Below the pieces are notes generated by a model. The model ran no database searches. It saw only the letters and a list, made by a program, of their open reading frames with translations, and was not told where the DNA came from. Position numbers and translations under genes: made by a program. A stretch of 64,000 nt of DNA from an uncultured Lachnospiraceae bacterium (GTDB lineage: Bacteria; Bacillota; Clostridia; Lachnospirales; Lachnospiraceae), in NCBI GenBank assembly GCA_946405625.1, contig CAMJHQ010000010.1, positions 1 through 64,000 of the forward strand. The letters are read 5' to 3'. Shown one piece after another: positions 1 through 64,000 of this stretch (positions are counted from its first letter, which is position 1; the number at the start of each line of letters is the position of its first letter).

Positions 1-194
1 ATTAGATCTCTTGAATCTTGATGATCACATATACTAGAAGAGTCTGATGATGTATGTTTGTATATGGGGGCAGAACTTTGGTTGACACTTACGTTTTACC
101 TTCTGGAATGGTTTGCTGGAGTATGTTCATATATACAGGCAGAATCTCCGCATGCTCTTGATATGCCTTGAATGTGCTGTTATATATAAAACTA

Positions 195-264
195 GGGCTG
201 AAATCTCATCAACGAGCCTTCAGCCCCAATCATTATCATAGAAGTCAGTGTTACAGACTTCTAT
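195..264 (-). terminator. Two consecutive hairpins downstream of the JAMM-toxin/immunity pair
   Basis: Two inverted repeats follow the last gene of the accessory cluster. ATAGAAGTC (238-246) pairs with GACTTCTAT (256-264), and GGGCTGAA (195-202) pairs with TTCAGCCC (219-226). Neither has a strong U tract on the minus strand, so termination is inferred from position. The rest of 1-194 shows no gene I can support. Confidence 0.4.
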
Positions 265-274
265 TTACACACTT

Positions 275-508
275 CTAGTTAATACCACTTATTGAATTCT
301 GAAGTTCCGTAATACTAGAATAAGTTTTATTACCCGCAACTAACATTCTATTAATAATTTCATCGACCAACTCATCATCCTCTATAAGGTAAAACATAAT
401 TGTATTACCATCCAAAAAAATAATACTTTTACCGATTTCGTCATGTAATAAAACATATCTTTCTTTATCTTCTTCCCAAATATAGGAGTAATTATTTATA
501 TCTTTCAT
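275..508 (-). CDS. Small acidic hypothetical protein, candidate immunity partner of the JAMM-type toxin
   Basis: A 77-residue acidic protein of no family I recognise. It has no signal peptide or membrane segment, so it should be cytosolic. Its ATG is preceded by GGAG at good spacing, and that GGAG lies inside the last codons of the upstream gene (511-1152). The two genes are two bases apart and almost certainly translationally coupled. A tiny cytosolic protein directly after a secreted toxin-like protein is the usual layout of polymorphic-toxin immunity genes, so an immunity role is the best guess. The assignment rests on context only; it could also be an unrelated small protein. Confidence 0.45.
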   Translation of the reverse strand: MKDINNYSYIWEEDKERYVLLHDEIGKSIIFLDGNTIMFYLIEDDELVDEIINRMLVAGNKTYSSITELQNSISGIN

Positions 509-510
509 TT

Positions 511-1152
511 TTAATCTCCGATCAATCCATTTATATTGAACCTAATATTATTCCCTCCGATAGGTATAATCTCAGAAGAACGTTGTTGCGATCCTATCTG
601 TTGATATCTTCCCAGTAAAACCTTGTCTTGAGTGCTTGGATAAGCCGTACCACCTGGATGTGTATGATTAATCAGCATAATATCATCACTTATGGGAACA
701 TTAACAGAATTAATTGTACCAGAGTACAAATAATATTGCCCGCCACCGCCATTTATTCCATGTCCATATTTATACACTTGCGCAAACTCCACTCCGTATT
801 CTTGCGTTAGAAATGTCATTTCCGCCGTAGTCAATCTTCTAGGTATTTCAATTCCACCACTTCCAGGAAGATTATATACATCCATTACTGGTGTACCATC
901 TGACAAATACCTAGGAAATAATCCTTCGGATAGAGTACCACTTCCACCCTTGACAGAGAGTCTTTGACTTATGGTTATACAAGTATCCACCTCTTGCCTA
1001 TCATAACCACTGCTTGCTGATACCCCTATCGAAAAATTGAGTATTAGAAACAGACTGACGACCATCATCAGCAGATACTTCAATATTCCCTTATTCTTGA
1101 TGACAGCCACCTCCAGTCTCTGTAATACTTTCAGCCACTGCCATTCTATCAC
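511..1152 (-). CDS. Secreted JAMM/JAB-type metalloprotease-fold (toxin-like) protein
   Basis: The reading frame opens at a GTG and encodes 213 residues. Residues about 25-46 are a hydrophobic signal peptide ending near ASA-S. The C-terminal half carries an exact JAMM zinc signature: H163-x-H165, seven residues, S173, two residues, D176. The required upstream glutamate is probably E111 or E122. In known families this motif marks isopeptidases and JAB-like polymorphic toxins. The tiny partner gene downstream and the giant Rhs toxin locus nearby favour a toxin module. The start is uncertain: a good GGAGG sits eight bases before an ATC codon at the natural signal-peptide start, and the GTG start has no clear Shine-Dalgarno. 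The IS110 copy ends only 66 bases upstream. Confidence 0.6.
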   Translation of the reverse strand: MIEWQWLKVLQRLEVAVIKNKGILKYLLMMVVSLFLILNFSIGVSASSGYDRQEVDTCITISQRLSVKGGSGTLSEGLFPRYLSDGTPVMDVYNLPGSGGIEIPRRLTTAEMTFLTQEYGVEFAQVYKYGHGINGGGGQYYLYSGTINSVNVPISDDIMLINHTHPGGTAYPSTQDKVLLGRYQQIGSQQRSSEIIPIGGNNIRFNINGLIGD

Positions 1153-1217
1153 AGCAAATTAGATACCGCTATACTTCTACGACATATACTTCAAAAAGTT
1201 TAACTAATCTCCAATTC

Positions 1218-2507
1218 CTAAGATGCTTCTTTCGTTACATCACAGGAATCTGACACCTTATCTTCCTTACCTTCAAGAACTTCTGGCATTAAATAAGCTG
1301 TCTTATTCTTAAGCAAGGAATATATGACCTTGACCAGTTTTCTTGATATACATATCAGAGCCTGCTTCGGATTCTTACCTTCCAACAGCTTCTGCTCATA
1401 ATAGTTTCTAAAATATGGATTCCTCGGCTTACCACTCGGAGATATTTGTATCTGCTGTACCGCCAGATAATAAATGGTGGCTTGTAGTCTGCGGTTTCCT
1501 TGCTTTGTTGCATAATCCTTATTCTTACCAGCAGAACCATACGGCATCGGTGCAATGCCAGCATACTGAGCTAACTTCTCCGAACTCTTGAACCGCCTCA
1601 CATCACCTATCTCAGCTATTAGTTTCATGGACATGATTATCTTCATACCTGGCATAGTTGCAAGAGTAAGTCTAAGCTCCTTATATAATCTTTCCAATTC
1701 CGAATCAATCTCCGCAAGCATCATATCTGAATGCTGAATATCAGATATGATACCCCTTGTAACTATGTCTCTGGAATCCTGATACTCGCACAGCTTTGAT
1801 GTATCTCCCGATACTATATCATAGATATTCTGACATACCTTTGTAGAACACTTGTTATGACTGATAGGTAACAGCTCTTCTCTGATATCACCAGCCGATA
1901 CTCCAATCAAATACTTCCGAGATGGATATGTTTCGAAAAAATGAAGTGCTGTCGGTCTGGATATATCTTGAAAGAACTCTTTATAATAAGGATATGCCCT
2001 ATGCAGTTGTTCATGTAACTGATTTACCAATCTCACACGCTGATTCATTATCGTATCTCTGCGATGTACCAACTGCTGAATCGACCAATATTCATCCAAA
2101 GGACAGGCATCTGGCAGTTTTACGAATTCATGTATACCTGCCATAGCGATTGCTCTCGCATCGTCCTCATCTGACTTGCGATACATGGCTCTATGCTTCG
2201 CTTGTCGATTAGATAATGCAGGATTGACATCTTTAACAATATAGCCTTTATCTATAAGCCATACAGCCAATGCTCTACCATATCCATAGGCATTTTCAAG
2301 ACAATAGAAAGCCTCTGTATCTACCCCTTGTGACAGCTTTATCTTCTGAATACACTTCTTTACTTTGCGTTCCAACTTTGAAAAATCTGTTGGAACATTC
2401 TCAAATGTAATAGTACCCAACTCTTTACCACAGCTATCTAATACCATAGCTGTATGAGTCAGCTTGTGCAGGTCAATACCTACATAAATAAAATCTTGTA
2501 ATCTCAT
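1218..2507 (-). CDS. IS110-family transposase (DEDD/serine recombinase)
   Basis: A full-length 429-residue IS110-type transposase. The N-terminal RuvC-like DEDD domain shows D12 in GIDLHK, E71 in CLENAYG, and D113/D116 in KSDEDDARA. The C-terminal Transposase_20 domain contains the PGM-K-I-M...IGDVRRF segment and the GSAGKNKDYATKQGNRR region, where the IS110 catalytic serine resides. The ATG follows GGAGG at a spacing of 11. No frameshift or stop is visible, so it may be active. IS110 elements move by an RNA-guided mechanism, and their non-coding end carries the bridge RNA; see the 2508-2690 entry. Confidence 0.93.
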   Translation of the reverse strand: MRLQDFIYVGIDLHKLTHTAMVLDSCGKELGTITFENVPTDFSKLERKVKKCIQKIKLSQGVDTEAFYCLENAYGYGRALAVWLIDKGYIVKDVNPALSNRQAKHRAMYRKSDEDDARAIAMAGIHEFVKLPDACPLDEYWSIQQLVHRRDTIMNQRVRLVNQLHEQLHRAYPYYKEFFQDISRPTALHFFETYPSRKYLIGVSAGDIREELLPISHNKCSTKVCQNIYDIVSGDTSKLCEYQDSRDIVTRGIISDIQHSDMMLAEIDSELERLYKELRLTLATMPGMKIIMSMKLIAEIGDVRRFKSSEKLAQYAGIAPMPYGSAGKNKDYATKQGNRRLQATIYYLAVQQIQISPSGKPRNPYFRNYYEQKLLEGKNPKQALICISRKLVKVIYSLLKNKTAYLMPEVLEGKEDKVSDSCDVTKEAS

Positions 2508-2690
2508 AATAAAAGAAACCTCCTTAACGAAAAACTGAAAGCCTCAACTGTTAAGTCGTGAACAGGATTTATGCATAGCAACCTAATCCGACAAGGGTGG
2601 AAAATTCATATATTTCTTGTCGGTCTCAAAGTGTCTGATACAGAACAGCACCGCCGACTTTGCAGGAGAAAACACCCCACACATGAATGC
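2508..2690 (-). ncRNA. Candidate IS110 bridge RNA region
   Basis: Non-coding sequence immediately upstream of the IS110 transposase, where the bridge RNA is encoded in IS110-group elements. On the minus strand it contains a stem CCGACAAG / CTTGTCGG enclosing a loop of about 20 bases, and a second stem CTTAAC / GTTAAG just before the ribosome binding site. Loop-bearing stems of this type are expected for target- and donor-binding loops. No covariation or expression evidence is available, and guide bases cannot be assigned without knowing the exact element ends and the empty site. Confidence 0.4.
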
Positions 2691-3118
2691 AGGTAACTAC
2701 CAAAGACTTACGAACCGCTTTGAAAGTTGTCGTGTATGTTAACTCTGGTTCAGACGCTATTCAAGTCATTCTTCAAATTTATCCAGAGTTAATACGAAAA
2801 TCATTTTCAACAATCATTATACCAAACGCACTTTTTCACACATACCTCACAGAAGCCTTATTTCATGCACTTTGTGAGCGATTCAGAAGCCCAAATTTGA
2901 CGATTACAGATGGGGATGGAGTAATTCGACAGGTTAATAGAAAACAGAGCAGATACGAGGTCGTGTCAAGCACTTTTTTCAAAATATTTGCAGGATTCCG
3001 ACCACATCACAAAAACAAACTACCCCAGAGCAAAGAAAAAGCTGTAGTTACCTGTCATATAACAAGTAGCCTACAGCCTTTTCACTCTATCTTATATTTT
3101 CAATTCGATATTACATAA
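2687..3118 (+). other. Region between IS110 and the integrase; no gene supported
   Basis: A 143-codon open frame on the plus strand spans this stretch. It has no Shine-Dalgarno before its ATG and no family resemblance, and it ends shortly before a convergent gene, so I do not call it a gene. The stretch contains an 11-base perfect inverted repeat, CAGGTAACTAC (2690-2700) / GTAGTTACCTG (3044-3054). A short stem GCTGTAG / CTACAGC (around 3041-3079) overlaps its right arm. It may be a remnant of another element or a structured non-coding segment. Confidence 0.3.
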
Positions 3119-3175
3119 ACGATTATCATGCACTTATAAAATTGACAGCAAGCCTTCCACCTCTATCACTGATAT

Positions 3176-3754
3176 TTACCCCAGACACACGCTCTTAAGT
3201 ATGACCTCTTCCATCTCCTTAGTTCCGATACCGATATATTTCTGCGTGGTATCCAGACTGGAATGCTGCAGAAGGTTTCTTACAAGCTCTATATTATAAT
3301 CACTATTGATATAGGCATTCGTTGCAAATGCCTTACGAAAAGAATGTGTACCGATTCCATCAAGTCCCAGATACTCACAGGTTATCTTTAATAGCTTTGA
3401 TACCACTCGCTCCGATATCGGAAATAGCTTCTGTGTAGGTAGAATATTATGAGCATTGGCATATTCCTGGATAAAGAGATACACATCTATGGGAATCGTA
3501 TATCCTCTATGCTTGCCAGTCTTCTGCTCTGTGATATCAAAGCAGTACCTTTTGCCATCTTTCACAAGATTACACATACGAAGTTCCAACACATCACCGA
3601 TGCGGATGCCGAGATTGTACTCTATAGTTAAAACTGTAGCTATCCTCTTGTTAGGCTGTCTTGCTACCCCATCATTATCTGTAAACCCTGTTCTGATCGT
3701 ACTGACAATCAGCTTGAATGTATCTTCATCAATACACCTTGAACGCTTATTCAT
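3176..3754 (-). CDS. Tyrosine recombinase (phage-type integrase), short form
   Basis: A compact site-specific recombinase with a complete catalytic set. Counting from the upstream TTG at 3775, the residues are R58 (LGIRIGD), K85, H144 and R147 (THSFRK), H171 and nucleophile Y180. The chosen ATG at 3754 follows GGTGAG and gives 192 residues; the TTG start would add seven. It consists of little more than the catalytic domain, lacking most of the N-terminal arm- or core-binding domain of larger integrases. Short integrases of this type occur in integrated plasmids and in gene-inversion or resolution systems. With the HUH Rep gene about 1 kb away it probably belongs to one small integrated element. 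Confidence 0.85.
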   Translation of the reverse strand: MNKRSRCIDEDTFKLIVSTIRTGFTDNDGVARQPNKRIATVLTIEYNLGIRIGDVLELRMCNLVKDGKRYCFDITEQKTGKHRGYTIPIDVYLFIQEYANAHNILPTQKLFPISERVVSKLLKITCEYLGLDGIGTHSFRKAFATNAYINSDYNIELVRNLLQHSSLDTTQKYIGIGTKEMEEVILKSVCLG

Positions 3755-3775
3755 TATTCTCACCAATCCTTTCAA

Positions 3776-4712
3776 TCTCGCATATAAATTTCAATAGATA
3801 TATCTGTCGGAATCATGACCGTAACTGGAGCATTCAAAAATGGATGTCTTGCAACAGTTCCTATAACAAGGATTTCAAGTTCCTATGTTTTACAATCAAA
3901 ATCAGAAAAGCCAGTAAATAAAGGATAGTTCCAATAATAACCATTATAGGCTCTCTGGTATCAGAAAACTTTGAAATGCCTATCATAACTAACCCGACAG
4001 AGAGATTAAAACAAAATCAGTGATACTGAATACACCTTAAGTATTGAAAGAATTCCTTAAAACAGCAGGAAGATATGAAAAGAGATTTTGACTACAGATA
4101 AATTTTTTATAATCATACTTCGCCCATTTATTATTTTCGGAACAACACAAAATAAAAGGATTTTTCCAATAAAATGCCTTGATTATAAAATCATGATGTG
4201 TAATTCAGCAAAAAACAAATCATATAATGCATCATATGATACCCCTATGAATCAGAAACAAATCAAATAATGCAATAAGTTCTACAGCCAGAGTTCCTAT
4301 ATCAGAATCCAAATCTCCAAAGCTTCATCAAAACTCAAAACAGATTAAGTCAGAGAATATCAATATCAGCTTAAAACAAAAGAAAGCTAATATTACAACA
4401 ATTAAAGTAATACTCATAACAGTATCAGCTTATATGACTTCAAAGGAAGTAGAAATGAAAACAGCTTCAGTTATTATGAAAACAGCTACTGAAAGCATGC
4501 AATCAAAACAATTACAATCTTAGCTACACCAGCAATTACAACTACTCTCACCCTCAGACGTCTTCCATTTTTAAAAAATTTCTCACCGCTACAACTGACC
4601 GAAAATACTATTGATGTAAACGACGGATATTATATAGCAGAAAGAATATCGGTTGTGATAACTTAGGAAAATCTTCACTTTAGATTCAAATTATCAGTAT
4701 TCCAATACTGTT
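3776..4712. other. AT-rich intergenic region of the putative integrated replicon
   Basis: About 940 bases without a supported gene, rich in A/T. One plus-strand frame stays open from about 4252 to the TAG at 4521-4523 but offers only late ATGs. The better one, at 4455, has GGAAG upstream and would encode a 22-residue peptide; I do not call it. The region also holds the left copy of the CTAC-(T/C)-CTCACCCTCA repeat (4542-4556). Plausible roles are a replication origin, a recombination site or a degraded gene. Confidence 0.35.
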
Positions 4713-5906
4713 CTAAGTTATAACTTTTTTAGCTCCGAATATTTTCAAAATCTCAGGTACATCCGCATCCATTGGTCTGATATTTGATTCATCTGGCACA
4801 GTTCCACTTAGTCCACGCTTACAGACTTCCTTGATTTTCCACAATGGGTCTATTGGCTTAACAGGCTTATCTTGCACTTTTGCTTTATCAGTCTTTCTCC
4901 AATATCTGCCAGAACCAGTACCCTTTCTTTGATAATACCGCTTATCAACAATATTGCCCTTTTCTTTATCGCCGATTATAAAGGACTGTCTGAAAGACAA
5001 ATAATAATTCTTAAGCTTATCCTTGATATCCTTATTCGAAAGATACTCTACTGTAGGTCTTTTCATTCCTCGACTACAAGAGTATAAAGGCATACCTGTT
5101 GGATAATATTTGAGTCTTTCTCCTTTGATAAATTTTTTATTTACTCCACCTACATTCTTTGTAACTATATCTGCGTTAGATACCCCTTCTTTTGATTTTT
5201 CAAGCTGTTCTCTCTCATACTCCGACAGAATATCAAAGCTTATATCCGCAGAATCATCACTGTTATTATCATCTACATATTCTACATCCGAAAGATATGC
5301 TCGGAAATATAGAGCAAGCGTATCTGCATCAAAAACCTTATGAGTATCTGTCATACCATAACCCCATATATCAGCAATATCCTGATTGCTGATATAAGGA
5401 GCTTTTGAATCAAATATCAGAATCAGATGAATATGCCACGCATTACCATGATTCTCGCCTTGCGGCTCGGCTACTGCGATAAATTTGAAATCAGACTTTG
5501 ACTCTGGTAGCTTCTGTTTCTTCAGATAACTGCGGAGCTTACGCAGGAATGCTTTGTTGTCTTTGAACACTCTTTTGCAGTCGGTCATTTCTTCTTGATA
5601 AGTAAGTGTTATCCACTTACAGTTTGCAGGATTGGTTGCATTGCACCGAATCAAATCCATAAGAGAGTTTATGCTCTTCCGAACACTTTTCGGTGACTGA
5701 AAACGGTTTTTTGAATGATTACGCTTTCTCACCTCGCCTGTCGATAAATCCACGAACTCATCCTTGGAAAGATTTTTAATCGGACACTTTTTGTTTTTGC
5801 CAGCAGAAAAAGTAACCTGTGCTGTGTTACCTGCCAACTTAAGCGATACTTCGGCATTCTGAGCGATATAAAGCTGATTTGAATTAATAGAACGAATTTT
5901 GGTCAT
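4713..5906 (-). CDS. HUH-superfamily rolling-circle replication initiator (Rep)
   Basis: A 397-residue Rep-like endonuclease. Its HUH metal-binding motif is H157-I-H159 in AWHIHLILIF, preceded by the strand VAEPQGENHG that is typical of Rep proteins. Candidate nucleophile tyrosines follow at about residues 200 and 204 (ALYFRAYL). Such proteins nick one strand at the double-strand origin to start rolling-circle replication of plasmids, phages or integrated elements. The C-terminus is basic and unassigned. The ATG has GGAG nine bases upstream, but that GGAG lies in the arm of a strong hairpin (5914-5945), suggesting translational or operator control. The neighbouring tyrosine recombinase supports an integrated mobile element. 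Confidence 0.8.
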   Translation of the reverse strand: MTKIRSINSNQLYIAQNAEVSLKLAGNTAQVTFSAGKNKKCPIKNLSKDEFVDLSTGEVRKRNHSKNRFQSPKSVRKSINSLMDLIRCNATNPANCKWITLTYQEEMTDCKRVFKDNKAFLRKLRSYLKKQKLPESKSDFKFIAVAEPQGENHGNAWHIHLILIFDSKAPYISNQDIADIWGYGMTDTHKVFDADTLALYFRAYLSDVEYVDDNNSDDSADISFDILSEYEREQLEKSKEGVSNADIVTKNVGGVNKKFIKGERLKYYPTGMPLYSCSRGMKRPTVEYLSNKDIKDKLKNYYLSFRQSFIIGDKEKGNIVDKRYYQRKGTGSGRYWRKTDKAKVQDKPVKPIDPLWKIKEVCKRGLSGTVPDESNIRPMDADVPEILKIFGAKKVIT

Positions 5907-5913
5907 AAGAAAA

Positions 5914-5945
5914 CACTCCTAACAAAAATAATTTTGTTAAGAGTG
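5914..5945 (-). promoter_or_regulatory. Hairpin enclosing the rep Shine-Dalgarno
   Basis: CACTC-c-TAACAAAA (5914-5927) and TTTTGTTA-a-GAGTG (5932-5945) form 13 base pairs with one internal mismatch around a four-base loop. Read on the minus strand, the downstream arm contains the GGAG that serves the rep ATG at 5906. Folding would hide it. The palindrome could also be a Rep or repressor binding site. The rest of 5946-6185 shows no gene. Confidence 0.5.
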
Positions 5946-6185
5946 CTTTCATATCAGCTTATTAGAACTAAACTTTAAATTGTCTTTCAATAATTTTCTA
6001 AAGTATTCCTGACTTGGGCTAAAACCGCTATATCTTGCTCGTTACTACCGCAACTCGCTACCCTCACCCTCATCGACTATTATTAGCACAGCTAACAGGC
6101 GATTCGGGTTCGGGATGGTGGTTAGATTTAGTTTAGTTGGCCTAGAGAGGGGAGAGGTTGGTGGTGCTAAAGTATTGATATATCA

Positions 6186-6782
6186 TTAAATATATTTCAG
6201 AGCTAAATCTGAACTTAGATTTATTCCATTTTCATTACATATCTCATACCAATTGTAAACATCAGCAAAATGAATTTTATCCCATTTTTCATACAATTCA
6301 TTAATTGAATTGGCAATTTTTATACCAAAAACACCTACATCTTCCCAATAGTTGTAAATCTTACTTTCAGAATAGTCGTATATCTCATGATCATAAAACC
6401 TAATACTTCCATCTCTTTTATCAAAACAAAATGCATCCCCAGTAGCAAAATTAAATAGAGGATACCAATTTATTATCGATTGATATACCTTTAAATCATC
6501 AAGTTCTATATTATATATATCTTCCATAATTCCCACAATTTCTGCATGTTCTTTCTCTAAATCTATATACGGGACAAAATTAATTTCCCCCAAATACTTC
6601 CCCTCATCGAACCATACTAAATTGAATTTTTTATAATGTTCATAAATATATTTTACATTCTCATTAACACCTATTCCTAGAATGTTATCTATTTTGATAT
6701 TATACATTTCCTGATTACAACAACTTAGTTCATATCTTTTTTCCAAATATGATTTCAACATTTCAAAATAATTGTATTGCAA
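6186..6782 (-). CDS. SUKH-family (SMI1/KNR4) immunity protein of the Rhs toxin
   Basis: Predicted 198-residue cytosolic protein with the SUKH core: an acidic helical N-terminus, then FATGDAFCFD, a strand-turn-strand with DHEIYDYSES, and a terminal helix of the type NSINELYEKW. SUKH proteins neutralise nuclease toxins of polymorphic-toxin systems by direct binding. I place the start at the TTG at 6782: the sequence AAAGGAGG lies eight bases upstream and overlaps the last codons of the toxin gene, whose stop ends one base earlier. Longer starts inside the toxin gene lack such a site. The one-base gap means co-translation with the toxin. Specificity for the HNH tip is inferred from adjacency. 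Confidence 0.82.
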   Translation of the reverse strand: MQYNYFEMLKSYLEKRYELSCCNQEMYNIKIDNILGIGVNENVKYIYEHYKKFNLVWFDEGKYLGEINFVPYIDLEKEHAEIVGIMEDIYNIELDDLKVYQSIINWYPLFNFATGDAFCFDKRDGSIRFYDHEIYDYSESKIYNYWEDVGVFGIKIANSINELYEKWDKIHFADVYNWYEICNENGINLSSDLALKYI

Positions 6783-6783
6783 T

Positions 6784-9700
6784 TTATTTTCCTCCTTTAT
6801 GAAATGGATGTATTTCATAACCACTCAATCCAAAATCATCCATCATTTTTCCTGCGAATTGAAAAATATCTTTAGCTGTAGCATCTGGATGATTATCTAT
6901 CCATTCCATCCAAAGTGGGTTCCAGTCTCCTTTTCCATGAATTGAATTCATATGCATGCCTTCTTTTCCTGAAGAAACAGTAATTGTATACTGGTCCACA
7001 TCTATTCCTCTTTCTGCAATAAAATCTGCATACGGCTTACTCTTCCCTCTAAATTTAGGAATAATGTGATGGTCAGCGGTTTTACCTGATATATATTTTG
7101 ATGTTTCTATTAACGGTATATTTGATTTACTTCCACCCTTAATCTCACTTCCACTCGTTGGAGGTGGCGCCATACAATCATTGTGTACGAGAGCGCCAAT
7201 ATCGCTCACATAATATGTATGCCAATCCTCTACCTCAAAGTTGTATACATATATCGGTTCATCAAGATATTCATATTCTATCTTTTGAACTTCTGCAGTT
7301 GTTCCGTCAAGCTGTCTTATCTCATCGCCAGGTTGCAGATCACATGCATACTTAAAGCCATATCCTTCCACATAAAATGGATGCTCTGTAGTGGTTTCTA
7401 TAGTTGTGTTTTCTATAGTCACATGCACTATAAGGGTTTCTTCATGAATAAAAGTACGCTTTACTTTCTTTAATCCGACTTCTCCGGTTTCGACATCGCA
7501 AGCATAGACCTCATCTCCTGCCTGAATATCTTCAATATTCTTATCGCCTTCAGCTGTCTTAATTCTCGTTCCGGCAACGAAACAACCAGCTAATTCTGTT
7601 TTACTCTGCTCTATTAATTCGGATTTTCTAGTATCTTCCGGTGGTGTTTCCCAAGCGATCACCTCATCATTGACAACCCTGCCATATACTACTGCTTCTG
7701 TTGCCCTATAATATGAATTGTAATCCTTCAGCATCATCATTCCGAACGATGTTGTCATTGCAAGGTATGAAAATGTCTCTCCTGCATCTCTAATGAAGTT
7801 TTCATCTAATTCTGCGCCACCTATTACATATGTATCTATCAGCCCTGCCAATCCTTTTCCTGACTTTGCTAAAGCTGTAAAAGCAGCTGTTGATGTACCT
7901 AAAAACTGAACAGCACTTCCGACTATCTCTGCCGTATGTTCGGAACCTGTTATAAACTTGGCTATTGTTCCCGATCCGCCATACAGATTCAATGTAGGCA
8001 ACGCAAAGATAAGGCTTTCTACTCCTTTTTCTACTTCACCTTCTCTGAAATATTTGATTGAATTTGCTATATCAAATACATAACCTATACCCGGTAATGC
8101 TCCGAGTATATTCAGCTTGGTATGTGTATCAAGTCCTGACCATACTTTTCCAACTGCTCTTACAGTTCTGTTTGCTGCTCTTAGAGTATTGTTGATCGGA
8201 TCTGACATGAATGTTGTCAGTGCATGGTAGTTACCTTCTATTGATGCAAGCGTATTGAGCATCTTGCTCAGTCCAAACGGATCAAGATAGTTTACAGGAT
8301 TTCCCTCAACATAACTGTATCTGTTAAGACTCTGACTTTCCAATATGCTTCCACTAATGATATCCCGATTTATGAAGCGCTTGATATCAGTGTTGTAATA
8401 ACGCTGACGCATATATAAAAGCCCGTTACTGTCTGTTGATACTCCATACTCACCATTATAGAGATACCTTACCGGTGATTCTGCTTCACTTAAATCAATC
8501 TCATTAAATCTCTCATCATATGCACCAAGGAATTCTCCAAAGGTTCCATAATCAAAATATAATGTGATCTTTCCTGTCTTATCCGTAATATATCTTGTAC
8601 TTCCCAGATGATCGAAATGATAAATCCTTACATCGCCATGAAGATCTGGATCAGCAGCATTTGATATATCAGACTTTATACTACTGTCAGCAGTGGTTCC
8701 GTTATCTGAAACTGTCACATCATAAACGAGGCCGGTTCCATAATATAATCTTGTGACAGACTTGCCGGTTGTTAATATGTTTTCATTTTTCTTATCGCTT
8801 CTTCTGATCTCGAGAGTCCTGCTGAGAAGACAAACACGATCCGTTACATATTGTTCGTAGTATTCATCTGACTCAGCTGATATTCTTATATTCTCTGCAT
8901 CATACGAATATCTGACACCATCTGCTTCTATCAATCTGTTTCGGCTGTCATATTTGAAGCTGACCATCTTTCCGTCCAGCGGTCCGTAAACCATGTTTCC
9001 GTCTTCATCATACTTAACTTCCGAACCGTTATATCTGATGAGCCTGTTTGCCGCATCATACTCCATAGATGTTGTAACAGACGATGATAACTCTTTATCA
9101 TCTGCGGTTATTTCATCCTTTTCTTTTTGTGTTTTATAATCATTATCTACGGTTTCTTTAACAGCTGTGATATTGCCATATTCATCATAAGAATATTCAT
9201 ACCTCTGAAGAGTCTTTCCTGAGGCAGCTTTATCTTCTCTTATCGTTATATTGCTTCTTTCATCATAAGTAAAAGTTTCGACAGATCCGTCAGGTCTGGT
9301 TGTAGTAATCTTTCTGCCCTGCCTGTCATAGCCGTAAATAGTCTTTCTGCCCGAACCATCTGTCATTTCAGCAAGTGTTCCATCCGGATTATATGAATAT
9401 CTGACTATTTCTCCACCAGGATATGTAATCGACAGGATATTTCCAAGCTCATCATATCCATACTTTAACGTGTTTCCGTTACAATCTGTGAAGCTTGAAA
9501 CTCTGTCCATTTCATCATATGTTCTTGTTATAGTTCCTGACTTATCGCTGACAGTAAGAAGATTTCCGTTTGCATCATAACTATACTTAATAACGCCTTC
9601 TGCATCATTAAGCTCTGTCAATCTTCCGCACTTATCGTAACTGTATTCCGTTTTATTTCCTCTTGCATCTATCAATCTTACAAGATTACCGTAAGAGTCG

Positions 9701-12700
9701 TATTCATATTGGGTAATATTTCCAACCGGATCCTTCACTTCGGTCAGATTGCTTGATCTGTCATACGAATACTCTGTAACTCCACCCATTGCATCAGTCA
9801 CCGAAGTCACCTGTCCGAGCTTATCGTATTCCTGAGAAGTAATCTTACCCGCAGGATCGGTAACATTGATCAGACGTCCAAGTTTATCATAGGAATATGA
9901 ATAATTCTTTGAAGTAACGTCTTTGTTATCTTCTGAAACCAGACAGGAGGTCACATGAACAGGATTTCCACAAATATCATATTCATATTTTACGCTGTTA
10001 CCTATATTATCGGATTCTTCCGAGATGCGACCCATACAATCATATTTGTATTCGGAATAATTGCCAAACTCATCTTCGACTTTTACAAGTCTTCCGGCTA
10101 TATCATATGAATATGATGTTTTCCTTCCTGATTCATCTGTTGCCGATACAAGCAGCCCTGCTTTATCATAAGCATAAGAATATTTGATTTCTTTTCCACT
10201 AACCTCTGTTCGTATATCAGTCACGTTGCCTGATAGATCATACTTTTGTTCAACCTTTAATCCGTTTGGATATGTTATATCAGAGCATCTTCCAATCTGA
10301 TCATAACCATATATTGTCTTATTTCCATTCGGATCAACTGCGGAAATCATATTTCCGAAAGAATCATACTCATAAGTTGCTGTATTTCCGAGAGGATCTG
10401 TTTCCGAATTTATAAGTCCTATTGAATTATATGTAACCGACGACGATATTTCACCTAATGAAATCTCTGATATATCTTTTCCTGTATAAGCTATGTCAGT
10501 TTCTGCTCCGTTTGACGCTATTATCCTAGTCAGTTTTCCATCATCGTCATAACCATAACCTGTTACATTACCTATAGCATCTGTAATTTCAGATAACATA
10601 CCCTTGTCATTATAGGATAATGTCTCAACCGAACCATCAGAATAAGTTACACTTCTGACCTTTCCAACTTCATCGTAAGAATATTTCTCCGAAGTACCAT
10701 CAGCAAATTCTTTTTCGATAAGTCTTCCGATCATATCATAGCTGAGACCTGTTTCTGAACCATCCGGATATTTTATTACTGTACATCTTCCTGATGCATC
10801 ATAGCTATAACTTATAGTATTACCCAATGGATCAGTTTCTGTAGTTACAAGTCCGAGAGAATTATATGTATATCTTGTAACCCCGCCCAGAGGATTCTTC
10901 ACACTGATCAGCCTGTCCATGGCATCATAAGTATATCGGGTAACGCCTCCCGCAGGATTTGTAACCGAATTAATATTTCCATAGCTGTCGTACGTAACAC
11001 TAACAGATGCACCTAATTCATTTGTATATGATGTAAGTCTTCCTTTATCTGATGTAAAGCTGCATTTACCTCGTCCCTCAGTTTCCATCGAAACAAGTGT
11101 ACCTTCATCATCATATGCATATCTTACCGTATTTCCATATAATGTTCCTTCGATCAGTCTTCCTTTATCATCATAAGAATAATTTGCCTTATTCTCCAAC
11201 TCAGGTTTTTCTGATTCACTAATCGATGAAACTTCAATTATATTTCCGGATTCATCATATCGAAGATTAACATTATCACCTGTAGATTGTCGTACAGATG
11301 TCATTTTTCCGGATTCATTATATGAGTAATCTGTCCAAGAGCCATTAGAATTCTCCAAATGGATAAGATTATCATCCGAATCATATACATAACTGACATT
11401 TCCTGTCTTATCTTCTCCATAAGTTATAAATCCATGATTATTACTGATTATGGTGGTTATATCTGTAATATCATCATGTACTGATGTAACAACAGTCTTC
11501 AGTCCGCCATCGGTTTGCTCATTATAATCAAATCTCAGTATTGTACCGGCAGAATCAATCTGACTTTTAACCCTTCCGATATCATCATATGAGTTTTCAA
11601 CTATGAGTTCACCCTCATTATCTTCCGATCTTGTCATAAGATGATAACCATTGGGGGAATCGTAGTTATAAGATATTTTTTCACCCAAAGGATTCGTAAT
11701 GCTGATAAGATTACCCTTTTCATCATAATCAAATGCAGATACTCTGCCTGCATTATCACTTACTGATCTTAATAATCCATTACTGTCTTTAATAAGAATA
11801 AGTGTATTACCGGATATTTTTTCTGTAACCGTTTCGGTTATTCCCCCATCAGCATTTTGTAAATACGATATATCGGTAATACTTCCGCTTTCAGATATAT
11901 ATTGAGTCAAACGACCATCAGAATCATATATAAATCGAGAACCTGAAGGTACTTCCAGCGAATATGAACCATCTCCATGTCTCGTTAGATTATATCCATC
12001 TGTATTTGCCAAAAAGCTTACATATCTCACATCAGAATCCGTATCAACATCTGACAAAACAATTCCTTCATCATCTAATCGACCATAAAGAGAGCCTTCT
12101 TTAGACTTTTCACTTATGAATGGAACACATACGTATGGATTGATATAATAATGCAATATGCCATTCTTTTCTTCAATCCATGTATCAAAATCATTATACC
12201 AGCCATAACCACAGGTGTTTTTTATCATGTCCGTATCTTTATCCGCATCCGTAACTGTAGCATATTCATCTAAAGTTTTTATATCAGAATCCGACTCAGA
12301 TGCCTTCTTTGCATTTACATCTTTATCAGCATCAGTCACAGAAGCCTTATCATCACATAAAGCTGCAAATCTTGAATCATACTGCATATCAAGAGAAAGT
12401 ATATCTTTTCCTATAAATCCAAGAGCTGTATAACTATCAGTGAAAGCACCCGACGTAAGATCTACCGGATCTCCCAATACTATGTTTTCGTCCTTACCCT
12501 TCCATACTGTCGAAATATACTTTGAAATATGCGAATCTATCGGTTTTACTATAACTTTAACACCCGGATTATACTCACTTACAGCAGTAACAACATAATT
12601 CTTAAGTTCATAAAATTCCTTCAGATGATCTCCTGTAAAAATCTCTCTGGATTTTTCAGCAGATAAACACCATGTTCCATATATAGTCTGACCGGGTAGA

Positions 12701-15700
12701 AGTGTCGGAATCGTTATCTCGTCATCACCACTCAGTACAGGCATCTGATATATCTGTTCTGATATCGGAATAACATAACTCCTTCCTTCAACACTTTCTT
12801 CAATGCTGGTTATCACACCTGTCTCGGGATTCATAATATGAACCGCTGTCTTTTTTGCCGGTTCCTCTCTATCACCTATACTGGTCGTAAAATTATATAA
12901 TGGCTCATTACCATTATTCGTTATTGCATACTGAATATAATACTTTTCTCCGATATATGCAGAAGATTCAGGCATAACAAGTATCTCAACGTCCGCCTGT
13001 TCAACTTCCATTTTCTGTTCAGCTATAAATGATTTCTCAACATGCACATTAAAAGGCATGAGTGTACCGCCGAATTTTGCTTTGATACGATATGATCCGG
13101 ATCTGTCACCTTTTATTATCCAGCTTACTCGTTTCTTTTCCTGTCCATTTATATGTCCCATGTCAACTTCTTCAGTATCTGCTGATATTACTGAACACGA
13201 TGGATCATCATTTCCAGATCCAAGGTGCACTAAACTAACACCCTGAGGCAGTTCTATAGACCCCATGGCGTCTTCAATTACATATTTGCTGTCAGCAGCA
13301 TTAAAGATGGTCAGATTAGCCGAATACATGGTCTTAAGCCATGATACCGTCTGCGTAGTCTGAAGTACAACAACTACGGGAACAGGTTCCGGTGCAGGAA
13401 CACCGATCATCATCACATCCGAAATATAAGGACCTCTTATATCCCCTGGTCCCTGACCTCCTTCTCCAAAATAAACCTCTGTTCCACCACCTGACTTATC
13501 GATATCATTTCCTTTAATTTCAATTCCACCCGGAATTTCATCTACAACTACAGGAATTGGTCTTTTCTCAAAGGTAAGTGAAGTCGTAAATGTAAATGTA
13601 TTGAGATTAGCCGGATCGCTTAAATCCACTCCTGATTCAATTATTTCTTCAAGAGTCATACGATGTATCTCAAAATCACCCTGAATCACTTCACCGCTGG
13701 CAAGAGAAATAATACATTCTTTTATTTCGCCACCGATTATTTCAGCAGTCTGTTCTGAAGGAAGATAACCTTCTTTATATGCAGCTATTTTATAATTCCC
13801 GGCTTTATAAGCCAGATAAACCTCTCCGCTTCCATCCGTCATATAGAAGCATTCATTATCTCCGGGTGCATTAATATAAACATAGGCATAAGGTATCGGG
13901 CATCCGGCGGAATCTTTCACAACAACCTTGCAAAAACCTGAATTATCATCTTCCTTAACCTGAACAGGTATAACCTTATAACTGCTGTTACCAGACGTAT
14001 CGGTAACCGTAAGTTTAATGCTATAGTTTCCCGGATTGTCATATTTATATTCTGTGTTAGCTCCATCAAGAATGATTCCATTTCCCATATCCCAACTGAA
14101 GCTCTTAATCTTTACATTATCCGTTGATGCACCGGCTGAAAGTGCAAAGCTGTAACCAGCTATAGAAGTGATCTTTTCTGTCGTATTTATAACCGGAGCA
14201 ACCTTGTCTGGTATAAAGGCTTTATCGTCAACTATATTGGTCCAACTATAATTTCCGTACTTATCATATAGTTTGGCAGCATAGCTGTATCTGACTCCTG
14301 ATACAACAGTTTTATCCTCATAACCTGTATGAGAAACCGATGTTCCGATTTTCCGAGCTTTTATCATAAAATCAAAATCGGTTGGTGCATCATCACTCTC
14401 ACACCTATATATTTCCATATAATCAAAATCAGAAGAAAACTCTTCATCAAGTCTTAGATTAATAAAACATTTGAAATCATCAGGCATATTCGGATATATC
14501 ATTCCTGTACAAGGTGTCTTGTCTATCTTGAAAGTTCGGATAAAATCATCACTTCGATTTCCAGATTTATCCAAAACAACAAATCTGAAATCATATAATC
14601 CTTCCTCATAATCCGAAAAATCCATATGAAATGAACTCTGTGCATATCGTCCTGAATGATTAACTCTATATATCTCTGACCATGTATTATCTACGATTTC
14701 ATATTCGTCATCTGCCTTATCAACGATTTGAGACGTTTTATAATCCGAGCAATGTCTGATATATACGATCAAACTGCATAGCTCAGTATTATCAGAAATA
14801 AGATATGTAATTTCTGAACTCTGTCCCACAGAAGAATTTTCCTGAGGTGATATTCCTTTTACCTCGGGATTTATATTATCCGGGTTGGCAGTAACACATA
14901 TAGGATCAGTTCTATTACTGATATTCCCAGCTAAATCAATACATTCGATCTGATAACTATAAGACATACCACTTTTAACGGAAGTATCATACCAGTTTAG
15001 ATCTTTTGTCTCACCAACTTTCCTATATACGCCAAAGCTATCAGAATCCTTCTTCTTTTCCGATCTGTAAATACGGTATTGACATATATCATCTTCTTGT
15101 TCACTTTTATCCCATGAAACCTCTATATTACCTTCATGAACAGTCACCGAAAAATTATCAGGAACATGCGGAGCAGTTCTATCAATTATATATTCAGCAA
15201 TGACCTCTTTCTCACCCTCCATAAGTGCATTCATATTTCCTGAAGCATCAAAGCACTCAGACTTTATATAAATATGGCCTTCAGGAAATTTATCTACATC
15301 TGATATATCAAAATGATTTCTGAATTCATATGTCGAACCAGAACCGCTTACACGTGCAATCTCGCTAAAATTATATCCATCAAAAGAATAACTCCATAGT
15401 GCATCCGAAAGATCGGAATTATCTTTTGCAGAAATTTTTAAGTCTATGCTATTTTTAACTCTGCAAGGTGAAGGACTTATGCTTGTAATCACCGGAGGTA
15501 TATAATCATTTACTGTTTTCACGGTAACTACATCTGAGTATTCACCTTTATTACCCAGATCATCAACTCCCATAACTCTGAACTTATATTCTTTTTGAGG
15601 TTTAAGACCGTCTGCAATGTAACCGGTATGATCATATTCCTTATATATTTCTGAAAATTCTCCATTATCTCCCATCACCTCAACGGAAAAATATGAAAAA

Positions 15701-18700
15701 TCATTTTCAGTTACATCATCCCACATTAGTTGAACATATGTAGCACCCGTTTTGATATCTGTAATATTGATTTGGGAAATACCTGTATTATCGACTACAT
15801 ATCGTCTAATAAACTCTTTATCACTATGATTCCCTGAAGCATCAACCGCTTCGGCTTTTATCTGATATATTCCATCCGGAAGATCCAGAGTATTCCACTC
15901 GGTTGAAACATTGATTACAGGCGAAGGCCTTTCACATCTTGTGTTATTAATCTTTATCCAGTTTCCGGCTAATAACTCAGATGACAATGCATCAGTCACT
16001 GATAATATATTATCTTCGTTCTCATCTGACCATCTGTAAAAGAAAACAACTTCATCGGAAGCTTTATTATCTTCTGCTACTGCATTAAGACCTACTTTTC
16101 CCGAAACTCTTCCCGCAGATGGACTCAAATTAATAATTTCGGGCAGTACAATATCTTTTCCCGCAGTAACTTCAACAGAAGAAACATCACCGTTTTCAAC
16201 GTCGATCATATTGCCATTATTATCAACTGCAACTACTTTATATATGTATGTCTGTCCTTCTACGGTATTTTTATCCTCAAATGTTTTATCATTAACCGAT
16301 GATGTCGAACCCAGATAAGTATCCTTTGATTCAGCTCCTACATTAACCCGATATATTTCATAATGATCAACATCTGAATCCTTAGTCGGTCTATCCCATG
16401 ATAAAAAGATCACACCGCTTTTATTTTCCGCTTTTAAGTTTTCAATTTTATTTGGTGGAATATTATCGATGTAATATGTTACTTCTTCTTCAACAGAATT
16501 ACCGTCAATATCAGTTAAAGTAAATCTTACTTTTACACTTGATTGTGTAATGACTGAAGTGTCAAATTCACATGATAAATTCAGCTCCTTATTTAAACTC
16601 GGTTTATGAGTCAAAGCAGCTGTATTTATCATTATCCAATTATTGTCTTCATCTAGATATTCAATATCAAGTTTATTTGCTGAATAGTATCCGTAGTTTT
16701 TAAAATAAACCGTTAATCTAGCATTTTCGTTATTTATTTCACTGTTATTATTTGGTATTACTTTGTTAATAACCGGTTTTGCAACAGCAGTTGAGATTCT
16801 TTCGCTCTTATCAGACCTGTTTCCAGCATCATCATAAGCTTCAATCTTATATTCATAAACAATGTCATTATCCGGATCAACACTATCATCCCTGAATATA
16901 ATCAATGAATCTTTAAGCTCATATTCAATATCAGGAAGCAAATCTCCGTTTCTATAAACATTATAACCTGCTACACAAACATCATCATCGGATTCATTCC
17001 ACGATATTGTAATCGATGACCCGCTTTTGGACTCAATAGCCAAACCATCAGGTGCTGACGGAGGCGTTGTATCTTTCGGAATCGTCACATTAAGAATACT
17101 GGAAACCGGAGAAGTATCACCATATTTGCCAAAGGACACAACCTTATATTCATAACTACTATCAGGTTTGACAGTATTATCAACAAAGAATCTGTCTGCT
17201 GTTACACCGATCAAAGAATTATCACGATATATATTGTATCCCACAGCTACGCTATCAGAACTATCTTTAAAATGAATTGTTGCAGAATTCACGTTTATAT
17301 TATCTGCCCTAAGATCTGAAACTGCATCGAGCGGCTTATCGTCGTATTCATATAATATTTCATTTGCAATTTTCTCCGGATCGCCAGATAATTCAAACTC
17401 CGATTCACGTCCTCTGAGTATGAGAGTATTAATTTTAGAATCATCATACTTTGATTCTTTAATCTTAATTGTTTTATCTTCTAACGGATTGATTATAAAT
17501 TTATGATCACCTGATGCATAAAAAGCAGAAGCATATGTCAAATCAAGATCAGAATTCAACTCAACTGTTCCTGATGTAAGTCTTGATCCACGTGCTCCAT
17601 AATATTGAAATGAACCAGTCAGTCCAATATAATCACTATCTGACTCCATTACAAGTTTGCCTAGATATGTATTAAATGACAGATCATGAGCAAATAAACT
17701 ATATCCGTTAATATCAAGTTCATTTTCTACTGTAAGATTTCCGTTTATTGTCAAGTCCTTTTCAAGTATATCTTTTCCGACCAAACGGATATTCCCATAA
17801 TAATCACCTTCAACTATATTAAGTGATGGTACCCTTATCCAAGCTAAATTACTTATATTGGTCGAAGCCAGTTCATCAGTCACTGTAAAATTACTATTTT
17901 TAATTTCAAGATATCCTGTATTGCTGATCACAAGTGATGGAATGGTTGAAACACCTGAGCCTATAGCCTGCCTTCCTATACCATCCATAACAATCTTTAC
18001 ATTTTTACCTAGAAGTAAGCCCGAACTTGCATCAAAATCTTTTCCAACATATATAGTTCCCGATTCAATCTCTGTGTTTTTACTGTTATTATACAGATTC
18101 AGACTCCCATCAACATCAAGGACATCCCTGTCACTTGCCATAACAAGAATTCCCATTCCGCTACTGTATATATATCTGTTAGTCCCCTTATCCAGTTCTT
18201 TAATCTGTTCCTTCAGATCACCTTTTACGATAAGCTTTCCTCCATTGAACTTAATAATTCCGTTCATATGATTAAGATTACCGTTTACTGTAAGTGTATG
18301 ACCATTAAGATCAAGTACGCCATCAACAAAATAACTATCTCCATCGTACTCTATGTCTGAATCAAGAATTCTATCCTCAATTATATTTTCATATGCGTAT
18401 GTAAGTTTGCTTTCATTACGAATAATCTCATCATAAAACAATATAGATTTGCTGTTCACACCTATACTACTTTTATTCTTTAATTCCAGTATTGCAATAT
18501 CAGCCTTATTATGTGTATCAATTGTCTGCTTGCCGTTACCTGATAGAATGATTTTATTCTCTCCATCAGCTTTGAATCCGCTATTTAAGTCAACATTACC
18601 TTTAACTTCTATAACTCCTTGGGATAAGGAACCTATTGAAGGTGTGCTTGTCCCTGTATAGTTAAATGATGATCCGACATAAATATATGAATTCCTATTA

Positions 18701-21700
18701 TTTAATACAAGACCGGATAATGTTAAAGCCTTGGAAACGCTAAGCTTGGCATTACCGATGGTTGTTATTCCGGTAAGATTTACACTACCTTTTACTGTTA
18801 CATTATTATTAATTGTCGCTGCTCCTGTCATATTGCCACCGACAGTAAGCTCTCCGTTTATTGTAGAAGTCCCATTGAGATTTCCACTGAGGTTAATTGT
18901 GCTATTTAAAGTAGATATTCCACTAAGATTTCCATTTATTACTGTATCTATATAGAAATTAGGCTTGCCGTCAACATTACCGTTTATTGTCAGTTTACTA
19001 TCATCAGACTCAATATCATCACCATATATCCTGTCAAAAACATTATTACATGTAATATCTGCATTTATACGATTACCTTCGATATGGGCTCCTTTATTAA
19101 GTGTAATCTTATTCTCAAACACTGCATTACCCGGTTTAATAGACGAAGTTATGATTATATCACTGCCTGATATAGTATTATTACCGTTTTCTGATTCCTC
19201 AACATACAAATTTGATAGTGTAATAAATCTTCCATTTCCACTTGTAATATTACTTTTCAGTATATGATCATTGTCCGTCAGGATAAGTTTTGAGTTGCCG
19301 GTAGGATAAAATCCATATATACCGCTTTTGGCATCAACAATATAATCACCGGATAATCTTATAATTCCATCTGTAATTTTTCCATTATTATTCTTTGTGA
19401 TAGAATTATAAAAACTACCTTCAATCTCTATACTGTCTTCCGGATCATTCATTATGATTGATGATTCGGATGTGTCATAAGTATAATTTCCTTCATCGCC
19501 TTTTCTTATCTGCTGTCTCAGATTTCCTTCAACGATAAGTTTACCATTATTGATATCAAGGGCTCCACCCATCAGAATAAGATCACCATTTACTACTTTC
19601 AAAGTGTGGCCATCTAAATCCATTATTCCGTCAATAATAATCAGATCTCCATTATATTCCAGATCGTTATCAAGTTTATATCCATCTATCCCCGACAGTC
19701 CATCATATCTGAAGTTACAATCGTGATTAATTAAGGAATCCTTGTTAAATACAGTCTTTGCAACAACACCGGCATCACTATGATTATTTAATTCAAGTGT
19801 AGCCAGCTTACATCCCCCTCCTATGTCAACTGTCTGCAATCTATCTCCGTTAAGAATAACCCTGTTCTTATCGCTGGCATAAAATGAGTTATTACCCGTT
19901 ATAAAATCTCCACCGACATAAATGGTTCCGTTTCGATAAGATCCTCCTGCTCTACAGATAAAATCACCACCGATTTCTACTACTGCATCTTTATTTTTAT
20001 TATAAAAATGCAACGATAAGCCTTTAAACTCGGCATTACCATTAACAAACATTTTTGAATTATCATAAAGATTTACTTCACCATAACCTGTGATTCCATT
20101 TTCTTTATTTCCTATATAGTTACCCTCTGTAATAAGAGTTCCATATAAATCAAAATAACCTACTGAATTAATATTTTTCTTTACGGTCAGATTTCTGCCC
20201 CTATCTATTGTAATACCGCCGACACAATCCAGATTACCACCTATGGTATAGTTATAATAAAAATATCTTTCACCTATACTAATATCTCCGGCAAAACCGG
20301 AACCTGAAAGATCTACATCTTTTGAATCTATGATAATCCGGCCTTCAAATTTATCATCCATATCAGAAGTTAAACCACCCATAATTCTGAGTGCTGTATC
20401 CGCATAAATCGTCCCTTGAGAATCGAGCTCAAGTTTTCCGATTTTCAGTTCATCCAAGTTATTAGCAATTATCTTCTGATCTGCCTCTCCATTCATATAA
20501 ATCTTCAGATTTTTCGAACACACAAATGCTGTTTTGGAAGAATCTTCACCTATTTCAAGATTTCCTCCAAGTTTAATTGTTCCGCTTGTCAGATTTCGAG
20601 TATTATCGGCCTTTGACCATATAACAAAATCTTTTGAAATGATGACTTCATCCTTATCATAACTCATGATAAGTGATGCTCGACCATAATTATATTTTTC
20701 ATTTTCACGATCCTCATCGCTGCTAAAGCTCTGCATTCTGTAGGATCCCTTTATATCTAGTGTACCATTATTCAGAATTACTTTTCCCGACATCTGAACA
20801 AAATCACCTTCGATTGTAAGCTTATGTCCTTTAAGATCAAGATTCCCCTCTGAAAGAACCAGATCTCCTTCTATTATTTCATCATCCTCAAGTGTCCATC
20901 CGGTAACTACATTAGTTGCACCATAACTAAAATTATAATTATTCCCTTTTAAAGTATCATAAGAAATTATAGAATCGCTGATTATTCCTTCTGTACTATG
21001 ATTTTCAATTTCCAGAATTTTAATGTTTAACTTATCTGCATTCTTTATTTCCTGTAATGAATCTCCAGAAAGAATAAGTTTATACGCATATACCTTGCTA
21101 TCACCGGTTATCTCAATATTACCTTTAATCTCAAGCACTTCACATGCATCACCAACAAAAGTAAGACCATTTGTAGTATAGTTACCATATATGCATACTT
21201 TAGATGATGACTGCTGTGATCGAAACGTTATATTAACGCAGTCTCCTTCAACAATCACATTTCCATTTTCATAATAAAACATATTATTATCTTCATTGGA
21301 TATCAATGAACCTTTGATATGTCCACCAATTACAGAAATTTTATCATCAGCAATAACATCACCTTCAACATATAACGAATTCACCTTCACATAATAATTA
21401 TTATAGAGATTTCCTGATACAGACAGATCTGATACATATAAACCTATTTCATTATACACATTTCCATTAACAACTAATTTTCCATTACCTTCAATTATAT
21501 AATAATTATATACATCTCCCGTCACGGTTAATAAGTCATTGGTAGTACATCCGGTTCCATTGCTCATCTTAGTAACTGTAAGATTTCCATTCACGGTAAA
21601 AGCTGAATCAAATCGAATATTTTGAAGTATTGATATGTCTCCATCAAAATAATCGTTATCGAATGTAGTTTCGGAACTGATCATTATAGGACCCGAAAGC

Positions 21701-22602
21701 TTATTATCTCCAGTAACTATCTTTCCTGATATATATAATGGTTCATTGATTTTTACACCTGCTTCAGAACTGTTAAGATTAATAATGTTTCGGATATGAC
21801 TATTATTTCCATTAATTGTATAGCCTTTTGTACAACTATATGAAATCAACTGTTCTTTGTCAGATGACATAGTTATAGTATGATTTTCCGATGGCATAAA
21901 ACCTGTCTTTCCGGTTCTGATATCAAAGCATATATCACCTTTAACCTCGATATTTCCTGCAGAAAGAAGTTTACTATCGTTGTTATCATGAATCGTATCA
22001 ATTATAAAATCCTGATTTATCAGAATCTTATCATTACTGTCATTCATTATCAGAGTGCTATCGGACGACGAGTATACTATTTCACCCATATCATCTACAG
22101 AGTATTTTTGCATTCTATAAGAACCATAAATCTCCAATAATCCATTATTGATATCAACTATACCTGCAGAATGCAGAAAATCTCCTTTAATAGTCAATTT
22201 ATGACCATTAAGATCAAGAGTTCCTGAATCAAGAACAAAATGTCCATCTACAACCATATCAGATTCCAGTTTTGCTCCAACGGATATATTAATATTATCC
22301 ACATCGAAAGGAATAGTATTATCAATATCACTATCATTATATTTATCATTCTTATACTTATCTAAAATAGCGCTGATATCATCTATATTCGGATTATCAA
22401 TATTACCTGTATTTTCCTGATCAAAATCTATTGATATATCATTATTTATTGCATCTGTATCCGAAGCCGTATCAATTACTGTTTCATCTTTGTTAACACT
22501 TCTATCTGTTCTTTGAAAACTACAATTAAAAGAAGACCATGGCAGCATCATAACTGCCATAGTCATTGCAATAATTCTTTGTTTAGCATCCCATAAATTC
22601 AT
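6784..22602 (-). CDS. Giant Rhs/YD-repeat polymorphic toxin with Hint domain and HNH-type nuclease tip
   Basis: A 5272-residue secreted protein. Approximate domains in order: signal sequence 1-28; four beta-rich super-repeats of about 430 residues (about 100-1750); about six fibronectin-III domains interspersed with Ig-like segments (1755-2800); PKD-like domain (about 2820-2880); carboxypeptidase-regulatory-like domain (2889-2970); linker; YD-repeat barrel (about 3370-4570); Rhs core with HFDHLGSTRY and NRYSYVEGNPVNYLDPFG (about 4650-4780); hydrophobic linker; Hint domain from C at about 5005 (CFVAGTRI, TEHPF, ending VHN at about 5142); then a roughly 130-residue tip. The tip has ADHHIIPKF (around 5176), NSIHGKGDWNPLW and a terminal HPFH, resembling predicted HNH/Endonuclease VII-fold toxins. 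The Hint domain would autocleave to free the tip. The immunity gene follows directly. No frameshift is seen. The ATG is preceded by a weak AGGG. Confidence 0.9.
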   Translation of the reverse strand: MNLWDAKQRIIAMTMAVMMLPWSSFNCSFQRTDRSVNKDETVIDTASDTDAINNDISIDFDQENTGNIDNPNIDDISAILDKYKNDKYNDSDIDNTIPFDVDNINISVGAKLESDMVVDGHFVLDSGTLDLNGHKLTIKGDFLHSAGIVDINNGLLEIYGSYRMQKYSVDDMGEIVYSSSDSTLIMNDSNDKILINQDFIIDTIHDNNDSKLLSAGNIEVKGDICFDIRTGKTGFMPSENHTITMSSDKEQLISYSCTKGYTINGNNSHIRNIINLNSSEAGVKINEPLYISGKIVTGDNKLSGPIMISSETTFDNDYFDGDISILQNIRFDSAFTVNGNLTVTKMSNGTGCTTNDLLTVTGDVYNYYIIEGNGKLVVNGNVYNEIGLYVSDLSVSGNLYNNYYVKVNSLYVEGDVIADDKISVIGGHIKGSLISNEDNNMFYYENGNVIVEGDCVNITFRSQQSSSKVCIYGNYTTNGLTFVGDACEVLEIKGNIEITGDSKVYAYKLILSGDSLQEIKNADKLNIKILEIENHSTEGIISDSIISYDTLKGNNYNFSYGATNVVTGWTLEDDEIIEGDLVLSEGNLDLKGHKLTIEGDFVQMSGKVILNNGTLDIKGSYRMQSFSSDEDRENEKYNYGRASLIMSYDKDEVIISKDFVIWSKADNTRNLTSGTIKLGGNLEIGEDSSKTAFVCSKNLKIYMNGEADQKIIANNLDELKIGKLELDSQGTIYADTALRIMGGLTSDMDDKFEGRIIIDSKDVDLSGSGFAGDISIGERYFYYNYTIGGNLDCVGGITIDRGRNLTVKKNINSVGYFDLYGTLITEGNYIGNKENGITGYGEVNLYDNSKMFVNGNAEFKGLSLHFYNKNKDAVVEIGGDFICRAGGSYRNGTIYVGGDFITGNNSFYASDKNRVILNGDRLQTVDIGGGCKLATLELNNHSDAGVVAKTVFNKDSLINHDCNFRYDGLSGIDGYKLDNDLEYNGDLIIIDGIMDLDGHTLKVVNGDLILMGGALDINNGKLIVEGNLRQQIRKGDEGNYTYDTSESSIIMNDPEDSIEIEGSFYNSITKNNNGKITDGIIRLSGDYIVDAKSGIYGFYPTGNSKLILTDNDHILKSNITSGNGRFITLSNLYVEESENGNNTISGSDIIITSSIKPGNAVFENKITLNKGAHIEGNRINADITCNNVFDRIYGDDIESDDSKLTINGNVDGKPNFYIDTVINGNLSGISTLNSTINLSGNLNGTSTINGELTVGGNMTGAATINNNVTVKGSVNLTGITTIGNAKLSVSKALTLSGLVLNNRNSYIYVGSSFNYTGTSTPSIGSLSQGVIEVKGNVDLNSGFKADGENKIILSGNGKQTIDTHNKADIAILELKNKSSIGVNSKSILFYDEIIRNESKLTYAYENIIEDRILDSDIEYDGDSYFVDGVLDLNGHTLTVNGNLNHMNGIIKFNGGKLIVKGDLKEQIKELDKGTNRYIYSSGMGILVMASDRDVLDVDGSLNLYNNSKNTEIESGTIYVGKDFDASSGLLLGKNVKIVMDGIGRQAIGSGVSTIPSLVISNTGYLEIKNSNFTVTDELASTNISNLAWIRVPSLNIVEGDYYGNIRLVGKDILEKDLTINGNLTVENELDINGYSLFAHDLSFNTYLGKLVMESDSDYIGLTGSFQYYGARGSRLTSGTVELNSDLDLTYASAFYASGDHKFIINPLEDKTIKIKESKYDDSKINTLILRGRESEFELSGDPEKIANEILYEYDDKPLDAVSDLRADNINVNSATIHFKDSSDSVAVGYNIYRDNSLIGVTADRFFVDNTVKPDSSYEYKVVSFGKYGDTSPVSSILNVTIPKDTTPPSAPDGLAIESKSGSSITISWNESDDDVCVAGYNVYRNGDLLPDIEYELKDSLIIFRDDSVDPDNDIVYEYKIEAYDDAGNRSDKSERISTAVAKPVINKVIPNNNSEINNENARLTVYFKNYGYYSANKLDIEYLDEDNNWIMINTAALTHKPSLNKELNLSCEFDTSVITQSSVKVRFTLTDIDGNSVEEEVTYYIDNIPPNKIENLKAENKSGVIFLSWDRPTKDSDVDHYEIYRVNVGAESKDTYLGSTSSVNDKTFEDKNTVEGQTYIYKVVAVDNNGNMIDVENGDVSSVEVTAGKDIVLPEIINLSPSAGRVSGKVGLNAVAEDNKASDEVVFFYRWSDENEDNILSVTDALSSELLAGNWIKINNTRCERPSPVINVSTEWNTLDLPDGIYQIKAEAVDASGNHSDKEFIRRYVVDNTGISQINITDIKTGATYVQLMWDDVTENDFSYFSVEVMGDNGEFSEIYKEYDHTGYIADGLKPQKEYKFRVMGVDDLGNKGEYSDVVTVKTVNDYIPPVITSISPSPCRVKNSIDLKISAKDNSDLSDALWSYSFDGYNFSEIARVSGSGSTYEFRNHFDISDVDKFPEGHIYIKSECFDASGNMNALMEGEKEVIAEYIIDRTAPHVPDNFSVTVHEGNIEVSWDKSEQEDDICQYRIYRSEKKKDSDSFGVYRKVGETKDLNWYDTSVKSGMSYSYQIECIDLAGNISNRTDPICVTANPDNINPEVKGISPQENSSVGQSSEITYLISDNTELCSLIVYIRHCSDYKTSQIVDKADDEYEIVDNTWSEIYRVNHSGRYAQSSFHMDFSDYEEGLYDFRFVVLDKSGNRSDDFIRTFKIDKTPCTGMIYPNMPDDFKCFINLRLDEEFSSDFDYMEIYRCESDDAPTDFDFMIKARKIGTSVSHTGYEDKTVVSGVRYSYAAKLYDKYGNYSWTNIVDDKAFIPDKVAPVINTTEKITSIAGYSFALSAGASTDNVKIKSFSWDMGNGIILDGANTEYKYDNPGNYSIKLTVTDTSGNSSYKVIPVQVKEDDNSGFCKVVVKDSAGCPIPYAYVYINAPGDNECFYMTDGSGEVYLAYKAGNYKIAAYKEGYLPSEQTAEIIGGEIKECIISLASGEVIQGDFEIHRMTLEEIIESGVDLSDPANLNTFTFTTSLTFEKRPIPVVVDEIPGGIEIKGNDIDKSGGGTEVYFGEGGQGPGDIRGPYISDVMMIGVPAPEPVPVVVVLQTTQTVSWLKTMYSANLTIFNAADSKYVIEDAMGSIELPQGVSLVHLGSGNDDPSCSVISADTEEVDMGHINGQEKKRVSWIIKGDRSGSYRIKAKFGGTLMPFNVHVEKSFIAEQKMEVEQADVEILVMPESSAYIGEKYYIQYAITNNGNEPLYNFTTSIGDREEPAKKTAVHIMNPETGVITSIEESVEGRSYVIPISEQIYQMPVLSGDDEITIPTLLPGQTIYGTWCLSAEKSREIFTGDHLKEFYELKNYVVTAVSEYNPGVKVIVKPIDSHISKYISTVWKGKDENIVLGDPVDLTSGAFTDSYTALGFIGKDILSLDMQYDSRFAALCDDKASVTDADKDVNAKKASESDSDIKTLDEYATVTDADKDTDMIKNTCGYGWYNDFDTWIEEKNGILHYYINPYVCVPFISEKSKEGSLYGRLDDEGIVLSDVDTDSDVRYVSFLANTDGYNLTRHGDGSYSLEVPSGSRFIYDSDGRLTQYISESGSITDISYLQNADGGITETVTEKISGNTLILIKDSNGLLRSVSDNAGRVSAFDYDEKGNLISITNPLGEKISYNYDSPNGYHLMTRSEDNEGELIVENSYDDIGRVKSQIDSAGTILRFDYNEQTDGGLKTVVTSVHDDITDITTIISNNHGFITYGEDKTGNVSYVYDSDDNLIHLENSNGSWTDYSYNESGKMTSVRQSTGDNVNLRYDESGNIIEVSSISESEKPELENKANYSYDDKGRLIEGTLYGNTVRYAYDDEGTLVSMETEGRGKCSFTSDKGRLTSYTNELGASVSVTYDSYGNINSVTNPAGGVTRYTYDAMDRLISVKNPLGGVTRYTYNSLGLVTTETDPLGNTISYSYDASGRCTVIKYPDGSETGLSYDMIGRLIEKEFADGTSEKYSYDEVGKVRSVTYSDGSVETLSYNDKGMLSEITDAIGNVTGYGYDDDGKLTRIIASNGAETDIAYTGKDISEISLGEISSSVTYNSIGLINSETDPLGNTATYEYDSFGNMISAVDPNGNKTIYGYDQIGRCSDITYPNGLKVEQKYDLSGNVTDIRTEVSGKEIKYSYAYDKAGLLVSATDESGRKTSYSYDIAGRLVKVEDEFGNYSEYKYDCMGRISEESDNIGNSVKYEYDICGNPVHVTSCLVSEDNKDVTSKNYSYSYDKLGRLINVTDPAGKITSQEYDKLGQVTSVTDAMGGVTEYSYDRSSNLTEVKDPVGNITQYEYDSYGNLVRLIDARGNKTEYSYDKCGRLTELNDAEGVIKYSYDANGNLLTVSDKSGTITRTYDEMDRVSSFTDCNGNTLKYGYDELGNILSITYPGGEIVRYSYNPDGTLAEMTDGSGRKTIYGYDRQGRKITTTRPDGSVETFTYDERSNITIREDKAASGKTLQRYEYSYDEYGNITAVKETVDNDYKTQKEKDEITADDKELSSSVTTSMEYDAANRLIRYNGSEVKYDEDGNMVYGPLDGKMVSFKYDSRNRLIEADGVRYSYDAENIRISAESDEYYEQYVTDRVCLLSRTLEIRRSDKKNENILTTGKSVTRLYYGTGLVYDVTVSDNGTTADSSIKSDISNAADPDLHGDVRIYHFDHLGSTRYITDKTGKITLYFDYGTFGEFLGAYDERFNEIDLSEAESPVRYLYNGEYGVSTDSNGLLYMRQRYYNTDIKRFINRDIISGSILESQSLNRYSYVEGNPVNYLDPFGLSKMLNTLASIEGNYHALTTFMSDPINNTLRAANRTVRAVGKVWSGLDTHTKLNILGALPGIGYVFDIANSIKYFREGEVEKGVESLIFALPTLNLYGGSGTIAKFITGSEHTAEIVGSAVQFLGTSTAAFTALAKSGKGLAGLIDTYVIGGAELDENFIRDAGETFSYLAMTTSFGMMMLKDYNSYYRATEAVVYGRVVNDEVIAWETPPEDTRKSELIEQSKTELAGCFVAGTRIKTAEGDKNIEDIQAGDEVYACDVETGEVGLKKVKRTFIHEETLIVHVTIENTTIETTTEHPFYVEGYGFKYACDLQPGDEIRQLDGTTAEVQKIEYEYLDEPIYVYNFEVEDWHTYYVSDIGALVHNDCMAPPPTSGSEIKGGSKSNIPLIETSKYISGKTADHHIIPKFRGKSKPYADFIAERGIDVDQYTITVSSGKEGMHMNSIHGKGDWNPLWMEWIDNHPDATAKDIFQFAGKMMDDFGLSGYEIHPFHKGGK
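17320..22290 (-). repeat. Four ~430-residue beta-rich super-repeats in the Rhs N-terminus
   Basis: Within the giant Rhs protein the pattern (V/I)DG....G-x-L-D-L-x-G-H-x-L-x-(V/I)-x-G-(D/N)-L...NNG-x-L-x-(I/V)-x-G recurs near residues 109, 560, 974 and 1413. Each copy is followed by about 400 residues of short strand-turn motifs of the type x-(V/I)-x-GN. Copies two to four are each preceded by a related lead-in of the type I-x-x-LE(I/L)-x-N. The spacing of about 450, 414 and 439 residues suggests tandem duplication of one module. The likely fold is a beta-helix or similar stalk on the cell surface. Confidence 0.75.
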
Positions 22603-22626
22603 GACGTTTTTTACCCTGTTTAAATA

Positions 22627-23298
22627 TTATTCTTTCTTATTCTTTAAAACCACCCACACTATAAAAAAAATAAACGATATACCCAATAACATAAGAACTA
22701 CGATAGGTTGAAAACTATCGTCTGTCGAAGAATTTCTATCAGTACTTATACTCTCGTTTATTTTCTGACTATCTTTGTTATCACTTAAAGTATCTTTAAT
22801 TTTAGTATCATCCCCGGATATATTGTTTATATCTGATTTGGAAGTTTCAAGTTCTGAATTATGTTCTATTTCTATTACTTGTCCTGAATTAGGTTCGGAT
22901 TCTGTTTCTCCGAATCCCTGCTTATTTTCTTCAGAATTTATTTGAGATTCACTATTTGATATATTGTCATTATCATTAACTGACGTTTTTACATCACTCT
23001 CCGTAATTTCATTTTTGTCAGGATCATTATTATCAGTATTCTGCTCATCCTTTACAGATAAATCATTACTCTGCCACTCTGTTATAGAAATGATATTCCC
23101 GTTTGAATCATACTCATACTCTGTGTAACTGCCATCATCATGAACCACTTTAACTAGTCTTCCTTCAGGATCATACTCATACTCATCGGCATAAACTCTA
23201 ATCGGAAAAGAAATAACAAAACATAAAACCAAAACAATTAGAATATAAAGATTTTTTAAATAATTAGATCTTTGATTCATCATATCACCATCGGACAT
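22627..23298 (-). CDS. Membrane-anchored protein with a minimal YD-repeat unit, companion of the giant Rhs protein
   Basis: Predicted 223 residues: an N-terminal signal segment (about 14-37, ending VYA), a short YD segment at 38-66 (DEYEYDPEGRLVKV and YTEYEYDSNGNIISI), a long acidic Ser/Asn/Asp/Glu-rich disordered stretch (about 70-190), a C-terminal membrane helix (about 196-217) and a short KNKKE tail. So a tiny YD unit is displayed outside and tethered by one helix. It starts one base after the GNAT gene and ends 24 bases before the giant Rhs gene, so it is almost certainly co-transcribed with it. Starts at 23283 or 23280 are also possible. Role unknown; an anchor, docking or nucleation partner for the YD barrel is an inference. 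Confidence 0.7.
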   Translation of the reverse strand: MSDGDMMNQRSNYLKNLYILIVLVLCFVISFPIRVYADEYEYDPEGRLVKVVHDDGSYTEYEYDSNGNIISITEWQSNDLSVKDEQNTDNNDPDKNEITESDVKTSVNDNDNISNSESQINSEENKQGFGETESEPNSGQVIEIEHNSELETSKSDINNISGDDTKIKDTLSDNKDSQKINESISTDRNSSTDDSFQPIVVLMLLGISFIFFIVWVVLKNKKE

Positions 23299-23299
23299 C

Positions 23300-23719
23300 T
23301 TATTTCTTTATATACTGTATCATTCCGGGGCCGAGTTTATCTGTTGGTCTTGCTATAAAACCATGCTTCTCGTAGAATCCCTCACGACCTTTTGCGCACA
23401 TAAGATCAAACATTATCTCTTCACCGTCAGCTGCAAGGCTTGCAACATACGCTTTAAGCTGTTTCATTAGCATAGAGCCGACTCCACGACCATGATACTC
23501 CGGAAGAACAATGAGATCCTGAATATAGCATATTACAGCGCCATCACCGACAATTCTGCCCATTCCTATCAGTTTTCCTTCATCATAGGCTGAAATACAA
23601 TATAAACAGTTCTCGAGCGCAAGCTCAGCCTGCCGTTCTGATAATTTTTTCCAACCGACAGCTTCTCTGAGTTCCAGATATTCTGCAACAGACAGCCTGT
23701 CTTCACTAAACTTTATCAT
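23300..23719 (-). CDS. GNAT-family N-acetyltransferase
   Basis: A 139-residue GNAT protein. The acetyl-CoA binding signature lies in motif A, DLIVLPEYHGRGVGSMLMKQL (V-x-P-x-Y-x-G-x-G-x-G), followed by a C-terminal GFYEKHGF segment typical of small GNATs. It would transfer an acetyl group from acetyl-CoA to an unknown amine substrate in the cytosol. It lies downstream of hisF by about 70 bases and one base before the YD companion gene. Acetylation of a toxin-locus component cannot be excluded, but adjacency alone is weak support. Length is normal for the family. Confidence 0.85.
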   Translation of the reverse strand: MIKFSEDRLSVAEYLELREAVGWKKLSERQAELALENCLYCISAYDEGKLIGMGRIVGDGAVICYIQDLIVLPEYHGRGVGSMLMKQLKAYVASLAADGEEIMFDLMCAKGREGFYEKHGFIARPTDKLGPGMIQYIKK

Positions 23720-23792
23720 TACAAAGATAAACTCCCTAATTCAGCTTCACAAACTTATTCAATCATCATCGATTGATTATAGATCATATCTT

Positions 23793-24620
23793 CTACAATC
23801 TGACAGATATTCCCCTATCTCTCAGATACTGCTTAACTTCTTTAATTTCAAGCTCCTTAAAGTGGAATAATGATGCTGCAAGTGCTGCATCTGCTTCACC
23901 TTCAGTAACGGCATCATAGAAGTGTTCACAGGTTCCTGCACCACCTGATGCGATAACCGGTACATTTACAGCCTCTGCAATCGTACGTGTAAGTTCGATA
24001 TCATATCCTGCTTTTGTACCGTCGCAGTCCATGCTGGTAAGAAGTATCTCGCCTGCACCCATTTCAACCGCCTTAACAGCCCATTCAACAGCATCAAGTC
24101 CCATATCGACTCTTCCACCGTTCTTATATACTGTCCAGCCGTCTGAAGGCTTCCATTCATCATTTATCTTAATGCTCTCTGCATAACTGAGTGATGGATC
24201 CGCAGCTGCACCCACACGTCTGCGTCTCGCATCTATAGCAAGTACCACGCACTGGCTTCCGAACTTATCGGCAGCTTCACTGATTAGTGTAGGATTATCT
24301 ATTGCAGCTGAGTTTACAGATATTTTATCTGCACCCTCTCTGAGGATTGCTCTGAAGTCCTCAATAGTTCTTATTCCACCACCTACGGTAAATGGAATGA
24401 AGACTGTCTCAGCAACACGTCTTACCATGTCCGTAACTATTGCTCTCTTATCCGATGACGCCGTAATATCAAGAAATACAAGCTCATCCGCGCCGGCTTT
24501 ATCATAAGCCTTTCCGCATTCAACAGGATCTCCGGCATCTATTAAATCTATAAAGTTTATACCCTTAACTACTCTACCGTCTTTAACATCAAGGCAAGGG
24601 ATTATTCGCTTAGTGTGCAT
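23793..24620 (-). CDS. hisF: Imidazole glycerol phosphate synthase, cyclase subunit
   Basis: TIM-barrel subunit that condenses PRFAR with ammonia supplied by HisH to give imidazole glycerol phosphate and AICAR (histidine and purine salvage). Key segments are [15 protein letters not shown] at the N-terminus, TVGGGIRT, and VVLAIDARR with the second catalytic aspartate. The ATG at 24620 has GGAGG at good spacing; an upstream in-frame extension lacks a ribosome binding site. The encoded protein has 275 residues, about 20 more than usual, because of an insertion after the second catalytic aspartate (segment around [19 protein letters not shown]). hisH lies just upstream in the same direction. Confidence 0.95.
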
Positions 24621-24711
24621 TATTTTCCTCCAAAGTTTATCAAATACAGCAATACGTCTGCAATGACAAATCACTATATTTTATTACCTAATCCAAACCA
24701 TAACAAAAATT

Positions 24712-25341
24712 CTATAAGGATATAAAATTCTTAAGTATCTTAAGTCCTACATCCGAACTTTTCTCCGGATGGAACTGAGTTGCGAAGATATTATCCTTCT
24801 CAACCGCCGCATGAATCTCCGTACCATAATATGTCTTTGCAGCAACCTCATCAGGATTATCTGCTGTCAGATAATATGAATGAACGAAATACACATAAGA
24901 GCCGTCCGAAATGCCTTTAAAAAGTCTGGATGACGGATTTATCTCTATACTGTTCCAGCCTATCTGCGGCACCTTCTGTGTCATAATATTACCATTATCC
25001 GCTTTATATTCGGTAGGTATCTTCGTTATCTTTCCCTTGATCAGTCCGAGTCCCTTAACCCCGGGACTTTCCTCACTTTCATCAAAGAGGAGCTGAAGTC
25101 CAAGACAAATACCGAGGAAAGGCTTTCCTGTTGATACATATTGATGGATAACATCTTCAAGTCCATAACTTCTAAGCTTTTCCATAGCAAGGCCGAAGGC
25201 TCCGACACCCGGCATGATAACTCTGTCTGCTTCAAGGATCTCATTCTTATCTCTGGTTATTCGAACATCCTCTCCTAGAAACTGAATAGCCTTTTCGACA
25301 CTTTTTATATTTCCTGCATCGTAATCTATAATACTGATCAT
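24712..25341 (-). CDS. hisH: Imidazole glycerol phosphate synthase, glutaminase subunit
   Basis: Class-I glutamine amidotransferase subunit that releases ammonia from glutamine and channels it to HisF. The nucleophile cysteine sits in GICLGLQLLFD, and the His-Glu pair in ATQFHPEKSS. The start at 25341 (MISIIDYDAGN) is chosen because GGAGAG lies at proper spacing; four codons upstream there is another possible start without a site. About 90 bases separate it from hisF. The rest of the histidine pathway is not in the window, so hisH-hisF here may be a split operon. Confidence 0.95.
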   Translation of the reverse strand: MISIIDYDAGNIKSVEKAIQFLGEDVRITRDKNEILEADRVIMPGVGAFGLAMEKLRSYGLEDVIHQYVSTGKPFLGICLGLQLLFDESEESPGVKGLGLIKGKITKIPTEYKADNGNIMTQKVPQIGWNSIEINPSSRLFKGISDGSYVYFVHSYYLTADNPDEVAAKTYYGTEIHAAVEKDNIFATQFHPEKSSDVGLKILKNFISL

Positions 25342-25365
25342 AATTCTCTCCATTATAAAAGTTTA

Positions 25366-25391
25366 ATCGGGTAGGCTATAACCTACCCGAT
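25366..25391 (-). terminator. Hairpin between the DUF6465-like gene and hisH
   Basis: ATCGGGTAGG (25366-25375) and CCTACCCGAT (25382-25391) form a perfect 10-pair stem with a six-base loop. On the minus strand it is followed by TAAACTTTTAT, a weak U tract. It sits 25 bases upstream of the hisH start, so it may act as terminator or attenuator. Confidence 0.6.
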
Positions 25392-25416
25392 CTAATTCAT
25401 TAAAACATCCAAGCGA

Positions 25417-25635
25417 TTAAATATCATTCTGAGTATTTATTATGTGGAAGGAGCCATCGAATTCATCATTGATAACATAATAAGCTCTATCTTCTTCCGG
25501 TTTAATATAAAGCTCGATTTTCTTAATATCCGTCGCTTTCTTCCCTGCTTCAACCCATATCTTCTCAGCTTCTTTGATAAGATCATCCTTGCTGACCTGT
25601 TCGCCGTAAAACTCAACATAAATGTTTGTTTTCAT
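25417..25635 (-). CDS. DUF6465-like small protein
   Basis: A 72-residue cytosolic protein with the pattern MKTNIYVEFYG, a lysine-rich amphipathic helix, IELYIKPEE and AYYVINDE. I recognise this as resembling DUF6465, a family seen mainly in Lachnospiraceae with no known function. The ATG has a textbook TAAGGAGG site. It is a short stand-alone unit, followed by a stem-loop terminator. There are no catalytic residues to discuss. Confidence 0.7.
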   Translation of the reverse strand: MKTNIYVEFYGEQVSKDDLIKEAEKIWVEAGKKATDIKKIELYIKPEEDRAYYVINDEFDGSFHIINTQNDI

Positions 25636-25697
25636 ATCATATCCTCCTTAACCTTCTCCAGAAAATATCATTTCGAACACCTTGTATTATCTAACAT

Positions 25698-27230
25698 TTA
25701 TTCAGAAGTGTCAACATGGTTAGTATCCGTTGTGTCGAACTCTGCATAGAATACAACACCGTCTTTCTCATTATATACACCGTAATCCATGTTATGAGCT
25801 TTCATGATAGCTTCAACTATTGAAAGGCCGATACCCGATCCGCCATACTCACGAGTACGAGCCTCATCAGCCTTGTAGAATTTGATGAAGAGTTTATCGA
25901 TGTGCTTCTCATCGATCGTATCGCCTTCATTATAAACATTTATTCGGACCACATTATCCTTCTCTTCAAACCATACACGGATATTCCCACCCGGCTTAAC
26001 ATAGTGGATCGCATTTGAGAAATAATTCGTTATAACCTCTTCGGTCATAAACTCATCAGCCCAGACATATATAGGATCCTTATGTTCAAATGTAACCTTA
26101 GCTTCTTTCTGCTTTATAAGAATATCCGAAGCATTGATAATACTCTTTGTAAGATCTGTGATATCAAATCTTTCGATTGTAAGAGCCTCCGTGCCGGATT
26201 CGAGATGATTAAGATTTATAAGCCTCATAACAAGCTTATTCATCTTTGCAGATTCATCTATGATAACGTCGCAATAGAAATCACGACTCTCCGGATCGTC
26301 ATTAACACTGTCCTTAAGCCCCTCAGCATACCCCTGAATAAGCGCAATCGGAGTCTTCAGCTCATGAGATGCATGTGACAGGAACTCGGAACGCATATCC
26401 TCTATCTGCTTTCTTTCCTCTATACTTCTCGACATTTCAAGGTTTGCAGATTTGAGTTCTGAAATGTTCTTCTTAAGCTTCATCGAAAGCTCATTCATGG
26501 AATTACCAAGTTCGCCGATCTCATCCCTGGACTTAACCTTTACAAGCGCATCAAAATCCAGATTTGACATTTTCTTGGCTATTCTGGACATTTCAATAAT
26601 TGGGCTGGTAAATGTATTCGATATGATGATCACAGCCGCAATCTCAATAAGAATAAATGCAAAAGAAACAAATGCAAAGAAACTGACTGCGAAGTTTATA
26701 CTTCTTGTCAGCTGTTCGACAGGCATTCTGAGAACGATTATAAGATCATTATCAAGAATACCATATAAAGAATAGAAATTACCGGAATCATCAAAGATGC
26801 TGTTTTTTGCAACTCCTGTATCTATGCTGTAATGCTTTTCCTTGTATTTATAGAGTCCAAAATCATTGATGGTAGTAAGCCGCTTTAATTCACCTTCGAC
26901 CTTATCATTAGGTGTTATCGTAGAGTAAATCTTGTCATATACCTGATCCATAATAAATATAGTACATGACGACGGATTGCTTATATATCCGTATAAGCTT
27001 CTTACATTACCGTTACGGAGCTGTGTAAGATTGTCTTCCGAAGTAAAGAATTCGTTACACGACTCATATGTTTTAACAAGGTTATTCATTGCATTCCGGA
27101 TATAAAAATTCTCAATAAAATGTCTGCTCACGGCATACGCACCGAAAACCGTGAGCAGTGATGTAGCAAGAACAACCAATGTAATCTTAAATCTTAACTT
27201 TAATTGAAAAAGATCTTTGATTTTATCCAT
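25698..27230 (-). CDS. Membrane sensor histidine kinase
   Basis: A 510-residue kinase. A first membrane helix near residues 14-34 is followed by an extracytoplasmic sensor domain of about 140 residues, a second helix near 175-200, and a HAMP domain (SPIIEMSRI...EIGELGNSMNEL). A HisKA box SHASHELKTP follows with the phospho-accepting histidine at about 289, and then a HATPase domain ending with GGSGIGLSIVEAIM. It would autophosphorylate on an external cue and pass phosphate to the response regulator encoded 24 bases upstream. The signal is unknown. The whole architecture matches OmpR-type two-component sensors of Clostridia. Confidence 0.93.
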   Translation of the reverse strand: MDKIKDLFQLKLRFKITLVVLATSLLTVFGAYAVSRHFIENFYIRNAMNNLVKTYESCNEFFTSEDNLTQLRNGNVRSLYGYISNPSSCTIFIMDQVYDKIYSTITPNDKVEGELKRLTTINDFGLYKYKEKHYSIDTGVAKNSIFDDSGNFYSLYGILDNDLIIVLRMPVEQLTRSINFAVSFFAFVSFAFILIEIAAVIIISNTFTSPIIEMSRIAKKMSNLDFDALVKVKSRDEIGELGNSMNELSMKLKKNISELKSANLEMSRSIEERKQIEDMRSEFLSHASHELKTPIALIQGYAEGLKDSVNDDPESRDFYCDVIIDESAKMNKLVMRLINLNHLESGTEALTIERFDITDLTKSIINASDILIKQKEAKVTFEHKDPIYVWADEFMTEEVITNYFSNAIHYVKPGGNIRVWFEEKDNVVRINVYNEGDTIDEKHIDKLFIKFYKADEARTREYGGSGIGLSIVEAIMKAHNMDYGVYNEKDGVVFYAEFDTTDTNHVDTSE

Positions 27231-27254
27231 AGAAATGAGTCCGATTTATAACAA

Positions 27255-27938
27255 TCAGTCCTGAGAAACCTCGAATTTATATCCGAGTGCCCAGATAGTC
27301 TTAATATAATCTCCTTTGGAACCCAGCTTAGCTCTGAGCTTCTTAACATGAGTATCGATAGTACGGGCGTCGCCGTAATAATCATAATTCCAAACATTGT
27401 TGAGAATCTTCTCTCTTGAAAGAGCTACTCCCTGATTGGTTATAAAATACTCAAGAAGCTCAAATTCCTTAAATGACAGCTCGATCTGCTTATCATCTAC
27501 AGAAACTATATGTGCGGATCTGTCAATACGTATACCGCCGGCTTCGATCAGATTATTATCATTATCATGATTTGAACGTCTGAGAACCGCTTCAACCCTT
27601 GCCACAAGAATCTTAGGGCTGAATGGCTTTGTGATATATTCATCGATTCCGACTTCATATCCCTGCAGCTCATCCTTCTCTTCGGATTTAGCCGTAAGCA
27701 TGATGATAGGAACCTTAGAGAGTTTTCTGATCTCGGCACTTGTCTCATAGCCGTTCATTTTCGGCATCATAACATCCATAATAATAAGTGAAATATCATT
27801 GCTTGATATAAACTTATTATATGCATCTTCCCCATCTTCAGCTTCTACTACAATGAAACCGTCCTTAACCAGAAAATCCTTGACGAGCTTTCTCATTCTG
27901 GGCTCATCATCAACCACCAGTATTTTTACATCACCCAT
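27255..27938 (-). CDS. OmpR/PhoB-family response regulator
   Basis: Predicted 227 residues with an N-terminal receiver domain (VVDDEPRMRK, phospho-acceptor D55 in IIMDVMMPK, MLTAKSEE, and EYITKPFSP with the conserved lysine). The C-terminal winged-helix DNA-binding domain contains ELSFKEFELLEYF and RTIDTHVKKLRAKLG. It is the partner of the histidine kinase that follows 24 bases downstream. The ATG is preceded by AGAAGGAG. A terminator for the upstream lipoprotein gene lies just before it, so its promoter must overlap that hairpin or expression depends on read-through. Target genes unknown. Confidence 0.95.
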   Translation of the reverse strand: MGDVKILVVDDEPRMRKLVKDFLVKDGFIVVEAEDGEDAYNKFISSNDISLIIMDVMMPKMNGYETSAEIRKLSKVPIIMLTAKSEEKDELQGYEVGIDEYITKPFSPKILVARVEAVLRRSNHDNDNNLIEAGGIRIDRSAHIVSVDDKQIELSFKEFELLEYFITNQGVALSREKILNNVWNYDYYGDARTIDTHVKKLRAKLGSKGDYIKTIWALGYKFEVSQD

Positions 27939-27955
27939 AATACATCTCCTTCTAA

Positions 27956-27988
27956 AATATCCCTTTCCGAACTTCGAAAAGGGATATT
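27956..27988 (-). terminator. Terminator after the 27993-28571 lipoprotein gene
   Basis: AATATCCCTTT (27956-27966) pairs with AAAGGGATATT (27978-27988), and the minus-strand transcript continues TTTTA. It lies between the lipoprotein gene and the response regulator. Confidence 0.7.
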
Positions 27989-27992
27989 AAAA

Positions 27993-28571
27993 TCATTCAG
28001 CGTCTGTAGCTGTACCTATAGTACCGTTAATCTTGATATTATTACTTGAACATATTGACTGAAGAGATTCCTCATAAGACTTATATAATTCCTCTGACTG
28101 ATTTATCTTATCTTCAGCACTGGTCAAAAGTTCAGAATCATTGTTCTTGATCCCGTTAACAACATCCTGAATTGCATCTCTCTGGAGCTGTGAACTCTGA
28201 AGAAATGTATTCTTAAGATTCTGAACCTCAGGTGTAGTATATTCAAACTCAGCAAGCTTTGTCAGATATGTATCATATAACGGAAGAGCTTCGTATTCGA
28301 GAGATCTAAGCCACTCTTCGCTGTCCATTATTCCGCCCTCGAAGTACTTATTATATAATCCAACTGCTGTTTCACGACCACCGGATATAGAAGGAATGTC
28401 CACATTTACAAACTGTTCAACCTCTGCTCCGACAGATAAAGACTCACCTGATACATTATCTGAAGCAGATATACCAATGGTTGCCGTGGTGTCCGGTTCT
28501 TTTTTACCGCATGCTGCGATTCCCAAAAGCATCACTGATGTAAGCAGTACAGCTAATACTCTCTTTTTCAT
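27993..28571 (-). CDS. Predicted lipoprotein of unknown function
   Basis: A lipoprotein with signal MKKRVLAVLLTSVMLLGIAAC and lipobox cysteine at position 21, followed by a Ser/Thr-rich linker and a predicted helical domain of about 140 residues rich in Leu, Glu and Ser. I do not recognise a family; the helical C-terminal part resembles generic extracytoplasmic helical-bundle domains. The start at 28571 has GGAG at good spacing, better than an upstream in-frame codon. It lies between trmD and the two-component pair, with its own terminator. A link to the sensor kinase (for example as an accessory extracellular protein) is only inferred from position. Confidence 0.75.
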   Translation of the reverse strand: MKKRVLAVLLTSVMLLGIAACGKKEPDTTATIGISASDNVSGESLSVGAEVEQFVNVDIPSISGGRETAVGLYNKYFEGGIMDSEEWLRSLEYEALPLYDTYLTKLAEFEYTTPEVQNLKNTFLQSSQLQRDAIQDVVNGIKNNDSELLTSAEDKINQSEELYKSYEESLQSICSSNNIKINGTIGTATDAE

Positions 28572-28620
28572 TAACAAATCTCCTAACACTGTTTATTTAC
28601 TTCACAAGCGCTATTATAAC

Positions 28621-29325
28621 TCAAATAGTATGATTTTTCAAATATTGCTCATACAGATCGGGACGGCGCACTCTGGTCCTCTCAAGAGATTTTTCTAAAC
28701 GCCACTTCTCGATAAGTTTGTGATTTCCGGAAAGTAACACATCCGGAACACTTCGGCCTTTAAACTCGGCAGGTCTTGTATACTGCGGATATTCAAGAAG
28801 ACCGTCATAGAAGCTTTCATATACAGCGCTGTCATCACTTCCAAGAACACCGGGAATAAGTCTCGAAACAGCATCCATTATCGTTATCGCAGGTAGTTCT
28901 CCTCCCGTAAGAACGAAATCACCAATTGAAACCTCCGCCGGATTTATCATTTCTATGACTCTCTCGTCGATTCCTTCATAATGTCCGCATAGGAATATAA
29001 TATTTTCATTATGAGACAGAGCTCTGGCATAGCTCTGATCAAATGTTCGTCCTTGAGGAGACATATAAAGAACTCTGGTTTTATTCTTTCCTGCCTTCTT
29101 GATTATACTTTGATAAGCTCTCCACACAGGTCCCGGCTGCATCAGCATTCCCGAGCCTCCGCCATATATATAATCATCAACCTGATTATATCTGTTACCT
29201 GCAAAGTCCCTTATATTCACAGTTTCAAGTGATATGATATTATTCTTTATAGCTCTTCCGGTTATACTTTCGTTCATTGCATTCTGAACCATTTCCGGAA
29301 AGAGTGTCATAACATAATAATTCAT
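28621..29325 (-). CDS. trmD: tRNA (guanine37-N1)-methyltransferase
   Basis: SPOUT-family enzyme of 234 residues that methylates G37 next to the anticodon, preventing +1 frameshifting. Hallmarks are the N-terminal YYVMTLFPEM, GGGSGMLMQPGP, the knot loop CGHYEGIDERV, and IGDFVLTGGELPA, which bind S-adenosylmethionine. The C-terminal domain contains PQYTRPAEF and VLLSGNHKLIEKWR. It follows rimM by six bases in the conserved ffh-rpsP-khpA-rimM-trmD cluster. Length is normal. Confidence 0.97.
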   Translation of the reverse strand: MNYYVMTLFPEMVQNAMNESITGRAIKNNIISLETVNIRDFAGNRYNQVDDYIYGGGSGMLMQPGPVWRAYQSIIKKAGKNKTRVLYMSPQGRTFDQSYARALSHNENIIFLCGHYEGIDERVIEMINPAEVSIGDFVLTGGELPAITIMDAVSRLIPGVLGSDDSAVYESFYDGLLEYPQYTRPAEFKGRSVPDVLLSGNHKLIEKWRLEKSLERTRVRRPDLYEQYLKNHTI

Positions 29326-29331
29326 AACCTC

Positions 29332-29877
29332 TTACATTCCTTTAATAAGTCTCATATATACCCTGCCTGAAGTAAGATCAACCTTCTTTACAAATTCATG
29401 TATGGCAGGAACCATTCTTTCATTATCTTCTTTATCTGTAAATAATATAACCGGATGCACAGGTGTATCTAAATAGTCCTTAATCTTACCGATACAAACA
29501 GCATTATCCGGATTAAAATGTTCGATATCTTCTTCCTTCTCGGCGTCTATTTCATAAACATCAAGGCCTATAATATCCGCCATATAGTATTCACCCTCTT
29601 TTAGAGGCACAGCATTATCTCTGTCTACATATATTTCAGTCTTCCTAAGAGCTTCCGTATCATTTCTGTCGGTAATCTCTTCAAATCCCAGAATGACCAT
29701 TCCTTTGAAGAACTTGCAGCTGTTTATGGTCATCGGGATATATTCACCCTTCTTTTTAAAATAACAGGTTTTTATCTCTTTAAAATGCTGAGGATCATCT
29801 GTTGTGGGAAATACATTTACTTCACCCTTAATCCCATGAGGCGAAGTGATCACTCCCATTTTGAAATATTCTTTCAT
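29332..29877 (-). CDS. rimM: 16S rRNA processing / 30S maturation factor
   Basis: A 181-residue ribosome maturation factor that binds S19 and helps assemble the 30S head. The N-terminal barrel carries FKMGVITSPHGIKGEVNV, and the C-terminal PRC-barrel contains GEYYMADIIGLDVY and the acidic final segment. I choose the ATG at 29877 because GAGAGA lies seven bases upstream; a GTG two codons earlier is too close to that site. It is the partner of trmD directly downstream. Confidence 0.95.
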   Translation of the reverse strand: MKEYFKMGVITSPHGIKGEVNVFPTTDDPQHFKEIKTCYFKKKGEYIPMTINSCKFFKGMVILGFEEITDRNDTEALRKTEIYVDRDNAVPLKEGEYYMADIIGLDVYEIDAEKEEDIEHFNPDNAVCIGKIKDYLDTPVHPVILFTDKEDNERMVPAIHEFVKKVDLTSGRVYMRLIKGM

Positions 29878-29899
29878 ATTCACATCTCTCTAAATATAT

Positions 29900-29922
29900 A
29901 AAGCCGCGATAAACGCGGCTTT
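29900..29922 (-). terminator. Hairpin between khpA and rimM
   Basis: AAAGCCGCG (29900-29908) and CGCGGCTTT (29914-29922) form a nine-pair GC-rich stem, followed on the minus strand by ATATATTTAG. It could attenuate transcription between the ribosomal-protein genes and rimM-trmD; the U tract is imperfect. Confidence 0.6.
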
Positions 29923-29939
29923 AAGTTGTTCTTCGGTAA

Positions 29940-30167
29940 TTATCTTATATCAACTATTACCTTTTTATCTCCCTTGGACGCTGCAGCCTTCACAACAACT
30001 CTGATAGCCTTAGCTATACGTCCGCTTTTACCTATTACCTTACCCATATCCTCAGGAGCAACTGTAAGCTCAAGATTGATAGTACTTTCATCGGTGGTTT
30101 CAGTAACAACTACCTTATCAGGCTGGTCGACAAGGGATTTTGCAATAAGTTCAACCAGTTCTTTCAC
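29940..30167 (-). CDS. khpA: KH-domain RNA-binding protein
   Basis: A 75-residue single KH domain with the GKVIGKSGRIAKAIR loop, where the GxxG motif is G-K-S-G. KhpA proteins dimerise with KhpB and bind many transcripts, affecting cell size and division in other Firmicutes. It lies between rpsP and rimM, its standard position. A start at 30167 is preceded by GGAGGGAATATCTAAGTG-type sequence in the rpsP-khpA gap. Confidence 0.93.
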   Translation of the reverse strand: MKELVELIAKSLVDQPDKVVVTETTDESTINLELTVAPEDMGKVIGKSGRIAKAIRVVVKAAASKGDKKVIVDIR

Positions 30168-30189
30168 TTAGATATTCCCTCCGATTAAA

Positions 30190-30435
30190 TTACTTCTCAA
30201 CACCTGCCTGCTTAAGGAGCTTTGCAACTGTCTCAGTAGGCTGAGCACCGTTTCCGAGCCACTTCTTAGCAAGCTCAGCATCAATATTAAGAAGACTTGG
30301 CTCCTGATTTGGATCATATGTACCGATCTGCTCGATAACTCCACCATCTCTCTGTGTTCTTGAATCAGCAACAACTACTCTGTAGATTGGGTGCTTCTTG
30401 TAACCAAGTCTCTTTAATCTCATCTTAACTGCCAT
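30190..30435 (-). CDS. rpsP: 30S ribosomal protein S16
   Basis: An 81-residue S16 with the classic start [19 protein letters not shown] and the [12 protein letters not shown] segment. It binds 16S rRNA early in 30S assembly. It is preceded by a GGAGG site and followed by khpA after 22 bases. Length is normal for Firmicutes. Confidence 0.98.
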
Positions 30436-30522
30436 TTTAAATATTCCTCCGTTTAAATAAAAAATTATATTATTAGAGCTATGCTCATATTAACTGTTTC
30501 AAATACGACCTAACCGTATAGT

Positions 30523-31869
30523 TTAGAATGGAAGCTTAAATCCTCCGAAGCCTCTGCGCTTCTTCTTTCCACCCATCATTCCCGAAAACTGTTTCATCAT
30601 CTTCTTAGACTGTTCAAACTGCTTAAGGAAACGGTTAACCTCACTTATATCAAGTCCTGCTCCCTTGGCAATTCTCTGCTTTCTGCTGACATTGATAAGG
30701 TTCGGATTTGAACGCTCTTCAGGTGTCATAGAATAGATAATTGCTCTCGGATGAGACATTGCTTTAGGATCTATATCAATATTGCCCATCTTACTTCCGA
30801 GTCCCGGGATCATTCCAAGAAGATCGTTAATATCACCCATCTTCTCCATCTGTTCCATCTGGGAAAGGAAATCATTGAAGTCAAATGTAGCTTTTCTGAT
30901 CCTTTCTTCCATCTCGGCTGCCTGTTCTTCATCTATAGCAGCCTGAGCCTTCTCAATAAGGGTTTCAACATCACCCATTCCGAGGATACGGCTTGTCATT
31001 CTGTCAGGATAGAAAGGCTCAAGATCTGTAAGCTTTTCTCCCATACCTACATACATGATAGGCTTTCCGGTAACTGTCTTTATTGAAAGTGCAGCACCGC
31101 CACGGGTATCACCGTCGAGCTTTGTAAGAATAACACCGTCTATTCCGACTCTGTCATTAAAGGTTGTTGCTACATTTACGGCATCCTGACCTGTCATAGA
31201 ATCGACAGTAAGGAGTGTATATGTTACATCAACATTTGCCTTTATTTCTTCAAGCTCTGCCATCATGTCATCATCAATATGAAGACGTCCGGCAGTATCT
31301 ATGAAAAGAAGTGTGATATTGTTCTTCTCTGCATGGCTTATTGCGGCTTTAACTATATCAACCGGCTTATGATCTGTTCCCATTGTAAAGACAGGAACTC
31401 CAACCTTATCACCGTTTATCTGCAGCTGCTGAATTGCAGCAGGTCTGTAAATATCACAGGCAACAAGCATTGCCTTCTTTCCCTTATTCTTAAACTGTCC
31501 CGCAAGCTTCGCAACAGATGTTGTTTTACCTGCACCCTGAAGACCGCACATCATGACTATCGTGATCTTGTTATCAGGAAGAAGCTTCAGCTCGGTAATT
31601 TCCGAACCCATGAGATTTATAAGCTCATCCCTAACGATCTTAATAACCATCTGGCCCGGGTTGAGACCTTTCATAACGTCCTCACCGACAGCCTTTTCGC
31701 TAACGGTATTAACGAACTGTTTAACTACCTTAAAGTTAACATCGGCCTCAAGAAGAGCTCTTTTAACTTCCTTCATAGCCGCTTTAACGTCATCCTCAGT
31801 TACAATACCTTTGCTTCTGAGGTTCTTAAATACATTTTGTAATTTATCACTTAAGCTATCAAATGCCAC
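30523..31869 (-). CDS. ffh: Signal recognition particle GTPase
   Basis: Predicted 448 residues. The N domain is followed by the G domain with P-loop GLQGAGKTTSVAKLAG, DTAGR, and TKLDGDTRGGAALS, then the Met-rich M domain, ending in GKKKRRGFGGFKLPF. With the 4.5S RNA it recognises signal sequences and delivers ribosomes to FtsY at the membrane. It follows ylxM by 24 bases and precedes rpsP, as in other Firmicutes. All GTPase motifs are intact. Confidence 0.98.
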   Translation of the reverse strand: MAFDSLSDKLQNVFKNLRSKGIVTEDDVKAAMKEVKRALLEADVNFKVVKQFVNTVSEKAVGEDVMKGLNPGQMVIKIVRDELINLMGSEITELKLLPDNKITIVMMCGLQGAGKTTSVAKLAGQFKNKGKKAMLVACDIYRPAAIQQLQINGDKVGVPVFTMGTDHKPVDIVKAAISHAEKNNITLLFIDTAGRLHIDDDMMAELEEIKANVDVTYTLLTVDSMTGQDAVNVATTFNDRVGIDGVILTKLDGDTRGGAALSIKTVTGKPIMYVGMGEKLTDLEPFYPDRMTSRILGMGDVETLIEKAQAAIDEEQAAEMEERIRKATFDFNDFLSQMEQMEKMGDINDLLGMIPGLGSKMGNIDIDPKAMSHPRAIIYSMTPEERSNPNLINVSRKQRIAKGAGLDISEVNRFLKQFEQSKKMMKQFSGMMGGKKKRRGFGGFKLPF

Positions 31870-31893
31870 CTGTAATCTCCTGTTATAATCATG

Positions 31894-32250
31894 TTAGAAC
31901 TCATCAATGATCTTCTCGGACTTCTCGATCAATTCATCATACTTTTTAACCAATCCTTTATCCTCACATAAATCCTTCATTCCGGATATTATATCGGATA
32001 ATTCTTCAACTCTGTTTCTGACAGTCAGAAACTTTTCAACCAGTCCGAGCTTATCCTCGTAAGCTTCAAGCTTTTCGTTACATCTTTTAACCATATCGAA
32101 GACTGCCTGCCTGGAAATGTTATTCTCAGCAGCAAATTCCGAATAAGAAAGATCACTCGAAATTATATCTCCGTACACATTCTTCTGATGTTCATTCAGC
32201 AGCTCACCGTAGAAATCAAAAAGCAGTGTCTGCCTGACAATCTTCTCCAT
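31894..32250 (-). CDS. ylxM: YlxM/p13-like HTH protein of the ffh operon
   Basis: A 118-residue protein with a sigma-70 region-4-like helix-turn-helix (YSEFAAENNISRQAVFDMVKR) and a C-terminal coiled helix. YlxM proteins are encoded before ffh across Firmicutes and are reported to interact with SRP. It is the first gene of the ffh-rpsP-khpA-rimM-trmD cluster. The promoter is visible upstream (32311-32339). Confidence 0.92.
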   Translation of the reverse strand: MEKIVRQTLLFDFYGELLNEHQKNVYGDIISSDLSYSEFAAENNISRQAVFDMVKRCNEKLEAYEDKLGLVEKFLTVRNRVEELSDIISGMKDLCEDKGLVKKYDELIEKSEKIIDEF

Positions 32251-32282
32251 AAAACCACCAATCGGTCAAACCGGTGTAATGC

Positions 32283-32347
32283 AAAAACACTTGACATAAC
32301 AACATCTGATATAATACACGTATCAGAGATGCATGTCAAGTGTTTTT
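32283..32347 (-). promoter_or_regulatory. ylxM operon promoter embedded in a long hairpin
   Basis: On the minus strand TTGACA (32334-32339) is separated by 17 bases from TATTAT (32311-32316), a near-consensus sigma-A promoter. The promoter lies within a 15-base perfect inverted repeat, AAAAACACTTGACAT (32283-32297) / ATGTCAAGTGTTTTT (32333-32347), with an inner CTGATA / TATCAG stem. The same hairpin ends in TTTTT on the minus strand and could terminate the upstream solute-binding gene. Confidence 0.65.
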
Positions 32348-32362
32348 ATTTGACACCGCTGA

Positions 32363-32461
32363 CTATTCACAGTATGGGAGATTTGAAGCCAGTATGCTTA
32401 CTTATATTGTTTGTAACTTACATTATTGTGTTGTGTTTGTGTTTTAAAGAACTGTGAATAG
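32363..32461. repeat. Long-range inverted repeat between the solute-binding gene and ylxM
   Basis: CTATTCACAGT (32363-32373) and ACTGTGAATAG (32451-32461) are perfect inverted copies 77 bases apart. The intervening sequence is AT-rich and holds no gene. It may close a structured 3' end for the upstream transcript; no known riboswitch fold is recognised. Confidence 0.35.
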
Positions 32462-32478
32462 CATATGGTACAAATCGC

Positions 32479-34812
32479 TTATTTACTCTCGTTAATATAT
32501 GTCTGAGCTCTGTTCTGAATTGTTGAGCAGACTTCATCGAGAGACTTATCTCCGTTGAAGTAATACTTACTTTCTTCAGAAACGATATCCATAAGGCTCT
32601 TATCATATTCCCATACATTTGAAACCTTATTTACCATATCAACATACTGCTGTCTTTCTTCATCAGAAATAGGCTTGATTTCAACCATAACATCTGCAAA
32701 ACCATAAGATCCCTCAACAGGTCTGATATTGTTACCGAATTCATCTGTATATTCCTTAGTTGTCTGACGTGAATCCATGAACAGCTCAAATATGTCTTTT
32801 CTTGTAGGCATTCCTGAAGATGTTGCATAATAATTCTTGCCCTGCTGTTCTCTTGACATAGTAAACTTGATGAACTCCCATGCAACATCCTTATCAGAAC
32901 ATCCTGCTGACATGGCGATTGCAGAATCAACCTGTGCATACATGCCCTTTCTTTCTGCATTAGGATATCCTATACAATAAGCCTTATCATTAAAGAGCTT
33001 GTTATAAAGTGGCCAGATATCAGGTGTAATTGATCCATTAAGGAAAAGCTGTTTTCCGTTCTTGATATTATCGATTATTTCCGAATCATCAAAATTCATA
33101 TAATCGATTTCTTCATCTGAACCTTTATTACAAAGTTCAAGCACATTTTTAAAACTCTGCTGATCAAAATAGCACTCACCCTTGTTCCAATCTACAAATT
33201 CCTCAAGGCATGTGTACATGAAATAATTAAGAACTTCTGTTTTGTTGTCAACCTCAAAAAGTGTTGCATCTGCCGGTTTTGAATCAATGTACTGCTTCAT
33301 CTCATCAAATGTCCAACCATCCATTTTACCAAGGTCATCTTTATTACCGATAAGTGTATTAAGGTAGAATGATGATCCGAGATAGTAAACCTTACCATCG
33401 ATCTTTGTAGCATTTAATACACTTTCAATCAGATCGCTTTCCGAAAGATCCGGATCATTTGCAAGATATGATGTAAGATCAACAAACATTCCCTTGTTTG
33501 CAGCCTGAGTAAGTGACATATTTCCAAATCCCTGAGATACATCATAAAGGTCAGGAATATTACCTGCTGCTATATCTGTACTGAACTTTGACATCGGATC
33601 TTCTTCATTCATGTAGTCGATAACATCAATTCTTATATCACTGCGAGTCTTGTTGAAATCAATTACATTCTGTCTGAGAGATGGACTCTGATACAGACAT
33701 GCAAGAGTCAGTACCTTCTTTTCAACTACATTTGCAGGATCAACCTTTTTGTAAGCATCAATATATGATTCCATAGTGTTGTAATTTGTTCCTGCAAGAA
33801 TAAAATGATCCTGATCGATGACTAAAGAAGAACGTAAATATGTTCCGTCGATAAGTGATGCATTAAAGTCACATAATTTTACATCTTCCTTGCTTGCCAT
33901 CTTATATCCGTATAATCCCGAATCAGAAGTGTAGAAGAAATCATAATCTCCTTCTCCTTTCTGAAAAGTATCCGGATTTAAAAACTGAGCGTTGATCGGA
34001 TAATGTTCACCCAGTTCACCGGTTTCGAGATTAACCTCTACAGCTTCTGATTTAGAAGATTGAAGTCCGTATGTTAATGCAAGTATCTTTCCGTCCTTTG
34101 AAGTACCAACTCCAAGAAGATAATCGTTAAATGATACTTTCTTCTTCTCTTTACCGTCAGATCCGAGAATAGCAAGATCCTTCTCTAAGGCAGCAATAAT
34201 ATCTCCATTATCAGCAACCTTTACAGAAGAAATATACATGTCTCCGTTTTTATCAAGATCTGTAAGCGGAGTTCTTGAAATCTCCTTACCATCCTTATCG
34301 ACAATGATAAGTTGGTGTTTCTGTTTATTGTCAACAGCAAAGAGTCCTATATTCTCTCCTGCTTCAACCATATTACTTACATAGTTAACATCTTTTATAT
34401 CATATATCTTTGTAGCCTGTCCGCCGGTAACAGGCATTTTATATAAATGTACTGCAAAATCAGCATCACCGTCCGAAGCAGAATCCGTATCGGATGCCAT
34501 AGACATTTCCGAGTCAACTGCCTCCTCATCATATGTCAAAGCATATATACTGTCGCCAATCTTAATCGTATTGTTGAGTTCGCCGATTGTCTTATCAAAA
34601 GAAAAATCAGAATCAAGTTCAAATGTGCAATTCTTTACATCAACCGTCGATTCCATAGATGAACCATTACCTGATGCAGAACCGCCATTATTTCCAGATT
34701 CTGAATTTCCGCCTTCTTTCTTGCCGCAGCCTGCCATGCCGATCGCCATTGTCATAGCAAGGACACCTGCAAGAATCCTTTTTCCAACACTGAGTTTTCC
34801 CCTGTTGATCAT
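32479..34812 (-). CDS. Lipoprotein: beta-propeller-like domain fused to a family-1 solute-binding protein
   Basis: A 777-residue lipoprotein with lipobox IGMAGC and lipid cysteine at 29, then a Gly/Ser/Asn linker. Residues about 55-355 form repeated strand blocks (YKMPVTGGQA, VDKDGKEISRT, ADNGDIIAAL, SKDGKILALTY) that look like a propeller. From about 362 (KKVLTLACLYQSPSLRQNVIDFN) it matches family-1 extracellular sugar-binding proteins, ending with VAWEFIKF and an IQNRAQTYI tail. It would capture carbohydrate at the cell surface. It is an orphan: no ABC permease or ATPase gene lies nearby. The family usually has about 430-550 residues, so the N-terminal part is an addition. Ser/Asp repeats (ASDTDSASDGDAD) interrupt it. 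Confidence 0.82.
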   Translation of the reverse strand: MINRGKLSVGKRILAGVLAMTMAIGMAGCGKKEGGNSESGNNGGSASGNGSSMESTVDVKNCTFELDSDFSFDKTIGELNNTIKIGDSIYALTYDEEAVDSEMSMASDTDSASDGDADFAVHLYKMPVTGGQATKIYDIKDVNYVSNMVEAGENIGLFAVDNKQKHQLIIVDKDGKEISRTPLTDLDKNGDMYISSVKVADNGDIIAALEKDLAILGSDGKEKKKVSFNDYLLGVGTSKDGKILALTYGLQSSKSEAVEVNLETGELGEHYPINAQFLNPDTFQKGEGDYDFFYTSDSGLYGYKMASKEDVKLCDFNASLIDGTYLRSSLVIDQDHFILAGTNYNTMESYIDAYKKVDPANVVEKKVLTLACLYQSPSLRQNVIDFNKTRSDIRIDVIDYMNEEDPMSKFSTDIAAGNIPDLYDVSQGFGNMSLTQAANKGMFVDLTSYLANDPDLSESDLIESVLNATKIDGKVYYLGSSFYLNTLIGNKDDLGKMDGWTFDEMKQYIDSKPADATLFEVDNKTEVLNYFMYTCLEEFVDWNKGECYFDQQSFKNVLELCNKGSDEEIDYMNFDDSEIIDNIKNGKQLFLNGSITPDIWPLYNKLFNDKAYCIGYPNAERKGMYAQVDSAIAMSAGCSDKDVAWEFIKFTMSREQQGKNYYATSSGMPTRKDIFELFMDSRQTTKEYTDEFGNNIRPVEGSYGFADVMVEIKPISDEERQQYVDMVNKVSNVWEYDKSLMDIVSEESKYYFNGDKSLDEVCSTIQNRAQTYINESK

Positions 34813-34905
34813 TTTCTAAATCCGTCCTTCCGTTTAATTACGTAAAAGTTATAAATGTGATAACATGGAATATTCTATCATTAAATTATATAAAGTCCAT
34901 ATACT

Positions 34906-34940
34906 AAAGCTTAAGTTTATATTAAGAATATTTAAGCTTT
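34906..34940 (-). terminator. Hairpin downstream of the sce7726-like gene
   Basis: AAAGCTTAA (34906-34914) and TTAAGCTTT (34932-34940) form a nine-pair stem. It lies after the minus-strand gene ending at 35004. The U tract is stronger on the plus strand than on the minus strand, so direction is uncertain. Confidence 0.45.
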
Positions 34941-35003
34941 TTTGTACTATAGAAATAGTGCACAAATAGATATTATCATCATTATAATATTTGACGATTA
35001 TTA

Positions 35004-35630
35004 TTAACGTTTTCTAGCTTTTCTCTTACTTGCTCGTACACCACTGATAGTTTTTCTTATAACTGTTTTCGGCTTGAGTACACTATTGATCGCATCATAA
35101 ACCGTATAATCTCTTTCAAAAAGCTCTTCGGTCATATCATGCTTCAGACCTTCCGTTCCAAGCTTTTCTTCTAGAAACTTGTATATTTCGGTTCTCTTCT
35201 TATCTCTGTATTTTGGAAAACCATGTTTCAGTTGTATATTCTGAAGTTCCGGTCTCCAAAGAAGTCCGAGCTGATAATTCAGCTTCACTTTAGGATTCGG
35301 CTCTGCTTCACGTAATATCTCAACTTTATCCTCAGCTATTACTATTATTCCCCAATATTTCGGTACATGCTCTGACGCATGGATTCTATGGCTTTCACCT
35401 ACAGCAAGGTAACAGTAATCCGAGTACTTCTCATAATCCTTGATCTGAGTTGCCAGCCTGGTATAAGTATCAGAATCAGATTTAATCTCTATTCCGATAA
35501 TGGCCCCGTCAATTATCGCAAGTACATCCGCCCTCGATCCATATATAACCTTCTCTTCAATTGTTCTGACCTTACCGTACTTTTCATCCAGAAAGTCGAA
35601 TAAAGGTTCTCTCATATCTTTTTCTAGCAT
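35004..35630 (-). CDS. sce7726-like protein (restriction-endonuclease-fold candidate)
   Basis: A protein of about 208 residues resembling the sce7726 family. The N-terminal half reads EPLFDFLDEKYG, then VIYGSRADVLAI and IIGIEIKSDSDTYTRL. The D...(E)IK arrangement (RADVLAI-DGAIIGIEIKSD) is the PD-(D/E)xK nuclease signature, and AVGESHRI follows. The C-terminus is strongly basic (KRKARKR), suggesting nucleic-acid binding. Function in this family is unproven; mobile-element and DNA-processing contexts are common. I start at 35630 because the longer reading frame begins inside a perfect hairpin. No obvious partner gene lies beside it. Confidence 0.72.
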   Translation of the reverse strand: MLEKDMREPLFDFLDEKYGKVRTIEEKVIYGSRADVLAIIDGAIIGIEIKSDSDTYTRLATQIKDYEKYSDYCYLAVGESHRIHASEHVPKYWGIIVIAEDKVEILREAEPNPKVKLNYQLGLLWRPELQNIQLKHGFPKYRDKKRTEIYKFLEEKLGTEGLKHDMTEELFERDYTVYDAINSVLKPKTVIRKTISGVRASKRKARKR

Positions 35631-35644
35631 ATTCCACCATAGCA

Positions 35645-35672
35645 GTACAGGGAGCCTCACGGCTCCCTGTAC
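35645..35672 (-). terminator. Perfect 12-pair hairpin between the Gln-rich membrane protein and sce7726-like gene
   Basis: GTACAGGGAGCC (35645-35656) and GGCTCCCTGTAC (35661-35672) with a four-base loop. No U tract follows on the minus strand. It may attenuate or stabilise the transcript; its position rules out the upstream start of the sce7726-like frame. Confidence 0.55.
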
Positions 35673-35696
35673 AAACTCTCTCTCAAAATATAGTTA

Positions 35697-36857
35697 TTAC
35701 TTTTCGGTCAGATCATCGATAAAGAACTTACCGTTTGATTCAACAACCGTAAAGATTATATGCTGTTCATATCCTTCACCTGTAATAGTAGCATTGACCT
35801 CCTGTACGGAATCAACCCTGACAGGTAAAGCGGATAACTTATTAAGCTTATCCTTTACAAGTGTCTTCTTACTGTCTGAATAGCTCTTTGAAGCACCTAC
35901 TGTAATTGTCATATCGCCGCCTGTATAAGCAAGCTTTGACATTGCTTTCTGTACCTCACTTCGCTCCTTGTCTGTTCTTTCACCCTTTGGTAAAAGCTTA
36001 AGATAAGCATCAACATCCTGATTATTTAACGCCGAAACATAGTCATTCATAAGATCACTGACTGTTTCTCTGCCTCCTGATTGTTTAAACGGTCCCCAAT
36101 TCATGAATACGGAAACAACACCAAGCGAGATCAAAAGAAATGCAGCTACTATGATCAGAATCTGAACAGTATGTTTCTTTCCTGACTCCTCAGGTATAGG
36201 ATTAAGCGGACTACTCGAAGCCGCACCTGAATAAGAATTTGCATCCTGATAACTTAACTGCTGCTGAAATCCCTGCTGATTAAATGACTGTCCCTGGTAA
36301 GTCATATTTCCATAAGAATTCATGTTCTGATACTGGCCATTATCAGTTGAGACCTGATTCTGATAGGATTGACTATCATATGAAGTCTGTTTCTGATAAG
36401 ACTGATTATCATATGACGTCTGATTCTGATAAGTCTGATTATCATATGACGCCTGGTTCTGATAAGACTGATTATCATATGACGTCTGATTCTGATAAGT
36501 CTGATTATCATATGACGCCTGATTCTGATAAGTCTGGTTTATGTATCCGCCCTGAGACTGGATATCCTGTCCAGGATAACTTCCCTGCGGCTCAAATCCT
36601 GTCTGCGGTGAATAATCATTTGCCCTTGCAATCGCCTGCTCAGGTGAAAAATTACCCATTGCAGGATTCGATGTATACTGCGGCTGCTGACCCATATATA
36701 CATTAGCCTGCTGATTTACAGACTGCTGCACTGTATCAGGATTTATCTGCTGCTGATTCACCGTCTGCTGTACTGCGTCAGGATTTATCTGTTGATTCAT
36801 ATATGTATTTTCAGGCTGTCCCGAAAATGTATTATTGTTATTTTCAAATTCACTCAT
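35697..36857 (-). CDS. Membrane protein with Gln/Asn repeat N-terminus and extracytoplasmic domain
   Basis: Predicted 386 residues. The N-terminal 220 residues are low complexity, rich in Gln, Asn, Tyr and Ser. They include a decapeptide repeat of the type SYDNQ(T/S)YQNQ, about eight copies at residues about 104-190. One membrane helix at about 231-255 (ILIIVAAFLLISLGVVSVF) follows, then an extracytoplasmic NTF2-like or DUF4878-like domain (about 270-386). The topology puts the repeats in the cytoplasm. It lies directly after the HPr-like gene (14 bases). I do not recognise the full-length protein; similar Gln-rich single-pass proteins occur in Lachnospiraceae. Confidence 0.7.
   Translation of the reverse strand: MSEFENNNNTFSGQPENTYMNQQINPDAVQQTVNQQQINPDTVQQSVNQQANVYMGQQPQYTSNPAMGNFSPEQAIARANDYSPQTGFEPQGSYPGQDIQSQGGYINQTYQNQASYDNQTYQNQTSYDNQSYQNQASYDNQTYQNQTSYDNQSYQKQTSYDSQSYQNQVSTDNGQYQNMNSYGNMTYQGQSFNQQGFQQQLSYQDANSYSGAASSSPLNPIPEESGKKHTVQILIIVAAFLLISLGVVSVFMNWGPFKQSGGRETVSDLMNDYVSALNNQDVDAYLKLLPKGERTDKERSEVQKAMSKLAYTGGDMTITVGASKSYSDSKKTLVKDKLNKLSALPVRVDSVQEVNATITGEGYEQHIIFTVVESNGKFFIDDLTEK
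36300..36545 (-). repeat. 30-bp tandem repeats coding for SYDNQ-YQNQ decapeptides
   Basis: About eight imperfect 30-base units in tandem inside the 35697-36857 gene. The first units are nearly identical, and later ones diverge (SYDSQ, STDNG, SYGNM). Expansion or contraction between strains is likely. Confidence 0.8.
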
Positions 36858-36871
36858 ATTAATTCTCTTAC

Positions 36872-37105
36872 TTACTCGGAAATATAAGGCTTGATAACCT
36901 CAAGAATTGTATCTATATCATCACCTTCATAAATATTAAGCTTGATAGGCTTTGAAATATCAAGACTGAAGATTCCCATAATGGACTTTGCGTCAATAGT
37001 ATATCTGCCTGCTACAAGATCAAAATCATTCTTAAATCCTGTAATATCGTTTACAAAAGATTTAACCTTGTCAATTGAATTAAGTGAAACGTAAACTGTC
37101 TGCAT
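36872..37105 (-). CDS. HPr-like domain protein lacking the active-site histidine
   Basis: A 77-residue protein with HPr-family layout. The segment AGRYTIDAKSIMGIFSLDI matches the HPr Ser46 region (S41 here). The N-terminal loop that normally holds the phosphorylated histidine (GLHARPA) is replaced by NSIDKVKSF without histidine. It therefore cannot carry phosphate from enzyme I in the usual way, but could still be a serine-phosphorylation target or regulator, as with Crh. The start at 37105 has GGAGG eight bases upstream. It is divergently oriented from mtaB and has its own promoter. Confidence 0.82.
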   Translation of the reverse strand: MQTVYVSLNSIDKVKSFVNDITGFKNDFDLVAGRYTIDAKSIMGIFSLDISKPIKLNIYEGDDIDTILEVIKPYISE

Positions 37106-37154
37106 ACCTGCAACCTCCAATTTTTGATGTAATATAGTTAACAACTATGTTATA

Positions 37155-37183
37155 ATTCTAAAAGTTTATGGGCTAAAAGTCAA
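37155..37183 (-). promoter_or_regulatory. Sigma-A-like promoter of the HPr-like gene
   Basis: On the minus strand TTGACT (37178-37183), 17-base spacer, TAGAAT (37155-37160). It lies in the divergent gap to mtaB, about 50 bases upstream of the HPr-like start codon. Confidence 0.6.
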
Positions 37184-37218
37184 CATAAATACAATGTATA
37201 TCAGAGGTCAGAAATCCC

Positions 37219-38601
37219 ATGTATGATAATCTAACAGGAAAAACCGTTTCAATATATACGCTAGGCTGTAAGGTAAATCAGTACGAGTCGGATGCAATGT
37301 ATGAGAAACTTGCTCAGTATGGTTGTTTACCTGTTCACGTATCAGAAGAATTACCTTCATCAGATAGTAACAATACCACTGCCGGATCTGATATTTTTTC
37401 AAACAAAGCAGACATTTCCGGAAACAGTGTAGACATCTGCATAATCAATACATGCTCCGTTACCAATATGGCTGATAAAAAATCCCGACAGATAATCAGC
37501 AGAATGAGACGAATGAACCCCGGCGCAGTTATAGTGGCTACAGGCTGCTACGTACAGGCCTCGGCCGACGATATCGTTAAGCAGGGTGTTGTTGATCTCA
37601 TAATCGGTAATAACAGAAAACATGACTGTGCTCGTATAATCAGTGAATTTATAGGACATGAAGCAGTATCCGATAATCTTATAGATGTAAATAAATGCCC
37701 TGATTATGATGATTTAAAGCTTTCAATGCCCGAAGGTCATACAAGGGCTTATATAAAAATCCAGGACGGCTGTAACAGTTTCTGTACATACTGCATCATC
37801 CCGTATGTCCGCGGACGTATCAAAAGCCGCAGTCTCAGTGATATACTTTCGGAGATTGAAACAATTGTCACTAACGGCGTCAAAGAGATTGTTCTGACCG
37901 GAATCAATCTTTCATCATATGATGATGACAATACCGGAGCAACACTTAAAGATGTAATATGCCGAATATCCGAAATACCCGGACTTGAAAGAATAAGACT
38001 CGGTTCCCTCGAACCACGTGTAATTACAGAGGAATTTCTTGATGCAGTAAGCAAGCTTCCTAATTTCTGTCCTCATTTTCATCTTTCACTTCAGAGTGCC
38101 TGCAACGAAACACTCAAAAGAATGAACAGAAAATATACTATCGAAGAATTTATAGAAGTATGTAACAGAATAAGGCGTTACTTTGACAGACCTGCTCTTA
38201 CAACAGATGTCATAGTCGGATTTCCGGGAGAAACTGATGAAGACTTTGAAATAACCTTCGATAATCTGAAGAAGATTAATTTCTATGAAATGCATGTATT
38301 TAAATACTCAAGAAGAAAAGGTACAGTTGCTGATAAAATGGCTGATCAGATTCCAGAACAGGTTAAAAATATAAGAAGCGAAAAGCTGCTATCTCTCACT
38401 GCTTCAAACAAGGCTGATTTCGAGGAACGCTTTAAAGGTGAGCCGCTTAATATTCTTATTGAAGAAAAAATCAATGATAATGGAAATACATACTTCAGAG
38501 GTCATACGGAAAGATATATGCTGGTAGACATCCCTGAAGAATATATAAACGAAAAATATCCTGAAATAAAGAATCCGATTAATCATATAATAAGTTACTG
38601 A
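37219..38601 (+). CDS. mtaB: tRNA threonylcarbamoyladenosine methylthiotransferase
   Basis: A 460-residue radical-SAM methylthiotransferase that converts t6A37 to ms2t6A37 in tRNAs reading ANN codons. The UPF0004 domain carries its three cluster cysteines in TLGCKVNQYESD, INTCSVTNMADKKSRQ and ATGCYVQ. The radical-SAM motif is CNSFCTYCIIPYVRGR, and a C-terminal TRAM-like segment (GEPLNILIEE...GHTERY) ends the protein. The TLGCKVNQ spelling and KSRQ segment point to MtaB rather than MiaB or RimO. A linker of about 25 residues (SSDSNNTTAGSD) is inserted in the N-terminal domain. It is the only clear plus-strand gene; the ATG has AGAGG upstream. Confidence 0.94.
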   Translation: MYDNLTGKTVSIYTLGCKVNQYESDAMYEKLAQYGCLPVHVSEELPSSDSNNTTAGSDIFSNKADISGNSVDICIINTCSVTNMADKKSRQIISRMRRMNPGAVIVATGCYVQASADDIVKQGVVDLIIGNNRKHDCARIISEFIGHEAVSDNLIDVNKCPDYDDLKLSMPEGHTRAYIKIQDGCNSFCTYCIIPYVRGRIKSRSLSDILSEIETIVTNGVKEIVLTGINLSSYDDDNTGATLKDVICRISEIPGLERIRLGSLEPRVITEEFLDAVSKLPNFCPHFHLSLQSACNETLKRMNRKYTIEEFIEVCNRIRRYFDRPALTTDVIVGFPGETDEDFEITFDNLKKINFYEMHVFKYSRRKGTVADKMADQIPEQVKNIRSEKLLSLTASNKADFEERFKGEPLNILIEEKINDNGNTYFRGHTERYMLVDIPEEYINEKYPEIKNPINHIISY

Positions 38602-38610
38602 GATTTACCA

Positions 38611-38651
38611 AAGAGCAAGTCCCGATTCCAAAGGAATCGGGACTTCCTCTT
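38611..38651. terminator. Bidirectional terminator between mtaB and the 38683-40056 lipoprotein gene
   Basis: AAGTCCCGATTCC (38617-38629) and GGAATCGGGACTT (38633-38645) give 13 perfect pairs with a three-base loop, extended by AAGAG / CTCTT. It lies between convergent genes and can serve both strands. Confidence 0.85.
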
Positions 38652-38682
38652 TATGTTAAATATTTAGATTTAATTCCCGTAC

Positions 38683-40056
38683 TCACGGATTAAAAAATCT
38701 TTGTTCCAAAAGTTCCCCACTATTTCTTTCTATTACAAAGCACTCATTATTTTTTATAAAAGCAAATACAGGAATAAGCTCGCCTTCCATTTCATTTTTA
38801 TCGGACTTCTTAAAATAATATACAACCTGCAGATAACTTAGGCTATCGGGATCAACGGTCGAAGGATCTACAGCGCCTCCATAATAATACTTACGCATCA
38901 CTTCATCATTAAACTCTGTTCCCGTCTCATATTCAGTATCTATAATTTCGTAACTGTATTCCAGATTAAATCCTATCACACCATCATTATCTACTAAGAC
39001 CAAACGATCAGATATATCTTTAACAAAAGAACTACCATAATAAATTTTAAAGCCTCCATAATCCTCTGAATAACCGGCCAGCCCGAATTCATGATCTGAT
39101 AATATACTAATGTCATCATAGCCTGATGCGATTGAAACCGCATATCCGTTTTTGATAACACTTGTATATTGCAGTTCATTCAAAGCCTCATTGTTATAGA
39201 AAAGTATTTCACTTTTTACAAGCGACGGATCATCTTCAATCAGTGTATCATTACCATCAAATCGATAATTACTGTACAGTCCGACAAAATTCGGATCAAT
39301 GCCATATCCAAGCTTATCATCAAGGGTTTCCACCACAGTATTTATAATTTGATCTTCGTTCAATGTTGTTTTATTCGGAGCTGATTTGATATCATCAACA
39401 TTTATCCATCTTGTATTCTCGGCTTTTCCAACAAGAACCATGCCATCATTATATGTATAGCTTAACTGATCAAACTCTTCATTACCTACGATAGCACCTG
39501 TGTTCAGTGGATAAAGTGTTGCATACATAATATGAGTCGTCTTGCCGTAAGCAATCAGTAATTGATAATCAGTGTCACGATATTTACCTTCATAAACATG
39601 AGCAAAATAATTTTCACCATCTTTCCAGGAATCGATTTTATCTGTAAATTGTGTATCAGCACCTGTACCATATTTTACATTCAATTCGAAAATTCTTTCA
39701 TATATCGGATTTTCACCTTTTTCATCAGTGAGCTCCTTCATATTAGGTCCCTGCAATGCTATAGCTGAATCACCAAAGAAATTCTTTACGATTTCCTCTT
39801 CATTTATACTCTCTTCATCGATAAATCTTATTTTATATATAGGCTGCTCTTCTTCTTCGTAACCCGTTTCAGATTCATCCGGGCCCGGCTCACCAAATTC
39901 ATTATTATCTCCATTTAATCCACCCAATTCAATAATTTTATTATCTCCGCCTTCATATTCAACTTCATAGGATTCCGGCTCATTTCCGCATGCTGATAAT
40001 AAAAATATACTGCTTAGGCAGATGGCAGCTGCAGCTGCTTTAAATCTTTTAATCAT
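38683..40056 (-). CDS. Large lipoprotein of unknown function
   Basis: A 457-residue lipoprotein with lipobox LLSAC (cysteine 23), an acidic Gly/Glu-rich linker (about 28-75), and two similar-looking alpha/beta halves. No family is recognised with confidence; the strand patterns recall YcdB/YcdC-like or regulatory-protein lipoprotein domains of Firmicutes. The start codon lies at the edge of a 10-pair hairpin whose loop exposes a run of seven G residues, a very unusual Shine-Dalgarno (40055-40089). It is convergent with mtaB and sits downstream of tRNA-Glu. Confidence 0.7.
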   Translation of the reverse strand: MIKRFKAAAAAICLSSIFLLSACGNEPESYEVEYEGGDNKIIELGGLNGDNNEFGEPGPDESETGYEEEEQPIYKIRFIDEESINEEEIVKNFFGDSAIALQGPNMKELTDEKGENPIYERIFELNVKYGTGADTQFTDKIDSWKDGENYFAHVYEGKYRDTDYQLLIAYGKTTHIMYATLYPLNTGAIVGNEEFDQLSYTYNDGMVLVGKAENTRWINVDDIKSAPNKTTLNEDQIINTVVETLDDKLGYGIDPNFVGLYSNYRFDGNDTLIEDDPSLVKSEILFYNNEALNELQYTSVIKNGYAVSIASGYDDISILSDHEFGLAGYSEDYGGFKIYYGSSFVKDISDRLVLVDNDGVIGFNLEYSYEIIDTEYETGTEFNDEVMRKYYYGGAVDPSTVDPDSLSYLQVVYYFKKSDKNEMEGELIPVFAFIKNNECFVIERNSGELLEQRFFNP

Positions 40057-40089
40057 AGTATTTACCCCCCCAAGTTATCTAAATACTAT
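40055..40089 (-). promoter_or_regulatory. Hairpin presenting a poly-G ribosome binding site in its loop
   Basis: ATAGTATTTA (40055-40064) and TAAATACTAT (40080-40089) are perfect inverted 10-mers. On the minus strand the 15-base loop ends in seven consecutive G residues, and the following arm includes the first two bases of the ATG at 40056. Folding would display the G run but bury the start codon. Confidence 0.5.
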
Positions 40090-40130
40090 CAATCATCAAT
40101 GTAATTATACAATACGTTTATAAAACAAAA

Positions 40131-40173
40131 AAGAACATAATCGCCTGATCATAATTGGTGCGATTATGTTCTT
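40131..40173 (-). terminator. Terminator of tRNA-Glu
   Basis: AAGAACATAATCG (40131-40143) and CGATTATGTTCTT (40161-40173) form a 13-pair stem with a 17-base loop. On the minus strand it is followed by TTTTTTGTTTTAT. Confidence 0.85.
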
Positions 40174-40178
40174 ATTAG

Positions 40179-40250
40179 TAGTCCGTAGGGGAATCGAACC
40201 CCTGATTCCGCCGTGAGAGGGCGGCGTCTTAGCCTCTTGACCAACGGACC
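40179..40250 (-). tRNA. tRNA-Glu (anticodon CTC)
   Basis: A 72-base tRNA gene on the minus strand. Anticodon stem CCGCC / GGCGG with seven-base loop CTCTCAC reads anticodon CTC (codon GAG). T arm is AGGGG-TTCGATT-CCCCT, and the acceptor arm closes GGTCCGT with ACGGACT, including a G-U pair at the end. CCA is not encoded. The gene has its own promoter and terminator. Confidence 0.95.
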
Positions 40251-40286
40251 GTCATTTATAATAACAAAAGTGCCTGCAAAATGCAA
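40251..40286 (-). promoter_or_regulatory. tRNA-Glu promoter overlapping the thiI terminator
   Basis: On the minus strand TTGCAT (40281-40286), 17-base spacer, TATTAT (40258-40263), seven bases before the tRNA. The spacer and -35 lie inside the terminator hairpin of thiI. Confidence 0.65.
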
Positions 40287-40292
40287 GCACTT
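40266..40292 (-). terminator. Terminator of thiI
   Basis: AGTGCTTGC (on the minus strand) pairs with GCAGGCACT, one G-U pair, loop ATTTT-type, followed by TTTG. It lies 20 bases after the thiI stop codon. Confidence 0.7.
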
Positions 40293-40311
40293 TTTTTATA
40301 TTTTTTTATTA

Positions 40312-41499
40312 TTATTTGAGAACCTTTATTTCAGCGGTTTCAAGAGCCTTTTGATATATTGGTTCTATGATACCTTCAAGTTTTTTTTCATGTCTTTTAA
40401 TAACTTCAAGCTTTGGTTTTGTAACCGGATGCTTAGCAACAAATATTGTACAGCAGTCTTCATAAGGTTCAATTGATGTTTCAAATGTACCGATTTTTTC
40501 CGAATAATCTACTATCTCCTGCTTATCCATTCCGATGACCGGTCTGTAAACAGGAATATCGACAGCTTCATCTATAACGCCAAGTGACTGCATAGTCTGA
40601 GATGACACCTGTCCTATAGATTCTCCTGTAACAAGACACTGTGCACCTTCTCTCGCAGCTATATCCTGTGCCATTCTGAACATATATCTCTTCATGATTA
40701 TTGTAAGCTCATCATGAGGACAGTTATCATATATAGCAAGCTGCAGATCTGTGAAATTAACTATATGAAGCGCTATCGGACCTGCATATTGAGAAACTAT
40801 AGTGCCAAGCTTCTCAACCTTTTCAAGAGCTCTGGCCGACGTATAAGGCGGAGAATTATAATATACGGCATGCATTTCAACTCCGCGCTTAGCGATCATA
40901 TATGTGGCTACCGGGCTGTCTATGCCGCCTGAAAGCAGCGACACAGCCTTTCCGTTTGTACCGACAGGAAGACCTCCCGGTCCCGGAAGTGTTTTTGAAT
41001 AAACATATACCTTATCCCTGATTTCAACCTCAACCATAACATCAGGATTATGAACATCAACATGAAGTCCCTCAGCTTCAAACTCTTCAAGAAGATCATG
41101 ACCGACTTCAGCCTCAACCTCCATTGAATTCATCGGGAATGCTTTATCTGTTCTTCTGCAGTGAACCTTAAAGGAGAAATCAAAATCATCATATGAATCC
41201 TTAAAATGTGCTATAGCCGCACTTCTTATCTCATCATATTCTTTTTTCTCTCCGACAGTGACCGGACATATTCCGGTAATACCGAATATCTTTGTAAGAT
41301 AATCAAGGCAGGTATCATAATCAAAGTCAGACTTTGCTTCAACATAGATTCTTCCGAAGTCTCTTCTTACATCAAATTCTCCGAGTGACTTGATCCTGTT
41401 ACGTATCCTCTTACATAATATCTCTTCGAAAACATATCTGTTCTTTCCCTTTGTTCCAATCTCTGCATATTTAACCAGGAACATATTTATCTTTTCCAT
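40312..41499 (-). CDS. thiI: tRNA 4-thiouridine synthase
   Basis: Predicted 395 residues: N-terminal ferredoxin-like/THUMP region (residues about 60-165), then a PP-loop ATPase with LLSGGIDSPVA, and the TGESIGQVSSQT segment. It adenylates U8 of tRNA and inserts sulfur to give s4U8; many homologues also feed thiamine thiazole synthesis. No C-terminal rhodanese domain is present, so sulfur must be delivered directly, as in the Bacillus NifZ-ThiI pair. The desulfurase gene lies immediately upstream (28 bases). The ATG follows GAGAGG. Confidence 0.95.
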   Translation of the reverse strand: MEKINMFLVKYAEIGTKGKNRYVFEEILCKRIRNRIKSLGEFDVRRDFGRIYVEAKSDFDYDTCLDYLTKIFGITGICPVTVGEKKEYDEIRSAAIAHFKDSYDDFDFSFKVHCRRTDKAFPMNSMEVEAEVGHDLLEEFEAEGLHVDVHNPDVMVEVEIRDKVYVYSKTLPGPGGLPVGTNGKAVSLLSGGIDSPVATYMIAKRGVEMHAVYYNSPPYTSARALEKVEKLGTIVSQYAGPIALHIVNFTDLQLAIYDNCPHDELTIIMKRYMFRMAQDIAAREGAQCLVTGESIGQVSSQTMQSLGVIDEAVDIPVYRPVIGMDKQEIVDYSEKIGTFETSIEPYEDCCTIFVAKHPVTKPKLEVIKRHEKKLEGIIEPIYQKALETAEIKVLK

Positions 41500-41527
41500 G
41501 TAAAACCTCTCTTTTTCTCACCAAAGC

Positions 41528-42688
41528 TTAACCCCTGACATAATGTCGAAGGACCGGTAGAAGTTCTTCGATTTCAACAAGTGCACTGTCAACTTCATAT
41601 TCATCATTAGTCTCGTTAAAGCTGAATCTGAGTGTAGATTCAAGCTTGTCCCTATCTAAACCAATAGCCGTAAGGACAGCACTTTCACGCCTTTTATTAG
41701 ATGAACATGCAGATCCCGATGATACATAAATCCCTTTATCCTCAAGCGCATGAAGCATAACCTCAGCCCTGACTCCCGTAAAACTGATGCTCGCAATATG
41801 CGGAGCAGTCTGGGAATTACTGTATACATCCGGCAGATTTTTAAGTCCTTCGATCAGTCTGTTCTTTAAAGCTTCAACACGAGCCATTTTTTCAGGCATA
41901 TCCTTCATTGTTATAGAAACAGCAACGCCGAGTCCTGCTATGGCAGGCACATTTTCGGTTCCGGATCGCATATTCTTCTGCTGACCACCACCGTAAATTA
42001 TCGGCCTGATAAGCGTCCCTTTCTTTACATAGAGAAATCCCGAACCCTTCGGTCCATGAATCTTATGACCGCTGACTGAAATCATATCAACGCCCATTTT
42101 CTTGGGATTAACTTCAATCTTACCGAATGACTGTATGCAGTCCGAATGTATAGTAACATCCGGATTCTTCTTTCTGACTGCTTTGGATATCTCAGCTATC
42201 GGCTGAACCGATCCGATCTCATTATTTATGTGCATGCAGCTGACAAGGATCGTATCATCTCTAACCGCATCAGCAAAATCCTCCGGTCTTACAACTCCGT
42301 TCGAATCCGGAGAAATGTATGTAACCTCGAAACCTTCCTTTTCAAGGAACTGCATTACAGCAAGAACCGAGGCATGCTCTATCGATGAAGTAACAAGATG
42401 CTTTCCGCGTCTCTTCTTTGCAAGTGCTGTACCTATGATTGCAAGATTATTTGATTCAGTTCCGCCTGACGTAAAGATGATCTCATCCGGAGTCACTTTC
42501 AGACTGTCTGCAATAATCTTCGCACTGTCCTTTATATAATGCTCCGCGGTCACTCCCTTCAAGTGAAGAGATGATGGATTTCCATAATCAATGTCCATAA
42601 CCTTGATCATAATATCTCTTACTTCGGGATAAACTCTCGTAGTAGCGGAATTATCAAAATATATTGAGTTATCAATTTTATCTTCCAT
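41528..42688 (-). CDS. Cysteine desulfurase (NifS/IscS type, ThiI partner)
   Basis: A 386-residue PLP enzyme that takes sulfur from cysteine to form an enzyme persulfide. The PLP lysine is in SVSGHKIHGPKG, the substrate histidine in SSIEHASV, and the persulfide cysteine in SSGSACSS. The gene directly precedes thiI with only 28 bases between them, which suggests this copy is dedicated to tRNA thiolation, like B. subtilis NifZ. It might also serve Fe-S assembly; no iscU or sufU is nearby. Confidence 0.93.
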   Translation of the reverse strand: MEDKIDNSIYFDNSATTRVYPEVRDIMIKVMDIDYGNPSSLHLKGVTAEHYIKDSAKIIADSLKVTPDEIIFTSGGTESNNLAIIGTALAKKRRGKHLVTSSIEHASVLAVMQFLEKEGFEVTYISPDSNGVVRPEDFADAVRDDTILVSCMHINNEIGSVQPIAEISKAVRKKNPDVTIHSDCIQSFGKIEVNPKKMGVDMISVSGHKIHGPKGSGFLYVKKGTLIRPIIYGGGQQKNMRSGTENVPAIAGLGVAVSITMKDMPEKMARVEALKNRLIEGLKNLPDVYSNSQTAPHIASISFTGVRAEVMLHALEDKGIYVSSGSACSSNKRRESAVLTAIGLDRDKLESTLRFSFNETNDEYEVDSALVEIEELLPVLRHYVRG

Positions 42689-42760
42689 TATTTCTTATCC
42701 TATCTGATTTAATCATGAGTCACATTTTAACACAATTTTCAGACAAAAACATATAATACT

Positions 42761-43507
42761 TTATTTATCAAGTATAAATCCCAGAATAGAAAGAATCGTC
42801 ATACCGGCGGTTTCCGTTCTGAGGATTCTGTTTCCCAAAGATATTATAACCGCACCTTTTTCTTCGGCAATCTGTATCTCACTGTCAGCAAATCCACCTT
42901 CCGGACCTATAAATATATCTATCTCATCGTATGATGCAGCTTTTGACAGAATACTTCTCGTAAATTCCATCCCTTCAGCATTTTCATAAGGAACAAGAAC
43001 CAGACGATTAATCCCTGAATTGTCATAGAGCGACTCTATAGCAGCCTTATAGGACATATATTCTCCGATTTCGGGGATTATACCGCGCCTGGATTGCTTC
43101 GCTGCAGCTTCAGCTATCTTTCTGTATCTTTCGAGTTTCTTATCCTTCTTCTTCTCTTCAAGCTTAACTACAGTCCTCTCCATCATGACAGGAATTATTT
43201 CAACGGCACCGAGTTCTACGGCCTTCTGAATTACAAACTCAAGCTTATCGGCCTTCGGAACTCCTTGAAAAAGACGGATTTTAACCGGAAGTTCAGCATT
43301 ACAGTCATGTATATCAACTATATCAGCTATAACTTCATCATCTATTTGGGATATAACACATTCATAATCTCTTGAAGAGCCGTCGCTTACAGTAATACTG
43401 TCACCGACGCTGAGACGGAGCACATTTTTTATATGATTCACATCCTCGCCGGATATGATTACAGACTTATTCAGTTCGCTTAGATTTTCTACATAGAATC
43501 TGTGCAT
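42761..43507 (-). CDS. rsmE: 16S rRNA (uracil1498-N3)-methyltransferase
   Basis: SPOUT-family methyltransferase of 248 residues. It has an N-terminal PUA-like domain (MHRFYVENL...SGEDVNHIKNVLRL) and a C-terminal knot with QKAVELGAVEIIPV, FIGPEGGFAD and LGNRILRTETA. It methylates U1498 in the decoding centre. The start at 43507 lies inside the end of prmA, giving an overlap of about 19 bases; GGTGAG precedes it. The prmA-rsmE pairing is conserved in Firmicutes. Confidence 0.96.
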   Translation of the reverse strand: MHRFYVENLSELNKSVIISGEDVNHIKNVLRLSVGDSITVSDGSSRDYECVISQIDDEVIADIVDIHDCNAELPVKIRLFQGVPKADKLEFVIQKAVELGAVEIIPVMMERTVVKLEEKKKDKKLERYRKIAEAAAKQSRRGIIPEIGEYMSYKAAIESLYDNSGINRLVLVPYENAEGMEFTRSILSKAASYDEIDIFIGPEGGFADSEIQIAEEKGAVIISLGNRILRTETAGMTILSILGFILDK

Positions 43508-44586
43508 ACTATACTCACCCACTCATTCATATGAACTGTATCAAGGATTTTAAAGCCATTTGAAGTAAGTGCTTCCTTGACATCATCTTCTCTATCCTCA
43601 ATAATTCCGGAGGTGATGAAAATACCGCCATCTTTTAGATAATCACGAACAACTCCCGAAAGAGGTATGATAACATCGGCAAGAATATTTGCAACAACAA
43701 TATCATACTGTCTTGCAGGAATACTGTCTTCACCACCAAGAGACAGGTCAACCATTTCAGCCGGAGTAAGAGGTGTCGATATACCTGAACCAAGGCTTCC
43801 TTTCTTGTAAGCCTCAGCTTCCTCATCAGACATTTTCTCTGCTATAAAATTCTTTGAAAGCAGATTTCCGCAGCTGAAATCAATTCTGTCAGATGAAAGT
43901 CCATTGGCTTCAGCATTGATCTTACTTGAATCGACGGCCTGAGGATCTATATCCAGACCATGAACATAACCTGCGCCCATAATAACAGCTGCAATCGAAA
44001 GAATTCCGCTTCCGCAGCCTATATCAAAAACAGAAGGTCCTTCAGAACCATTCTTTTGGACATACTCGGAAATATATTTATCAAGCTGACCGAGACATAA
44101 TTTCGTAGTCTCATGTGTGCCTGTACCGAAAGCCATAACCGATTCAATCTTAATAACCTTATCATCAGACTTCTTATCCGGATATTCCTCCCAAACCGGT
44201 TCAATAACAAGATTGTCATAAAGGCGAAATGGCTTATAATACTGCTTCCAGTTGTCGTTCCATGTAGTATCATCAGTCGTATCTGTTAACATAATATTTT
44301 TATTGCCAACCGGAAGGAATTCTTCAAGTCTGTTCATCTCTTCAAGAACGAGATCCTTGATTCTGAGCGCATCTTCTTCGGTCCTGATAAAACATGAAAC
44401 CTTAGCAGATCCATCATCTTCTCCCGCCATAAGCGGTACATCCACATACATTTCCTTAAGCTCATCATCAGTAAGAGGTACATTATCCTCGATAAGTACT
44501 CCCTCAGCTCCGTTCTCATTCAGGAACTCACTTATAAGATCAACCGCCTCAACACTGGTTTCAATTGTCAGCTTCTTCCAAATCAT
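43489..44586 (-). CDS. prmA: Ribosomal protein L11 methyltransferase
   Basis: SAM-dependent enzyme that trimethylates L11. It has an N-terminal alpha/beta recognition domain and a Rossmann domain with FGTGTHETTKLCL, VFDIGCGSGILSIAA and VVANILADVI. The protein is 365 residues, about 50 longer than typical. The extra residues (about 240-290, between GNLL and QYDIVVANIL) are acidic, Gly/Ser-rich and probably a surface loop. Downstream rsmE overlaps it. A 138-bp long-hairpin element separates it from dnaJ. Confidence 0.94.
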   Translation of the reverse strand: MIWKKLTIETSVEAVDLISEFLNENGAEGVLIEDNVPLTDDELKEMYVDVPLMAGEDDGSAKVSCFIRTEEDALRIKDLVLEEMNRLEEFLPVGNKNIMLTDTTDDTTWNDNWKQYYKPFRLYDNLVIEPVWEEYPDKKSDDKVIKIESVMAFGTGTHETTKLCLGQLDKYISEYVQKNGSEGPSVFDIGCGSGILSIAAVIMGAGYVHGLDIDPQAVDSSKINAEANGLSSDRIDFSCGNLLSKNFIAEKMSDEEAEAYKKGSLGSGISTPLTPAEMVDLSLGGEDSIPARQYDIVVANILADVIIPLSGVVRDYLKDGGIFITSGIIEDREDDVKEALTSNGFKILDTVHMNEWVSIVCTDSM

Positions 44587-44683
44587 ACACTAACCTCGTT
44601 TAGTATCCTAATCCAATTAAATATAAATCATCAATCCCATATCGTAATTATACATATTATTAGCGATTTCAGTAAACGCCGAA

Positions 44684-44821
44684 AAGCAAGGATATGTCCT
44701 CCAAGACCATTTGCGAACGTCGGCACTTAGTGAGCAGTGCACACTGTGTGCTGCGAACTTAGTGTCCGCTACGTTCGCAACTGCAGTGCGAACGATGTCT
44801 TGGAGGACATATACCTTGCTT
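44684..44821. repeat. Long imperfect inverted-repeat (cruciform) element
   Basis: A 138-base palindrome-like unit between dnaJ and prmA. Outer arms 44684-44707 and 44797-44821 pair over 24 bases with a single bulge (core CCTCCAAGAC / GTCTTGGAGG). Inside lies TTGCGAACGT (44711-44720) / ACGTTCGCAA (44771-44780). A central near-palindrome GCAGTGCACA..TGTGCTGC occupies about 44734-44753. The hexamer GCGAAC occurs three times direct and once inverted. It is GC-richer than its surroundings and non-coding. It may end the heat-shock operon transcript, but its size and internal repeats suggest a dispersed REP/MITE-like element. Confidence 0.7.
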
Positions 44822-44838
44822 ATATTACGATTCTGAAA

Positions 44839-46002
44839 TTACTTTCTAAATCCCTTTTTCTTCTTATGATCACCGAATGAGAATCCGCCTGCGGAATCCG
44901 TTGATGATCTTGCATTTACAGAAGGGCCTGAAGCATTCTCATACTGATTAAGTATTGCCTTCTGCTCTTCTGAAAGATTTTCAGGAACCTGAACGATAAG
45001 TGTTACATAATGATCACCACGTACTGACTTGTTACGAAGTGTTGGAACACCCTTACCTCTAAGCTTAATCTTAGTATTTGTCTGAGTTCCCGGTGCTATA
45101 TCATAACTGTAAGGTCCATCAATTGTCTGAAGTGTAACCTTACCACCAAGTGCAGCCTGTGTAAATGATATAGGTTCAGTTGAGTAAAGATCATATCCCT
45201 GTCTTGAAAATGTTTGATGTCTGTCGACAAGTATAGTTACAAGAAGATCTCCTCTTTCACCTCCGTTGATACCCGGCTCACCCATCTCACGAAGACGGAT
45301 ACTCTGTCCGTTATCAATACCTGAAGGAACCTTGATCTGAATCTTCTTCTTGCTCTTTACATATCCGGAACCTGCACAGTTCGAACACTTATATTTTATG
45401 ATCTTACCACTTCCCTGACAATCAGGACATGTGGTTATTGTTCTTGCCATACCAAACAGTGACTGCTGTGTAAATGTAACCTGACCTTTACCTCCACACT
45501 TGCCGCAAGTCTCAGCAGGATGTCCTGGCTGAGCTCCCGATCCTTTACATACCGGACACTCATCCTTGAGAGGAAGCTCGATTTCCTGAGTTGTTCCAAA
45601 AACTGCTTCTTCAAATGTACATCTTACTGTCTGTCTTATATCCTCGCCTTTGATAGGACCGTTAGCAGCACGCTGACGTCTTCCGCCACCGAACATATCT
45701 CCGAAAATATCTCCGAAGATATCTCCCATATCGGCAAAATCGAAACCGCCAAATCCGTCTCCGGCGTTCTGATCAAATGCAGCGAAGCCGCGGGTATCAT
45801 AAAGCTTTCTCTTCTCAGGATCACTGAGAATTGCATAAGCCTCTGAAGCCTCTTTAAATTTTTCCTCGGCTTCCTTGTCACCCGGATTTGCATCCGGATG
45901 ATACTTCTTAGCAAGTACACGGTAAGCCTTCTTCAAGTCATTATCAGTAGCGTTGCGAGGTACACCAAGGACTTCATATAAATCTCGTCTTTCTTCAGCC
46001 AT
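44839..46002 (-). CDS. dnaJ: Chaperone protein DnaJ (Hsp40)
   Basis: A 387-residue type-I J protein. J domain with the HPD motif (KYHPDANPG), Gly/Phe-rich linker (about 70-125), zinc domain with four CxxCxGxG repeats ([32 protein letters not shown]), and the C-terminal substrate-binding domains. It recruits unfolded proteins to DnaK and stimulates its ATPase. It is the last gene of the hrcA-grpE-dnaK-dnaJ operon, 24 bases after dnaK. Confidence 0.98.
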
Positions 46003-46026
46003 TTATATTACCTACCCTCGCCTATA

Positions 46027-47898
<1,872 letters not shown>

Positions 47899-47902
47899 TT
47901 AA

Positions 47903-48577
47903 TTAATTTGCGACCTTAACCATCGCATGTCTGAGTACCTGATCCTTGAACATATAGCCCTTCTGCATTTCCTCGACTACAACATTCTCGCCGAGTTTTT
48001 CATCTTCTATATGTATAACTGCATTATGGTATGTAGGATCGAACTCCTTATCGACAGCATTCATAGGCTGAACCCCTAAACTTTCAAAGGTTTCCATGAG
48101 CTGCTTATATATCATTTCAATACCTTCTTCGAAAGGTCCCTTATCCTCTTCAGAAACATTTTCAAGAGCTCTTTCGAAGTTATCTACAACAGGAAGCAGT
48201 TTCTCAAGTGCATCCATAGCACCTCTGTCGAACATTTCCCCGTTTTCCTTCTTGTTTCGTTCGCGCATGTTGTCGAACTCTGACAGAAGTCTGGTATACT
48301 TTTCTTTATTTCCTTCAGCAAGTTCCTTTGTAGCTTCGAGTTCTGCCACAATAGCCTTGCTGCCTTTTCTGTTTTTCTTTGGAACCGGCTTAGGACGCTT
48401 CGCCTCAGCTTCCTCAGGCGGTACATTTTCTTCATCATCTATGAAGACTCCGGTGCCTTCCGGCGCTGTATCCTGATGTATAACTCTTATCTTGTTTTCT
48501 TGTGCCTGAGTTTCAGGATCCTTATCTTCCTTTTCTTCTTTCAGATGACGCAGTCTTTGATCCATCAAATTTGCCAT
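47903..48577 (-). CDS. grpE: Nucleotide exchange factor GrpE
   Basis: A 224-residue GrpE that releases ADP from DnaK. The family core lies in the C-terminal half: a coiled-coil helix (RLLSEFDNMRERNKKEN), then LLPVVDNFERAL, and the beta-wing with EFDPTYHNAVIHIED and KGYMFKDQVLRHAMVKV. The N-terminal 90 residues are a charged, Lys/Glu/Pro-rich disordered tail, longer than in many relatives. It lies 15 bases after hrcA. Confidence 0.96.
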   Translation of the reverse strand: MANLMDQRLRHLKEEKEDKDPETQAQENKIRVIHQDTAPEGTGVFIDDEENVPPEEAEAKRPKPVPKKNRKGSKAIVAELEATKELAEGNKEKYTRLLSEFDNMRERNKKENGEMFDRGAMDALEKLLPVVDNFERALENVSEEDKGPFEEGIEMIYKQLMETFESLGVQPMNAVDKEFDPTYHNAVIHIEDEKLGENVVVEEMQKGYMFKDQVLRHAMVKVAN

Positions 48578-48592
48578 TAATCTTCACCCCTT

Positions 48593-49633
48593 CTAATCTT
48601 TTCTGAAAATGTTATCAAGTTCGTCAGTAAGACTTTTTAGTGTCTGTACAACCTTCTTGTAATCCATTCTTTTCGGTCCTATGATACCGATGGTACCCTT
48701 CGCACCTTCAGGAAGCTCGTAGGTTGAAGTAACAATTGAGCAATCCTTCATGTTCTGAACCGGGGATTCATCACCAATATAAATCTGAATATTGTTATCT
48801 TCAGCTTTCAGCGTCTCATCAGCAAGCTCACTGAGTCCCGTCTTTTCTTCAAAGGTTTCAAGAAGCGCTGTCGCCTTGTTGATATCCCCGAGTTCATCAT
48901 ACTTCAGAATGTTCGATGCACCACTTGTATAAATGGTGGTTTCCTCAGCCTGATGTACTGCATCAACAATACCTTCGAAGATAGCTTCGAGAATATCCGC
49001 ATATTCTCCGTCTCCCGCCTGACGTTTCATGGTCTGCATAAGTTCAATGTTGATCTCATCAACCGATATTCCCTGAAGAAATGTATTCAGGAGAATGTTA
49101 AACTTAAGAACCTCTTCGTTGTCAAGCGCTCTCTGGACTCTTATAAGCTGATTCTTCGCTACATTGTCCCCGACAACTATAACTGCAACAAGTCTTTCTT
49201 CATCTACCTGTGACAGCTGAATAAACTTGACCTGTTTGTTTCTGAGACGAGGCGTTGTTACCATTGTCGCATACTGGGTATTATATGCCAGTACCTTTGC
49301 AACCTGCATGAGAAGATTCTCAAGCTTGTCAACCCTCTCGAGAAGAGCTCCGTGAGACTTATCAGTCTCCTCCTTCTCGCTCATAACCTCATCGACGTAA
49401 AATCGATATCCCTTATCTGTAGGAATTCTTCCCGCCGACGTTCTCGGTTGAATCAGATAACCCATAAGTTCAAGATCAGACATTTCATTTCTGATCGTCG
49501 CAGAGCTGAGACTTATGCTCAGTTCCCTTGAAATTGTTCTTGAACCGACCGGTTCTCCGGTTTCGAGGTAATTTGCAATTATAGCCTTAAGGATTTCTTT
49601 TTTTCTGTCGTCAAGAATTAGTTCCTGCGCCAT
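48593..49633 (-). CDS. hrcA: Heat-inducible transcription repressor HrcA
   Basis: A 346-residue repressor that binds CIRCE. N-terminal winged helix (DDRKKEILKAIIANYLETGEPVGSRTI, LSSATIRNEMSDLE, SAGRIPTDKGYRFYVD), dimerisation domain and C-terminal GKGT-type region (EGAKGTIGIIGPKRMDY). The start at 49633 is preferred. The longer frame would begin inside the CIRCE operator, and a GGATGGTGAT site precedes the chosen ATG. First gene of the heat-shock operon and autoregulated through CIRCE. Confidence 0.96.
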   Translation of the reverse strand: MAQELILDDRKKEILKAIIANYLETGEPVGSRTISRELSISLSSATIRNEMSDLELMGYLIQPRTSAGRIPTDKGYRFYVDEVMSEKEETDKSHGALLERVDKLENLLMQVAKVLAYNTQYATMVTTPRLRNKQVKFIQLSQVDEERLVAVIVVGDNVAKNQLIRVQRALDNEEVLKFNILLNTFLQGISVDEINIELMQTMKRQAGDGEYADILEAIFEGIVDAVHQAEETTIYTSGASNILKYDELGDINKATALLETFEEKTGLSELADETLKAEDNNIQIYIGDESPVQNMKDCSIVTSTYELPEGAKGTIGIIGPKRMDYKKVVQTLKSLTDELDNIFRKD

Positions 49634-49656
49634 TTTATCACCATCCTTAGGTTTTA

Positions 49657-49683
49657 TTAGCACTCAACACCTTGTAGTGCTAA
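49657..49683 (-). promoter_or_regulatory. CIRCE operator
   Basis: TTAGCACTC (49657-49665), nine-base spacer, TAGTGCTAA (49675-49683). It matches the consensus TTAGCACTC-N9-GAGTGCTAA at 17 of 18 positions, the mismatch being at the first base of the second arm. It lies between the promoter and hrcA, the usual HrcA repression site. Confidence 0.95.
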
Positions 49684-49692
49684 CTAATGATA

Positions 49693-49722
49693 ATAATAAC
49701 CCCGTAAACCCTTATCTGTCAA
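49693..49722 (-). promoter_or_regulatory. Sigma-A promoter of the hrcA operon
   Basis: On the minus strand TTGACA (49717-49722) and TATTAT (49693-49698) are separated by 18 bases. The -35 box lies within the last codons of hemW. The expected start of transcription falls at the CIRCE operator. Confidence 0.8.
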
Positions 49723-50911
49723 GTATAAATTCGGACAAAATAATGTTGCTGACATCGATTCCTTTATCGGTCAGCCACACTCTGTCACTGTCTGTTTCCA
49801 TGTATCCGTCATTGATATATTTATTTAGAACCGTACCATAAATTTCATACATATCTTTACCGAATCTGAGACGGAATTCTTTTCTGCTGACACCGGCCAT
49901 CATCCGCAATCCAAGGAACATAAATTCCTCCATTCTGCTGTCTACATACATGGTTTCGGTGTTCTGTCTCATAACAGAGGCAGCGGATTCATACAGTCTG
50001 AAGGCATCTGTCCTTGCAGCCATTTCATCCCTTATATCCTCACATATCCTTATGTAAGTATCCATATCGGTAATATTTGAAAATCTTTCACCCTTAAAGA
50101 AGGATGCTGCTCCAAGTCCGAAGCCTATATATTCTCCGCCGGTCCAATAAACAGAATTATGCCTGCTTTCATATCCCGGCTGACAATAGTTCGAAATCTC
50201 ATATCTATGATAACCGTTTGCTGCAAGGACTCTTTTCGTCATTGCATACATCTGTCTGTCTGTTTCTTCATCCGGAACCAGCTTCAGCATCTCTGTATCA
50301 GATGCCAGAGGTGTTCCTTCTTCAATCTGAAGTGAATATACGGAAATGTGCTCCGGCCTCAGCTCTGTCACTCTGGTAAGCGTATCTACAAAGCTGTGCA
50401 CAGACTGACCGGGAACTCCGGACATAACATCTACATTTATATTCTTAAATCCCGCTCGTCTGACATCCTGATAGCTTTCGGCAAACTGTTCGAAGGTATG
50501 TATCCTTCCGAGATTTTTCAGGATCTCGTTATCTGCCGACTGCATTCCGATAGAAATTCTGTTTACGCCGAATTCAAGATATTTCAAAAGATTTGAATAT
50601 TTGATTGTTCCGGGATTTGCTTCAATAGTGATCTCCGGAAATCTGTCTAATTCAAATGTGCTCTTTATCGCATTAAGTATACTTTCGATCATCACCTCAT
50701 CCAGAAGTGAAGGAGTGCCGCCGCCAATATAGACGGTCTTTACTGTATATCTGTCCGCAAATATCTTATAAAGGCTTATCTCATTGCAGATCGCCTGCGT
50801 ATACTGCATATGATCTGTGATATTCTTATTATCAAAAGAAAGAAAATCACAATATGCACATTTATGAACACAAAAAGGTATATGAATATAAAGACTCAGA
50901 TTTTTCTTCAT
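49712..50911 (-). CDS. hemW: Radical-SAM heme chaperone HemW (HemN-like)
   Basis: Predicted 399 residues. The radical-SAM cysteines are in IPFCVHKCAYCDF, followed by TVYIGGGTPSLL and a downstream NPGTIKYSNLLKYL, RISIGMQSAD and VMSGVPGQS. HemW is often mis-named coproporphyrinogen III oxidase; it is a heme-trafficking protein. The position between lepA and hrcA is standard in Firmicutes and supports HemW. Eleven bases separate it from lepA. Confidence 0.93.
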   Translation of the reverse strand: MKKNLSLYIHIPFCVHKCAYCDFLSFDNKNITDHMQYTQAICNEISLYKIFADRYTVKTVYIGGGTPSLLDEVMIESILNAIKSTFELDRFPEITIEANPGTIKYSNLLKYLEFGVNRISIGMQSADNEILKNLGRIHTFEQFAESYQDVRRAGFKNINVDVMSGVPGQSVHSFVDTLTRVTELRPEHISVYSLQIEEGTPLASDTEMLKLVPDEETDRQMYAMTKRVLAANGYHRYEISNYCQPGYESRHNSVYWTGGEYIGFGLGAASFFKGERFSNITDMDTYIRICEDIRDEMAARTDAFRLYESAASVMRQNTETMYVDSRMEEFMFLGLRMMAGVSRKEFRLRFGKDMYEIYGTVLNKYINDGYMETDSDRVWLTDKGIDVSNIILSEFILDR

Positions 50912-50922
50912 TATGATAATCC

Positions 50923-52737
50923 TTATTCATCATCAAGCTTAAGCACTGCAAGGAAGGCCTTCTGCGGAACCGTTACATTACCGATTTCTCTCATCTTCTT
51001 CTTACCTTCCTTCTGTTTTTCAAGAAGCTTCTTCTTTCTGCTTATATCACCGCCGTAACACTTGGCAAGAACATCCTTACGAACCGCCTTAACAGTCTCT
51101 CTGGCAATAACTCGACCGCCGATAGCTGCCTGGATCGGTACCTCGAAAAGATGACGAGGAATTTCGACCTTGAGCTTCTCACACATTTTTCTTCCTCTTT
51201 CATATGCGGAATCTTCGAATACTATAAAGGAAAGAGCATCAATATTCTCACGATTTATAAGTATATCAAGTTTAACGAGCTTAGACTTCTGATAGCCCTT
51301 AAGCTCATAATCGAAGGAAGCATATCCTCTTGATCTGGATTTAAGAGCATCAAAGAAATCATAGATGATTTCATTAAGCGGCATATCATACTTTAGAAGA
51401 ACACGGGTTTCTTCTATATATTCCATACTCTTATATACACCGCGTCGCTCCTGGCAGAGTTTCATTATCGCACCGGTAAATTCTGTTGTTACCATTATCT
51501 CCGCATCAACTATCGGCTCTTCCATATAGTCTATCTCCGAAGGATCGGGAAGATTGGAAGGATTTGTAAGTTCTATAACTTCACCGTCAGTTTTATATAC
51601 CTTATATACAACACTCGGAGCAGTGGTAATGATATCAAGATTATATTCTCTCTCAAGACGTTCCTGAATAACCTCAAGATGAAGAAGTCCGAGGAATCCG
51701 CATCGGAAACCGAATCCAAGAGCAACAGATGTCTCAGGCTCATAGAAAAGCGAAGCATCATTCAGCTGAAGCTTCTCAAGCGCATCCTTAAGTTCCTGAT
51801 ATTTTGCACCATCCTCCGGATATATACCGCAGTAAACCATCGGATTCGCCTTCTTATATCCCGGAAGTGCCTCTGCACACGGATTCTCTGCATCGGTAAC
51901 AGTATCACCGACTTCCGTATCACGCACATTTTTCAGGGATGCAGTTATATATCCGACCATGCCGGCTGAAAGCTCATCACAAGGAATGAATCTTCCTGCA
52001 CCGAATATACCTACTTCAACAACATCAGCCTCAGCTCCCGTCTCCATCATACGGATTCTGGATCCCTTAGCAACAAAGCCATCGAAAACTCTGCAGAAAA
52101 TGATAACTCCCTTATAGCTGTCATAAAGGCTGTCAAAAATAAGCGCCTTGAAAGGAGCATCATTGTCTCCTGAAGGTGCAGGTATCTTGCTTACGATCTG
52201 CTCAAGAACCTCACCGATATTAATTCCGTTCTTAGCGGAAATGAGCGGTGCATCCTGAGCTTCTATTCCGATAACATCTTCAATCTCTGTCTTTACCCTT
52301 TCAGGCTCAGCTGACGGAAGATCTATTTTGTTTATAACAGGAAATACTTCAAGATTGTTGTCTATCGCAAGATATACATTTGCAAGGGTCTGCGCCTCGA
52401 TACCCTGAGCGGCATCTACTACAAGAACTGCGCCTTCACAGGCAGCAAGCGAACGTGAAACCTCATAATTAAAGTCAACATGTCCCGGTGTATCAATAAG
52501 ATTGAAGATATACTCCTCACCATCCTTAGCCTTATAAATAATACGGACTGCCTGAGATTTGATAGTTATTCCTCTTTCTCTCTCGATATCCATATTATCG
52601 AGAACCTGCTCCTGCATCTCGCGTTCCGTCAGTGTTCCGGTCTCTTCTATAATTCTGTCGGCAAGCGTGGACTTACCGTGATCTATATGTGCTACTATAC
52701 AAAAATTTCTGATCTTGCTCTGATCTAAATGTGACAT
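50923..52737 (-). CDS. lepA: Elongation factor 4 (LepA)
   Basis: A 604-residue translational GTPase with P-loop [13 protein letters not shown], switch-[10 protein letters not shown] and NKIDLPSAE. The C-terminal LepA-specific domain carries the end segment [24 protein letters not shown]. It back-translocates or remodels stalled ribosomes. It stands in the lepA-hemW-hrcA order common in low-GC Gram-positives. Confidence 0.98.
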
Positions 52738-52782
52738 AATTTAACTCCCGATTCCAGCCAAAGAACCATCGTCCCGGCAGAT

Positions 52783-53061
52783 TTATTTATTCTCTATATC
52801 GCCTATTACCTTTATCTGATATTCACGGCTGATCCTCATCATATTTGAAATAAAGTCCGTATATTCAGCCTTAAGCGATTCATCCATTCCTTCCGTAAGC
52901 CTCTCGATCACTGCCTTCTCTCTGTCCGGCTTATATATCTCATCACCATTTTCAGCCTTAATAAGCGCAATATCATGAGCTATAGCCATACGTTCGATAA
53001 AAAGCTTCTTCAGCCCGTCATCAACTTTATCTATTCTTGTTCTAAGTTCATCTAACGTCAT
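52783..53061 (-). CDS. Chorismate mutase (AroQ type)
   Basis: A 92-residue all-helical AroQ-class enzyme converting chorismate to prephenate, the branch to Phe and Tyr. The N-terminal helix LDELRTRIDKVDDGLKKLF carries the conserved arginine, and VIERLTE and SRE in the later helices complete the pattern. It stands alone, 120 bases from the helicase gene; no other aromatic-pathway gene is in the window. Confidence 0.9.
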   Translation of the reverse strand: MTLDELRTRIDKVDDGLKKLFIERMAIAHDIALIKAENGDEIYKPDREKAVIERLTEGMDESLKAEYTDFISNMMRISREYQIKVIGDIENK

Positions 53062-53182
53062 TTCTGTATCCTTATCTCAATAAATCATCAACTTATATGA
53101 CCGAATCATCAGATTTCTAACCTCATCGATCACATACCCACAATATTATAAGTAATCTCTATTCATTTGAAAAGAAATATAT

Positions 53183-55045
53183 TTATTCCTTTTCTTCAAA
53201 TCCTTCAATATCCGTCAAAAATCCGGAAACACTGAGTGCTTTATCACCTGACATACGAGGACTGTAAATATATAAAGCATCTTTGGTCCTGGTAACAGAT
53301 ACATAAAGCATCCTTCTTTCCTCTTCGATTTCCGCATCAGATCTTGATTTTTTATGCGGCATCACTCCGTCTACACATTCAATTATATGAACCTCGCTGA
53401 ATTCAAGTCCTTTAGCCGAATGCATCGTCATCAGCTGAACCTCATCCCTGTCCTTATTTTTATGAAATGTATTCTCGCTCGCCTCTTTTTGCTCTTTCAG
53501 CAGCTTCTGATAGCTTTCGATATATTCAATAAAACTGTCATAAGTATCAAACTCTCTTGCAACCCCCTGTACTTCATCAAGTACATCTATCATTTCTTCA
53601 TAATCCAGGTTATGTTCTGCAGCATATTCCTTCAGGTATTTATCATACCCCACAGCCTTTCTGATATAAGATATAGCCCCGAAAGGATTAAGTCTCCTTA
53701 TCGTATCAAGTTCATTTGCAAGTCTGATTATATTTGTCTTAAGATAGTCCTGATTGGACGCTTCCTGAAGCAGTTCTTTCAGTCCGACTCTTTCAGTAGG
53801 AAGCATATTTCTCTTTATATATCTGACAGGTTTATTCATAAATGTAAGAAACAGTGACCTTCTGTTATCTCCCATCGTGAAATGTATGTAATTGAGGATC
53901 GGCTGTACTATATACTGTGAAAAAATATCAGGAATCACATCTCTTACCGAGAAAGGGATTCCGTTCTCCCGAAGCTTATAGATAAGCCTCCTCGGATCCA
54001 TATTGGTCCTGTATAGTACTGCAATATCTTTATATGCGATTCCCGCATCATGTGCCTTCTCGATGCGCCTGATAAGCAGTTCATTTTCTTTCCTTATATC
54101 TTCAGGCCGCGAAAAATATATACGGCCCCTGTCCTTAACAGCCGACTTAAGCGCCTTATCATATCTTTTCTTATTTCTTCCGATTATTTTCGACGACAGT
54201 TCAGTCACAACTTCAGGACATCGGAAGTTTGTTGAAAGCGTCATAATCTCTGCATTTTCAAACTCTTTACTGAAAGACAGCATAATGTCAGGTCGTGCCC
54301 CTCTGAAGCCATAGATGGACTGATCATCATCCCCTACAGCGAAGATATTGTTATCCGGAGCGGCAAGCATTTTTAATATCTTATACTGTATAAGATTTGT
54401 ATCCTGAAACTCATCAACAAGTATATATGGATAAAGCTGATGAATTCTCTGCCTTATATCCTCCCTTTCCGTCAGAAGCTCATAACATTTCGAAACCATA
54501 TCATCGAAGTCAAGAACTCCGAGTCTCGCCTTCTCTTCATTATACCTTTTATACATCAGGCGAAAATCATGTTCCGGCATATCATGACTGTAGTAGTCAT
54601 CAACATTTATCATGTCCGAGCTGATACGTCCGAGCTGATTTATGGCACTGAGTATGATTTCATCATTGTCATAGAAATCCTTATTAATATCGAGAAGAAT
54701 ATTTCTGATCATATCCTTCTTCTTCGTCTCATCCAGCACGCCAAGTCCTTTACCGCCGTATGCCGTATTTATTATCCAATAAAAGAAGGAATGAAATGTG
54801 CCGAACCTTACATCACGTCCTCTGTCACCTGCGATCGATAGAAACCTTGTTCTCATAGAAGCAGCTGCAGCCCTGGTAAATGTAAAGCATAATATGTTTG
54901 CAGGATTAACCTTACAAACATCGATCAGATAACAGATCCTGTTAACTATAACCGTCGTCTTGCCGGAACCCGGTGTACCCAGAACCAGCATCGGGCCTTT
55001 ATACCACTGAACTATATTCTGTTGTTCTTCACTCAGTCCCGACAA
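53183..55045 (-). CDS. UvrD/PcrA-like superfamily-1 DNA helicase
   Basis: A 620-residue SF1A helicase, about 100 residues shorter than classical PcrA. Motifs in order: Q motif GLSEEQQNIVQ, Walker A GTPGSGKTT, Ia TFTRAAA, Walker B VDEFQDTN, III GDDDQSIYGFRGA, IV and V MTMHSAKGLEF, VI VSVTRTKDALYI. It unwinds DNA 3' to 5' and may remove RecA or stalled complexes. The missing length is mostly the C-terminal Tudor-like RNA-polymerase-binding region, so it is probably a paralogue rather than the main PcrA. Confidence 0.92.
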   Translation of the reverse strand: MSGLSEEQQNIVQWYKGPMLVLGTPGSGKTTVIVNRICYLIDVCKVNPANILCFTFTRAAAASMRTRFLSIAGDRGRDVRFGTFHSFFYWIINTAYGGKGLGVLDETKKKDMIRNILLDINKDFYDNDEIILSAINQLGRISSDMINVDDYYSHDMPEHDFRLMYKRYNEEKARLGVLDFDDMVSKCYELLTEREDIRQRIHQLYPYILVDEFQDTNLIQYKILKMLAAPDNNIFAVGDDDQSIYGFRGARPDIMLSFSKEFENAEIMTLSTNFRCPEVVTELSSKIIGRNKKRYDKALKSAVKDRGRIYFSRPEDIRKENELLIRRIEKAHDAGIAYKDIAVLYRTNMDPRRLIYKLRENGIPFSVRDVIPDIFSQYIVQPILNYIHFTMGDNRRSLFLTFMNKPVRYIKRNMLPTERVGLKELLQEASNQDYLKTNIIRLANELDTIRRLNPFGAISYIRKAVGYDKYLKEYAAEHNLDYEEMIDVLDEVQGVAREFDTYDSFIEYIESYQKLLKEQKEASENTFHKNKDRDEVQLMTMHSAKGLEFSEVHIIECVDGVMPHKKSRSDAEIEEERRMLYVSVTRTKDALYIYSPRMSGDKALSVSGFLTDIEGFEEKE

Positions 55046-55070
55046 ATGTTAATCTCCTGTCATATATTAT

Positions 55071-55151
55071 TTCATCATACAAGATATAAATATTTAATCA
55101 TGCAAAATATAATTATTTAATCATACAAAATATAATTATTTATCATACAAG
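55071..55151. repeat. 23-bp tandem repeats, about 3.5 copies
   Basis: Units start at 55071, 55094 and 55117, plus a partial copy to 55151. Each has the pattern TTAATCATACAAAATATAATTAT with small changes. They lie between the helicase gene and the terminator of the SEC-C gene. They contain no gene and no strong fold; the count may vary among strains. Confidence 0.75.
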
Positions 55152-55182
55152 AAAAACGGTCGAGCATTAATAATGCTCGACC
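55150..55182 (-). terminator. Terminator of the SEC-C protein gene
   Basis: GGTCGAGCATTA (55158-55169) and TAATGCTCGACC (55171-55182) form a 12-pair arm around one base. On the minus strand it is followed by GTTTTTC. Confidence 0.8.
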
Positions 55183-55199
55183 TACTATCATTTAAAAAT

Positions 55200-55706
55200 T
55201 TACGCATTTGCCCCACAGCACTTCTTGTACTTCTTGCCCGATCCGCATGGACATGGATCGTTACGTCCGATCTTCGGAGCCTTAACTACTGTGTGTGAAG
55301 ACTTTTCCTTCTTGTAAAGCTCTTTCTGCTCTTCCTTTGTAAAGATGCTGTCCCATTCAGGAAGTGTATAAAGCCATTCAGCATTGCAGCTTACCATATT
55401 CATGTAAAGGCTCTCAAGGTCAATATCAATTGTGATTTCCGAATCCTCAGTTATCTCTTCGAGATTGTTGCTTTCCTTAAGGCTGTCGTCAATTCCGTCA
55501 AGGAATCCTGTGATAAGCTCAATTGTTGTATCATATTTTTCAGCAAGTTCTTTTACTGTACACTTGATTACTTTCTTAGGCTCTTTAAGAATCTGCTCAT
55601 AAATGCCCTTCTCAACTCCGAAGTAGTTCAGCCAGAACTGCTTTCCTTCAGGTGTTCTGTCATCAAGACCGTAAGCATGATCACGCCAATCCTTTAATAA
55701 TCCCAT
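55200..55706 (-). CDS. SEC-C metal-binding motif protein
   Basis: A 168-residue protein whose C-terminus carries the zinc-binding SEC-C motif [20 protein letters not shown]. The N-terminal 130 residues are acidic and helical without a recognised domain. SEC-C tails occur in SecA and in many small proteins and are thought to contact RNA or ribosomes. It has a good GGAGATTTAAT site. Specific function is unknown. It is followed by a strong terminator. Confidence 0.85.
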
Positions 55707-55797
55707 ATTAAATCTCCTCTATCTTATATACATATTTAATCATTTGCGATTTTAAACACAAATGCGATTATAGCAAAAAGAAAAATAATAATCAATA

Positions 55798-57057
55798 TTA
55801 TTCATATCTGAGTGCATCTATCGGATTAAGGTTAGATGCCTTTACGGACGGAATAAGTCCGAAAATGATTCCTATCATCATTGAGAATATTACGGAAATG
55901 ATAATAGCCGGTACACTGATCGCGACCGGAACCTCCGCGACTTTCGATATAAAGTACGCAAGTCCGATTCCCGCACCTACTCCTATAAATCCACCTATCG
56001 AAGTAAGAACGGCAGCTTCAGTAAGGAACTGTCCGAGTATCGATCTCTTTCTTGCTCCAAGAGCCTTCTTAAGTCCGATCTCTCTTGTTCTTTCGGTTAC
56101 GGATACAAGCATTATATTCATAACACCTATACCGCCGACTATAAGGGATATACTAGCGATCCAGATAAGCTGTTTACTGGTTGCCGAAGAAAGCTTCTGA
56201 AGTTCCTTGGCTTTTTCAAGTGTATCCTCACTTTTATACTTTACAGAATCTTCGGAATTATCATTTATATATCCATTCAGAAGATCCTGTGTTGATTTAC
56301 CTGCATCTGTCATTGCTTCAGTTTCAACAGCCTTAACAAGTACCTGATACGGTTCATCATACTGATACAGAACCGGCCAGCAGGTATCGGGAACAACAAG
56401 AATTCCGGAAGATTCATCACCGTAATATGTATCCCATTCATCTATCGAATTAATGACCGGTTCAAAATCATCCATCTTCTCGACTATTCCTATTACCACA
56501 AAAGGGGTCCCCATGATCTCAACAGTCTCATTAAGCGGATTCGCCCCTTCAAAAAGGCTGTATGCCGATGCCTGATCGAGAATCACAACATTTTTAAATT
56601 CAGTGAAATCCTTTTCTTCAAAACCTCTTCCTTCTGTAATGGTATAACCCAGAAGATTGATATATTTATTATCGGCTCCGATAATATTACATCCAACAAG
56701 GCTTGATTTTCCATGATTTACACCCTGCCATACATTTGCCCTATGATACTTTGCGGCATCAATAACAGAATCCTGCTCAAGTATCTTATTCATTATCGTA
56801 TCATCAATTAAGGGAACCTTTGAAACATCGAATCCTTCACTTGGATTAACCTCCATACCTCCGGAAGTCAGATTTACACGAACAATGTTATTTCCCGATC
56901 CAACAAGATTCTGCTTTATCTGGTCGTTGGTACCCTTGATAGTTGAAACAATAGCTATGATGGCAGCAATACCTATTATGATTCCGAGCATTGTCAGAAA
57001 AGATCTCATCTTATGTCCGAAAATACCCTGAAAGGATAATCTAATATTCTCTATCAT
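55798..57057 (-). CDS. MacB-like ABC transporter permease
   Basis: Predicted 419 residues with one N-terminal membrane helix (HKMRSFLTMLGIIIGIAAIIAIVS) and a periplasmic-type MacB core of about 230 residues. Three C-terminal helices form the FtsX domain (IWIASISLIVGGIGVMNIMLVSVTERTREIGLKKALGARK). It lacks an ATPase domain; that is the separate gene at 58815-59546. Together they form a MacB-type mechanotransmission pump, here for a Gram-positive envelope. It is the last gene of the efflux operon. Confidence 0.93.
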   Translation of the reverse strand: MIENIRLSFQGIFGHKMRSFLTMLGIIIGIAAIIAIVSTIKGTNDQIKQNLVGSGNNIVRVNLTSGGMEVNPSEGFDVSKVPLIDDTIMNKILEQDSVIDAAKYHRANVWQGVNHGKSSLVGCNIIGADNKYINLLGYTITEGRGFEEKDFTEFKNVVILDQASAYSLFEGANPLNETVEIMGTPFVVIGIVEKMDDFEPVINSIDEWDTYYGDESSGILVVPDTCWPVLYQYDEPYQVLVKAVETEAMTDAGKSTQDLLNGYINDNSEDSVKYKSEDTLEKAKELQKLSSATSKQLIWIASISLIVGGIGVMNIMLVSVTERTREIGLKKALGARKRSILGQFLTEAAVLTSIGGFIGVGAGIGLAYFISKVAEVPVAISVPAIIISVIFSMMIGIIFGLIPSVKASNLNPIDALRYE

Positions 57058-57114
57058 ATCTACTCCAAATTACATCTGTAACCATTTATCCTAAACGGCT
57101 GCAATCTGTATAAA

Positions 57115-58818
57115 TCAATAACCATAAAGATCACTTAAATCAGCTTCCTTACAGACTTTACCTTCAACAGCATCTTTCTCATACGGAAATGCTATATAAT
57201 CAGAAGCCGTAATACCGGCCTTTACAACTATTTCTGTTCCATAATAGATTTTGCCCGTTGAAATTACCTGCTTCTTAAGTCTTCCGTTTTCACGCTTCAT
57301 AACATAATAGGATGCATTTTCCTTTTTACAAAGTGCAAGCGGAATAACTATTTCATTCTGAAGGGATTCATAGTTTGAGGTTTGAGCAGTTGTTACTTCA
57401 ACCCACATGTTTTCACTTAAATCTTCACCACAATCTATAACTACAGATACGGGATATGAAGATGCAGTATATTCATAATATCCGCCACTTTCAGATGGAT
57501 TTTCGGCAATCTTTGAAACCTTACCTGTATAAGACATTCCGGTATCATATGAAAAGATATCTACCTGCTCACCGATATATATTTCATCCAGGCTCAGCTC
57601 ATCTACATTGATAACAGCCGAATATACACCGGAAGCATCTATGACAATCGCAGGAGACATTCCACTGTAAACATCATCAGTTACTTCATTAAATCTGACT
57701 ACTCCGTCAAATTCAGCCAAAACCTTACACTTTTCTATAGCTTTTTCCTGTCTCTTTATCGATAGGTTCTGGTTCTGAATTCTGAGATTAAGATTCCTGA
57801 TCTCTTCATTCTTAAGCCTGATGGCTCTTGCCAACTCAGTCTTGGTATAAACAATCTCAGGGTTTTCAAGTTGTTCGTCCTGTTCCTTCTTAAGTTCCTC
57901 TAAAGCTTTATCGACTTCAGCTTCGGCTTTATTCGCCACATCCATTGCCTGTTCATATTTTTTCTGCTTCTCATTGCAATCGGAAGTCGCCTTTTCAAGT
58001 TTTTCTGTAATCTCTAATAAAGCATTATATTTTTGACCATAAGTCGTATTTGCTCTTTCTAACACTGTACAAAGTCCACCATGTTGACTTATGATTACTT
58101 TATCTAACTTATAAACATCGTTTTTAATTTCTTCATCAGTTCTTGGTATTTTTTCGGGAACCGCATCTGTACAAGTGGCAATATTATTTTTTTTGTAAAA
58201 ATCATCAAGCTCCTTACTAGCCTTATCGCGATCTATCACGCTAAGATCATATTCTTTCTGTTTTGTATCCATTTCGTCCTTTAATTCAAGGACCGTCTTC
58301 TGTGCTTCGTTATATTCCGTAAGTGGAGCGATTGTCTTTTCAGAAGCTTCATCATAAGCCTTCTCAGCCTCTTCCAGCTTCTTCTCAGCCGGTGTTTTCG
58401 GAATTTCAGCATCATCTTCTATAGGCGTCGTATTATTCAGCTTTTCCAGCTGATTTTCCGCAAGCCTAAGATCGGTATATGATACCTGTAGCTGGGCATA
58501 CATTGTATCAAGCTTAAGGCTTTCCTGTGTTGTATCATATTCAAGAATTACATCTCCTGCTTTAACACTGTCGCCCGGAGACGCATAAATACCCTTAACA
58601 AGCTTGTCTTTCTCTATATAAATATTCTGTTCATCGCTTACGACCACATTTCCGCTGAAGCTGGATGAGCTTTCATACCAGTTTCCGACAAAATAACTTA
58701 CCGGATATACCTTTACCGGATCCGAATTCTTCCTTTTCGTTCGGTAAATGTATGCGCCGCCGAGAGCTGCTCCGACAATTAAAAGCAGTGTGATCAGCGT
58801 TATTATAAACTTTTTCAT
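57115..58818 (-). CDS. Efflux adaptor (HlyD/MacA-like) with long coiled coil
   Basis: A 567-residue membrane-fusion protein. N-terminal membrane helix (ITLITLLLIVGAALGGAYIY), a barrel/lipoyl segment split around a very long helical hairpin (about 110-365, rich in Lys/Glu/Leu, with CNEKQKKYEQAMDVANKAEAEVD), and C-terminal beta domains. The coiled coil is longer than in the second adaptor. Its ATG overlaps the end of the ATPase gene by four bases. It probably extends the pump channel across the cell wall. Confidence 0.85.
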   Translation of the reverse strand: MKKFIITLITLLLIVGAALGGAYIYRTKRKNSDPVKVYPVSYFVGNWYESSSSFSGNVVVSDEQNIYIEKDKLVKGIYASPGDSVKAGDVILEYDTTQESLKLDTMYAQLQVSYTDLRLAENQLEKLNNTTPIEDDAEIPKTPAEKKLEEAEKAYDEASEKTIAPLTEYNEAQKTVLELKDEMDTKQKEYDLSVIDRDKASKELDDFYKKNNIATCTDAVPEKIPRTDEEIKNDVYKLDKVIISQHGGLCTVLERANTTYGQKYNALLEITEKLEKATSDCNEKQKKYEQAMDVANKAEAEVDKALEELKKEQDEQLENPEIVYTKTELARAIRLKNEEIRNLNLRIQNQNLSIKRQEKAIEKCKVLAEFDGVVRFNEVTDDVYSGMSPAIVIDASGVYSAVINVDELSLDEIYIGEQVDIFSYDTGMSYTGKVSKIAENPSESGGYYEYTASSYPVSVVIDCGEDLSENMWVEVTTAQTSNYESLQNEIVIPLALCKKENASYYVMKRENGRLKKQVISTGKIYYGTEIVVKAGITASDYIAFPYEKDAVEGKVCKEADLSDLYGY

Positions 58819-59546
58819 ACATTTCCTCCGAAATCAGGGGAGGCTTCAAAAGCCGCATCAACATCAGCTATACTGCTGGAATCGCTTGTTATCTCACCAT
58901 CAAATATAGAAATTATCCTGTCTGCCTGCTCTGCTACTTCTCGAGCATGAGTGATCATTATAACTGTTACGCCTTCTTCGTTAAGCTTTCTGAAAAGCTG
59001 CATAACCTGAATACCTGATTTAGAATCAAGAGCTCCCGTAGGTTCATCAGCAAGAAGGATTTTAGGACTGTTAACCATTGCTCTGGCAATCGCAACTCTC
59101 TGCTTCTGTCCACCCGACAACTGGGTAGGCTTAAAGTACATTCTGTCTTCAAGGCCGACCTTGATCAGCGCATCCTTGCAAAGCATCTTCCTTTCTTTTC
59201 TCGGAACTGCTGCATACTGGAGCGGAAGCTCAACATTCTGAAGTGCAGTCTGCCTCGGAAGCAGATTGAAATTCTGAAATACAAATCCGATATATTTGTT
59301 TCTGATGCGTGAAAGCATCTTGTCATTTAATTTACTGATATCCGAACCGTCAAGAAAGAAGGATCCGCTGGTTGGTTTATCCAGGCATCCAACAATATTC
59401 ATAAGGGTAGACTTACCGGAGCCTGAAGGTCCCATAATTGCAACATATTCGCCTTCCTCTACTCCGAGATTGATATTCTTAAGTACTGGTACATCAATTC
59501 CACCCTGAGAATAGTTTTTAAAAATTTCTTTCAGTTCAAGAAGCAT
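58815..59546 (-). CDS. ABC transporter ATP-binding protein (MacB/LolD type)
   Basis: A 243-residue ATPase with Walker [14 protein letters not shown]-loop [10 protein letters not shown], signature [15 protein letters not shown], Walker [13 protein letters not shown] and H-loop ITHAREVAE. It belongs to the MacB/LolD/FtsE subgroup and would drive the FtsX-like permease. It is positioned between two adaptor genes; the 6-base and 4-base junctions show tight coupling. Confidence 0.96.
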
Positions 59547-59552
59547 CAGATG

Positions 59553-61046
59553 CTACTCCCCTTTCGGTTCAGCATTATCATTCATGCCGGGGTCAATATC
59601 CTGCATTAATTCTTCATCAGTCAGATAGTCGGTACTGAATTCGATATTCTCATCACCACCGAGATCCCCGCCAACGTCATCACTAGGGCTGATTTCATAA
59701 TCTCCACCCATATCATCTCCTGGGCCGATTCCGAAATCTCCGCCCATGTCACCACCGGGGCCGATTCCGAAGTCTCCGCCCATATCATCTCCCGGACCAC
59801 CCGGAACTAAGCCACCATTCGGATCATCCATCATTTCCTGCATATATTCATCATAATTGGTAGTTGTAGGGCATCCGTTCTCGATATAATAATCCGGATA
59901 TGCTATAAAGTCTTCCTCTGTAATACCGGATTTAATCTCATAAGAATCAGTATTTTCATCATACTCACCTACCGAAACCTCGGTTTTCTCAATATGATCA
60001 TTTACCTGCTTCCATACAAAGTATCCGCCCTCTTCAAGCATCATGTAATATGAAGGAAGATATAATCCCTGCTTAACCTCTGACTGTCCGTTATCAATTT
60101 CAAGATACAAATGCTGGCCGAGCATAAGTCCATCCGTCGAATCAGGATTAACGTAAAAAGAATATTTGGATGCGGAATCTCCCGGTCCCATCATATAATA
60201 ATAGCTGTCACCTTCATTCTTCTGAGGCTCCAGATCAATCTTCGTTATTACGCCATGCCATACATCATCATTAACTCTTGATCTGATAAGAATAGGAGTT
60301 CCCTGATTAAGAGAACGTATATTCTGCTCGGATACAGTTCCTTTAATTCTAAAATCACCTTCAGCAATGATAGTTATAAAACCATCGTCACCGCTTGTCC
60401 CCATCGGACCATAGCCTGATGAAGAATTCTGATTAATCGACTTGATCATACCATCCATCGGAGCAGTAACCGCTGCCTGTTTTATGGATTCTTCCTGTTT
60501 CTGGATTTCAAGCTGCTTAATTGAAAGACTGTAGTTAGCCTCATTCAGACTGGCATTATAACTGTTGATCTGACTAGTAAGCGATAATCTCTCATCCTCA
60601 CTAGTTGCCTTATCTCTCTGGTTTACCAGATCATCAATAGTAGCAGCTGTGCTGTTAATGTTGTTATATATACCCTGAAGATCCAGGTTCATCTGTTCAA
60701 GCTGGAGCTCCATTTCCTGAGTATCATATATGAAGAGCTCATCTCCCTCCTTGACACTGTCTCCAACCTTTACAAAAATTTCTTTGACAGTTTTAGAGGA
60801 ATCCTTGTTTACGCTTTTGGTCTCCTGGGATTCGACTATGCCCATAAATCTTGTCTCAAGACCTACATAGCCCGAATTGACGATTTCATCGACCTTCTGA
60901 ACATATACAACCCTTCCGTCCTTAAGAACCTTGCCGTCACTTTTTCTGAACCAGAACCAGTAAACAGCAGCAGAACCCGCAAGAAGAATAATTATGATCA
61001 AAAAGATAATCAAACCTTTTTTACTTTTCTTCGTCTGATTCTCCAT
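59553..61046 (-). CDS. Efflux adaptor subunit (HlyD/MacA-like) with Gly-Asp-rich tail
   Basis: A 497-residue membrane-fusion protein. N-terminal helix (LIIFLIIIILLAGSAAVYWFWF), a barrel/lipoyl part, a short helical hairpin (about 105-195), a C-terminal barrel and membrane-proximal domain. A striking tail at about 419-470 repeats GGD-(F/Y)-x-I-(G/S)-P-(G/S)-(G/D)-D-(M/V). The tail is disordered in appearance and not part of the adaptor family. It would act in the pump with the ATPase, permease and second adaptor. It overlaps the small membrane-protein gene at its 5' end by 26 bases. Confidence 0.87.
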   Translation of the reverse strand: MENQTKKSKKGLIIFLIIIILLAGSAAVYWFWFRKSDGKVLKDGRVVYVQKVDEIVNSGYVGLETRFMGIVESQETKSVNKDSSKTVKEIFVKVGDSVKEGDELFIYDTQEMELQLEQMNLDLQGIYNNINSTAATIDDLVNQRDKATSEDERLSLTSQINSYNASLNEANYSLSIKQLEIQKQEESIKQAAVTAPMDGMIKSINQNSSSGYGPMGTSGDDGFITIIAEGDFRIKGTVSEQNIRSLNQGTPILIRSRVNDDVWHGVITKIDLEPQKNEGDSYYYMMGPGDSASKYSFYVNPDSTDGLMLGQHLYLEIDNGQSEVKQGLYLPSYYMMLEEGGYFVWKQVNDHIEKTEVSVGEYDENTDSYEIKSGITEEDFIAYPDYYIENGCPTTTNYDEYMQEMMDDPNGGLVPGGPGDDMGGDFGIGPGGDMGGDFGIGPGDDMGGDYEISPSDDVGGDLGGDENIEFSTDYLTDEELMQDIDPGMNDNAEPKGE

Positions 61047-61266
61047 CTATATCAAAACCTCTTTCATCAGATTTGGAAAAAACTTTCTTAACCCATACTA
61101 TTAGATAAATCACTACCGGAATGATCATTGAAACAAAGACCATCGGAAGCAGATATTTGCTCCCCGTAATGATACAATAAATAATCCCACCGAACAACGA
61201 AACAATTATTAAGATTATCAGTAGAGAAATTAATCTTTTGAAAATGTTATTCTTCACCTTCTCCAT
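61021..61266 (-). CDS. Small two-helix membrane protein
   Basis: An 81-residue protein with two membrane helices (about 11-31 and 37-58), a basic first turn and an acidic C-terminal tail. Its 3' end overlaps the first adaptor gene by 26 bases, and its 5' end overlaps rarA by 20 bases. No family recognised. It may be an accessory of the efflux pump or just a membrane-linked small protein. The exact start is uncertain (ATG at 61266 or GTG at 61257). Confidence 0.6.
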   Translation of the reverse strand: MEKVKNNIFKRLISLLIILIIVSLFGGIIYCIITGSKYLLPMVFVSMIIPVVIYLIVWVKKVFSKSDERGFDIDGESDEEK

Positions 61267-62578
61267 CCTTTATATACTTAAACCATTCCTGTATTTTCTT
61301 CTCATATCCGTTATCAGAAGGAATATAGAATTCGCTTCCGACAAGCTGATCCGGAAGGTACTGCTGATCCACATAATGATTTGGAAAATCATGCGCATAT
61401 TTATATCCAACATGCCCGAGTTCAGCAGATCCGGCGTAATGTGCATCTCTGAGATGCGGCGGAACTGTAGCATTAGCTACATTTTTAACAGCCTCATTTG
61501 CTGCAAAGATTGCATTTACAACCGAATTACTCTTAGGTGCCGTCGCTACATATGTAGCTGCATGAGCAAGTATTATCTGTGCTTCCGGAAGTCCGACTCG
61601 TTCAACAGCCAAAGCACAGGCAGTCGCAACCTGAATTGCCTGCGGATCCGCATTACCGACATCCTCTGACGCACAGATCATAATCCTTCTTGCAATAAAT
61701 GTAACACTCTCGCCGCCATAAAGCATCTTTGCCAGGTAGTATACAGCAGCATCGGGATCAGATCCTCTCATTGACTTGATAAATGCAGAGATTATATCGT
61801 AATGATTATCCCCATCCTTATCATATCTTATGGACCTTCGCTGTACGCACTCTTCGGCAACCTTTAAGTCAATCTCAATAAGACCTGTTTCTTCGTTCCT
61901 GTCTGTAGAAAGAATTCCAAGTTCAACAGCATTAAGAGCATGTCTCGCATCGCCTTCCGAAATATCAGCAAGGAAACTGACCGCCTCATCGGTTATGGAT
62001 GCCTTATAGACTCCCATACCCTTATCCTTATCATAAACCGCACGTCTTATCAGTTCTTCGATATTCTCTTTACTGAGAGGTTTAAGCTCAAAAATCGTAG
62101 AACGAGAAACAAGAGCCCCGTTTACCTCAAAGTATGGATTCTCAGTAGTCGCACCAATAAGAATAACCGTTCCGTTCTCAACAAAAGGAAGCAGATAATC
62201 CTGCTGTGCCTTATTAAATCTATGAATCTCGTCAATGAAAAGGATGGTCTTTCTGCCGTACATACCAAGGTTTTCCTTGGCTTTATCAACAACAGCTTCC
62301 ATATCCTTCTTACCTGATGCCGTGGCATTCAATTCACAGAATTCCGACTTTGTAGTTTTAGCAATTACCTGAGCAATTGTAGTTTTTCCTGTTCCCGGCG
62401 GGCCATAAAAAATGACAGAACCAAGTCTGTCTGCTTTTATTGCACGGTAAAGAAGCTTATCCTTCCCGAGAATATGCTCCTGTCCTACAATCTCATCTAA
62501 ATTGTCAGGTCTTAATCTGCTGGCAAGGGGAGCGTTGACCTTCTGCTCCTCCTGCCTCATGTATTCAAACAAATCCAT
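61247..62578 (-). CDS. rarA: Replication-associated recombination protein A (RarA/MgsA)
   Basis: A 443-residue AAA+ ATPase related to the DnaX clamp-loader family. Motifs are Walker A FYGPPGTGKTT, Walker B ILFIDEIHRFNKAQQD, sensor-1 IGATTENPYFEVN, and the C-terminal tetramerisation domain (HYAGSAELGHVGYKYAHDFPNHYVDQQYLP). It acts at blocked replication forks. It lies 30 bases after the response-regulator gene. Confidence 0.95.
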   Translation of the reverse strand: MDLFEYMRQEEQKVNAPLASRLRPDNLDEIVGQEHILGKDKLLYRAIKADRLGSVIFYGPPGTGKTTIAQVIAKTTKSEFCELNATASGKKDMEAVVDKAKENLGMYGRKTILFIDEIHRFNKAQQDYLLPFVENGTVILIGATTENPYFEVNGALVSRSTIFELKPLSKENIEELIRRAVYDKDKGMGVYKASITDEAVSFLADISEGDARHALNAVELGILSTDRNEETGLIEIDLKVAEECVQRRSIRYDKDGDNHYDIISAFIKSMRGSDPDAAVYYLAKMLYGGESVTFIARRIMICASEDVGNADPQAIQVATACALAVERVGLPEAQIILAHAATYVATAPKSNSVVNAIFAANEAVKNVANATVPPHLRDAHYAGSAELGHVGYKYAHDFPNHYVDQQYLPDQLVGSEFYIPSDNGYEKKIQEWFKYIKDGEGEE

Positions 62579-62608
62579 AATCAGCCTCTTTTAACAGGTC
62601 AATCAATC

Positions 62609-62998
62609 TTATAAAAGTCCCAGCTTCTTAATGATATAATCGAACTTCATTATATCTATAGGCTTGCAGATATAATCATCATAATCGTTACTTGCATACG
62701 AAGCATCGAACTCCTCATCAAGTGCGGATATCATTACGATCTTACATCTGGAAATACGTGGTATACCAAGCTTTCTTTCTGCATCTCTTATTGATTGAAG
62801 AACCTTATATCCATCTATCTTCGGCATCATTATATCAAGGCAGACGAGATCAAACTCCTTGCCCTCTGATACAGATTTTACAAACTGATCAACTGCTTCA
62901 ATACCATCCGTAGCCAGAACAACTTCTCCATATCTGGAAAGAAGTTTAGATAAAAACTTTCCGCTGGCTATATCATCTTCTGCTATTAATACCTTCAT
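62609..62998 (-). CDS. Receiver-only response regulator
   Basis: A 129-residue single receiver domain with acidic pocket AEDD (positions 7-9), phospho-acceptor D55 in CLDIMMPK, and switch lysine near 108 (DYICKPID). No output domain, so it would act by protein contact or phospho-relay. Its ATG is two bases after the TetR stop and has GGAGG in the TetR end, so it is translationally coupled to that regulator. No histidine kinase is nearby. Confidence 0.92.
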   Translation of the reverse strand: MKVLIAEDDIASGKFLSKLLSRYGEVVLATDGIEAVDQFVKSVSEGKEFDLVCLDIMMPKIDGYKVLQSIRDAERKLGIPRISRCKIVMISALDEEFDASYASNDYDDYICKPIDIMKFDYIIKKLGLL

Positions 62999-63000
62999 CC

Positions 63001-63594
63001 TCAACCTCCAACCTTTATGTGTTCCAACCACTTGTTAACATATCCGATAACCCGGCTTTTAAACTGACCGTTACGATAATGGATACGTCTGTCAAGTGTA
63101 TACATCATAAACATTCCGCATAATGTATTTGCCAATTCTGCGGCTGTAAAATAATCGGTTATTTCTTTATTATCGATAGCCCCCTGAAACAACCCGGTAA
63201 GGAATTCAATCCTGTTCCGAATTCCTTCCTCAACATAATCTCTGGTGTATGTGTTATGTAGAAGTTCCTCATGCTGAAGAATCAGCGTTGATAATGTAAA
63301 GTAATTCTCATAATAAGAGGTAAGCGAATCGACATACATATCGATTTTCCCAAGATAACTGCAATCTCTTGATGAAATAGTCTTAAAAATACCCTTATCG
63401 AATTTAAAATATGTCTTTACAATATCCTGCAGGAGCTCATTTACATCGGAATAATACTTGTAGATCATAGCTTCCGGAATATTAACCCTCATGGAAATAT
63501 TCGCAAAACTGAGAAGTGCAAGTCCTGCATCACTGATAAGATCTATAGCAGAGGATAATATTCTGTCTTGAACCGATATAAATTCTTCGTTCAT
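63001..63594 (-). CDS. TetR/AcrR-family transcriptional regulator
   Basis: A 197-residue TetR-type protein. The N-terminal helix-turn-helix (ISSAIDLISDAG..., ISMRVNIPEAMIYKYYSDVNELLQ) is followed by a ligand-binding C-terminal helical bundle. The ATG has GGGAGGAG. It is coupled to the receiver-only regulator, and the efflux genes lie 1.5 kb downstream, so it may control the pump; that is an inference. Confidence 0.9.
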   Translation of the reverse strand: MNEEFISVQDRILSSAIDLISDAGLALLSFANISMRVNIPEAMIYKYYSDVNELLQDIVKTYFKFDKGIFKTISSRDCSYLGKIDMYVDSLTSYYENYFTLSTLILQHEELLHNTYTRDYVEEGIRNRIEFLTGLFQGAIDNKEITDYFTAAELANTLCGMFMMYTLDRRIHYRNGQFKSRVIGYVNKWLEHIKVGG

Positions 63595-63690
63595 GACACT
63601 CCTCCCTACTACTAAAATGAAATTTTAAACCACTTTATATTATATTGCTTTAAAACTTTTAAGTCAACACTGATACACCCACAAATAAAT

Positions 63691-63716
63691 AAGGGCTATC
63701 TTTTCAGATAGCCCTT
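63691..63716 (-). terminator. Terminator of the cold-shock gene
   Basis: AAGGGCTATCT (63691-63701) and AGATAGCCCTT (63706-63716) form an 11-pair stem; on the minus strand the loop is GAAA and ATTTATTTG follows. Confidence 0.85.
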
Positions 63717-63740
63717 CGTCACTCATAAAAAATGTATCGA

Positions 63741-63944
63741 TTACTTTATAACAGTTACATTTGTAGCCTGAGGTCCCTTAGCTCCCTCAGTTACATCGAA
63801 CTCAACCGGTGCACCCTTCTCAAGTGTTTTAAAGCCTTCCATTGCAATTCCTGAAAAATGAACGAATACCTCGTTACCTGCTTCATCAACAATAAAACCG
63901 TATCCCTTCTCAGGACTGAAAAACTTTACTGTACCCTTTGACAT
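63741..63944 (-). CDS. Cold-shock protein (CSD family)
   Basis: A 67-residue single cold-shock domain with RNP1 KGYGFI and RNP2 VFVHFS. It binds single-stranded RNA and DNA and acts as an RNA chaperone. The ATG is preceded by AAGGAG at a spacing of nine. The 5' untranslated region runs out of the window, so cold-induction elements cannot be judged. Confidence 0.97.
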
Positions 63945-64000
63945 TTCCCTAACTCCTTAAAACATAAAATATTTGTGTGATACAACACTACTAGAATATA

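Follow-up and report, generated by a model that had tools for sequence, protein, structure and literature searches.

A giant Lachnospiraceae Rhs toxin encoded beside a conserved single-YD partner protein that may tether it to a surface

In the available parts of the published accounts of Rhs toxins, anchoring domains lie within the toxin itself and the N-terminal plug differs between Rhs families (PMC12704120, PMC8765631, PMC3482391). WapA-CT1 of Streptococcus suis, as described in part of its report, possesses a LysM wall-binding N-terminus and has SrtB and SecF-like genes upstream; the giant toxin analysed here shares with such WapA-type toxins a predicted Sec signal, a YD shell, a C-terminal toxin and upstream accessory genes, whereas it carries a beta-rich stalk, no wall-binding domain was found in it and its upstream gene encodes a single-YD protein (PMC12704120). 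With the RhsA cocoon of the type VI secretion system (T6SS), which has an N-terminal plug, it has in common the Rhs shell and core by sequence, but no PAAR domain was found in it using Pfam and the region preceding its shell, which we call the neck, resembles none of the solved plugs in sequence (PMC8765631, in the part available). An RHS stalk, HINT-type processing, swappable tips and adjacent immunity genes also recall the polymorphic toxins compiled by Zhang in 2012, in which, as far as the available portion of that survey goes, anchoring and lectin modules are part of the toxin polypeptide, whereas here they occur on a second protein (PMC3482391). The tip finally matches PF09533, as do SitA6/DUF2380 toxins, but is here the end of an Rhs protein and not a stand-alone lipoprotein, and the match to TIGR02269 stays below cut-off.

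To our knowledge, the surface retention of very large Gram-positive Rhs toxins has been little studied. No description of the toxin–partner pair was found in titles or abstract openings of the open PMC literature, which is no proof of its absence. The stretch analysed, referred to as the window, comprises 64,000 nucleotides of a contig from an uncultured, gut-type Lachnospiraceae bacterium, and the giant toxin within it is built as follows:

6784..22602, minus strand: giant Rhs toxin ORF, 5272 aa (ORF reading)
17641..22281, minus strand: stalk, super-repeats headed at residues 108, 567, 973, 1409 and weakly 1612 (stalk profile A3)
14263..17355, minus strand: FN3/Ig-like region (Pfam fn3, 75.4 bits, above cut-off)
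13981..14202, minus strand: PKD domain (PKD_4, 59 bits, above the Pfam cut-off)
12364..13992, minus strand: neck, with a carboxypeptidase-regulatory-like start and a CARDB-like end (profile A5, 687.8 bits, high by construction)
8992..11928, minus strand: YD shell (21 RHS_repeat stretches; among solved Rhs shells best 8h8a, E=5.8e-53)
8269..8478, minus strand: Rhs-associated core, DPFG motif at residue 4774 (TIGR03696, 59.2 bits)
7177..7563, minus strand: PT-HINT, Cys 5007, His-Asn before the tip (103.8 bits)
6817..7077, minus strand: toxin tip of DUF2380/SitA6 type (PF09533, 37.4 bits, cut-off 26.3; TIGR02269, 37.9 bits, below its cut-off of 85.75)

The frame begins with ATG and runs through 5272 codons without an internal stop. 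It encodes a signal-like start and the stalk, after which scans with Pfam and NCBIfam in overlapping segments spanning residues 1–5272 gave, towards the C-terminus, fn3, PKD, a weak CarboxypepD_reg match, the neck with a weak CARDB match, RHS repeats, Rhs core, PT-HINT and tip. A preliminary description of this DNA had proposed one uninterrupted frame joining super-repeats, FN3, PKD, YD shell and Hint domain, and the profile heads and family matches listed above bear this out; the carboxypeptidase-regulatory-like domain that it also named scores below its own cut-off (24.8 of 32.3 bits). The RHS_repeat total of 506.4 bits together with the core identifies the protein, as judged from sequence, as an Rhs polymorphic toxin with stalk, capsule, Hint domain and tip, and C5007 as Cys1 with the HN preceding the tip predicts autocleavage by PT-HINT. 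The region before the YD shell, with the neck ending at residue 3413, makes up 65% of the protein, in line with the roughly 60% given earlier for the N-terminal part, and the family matches agree with the earlier layout of an N-terminal stalk carrying a capsule, Hint domain and toxin tip, for which surface display is presumed. Concerning the supposed nuclease tip, the tip as such passes the cut-off of PF09533 but not that of TIGR02269, and the word nuclease expresses a family resemblance to DUF2380/SitA6. LysM, SLH, wall-binding and sortase-anchor families were absent from residues 1–5272 at E<=0.01 in Pfam, and the protein thus does not show the N-terminal wall-binding domain of WapA-type toxins.

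Residues 1–900 matched nothing in Pfam, NCBIfam or PHROGs, and no domain exceeded its cut-off in residues 1–1750, in keeping with the earlier expectation that this part corresponds to no standard domain; bactofilin, the best match there and considered for the later stalk, was rejected at 19.7 versus 27.9 bits. The stalk profile, made from stalk module heads (40 rows), gave weak matches to solved structures, the best being 5t5i_C (E=3.1e-5) and all others having E>=0.008, and a periodicity test of the stalk returned weak signals. The fold of 5t5i_C is one we take to be beta-helix-type; since the matches are weak, the stalk shape is presumptive. The YD shell matches solved Rhs shells, T6SS effector shells among them. 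The neck (profile of 19 rows, built mostly from loci fetched for partner hits) showed weak matches to carboxypeptidase tails and two other structures, and since published Rhs plugs differ between families, we consider it a candidate plug by analogy.

A frame accident could be rejected because a second full copy of 4743 aa lies elsewhere in the same genome and frames of 4034–5160 aa with the same layout occur in other genera. In the same genus, one relative has 5013 aa, and two others, truncated by a contig end and by the limit of the examined piece, have at least 4088 and at least 4966 aa, respectively; complete relatives in other genera have 5160, 5036, 4947, 4476, 4034, 3141 and 3049 aa. Since such long relatives with stalk and neck occur in other genera, length and stalk are subfamily traits. 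The comparison with related genomes hence upholds the giant frame as real but not the view that its layout is unusual in itself. Among 397 genomes of the family, the stalk profile was found in 20 (E<=1e-6), in part in surface proteins without a YD shell, and the neck profile in 23 at E<=1e-20, with 17 loci in 15 genomes at E<1e-100. In 371 genomes of the class, partial neck matches appeared in 11 genomes of other families, none reaching past position 429 of the 520 in the profile; the pieces inspected there, only about 2.4–4.3 kb long, showed no partner. By sequence, the giant therefore belongs to an Rhs toxin subfamily of the Lachnospiraceae that is marked by the full-length neck. Its N-terminal peptide matched six named records, all from uncultured Lachnospiraceae in the RUG series, presumably of rumen origin.

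The tips differ among relatives, as in polymorphic toxins: DUF2380 in the window, AHH and YwqJ deaminase elsewhere. The second copy in the same genome ends in PT-HINT and AHH with an Imm11 gene directly downstream, and a relative in genome G010 possesses a YwqJ-type deaminase tip with a SUKH-3 gene directly downstream. The tip in G225 has a sub-threshold DUF7587 match, and those of G130 and G398 matched no toxin family among the families scanned. At the corresponding place in the window lies:

6186..6824, minus strand: candidate immunity gene, by position, overlapping the toxin end by 41 nt

This gene had no match in Pfam, NCBIfam, PHROGs or PADLOC, and its position makes it a candidate for an immunity role.

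Three elements had been absent from the preliminary description, namely the neck, a conserved in-frame hairpin and a single-YD protein encoded upstream of the giant. The latter, referred to as the partner, has the following parts:

22627..23298, minus strand: partner, 223 aa, with signal-like start, one YD unit, acidic linker and hydrophobic plus K/R tail, directly upstream of the giant
23077..23184, minus strand: YD unit, right after a likely AxA-type signal-peptide cleavage site judged by eye (RHS_repeat, 33.1 bits, cut-off 22)
22651..22704, minus strand: hydrophobic tail segment followed by K/R (hydropathy reading)

We found 22 uninterrupted partner copies in 15 genera, besides an interrupted one (G015) and a piece at a contig end (G021). 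Across 19 aligned copies, the YD unit holds 12 of the 13 invariant or nearly invariant columns, the thirteenth being the start Met. Between the window unit and that of the second copy, differences fall on codon positions 1, 2 and 3 in 4, 2 and 16 cases, with 13 synonymous versus 5 non-synonymous codons. Signal peptides of the partners were judged by eye; by this reading, a likely cleavage-site alanine (glycine in G172) stands a few residues before the YD unit in 18 of 22 copies, the pattern differing in G225, G166, G335 and G069. As the cleavage site lies just before it, the YD unit would sit at the mature N-terminus. What is attached to the unit varies and comprises a hydrophobic segment with K/R (9 of 22 partners, hydropathy mean >=2.4), three CBM25, two CBM26 with dockerin, LRR_5 or nothing, the last in at least two short partners without anchor (G225, 86 aa; G207, 113 aa). 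The attachments follow the YD unit, in G069 they precede it. Gram_pos_anchor (PF00746) did not match the window partner, which hence does not classify as a sortase substrate by this family; one other place in its genome matches, and the genome has three sortase matches.

The partner at locus L118 (16158–17186) combines two CBM26 and a dockerin with a C-terminal YD unit and resembles what we take to be amylosome-type starch-binding parts; its genome has one cohesin-like match of 23 bits, 25.1 with neighbours, at a cut-off of 24.1. A reading of the partner as a detached 5' piece of the giant gene was rejected, since no YD unit was found in that region, and short YD frames in G347, G172:C2, G023 and G303 (unit score <=39.5) were discarded as broken Rhs gene pieces or unrelated. 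The profile of partner YD units scores its own members high by construction, and the genome-wide partner search, which scored at most ten candidates per genome and gave, among the matches listed, many ordinary YD repeats or linkers, is not a census; with the G207 partner as query, LRR matches dominated.

Of the 22 uninterrupted partners, 21 have an Rhs or stalk frame no more than 5 kb away, the exception being G026, where an intact partner has no adjacent giant. Neighbouring frames are cut by contig ends in G033, G032, G172 and both G207 copies, and the G172 partner adjoins a neckless Rhs frame of 915 aa located at a contig end. In adjacent uninterrupted pairs, the gap or overlap ranges from -73 to 152 nt; in G389 the partner follows 865 nt downstream of the giant instead of preceding it. 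Partners of the same kind adjoin DUF2380, AHH and YwqJ deaminase tips. We tabulated 53 Rhs-type ORFs (>=800 aa, >=8 YD motifs by a permissive expression), 49 of them with their 5' end and >=500 nt upstream. A stalk of >=70 bits was accompanied by a partner in 13 of 13 cases, one being the interrupted G015, as against 4 of 36 below this score. For the neck, 16 ORFs with >=130 bits had a partner and 6 had none, compared to 1 with and 26 without below that score; at >=480 bits the partner was present in 15 of 16 (exception G236, locus L149), and with a weak neck of 160–217 bits in 1 of 6. In L104 the stalk frame and the Rhs frame are separate ORFs and were therefore counted as an Rhs ORF without neck.

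Many loci in this table had been retrieved on account of partner hits, so that it is not a random sample, and a separate count was made over the loci found by the neck search of the 397 genomes. Among 17 full-length loci, 14 had the 5' end covered, 12 of these with an adjacent partner. In one of the remaining two, G327:C2, the partner lies 4.5 kb away behind two other genes; the other, G236, combines a strong neck (584 bits) with 8.5 kb of upstream sequence devoid of a partner. In a search of G236 with the G207 partner as query, the matches listed concerned only its LRR part and linker. A stalk without partner occurs in G327:C40 (L153), where the contig is cut before any shell, and no partner stands beside five stalk proteins lacking a YD shell (L148, L151, L152, L154, L155), with upstream spans of 223 nt in L152 and 670 nt in L154. 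Membrane proteins of 400–500 aa, alike by eye, occur in L106 (G207:C277), L149 (G236:C15) and L104 (G327:C2); those of G207 and G236 immediately precede the stalk or Rhs frame, and in G327 one more gene intervenes. In G207 and also in G327, the membrane protein gene separates partner and giant.

Tentatively, and with a confidence slightly short of even, we read the two genes as a two-protein Rhs weapon, in which the YD unit of the partner would dock on the giant and the rest of the partner would tether the complex to a surface. Judging from the families involved, the giant would be exported by Sec, with its toxin tip enclosed in the YD shell at the far end of the long stalk, and the tip would be released through self-cleavage by Rhs core and Hint domain and presumably kill. 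The partner, encoded just before the giant, looks exported too; its YD unit may dock by beta-strand pairing onto the neck or the open edge of the YD shell, and its remainder may tie the complex to a surface, in this genus through a membrane or wall tail, elsewhere through starch-binding modules, dockerin or LRR. If true, one YD unit with swappable surface modules would be a simple and testable answer to the retention of giant toxins, and it would connect toxins acting between bacteria with the starch-binding or dockerin-type proteins that gut bacteria carry on their surface.

The close upstream position of the partner, its occurrence as the same kind with different tips and the existence of tailless forms would also suit a secreted folding helper, a chaperone-like seed whose YD unit templates or protects the shell during folding outside the cell without lasting tether. 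Such a seed, however, would have no need for the long linkers and surface-type modules, dockerin and CBMs included, of many partners, and a partner is missing from 26 of the 27 Rhs-type ORFs that lack a neck; we consider a helper unlikely. The giant might instead be an ordinary large WapA-like Rhs toxin and the small gene an incidental surface protein or a relic in the operon: its Rhs, PT-HINT and tip parts belong to known families, and G026 retains a partner without giant. This explanation is about as unlikely; it sits poorly with the mostly synonymous changes in the YD unit and with the recurrence of the partner beside neck-Rhs genes in many genera, once even downstream of the giant. An immunity or decoy protein blocking self-delivery would likewise be expected to be of secreted type and encoded beside the toxin, yet the same kind of partner adjoins different tips, mostly upstream, and in two paralogues the gene immediately following the toxin is of Imm11 or SUKH-3 type; we hence rejected this role, whose probability is very low.

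Within the first codons of the giant lies another conserved feature:

22528..22564, minus strand: conserved 37-nt element, a 12-bp hairpin (22535–22564) plus T-run, at about codons 13–25 of the giant (terminator scan, fold, conservation)

Its stable stem and U-run correspond to an intrinsic terminator or attenuator, with termination itself predicted. The element is present in 8 of 8 gene starts of the genus found by protein likeness, of which L065 and L069 were reached via the peptide motif, and also in a G018 remnant found by pattern; the 13 gene starts from other genera lack it. Across 61 genomes of the genus, the pattern occurred at 10 places, versus 0 in the reversed control; nine are the known loci and the tenth (G001) lies among unrelated ORFs. 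The pattern was found 0 times in viral contigs. Rfam returned a single, chance-level match, CrcZ, at 13.6 of 95 bits, which was dismissed. A promoter scan found 103 sites, hardly more than in shuffled sequence (mean 95.3, sd 9.2). A deletion derivative in L069 (9941–11749, 602 aa) joins signal and hairpin to core and tip and lacks stalk, shell and partner.

In this genus, the element may act as an attenuator, at which RNA polymerase would enter the 16-kb toxin gene only while the gene start is translated. A serious alternative, with a likelihood not far below one half, is that the element is conserved only as the protein motif TMxxxMxPWSSF or through exchange of gene starts between strains. 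It does encode the most conserved peptide of the giant's N-terminus, and 9 of 9 elements keep a T-G wobble at one stem position, although perfect pairing there would be synonymous. Covariation is modest: both sides have changed in two stem pairs, and at least as many such pairs arise in 286 of 500 shuffles. The terminator scan found 13 terminator-like sites versus 6.8 expected (sd 3.0), which indicates that such sites also arise by chance. Against this alternative stand the invariant third positions, 8 of 13 in the element (for three of these Met or Trp leaves no other codon, and a fourth is partly constrained) versus 0 of 13 on each flank, and the codons ACT and CCA in 9 of 9 elements despite usages of 0.25 and 0.21. 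Invariant columns overall number 25 of 37 in the element versus 3 of 39 upstream and 0 of 39 downstream. Stem pairing in 97.2% of cells was reached by 8 of 500 shuffles and the covariation score by 4 of 500, and fold z-scores range from -3.85 to -7.43. The wider picture of a split Rhs system, whose capsule YD unit has moved to a separate clip protein with interchangeable anchors (membrane tail, starch-binding modules, dockerin/cohesin, LRR) and whose toxin expression is gated by the hairpin, is possible but doubtful. What merits follow-up, in our view, is the conserved partner with its single YD unit and changing surface modules and, for this genus, the hairpin within the frame.

Beyond the toxin end, the window contains further genes. 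A small secreted-type protein (511–1152, minus strand) with a weak JAB-like match of 17.8 bits, below cut-off, is followed by a 77-aa gene (275–508, minus strand), possibly forming an orphan toxin and immunity pair. A transposase-like ORF, IS110 by eye, adjoins this pair at 1218–2507, and a partial tyrosine-recombinase-like ORF, also by eye, lies on the minus strand at 3176–3775 between the transposase and a replication gene. The latter (4713–5906, minus strand) encodes a REP_ORF2-G2P-type replication protein (65.3 bits) downstream of the toxin, and a near-identical start of this protein (81-aa ORF) is found downstream of the deletion derivative at 13825–14070 of L069. Since the replication protein is encoded near both the window toxin and this derivative, a link between these loci and a mobile element is possible.
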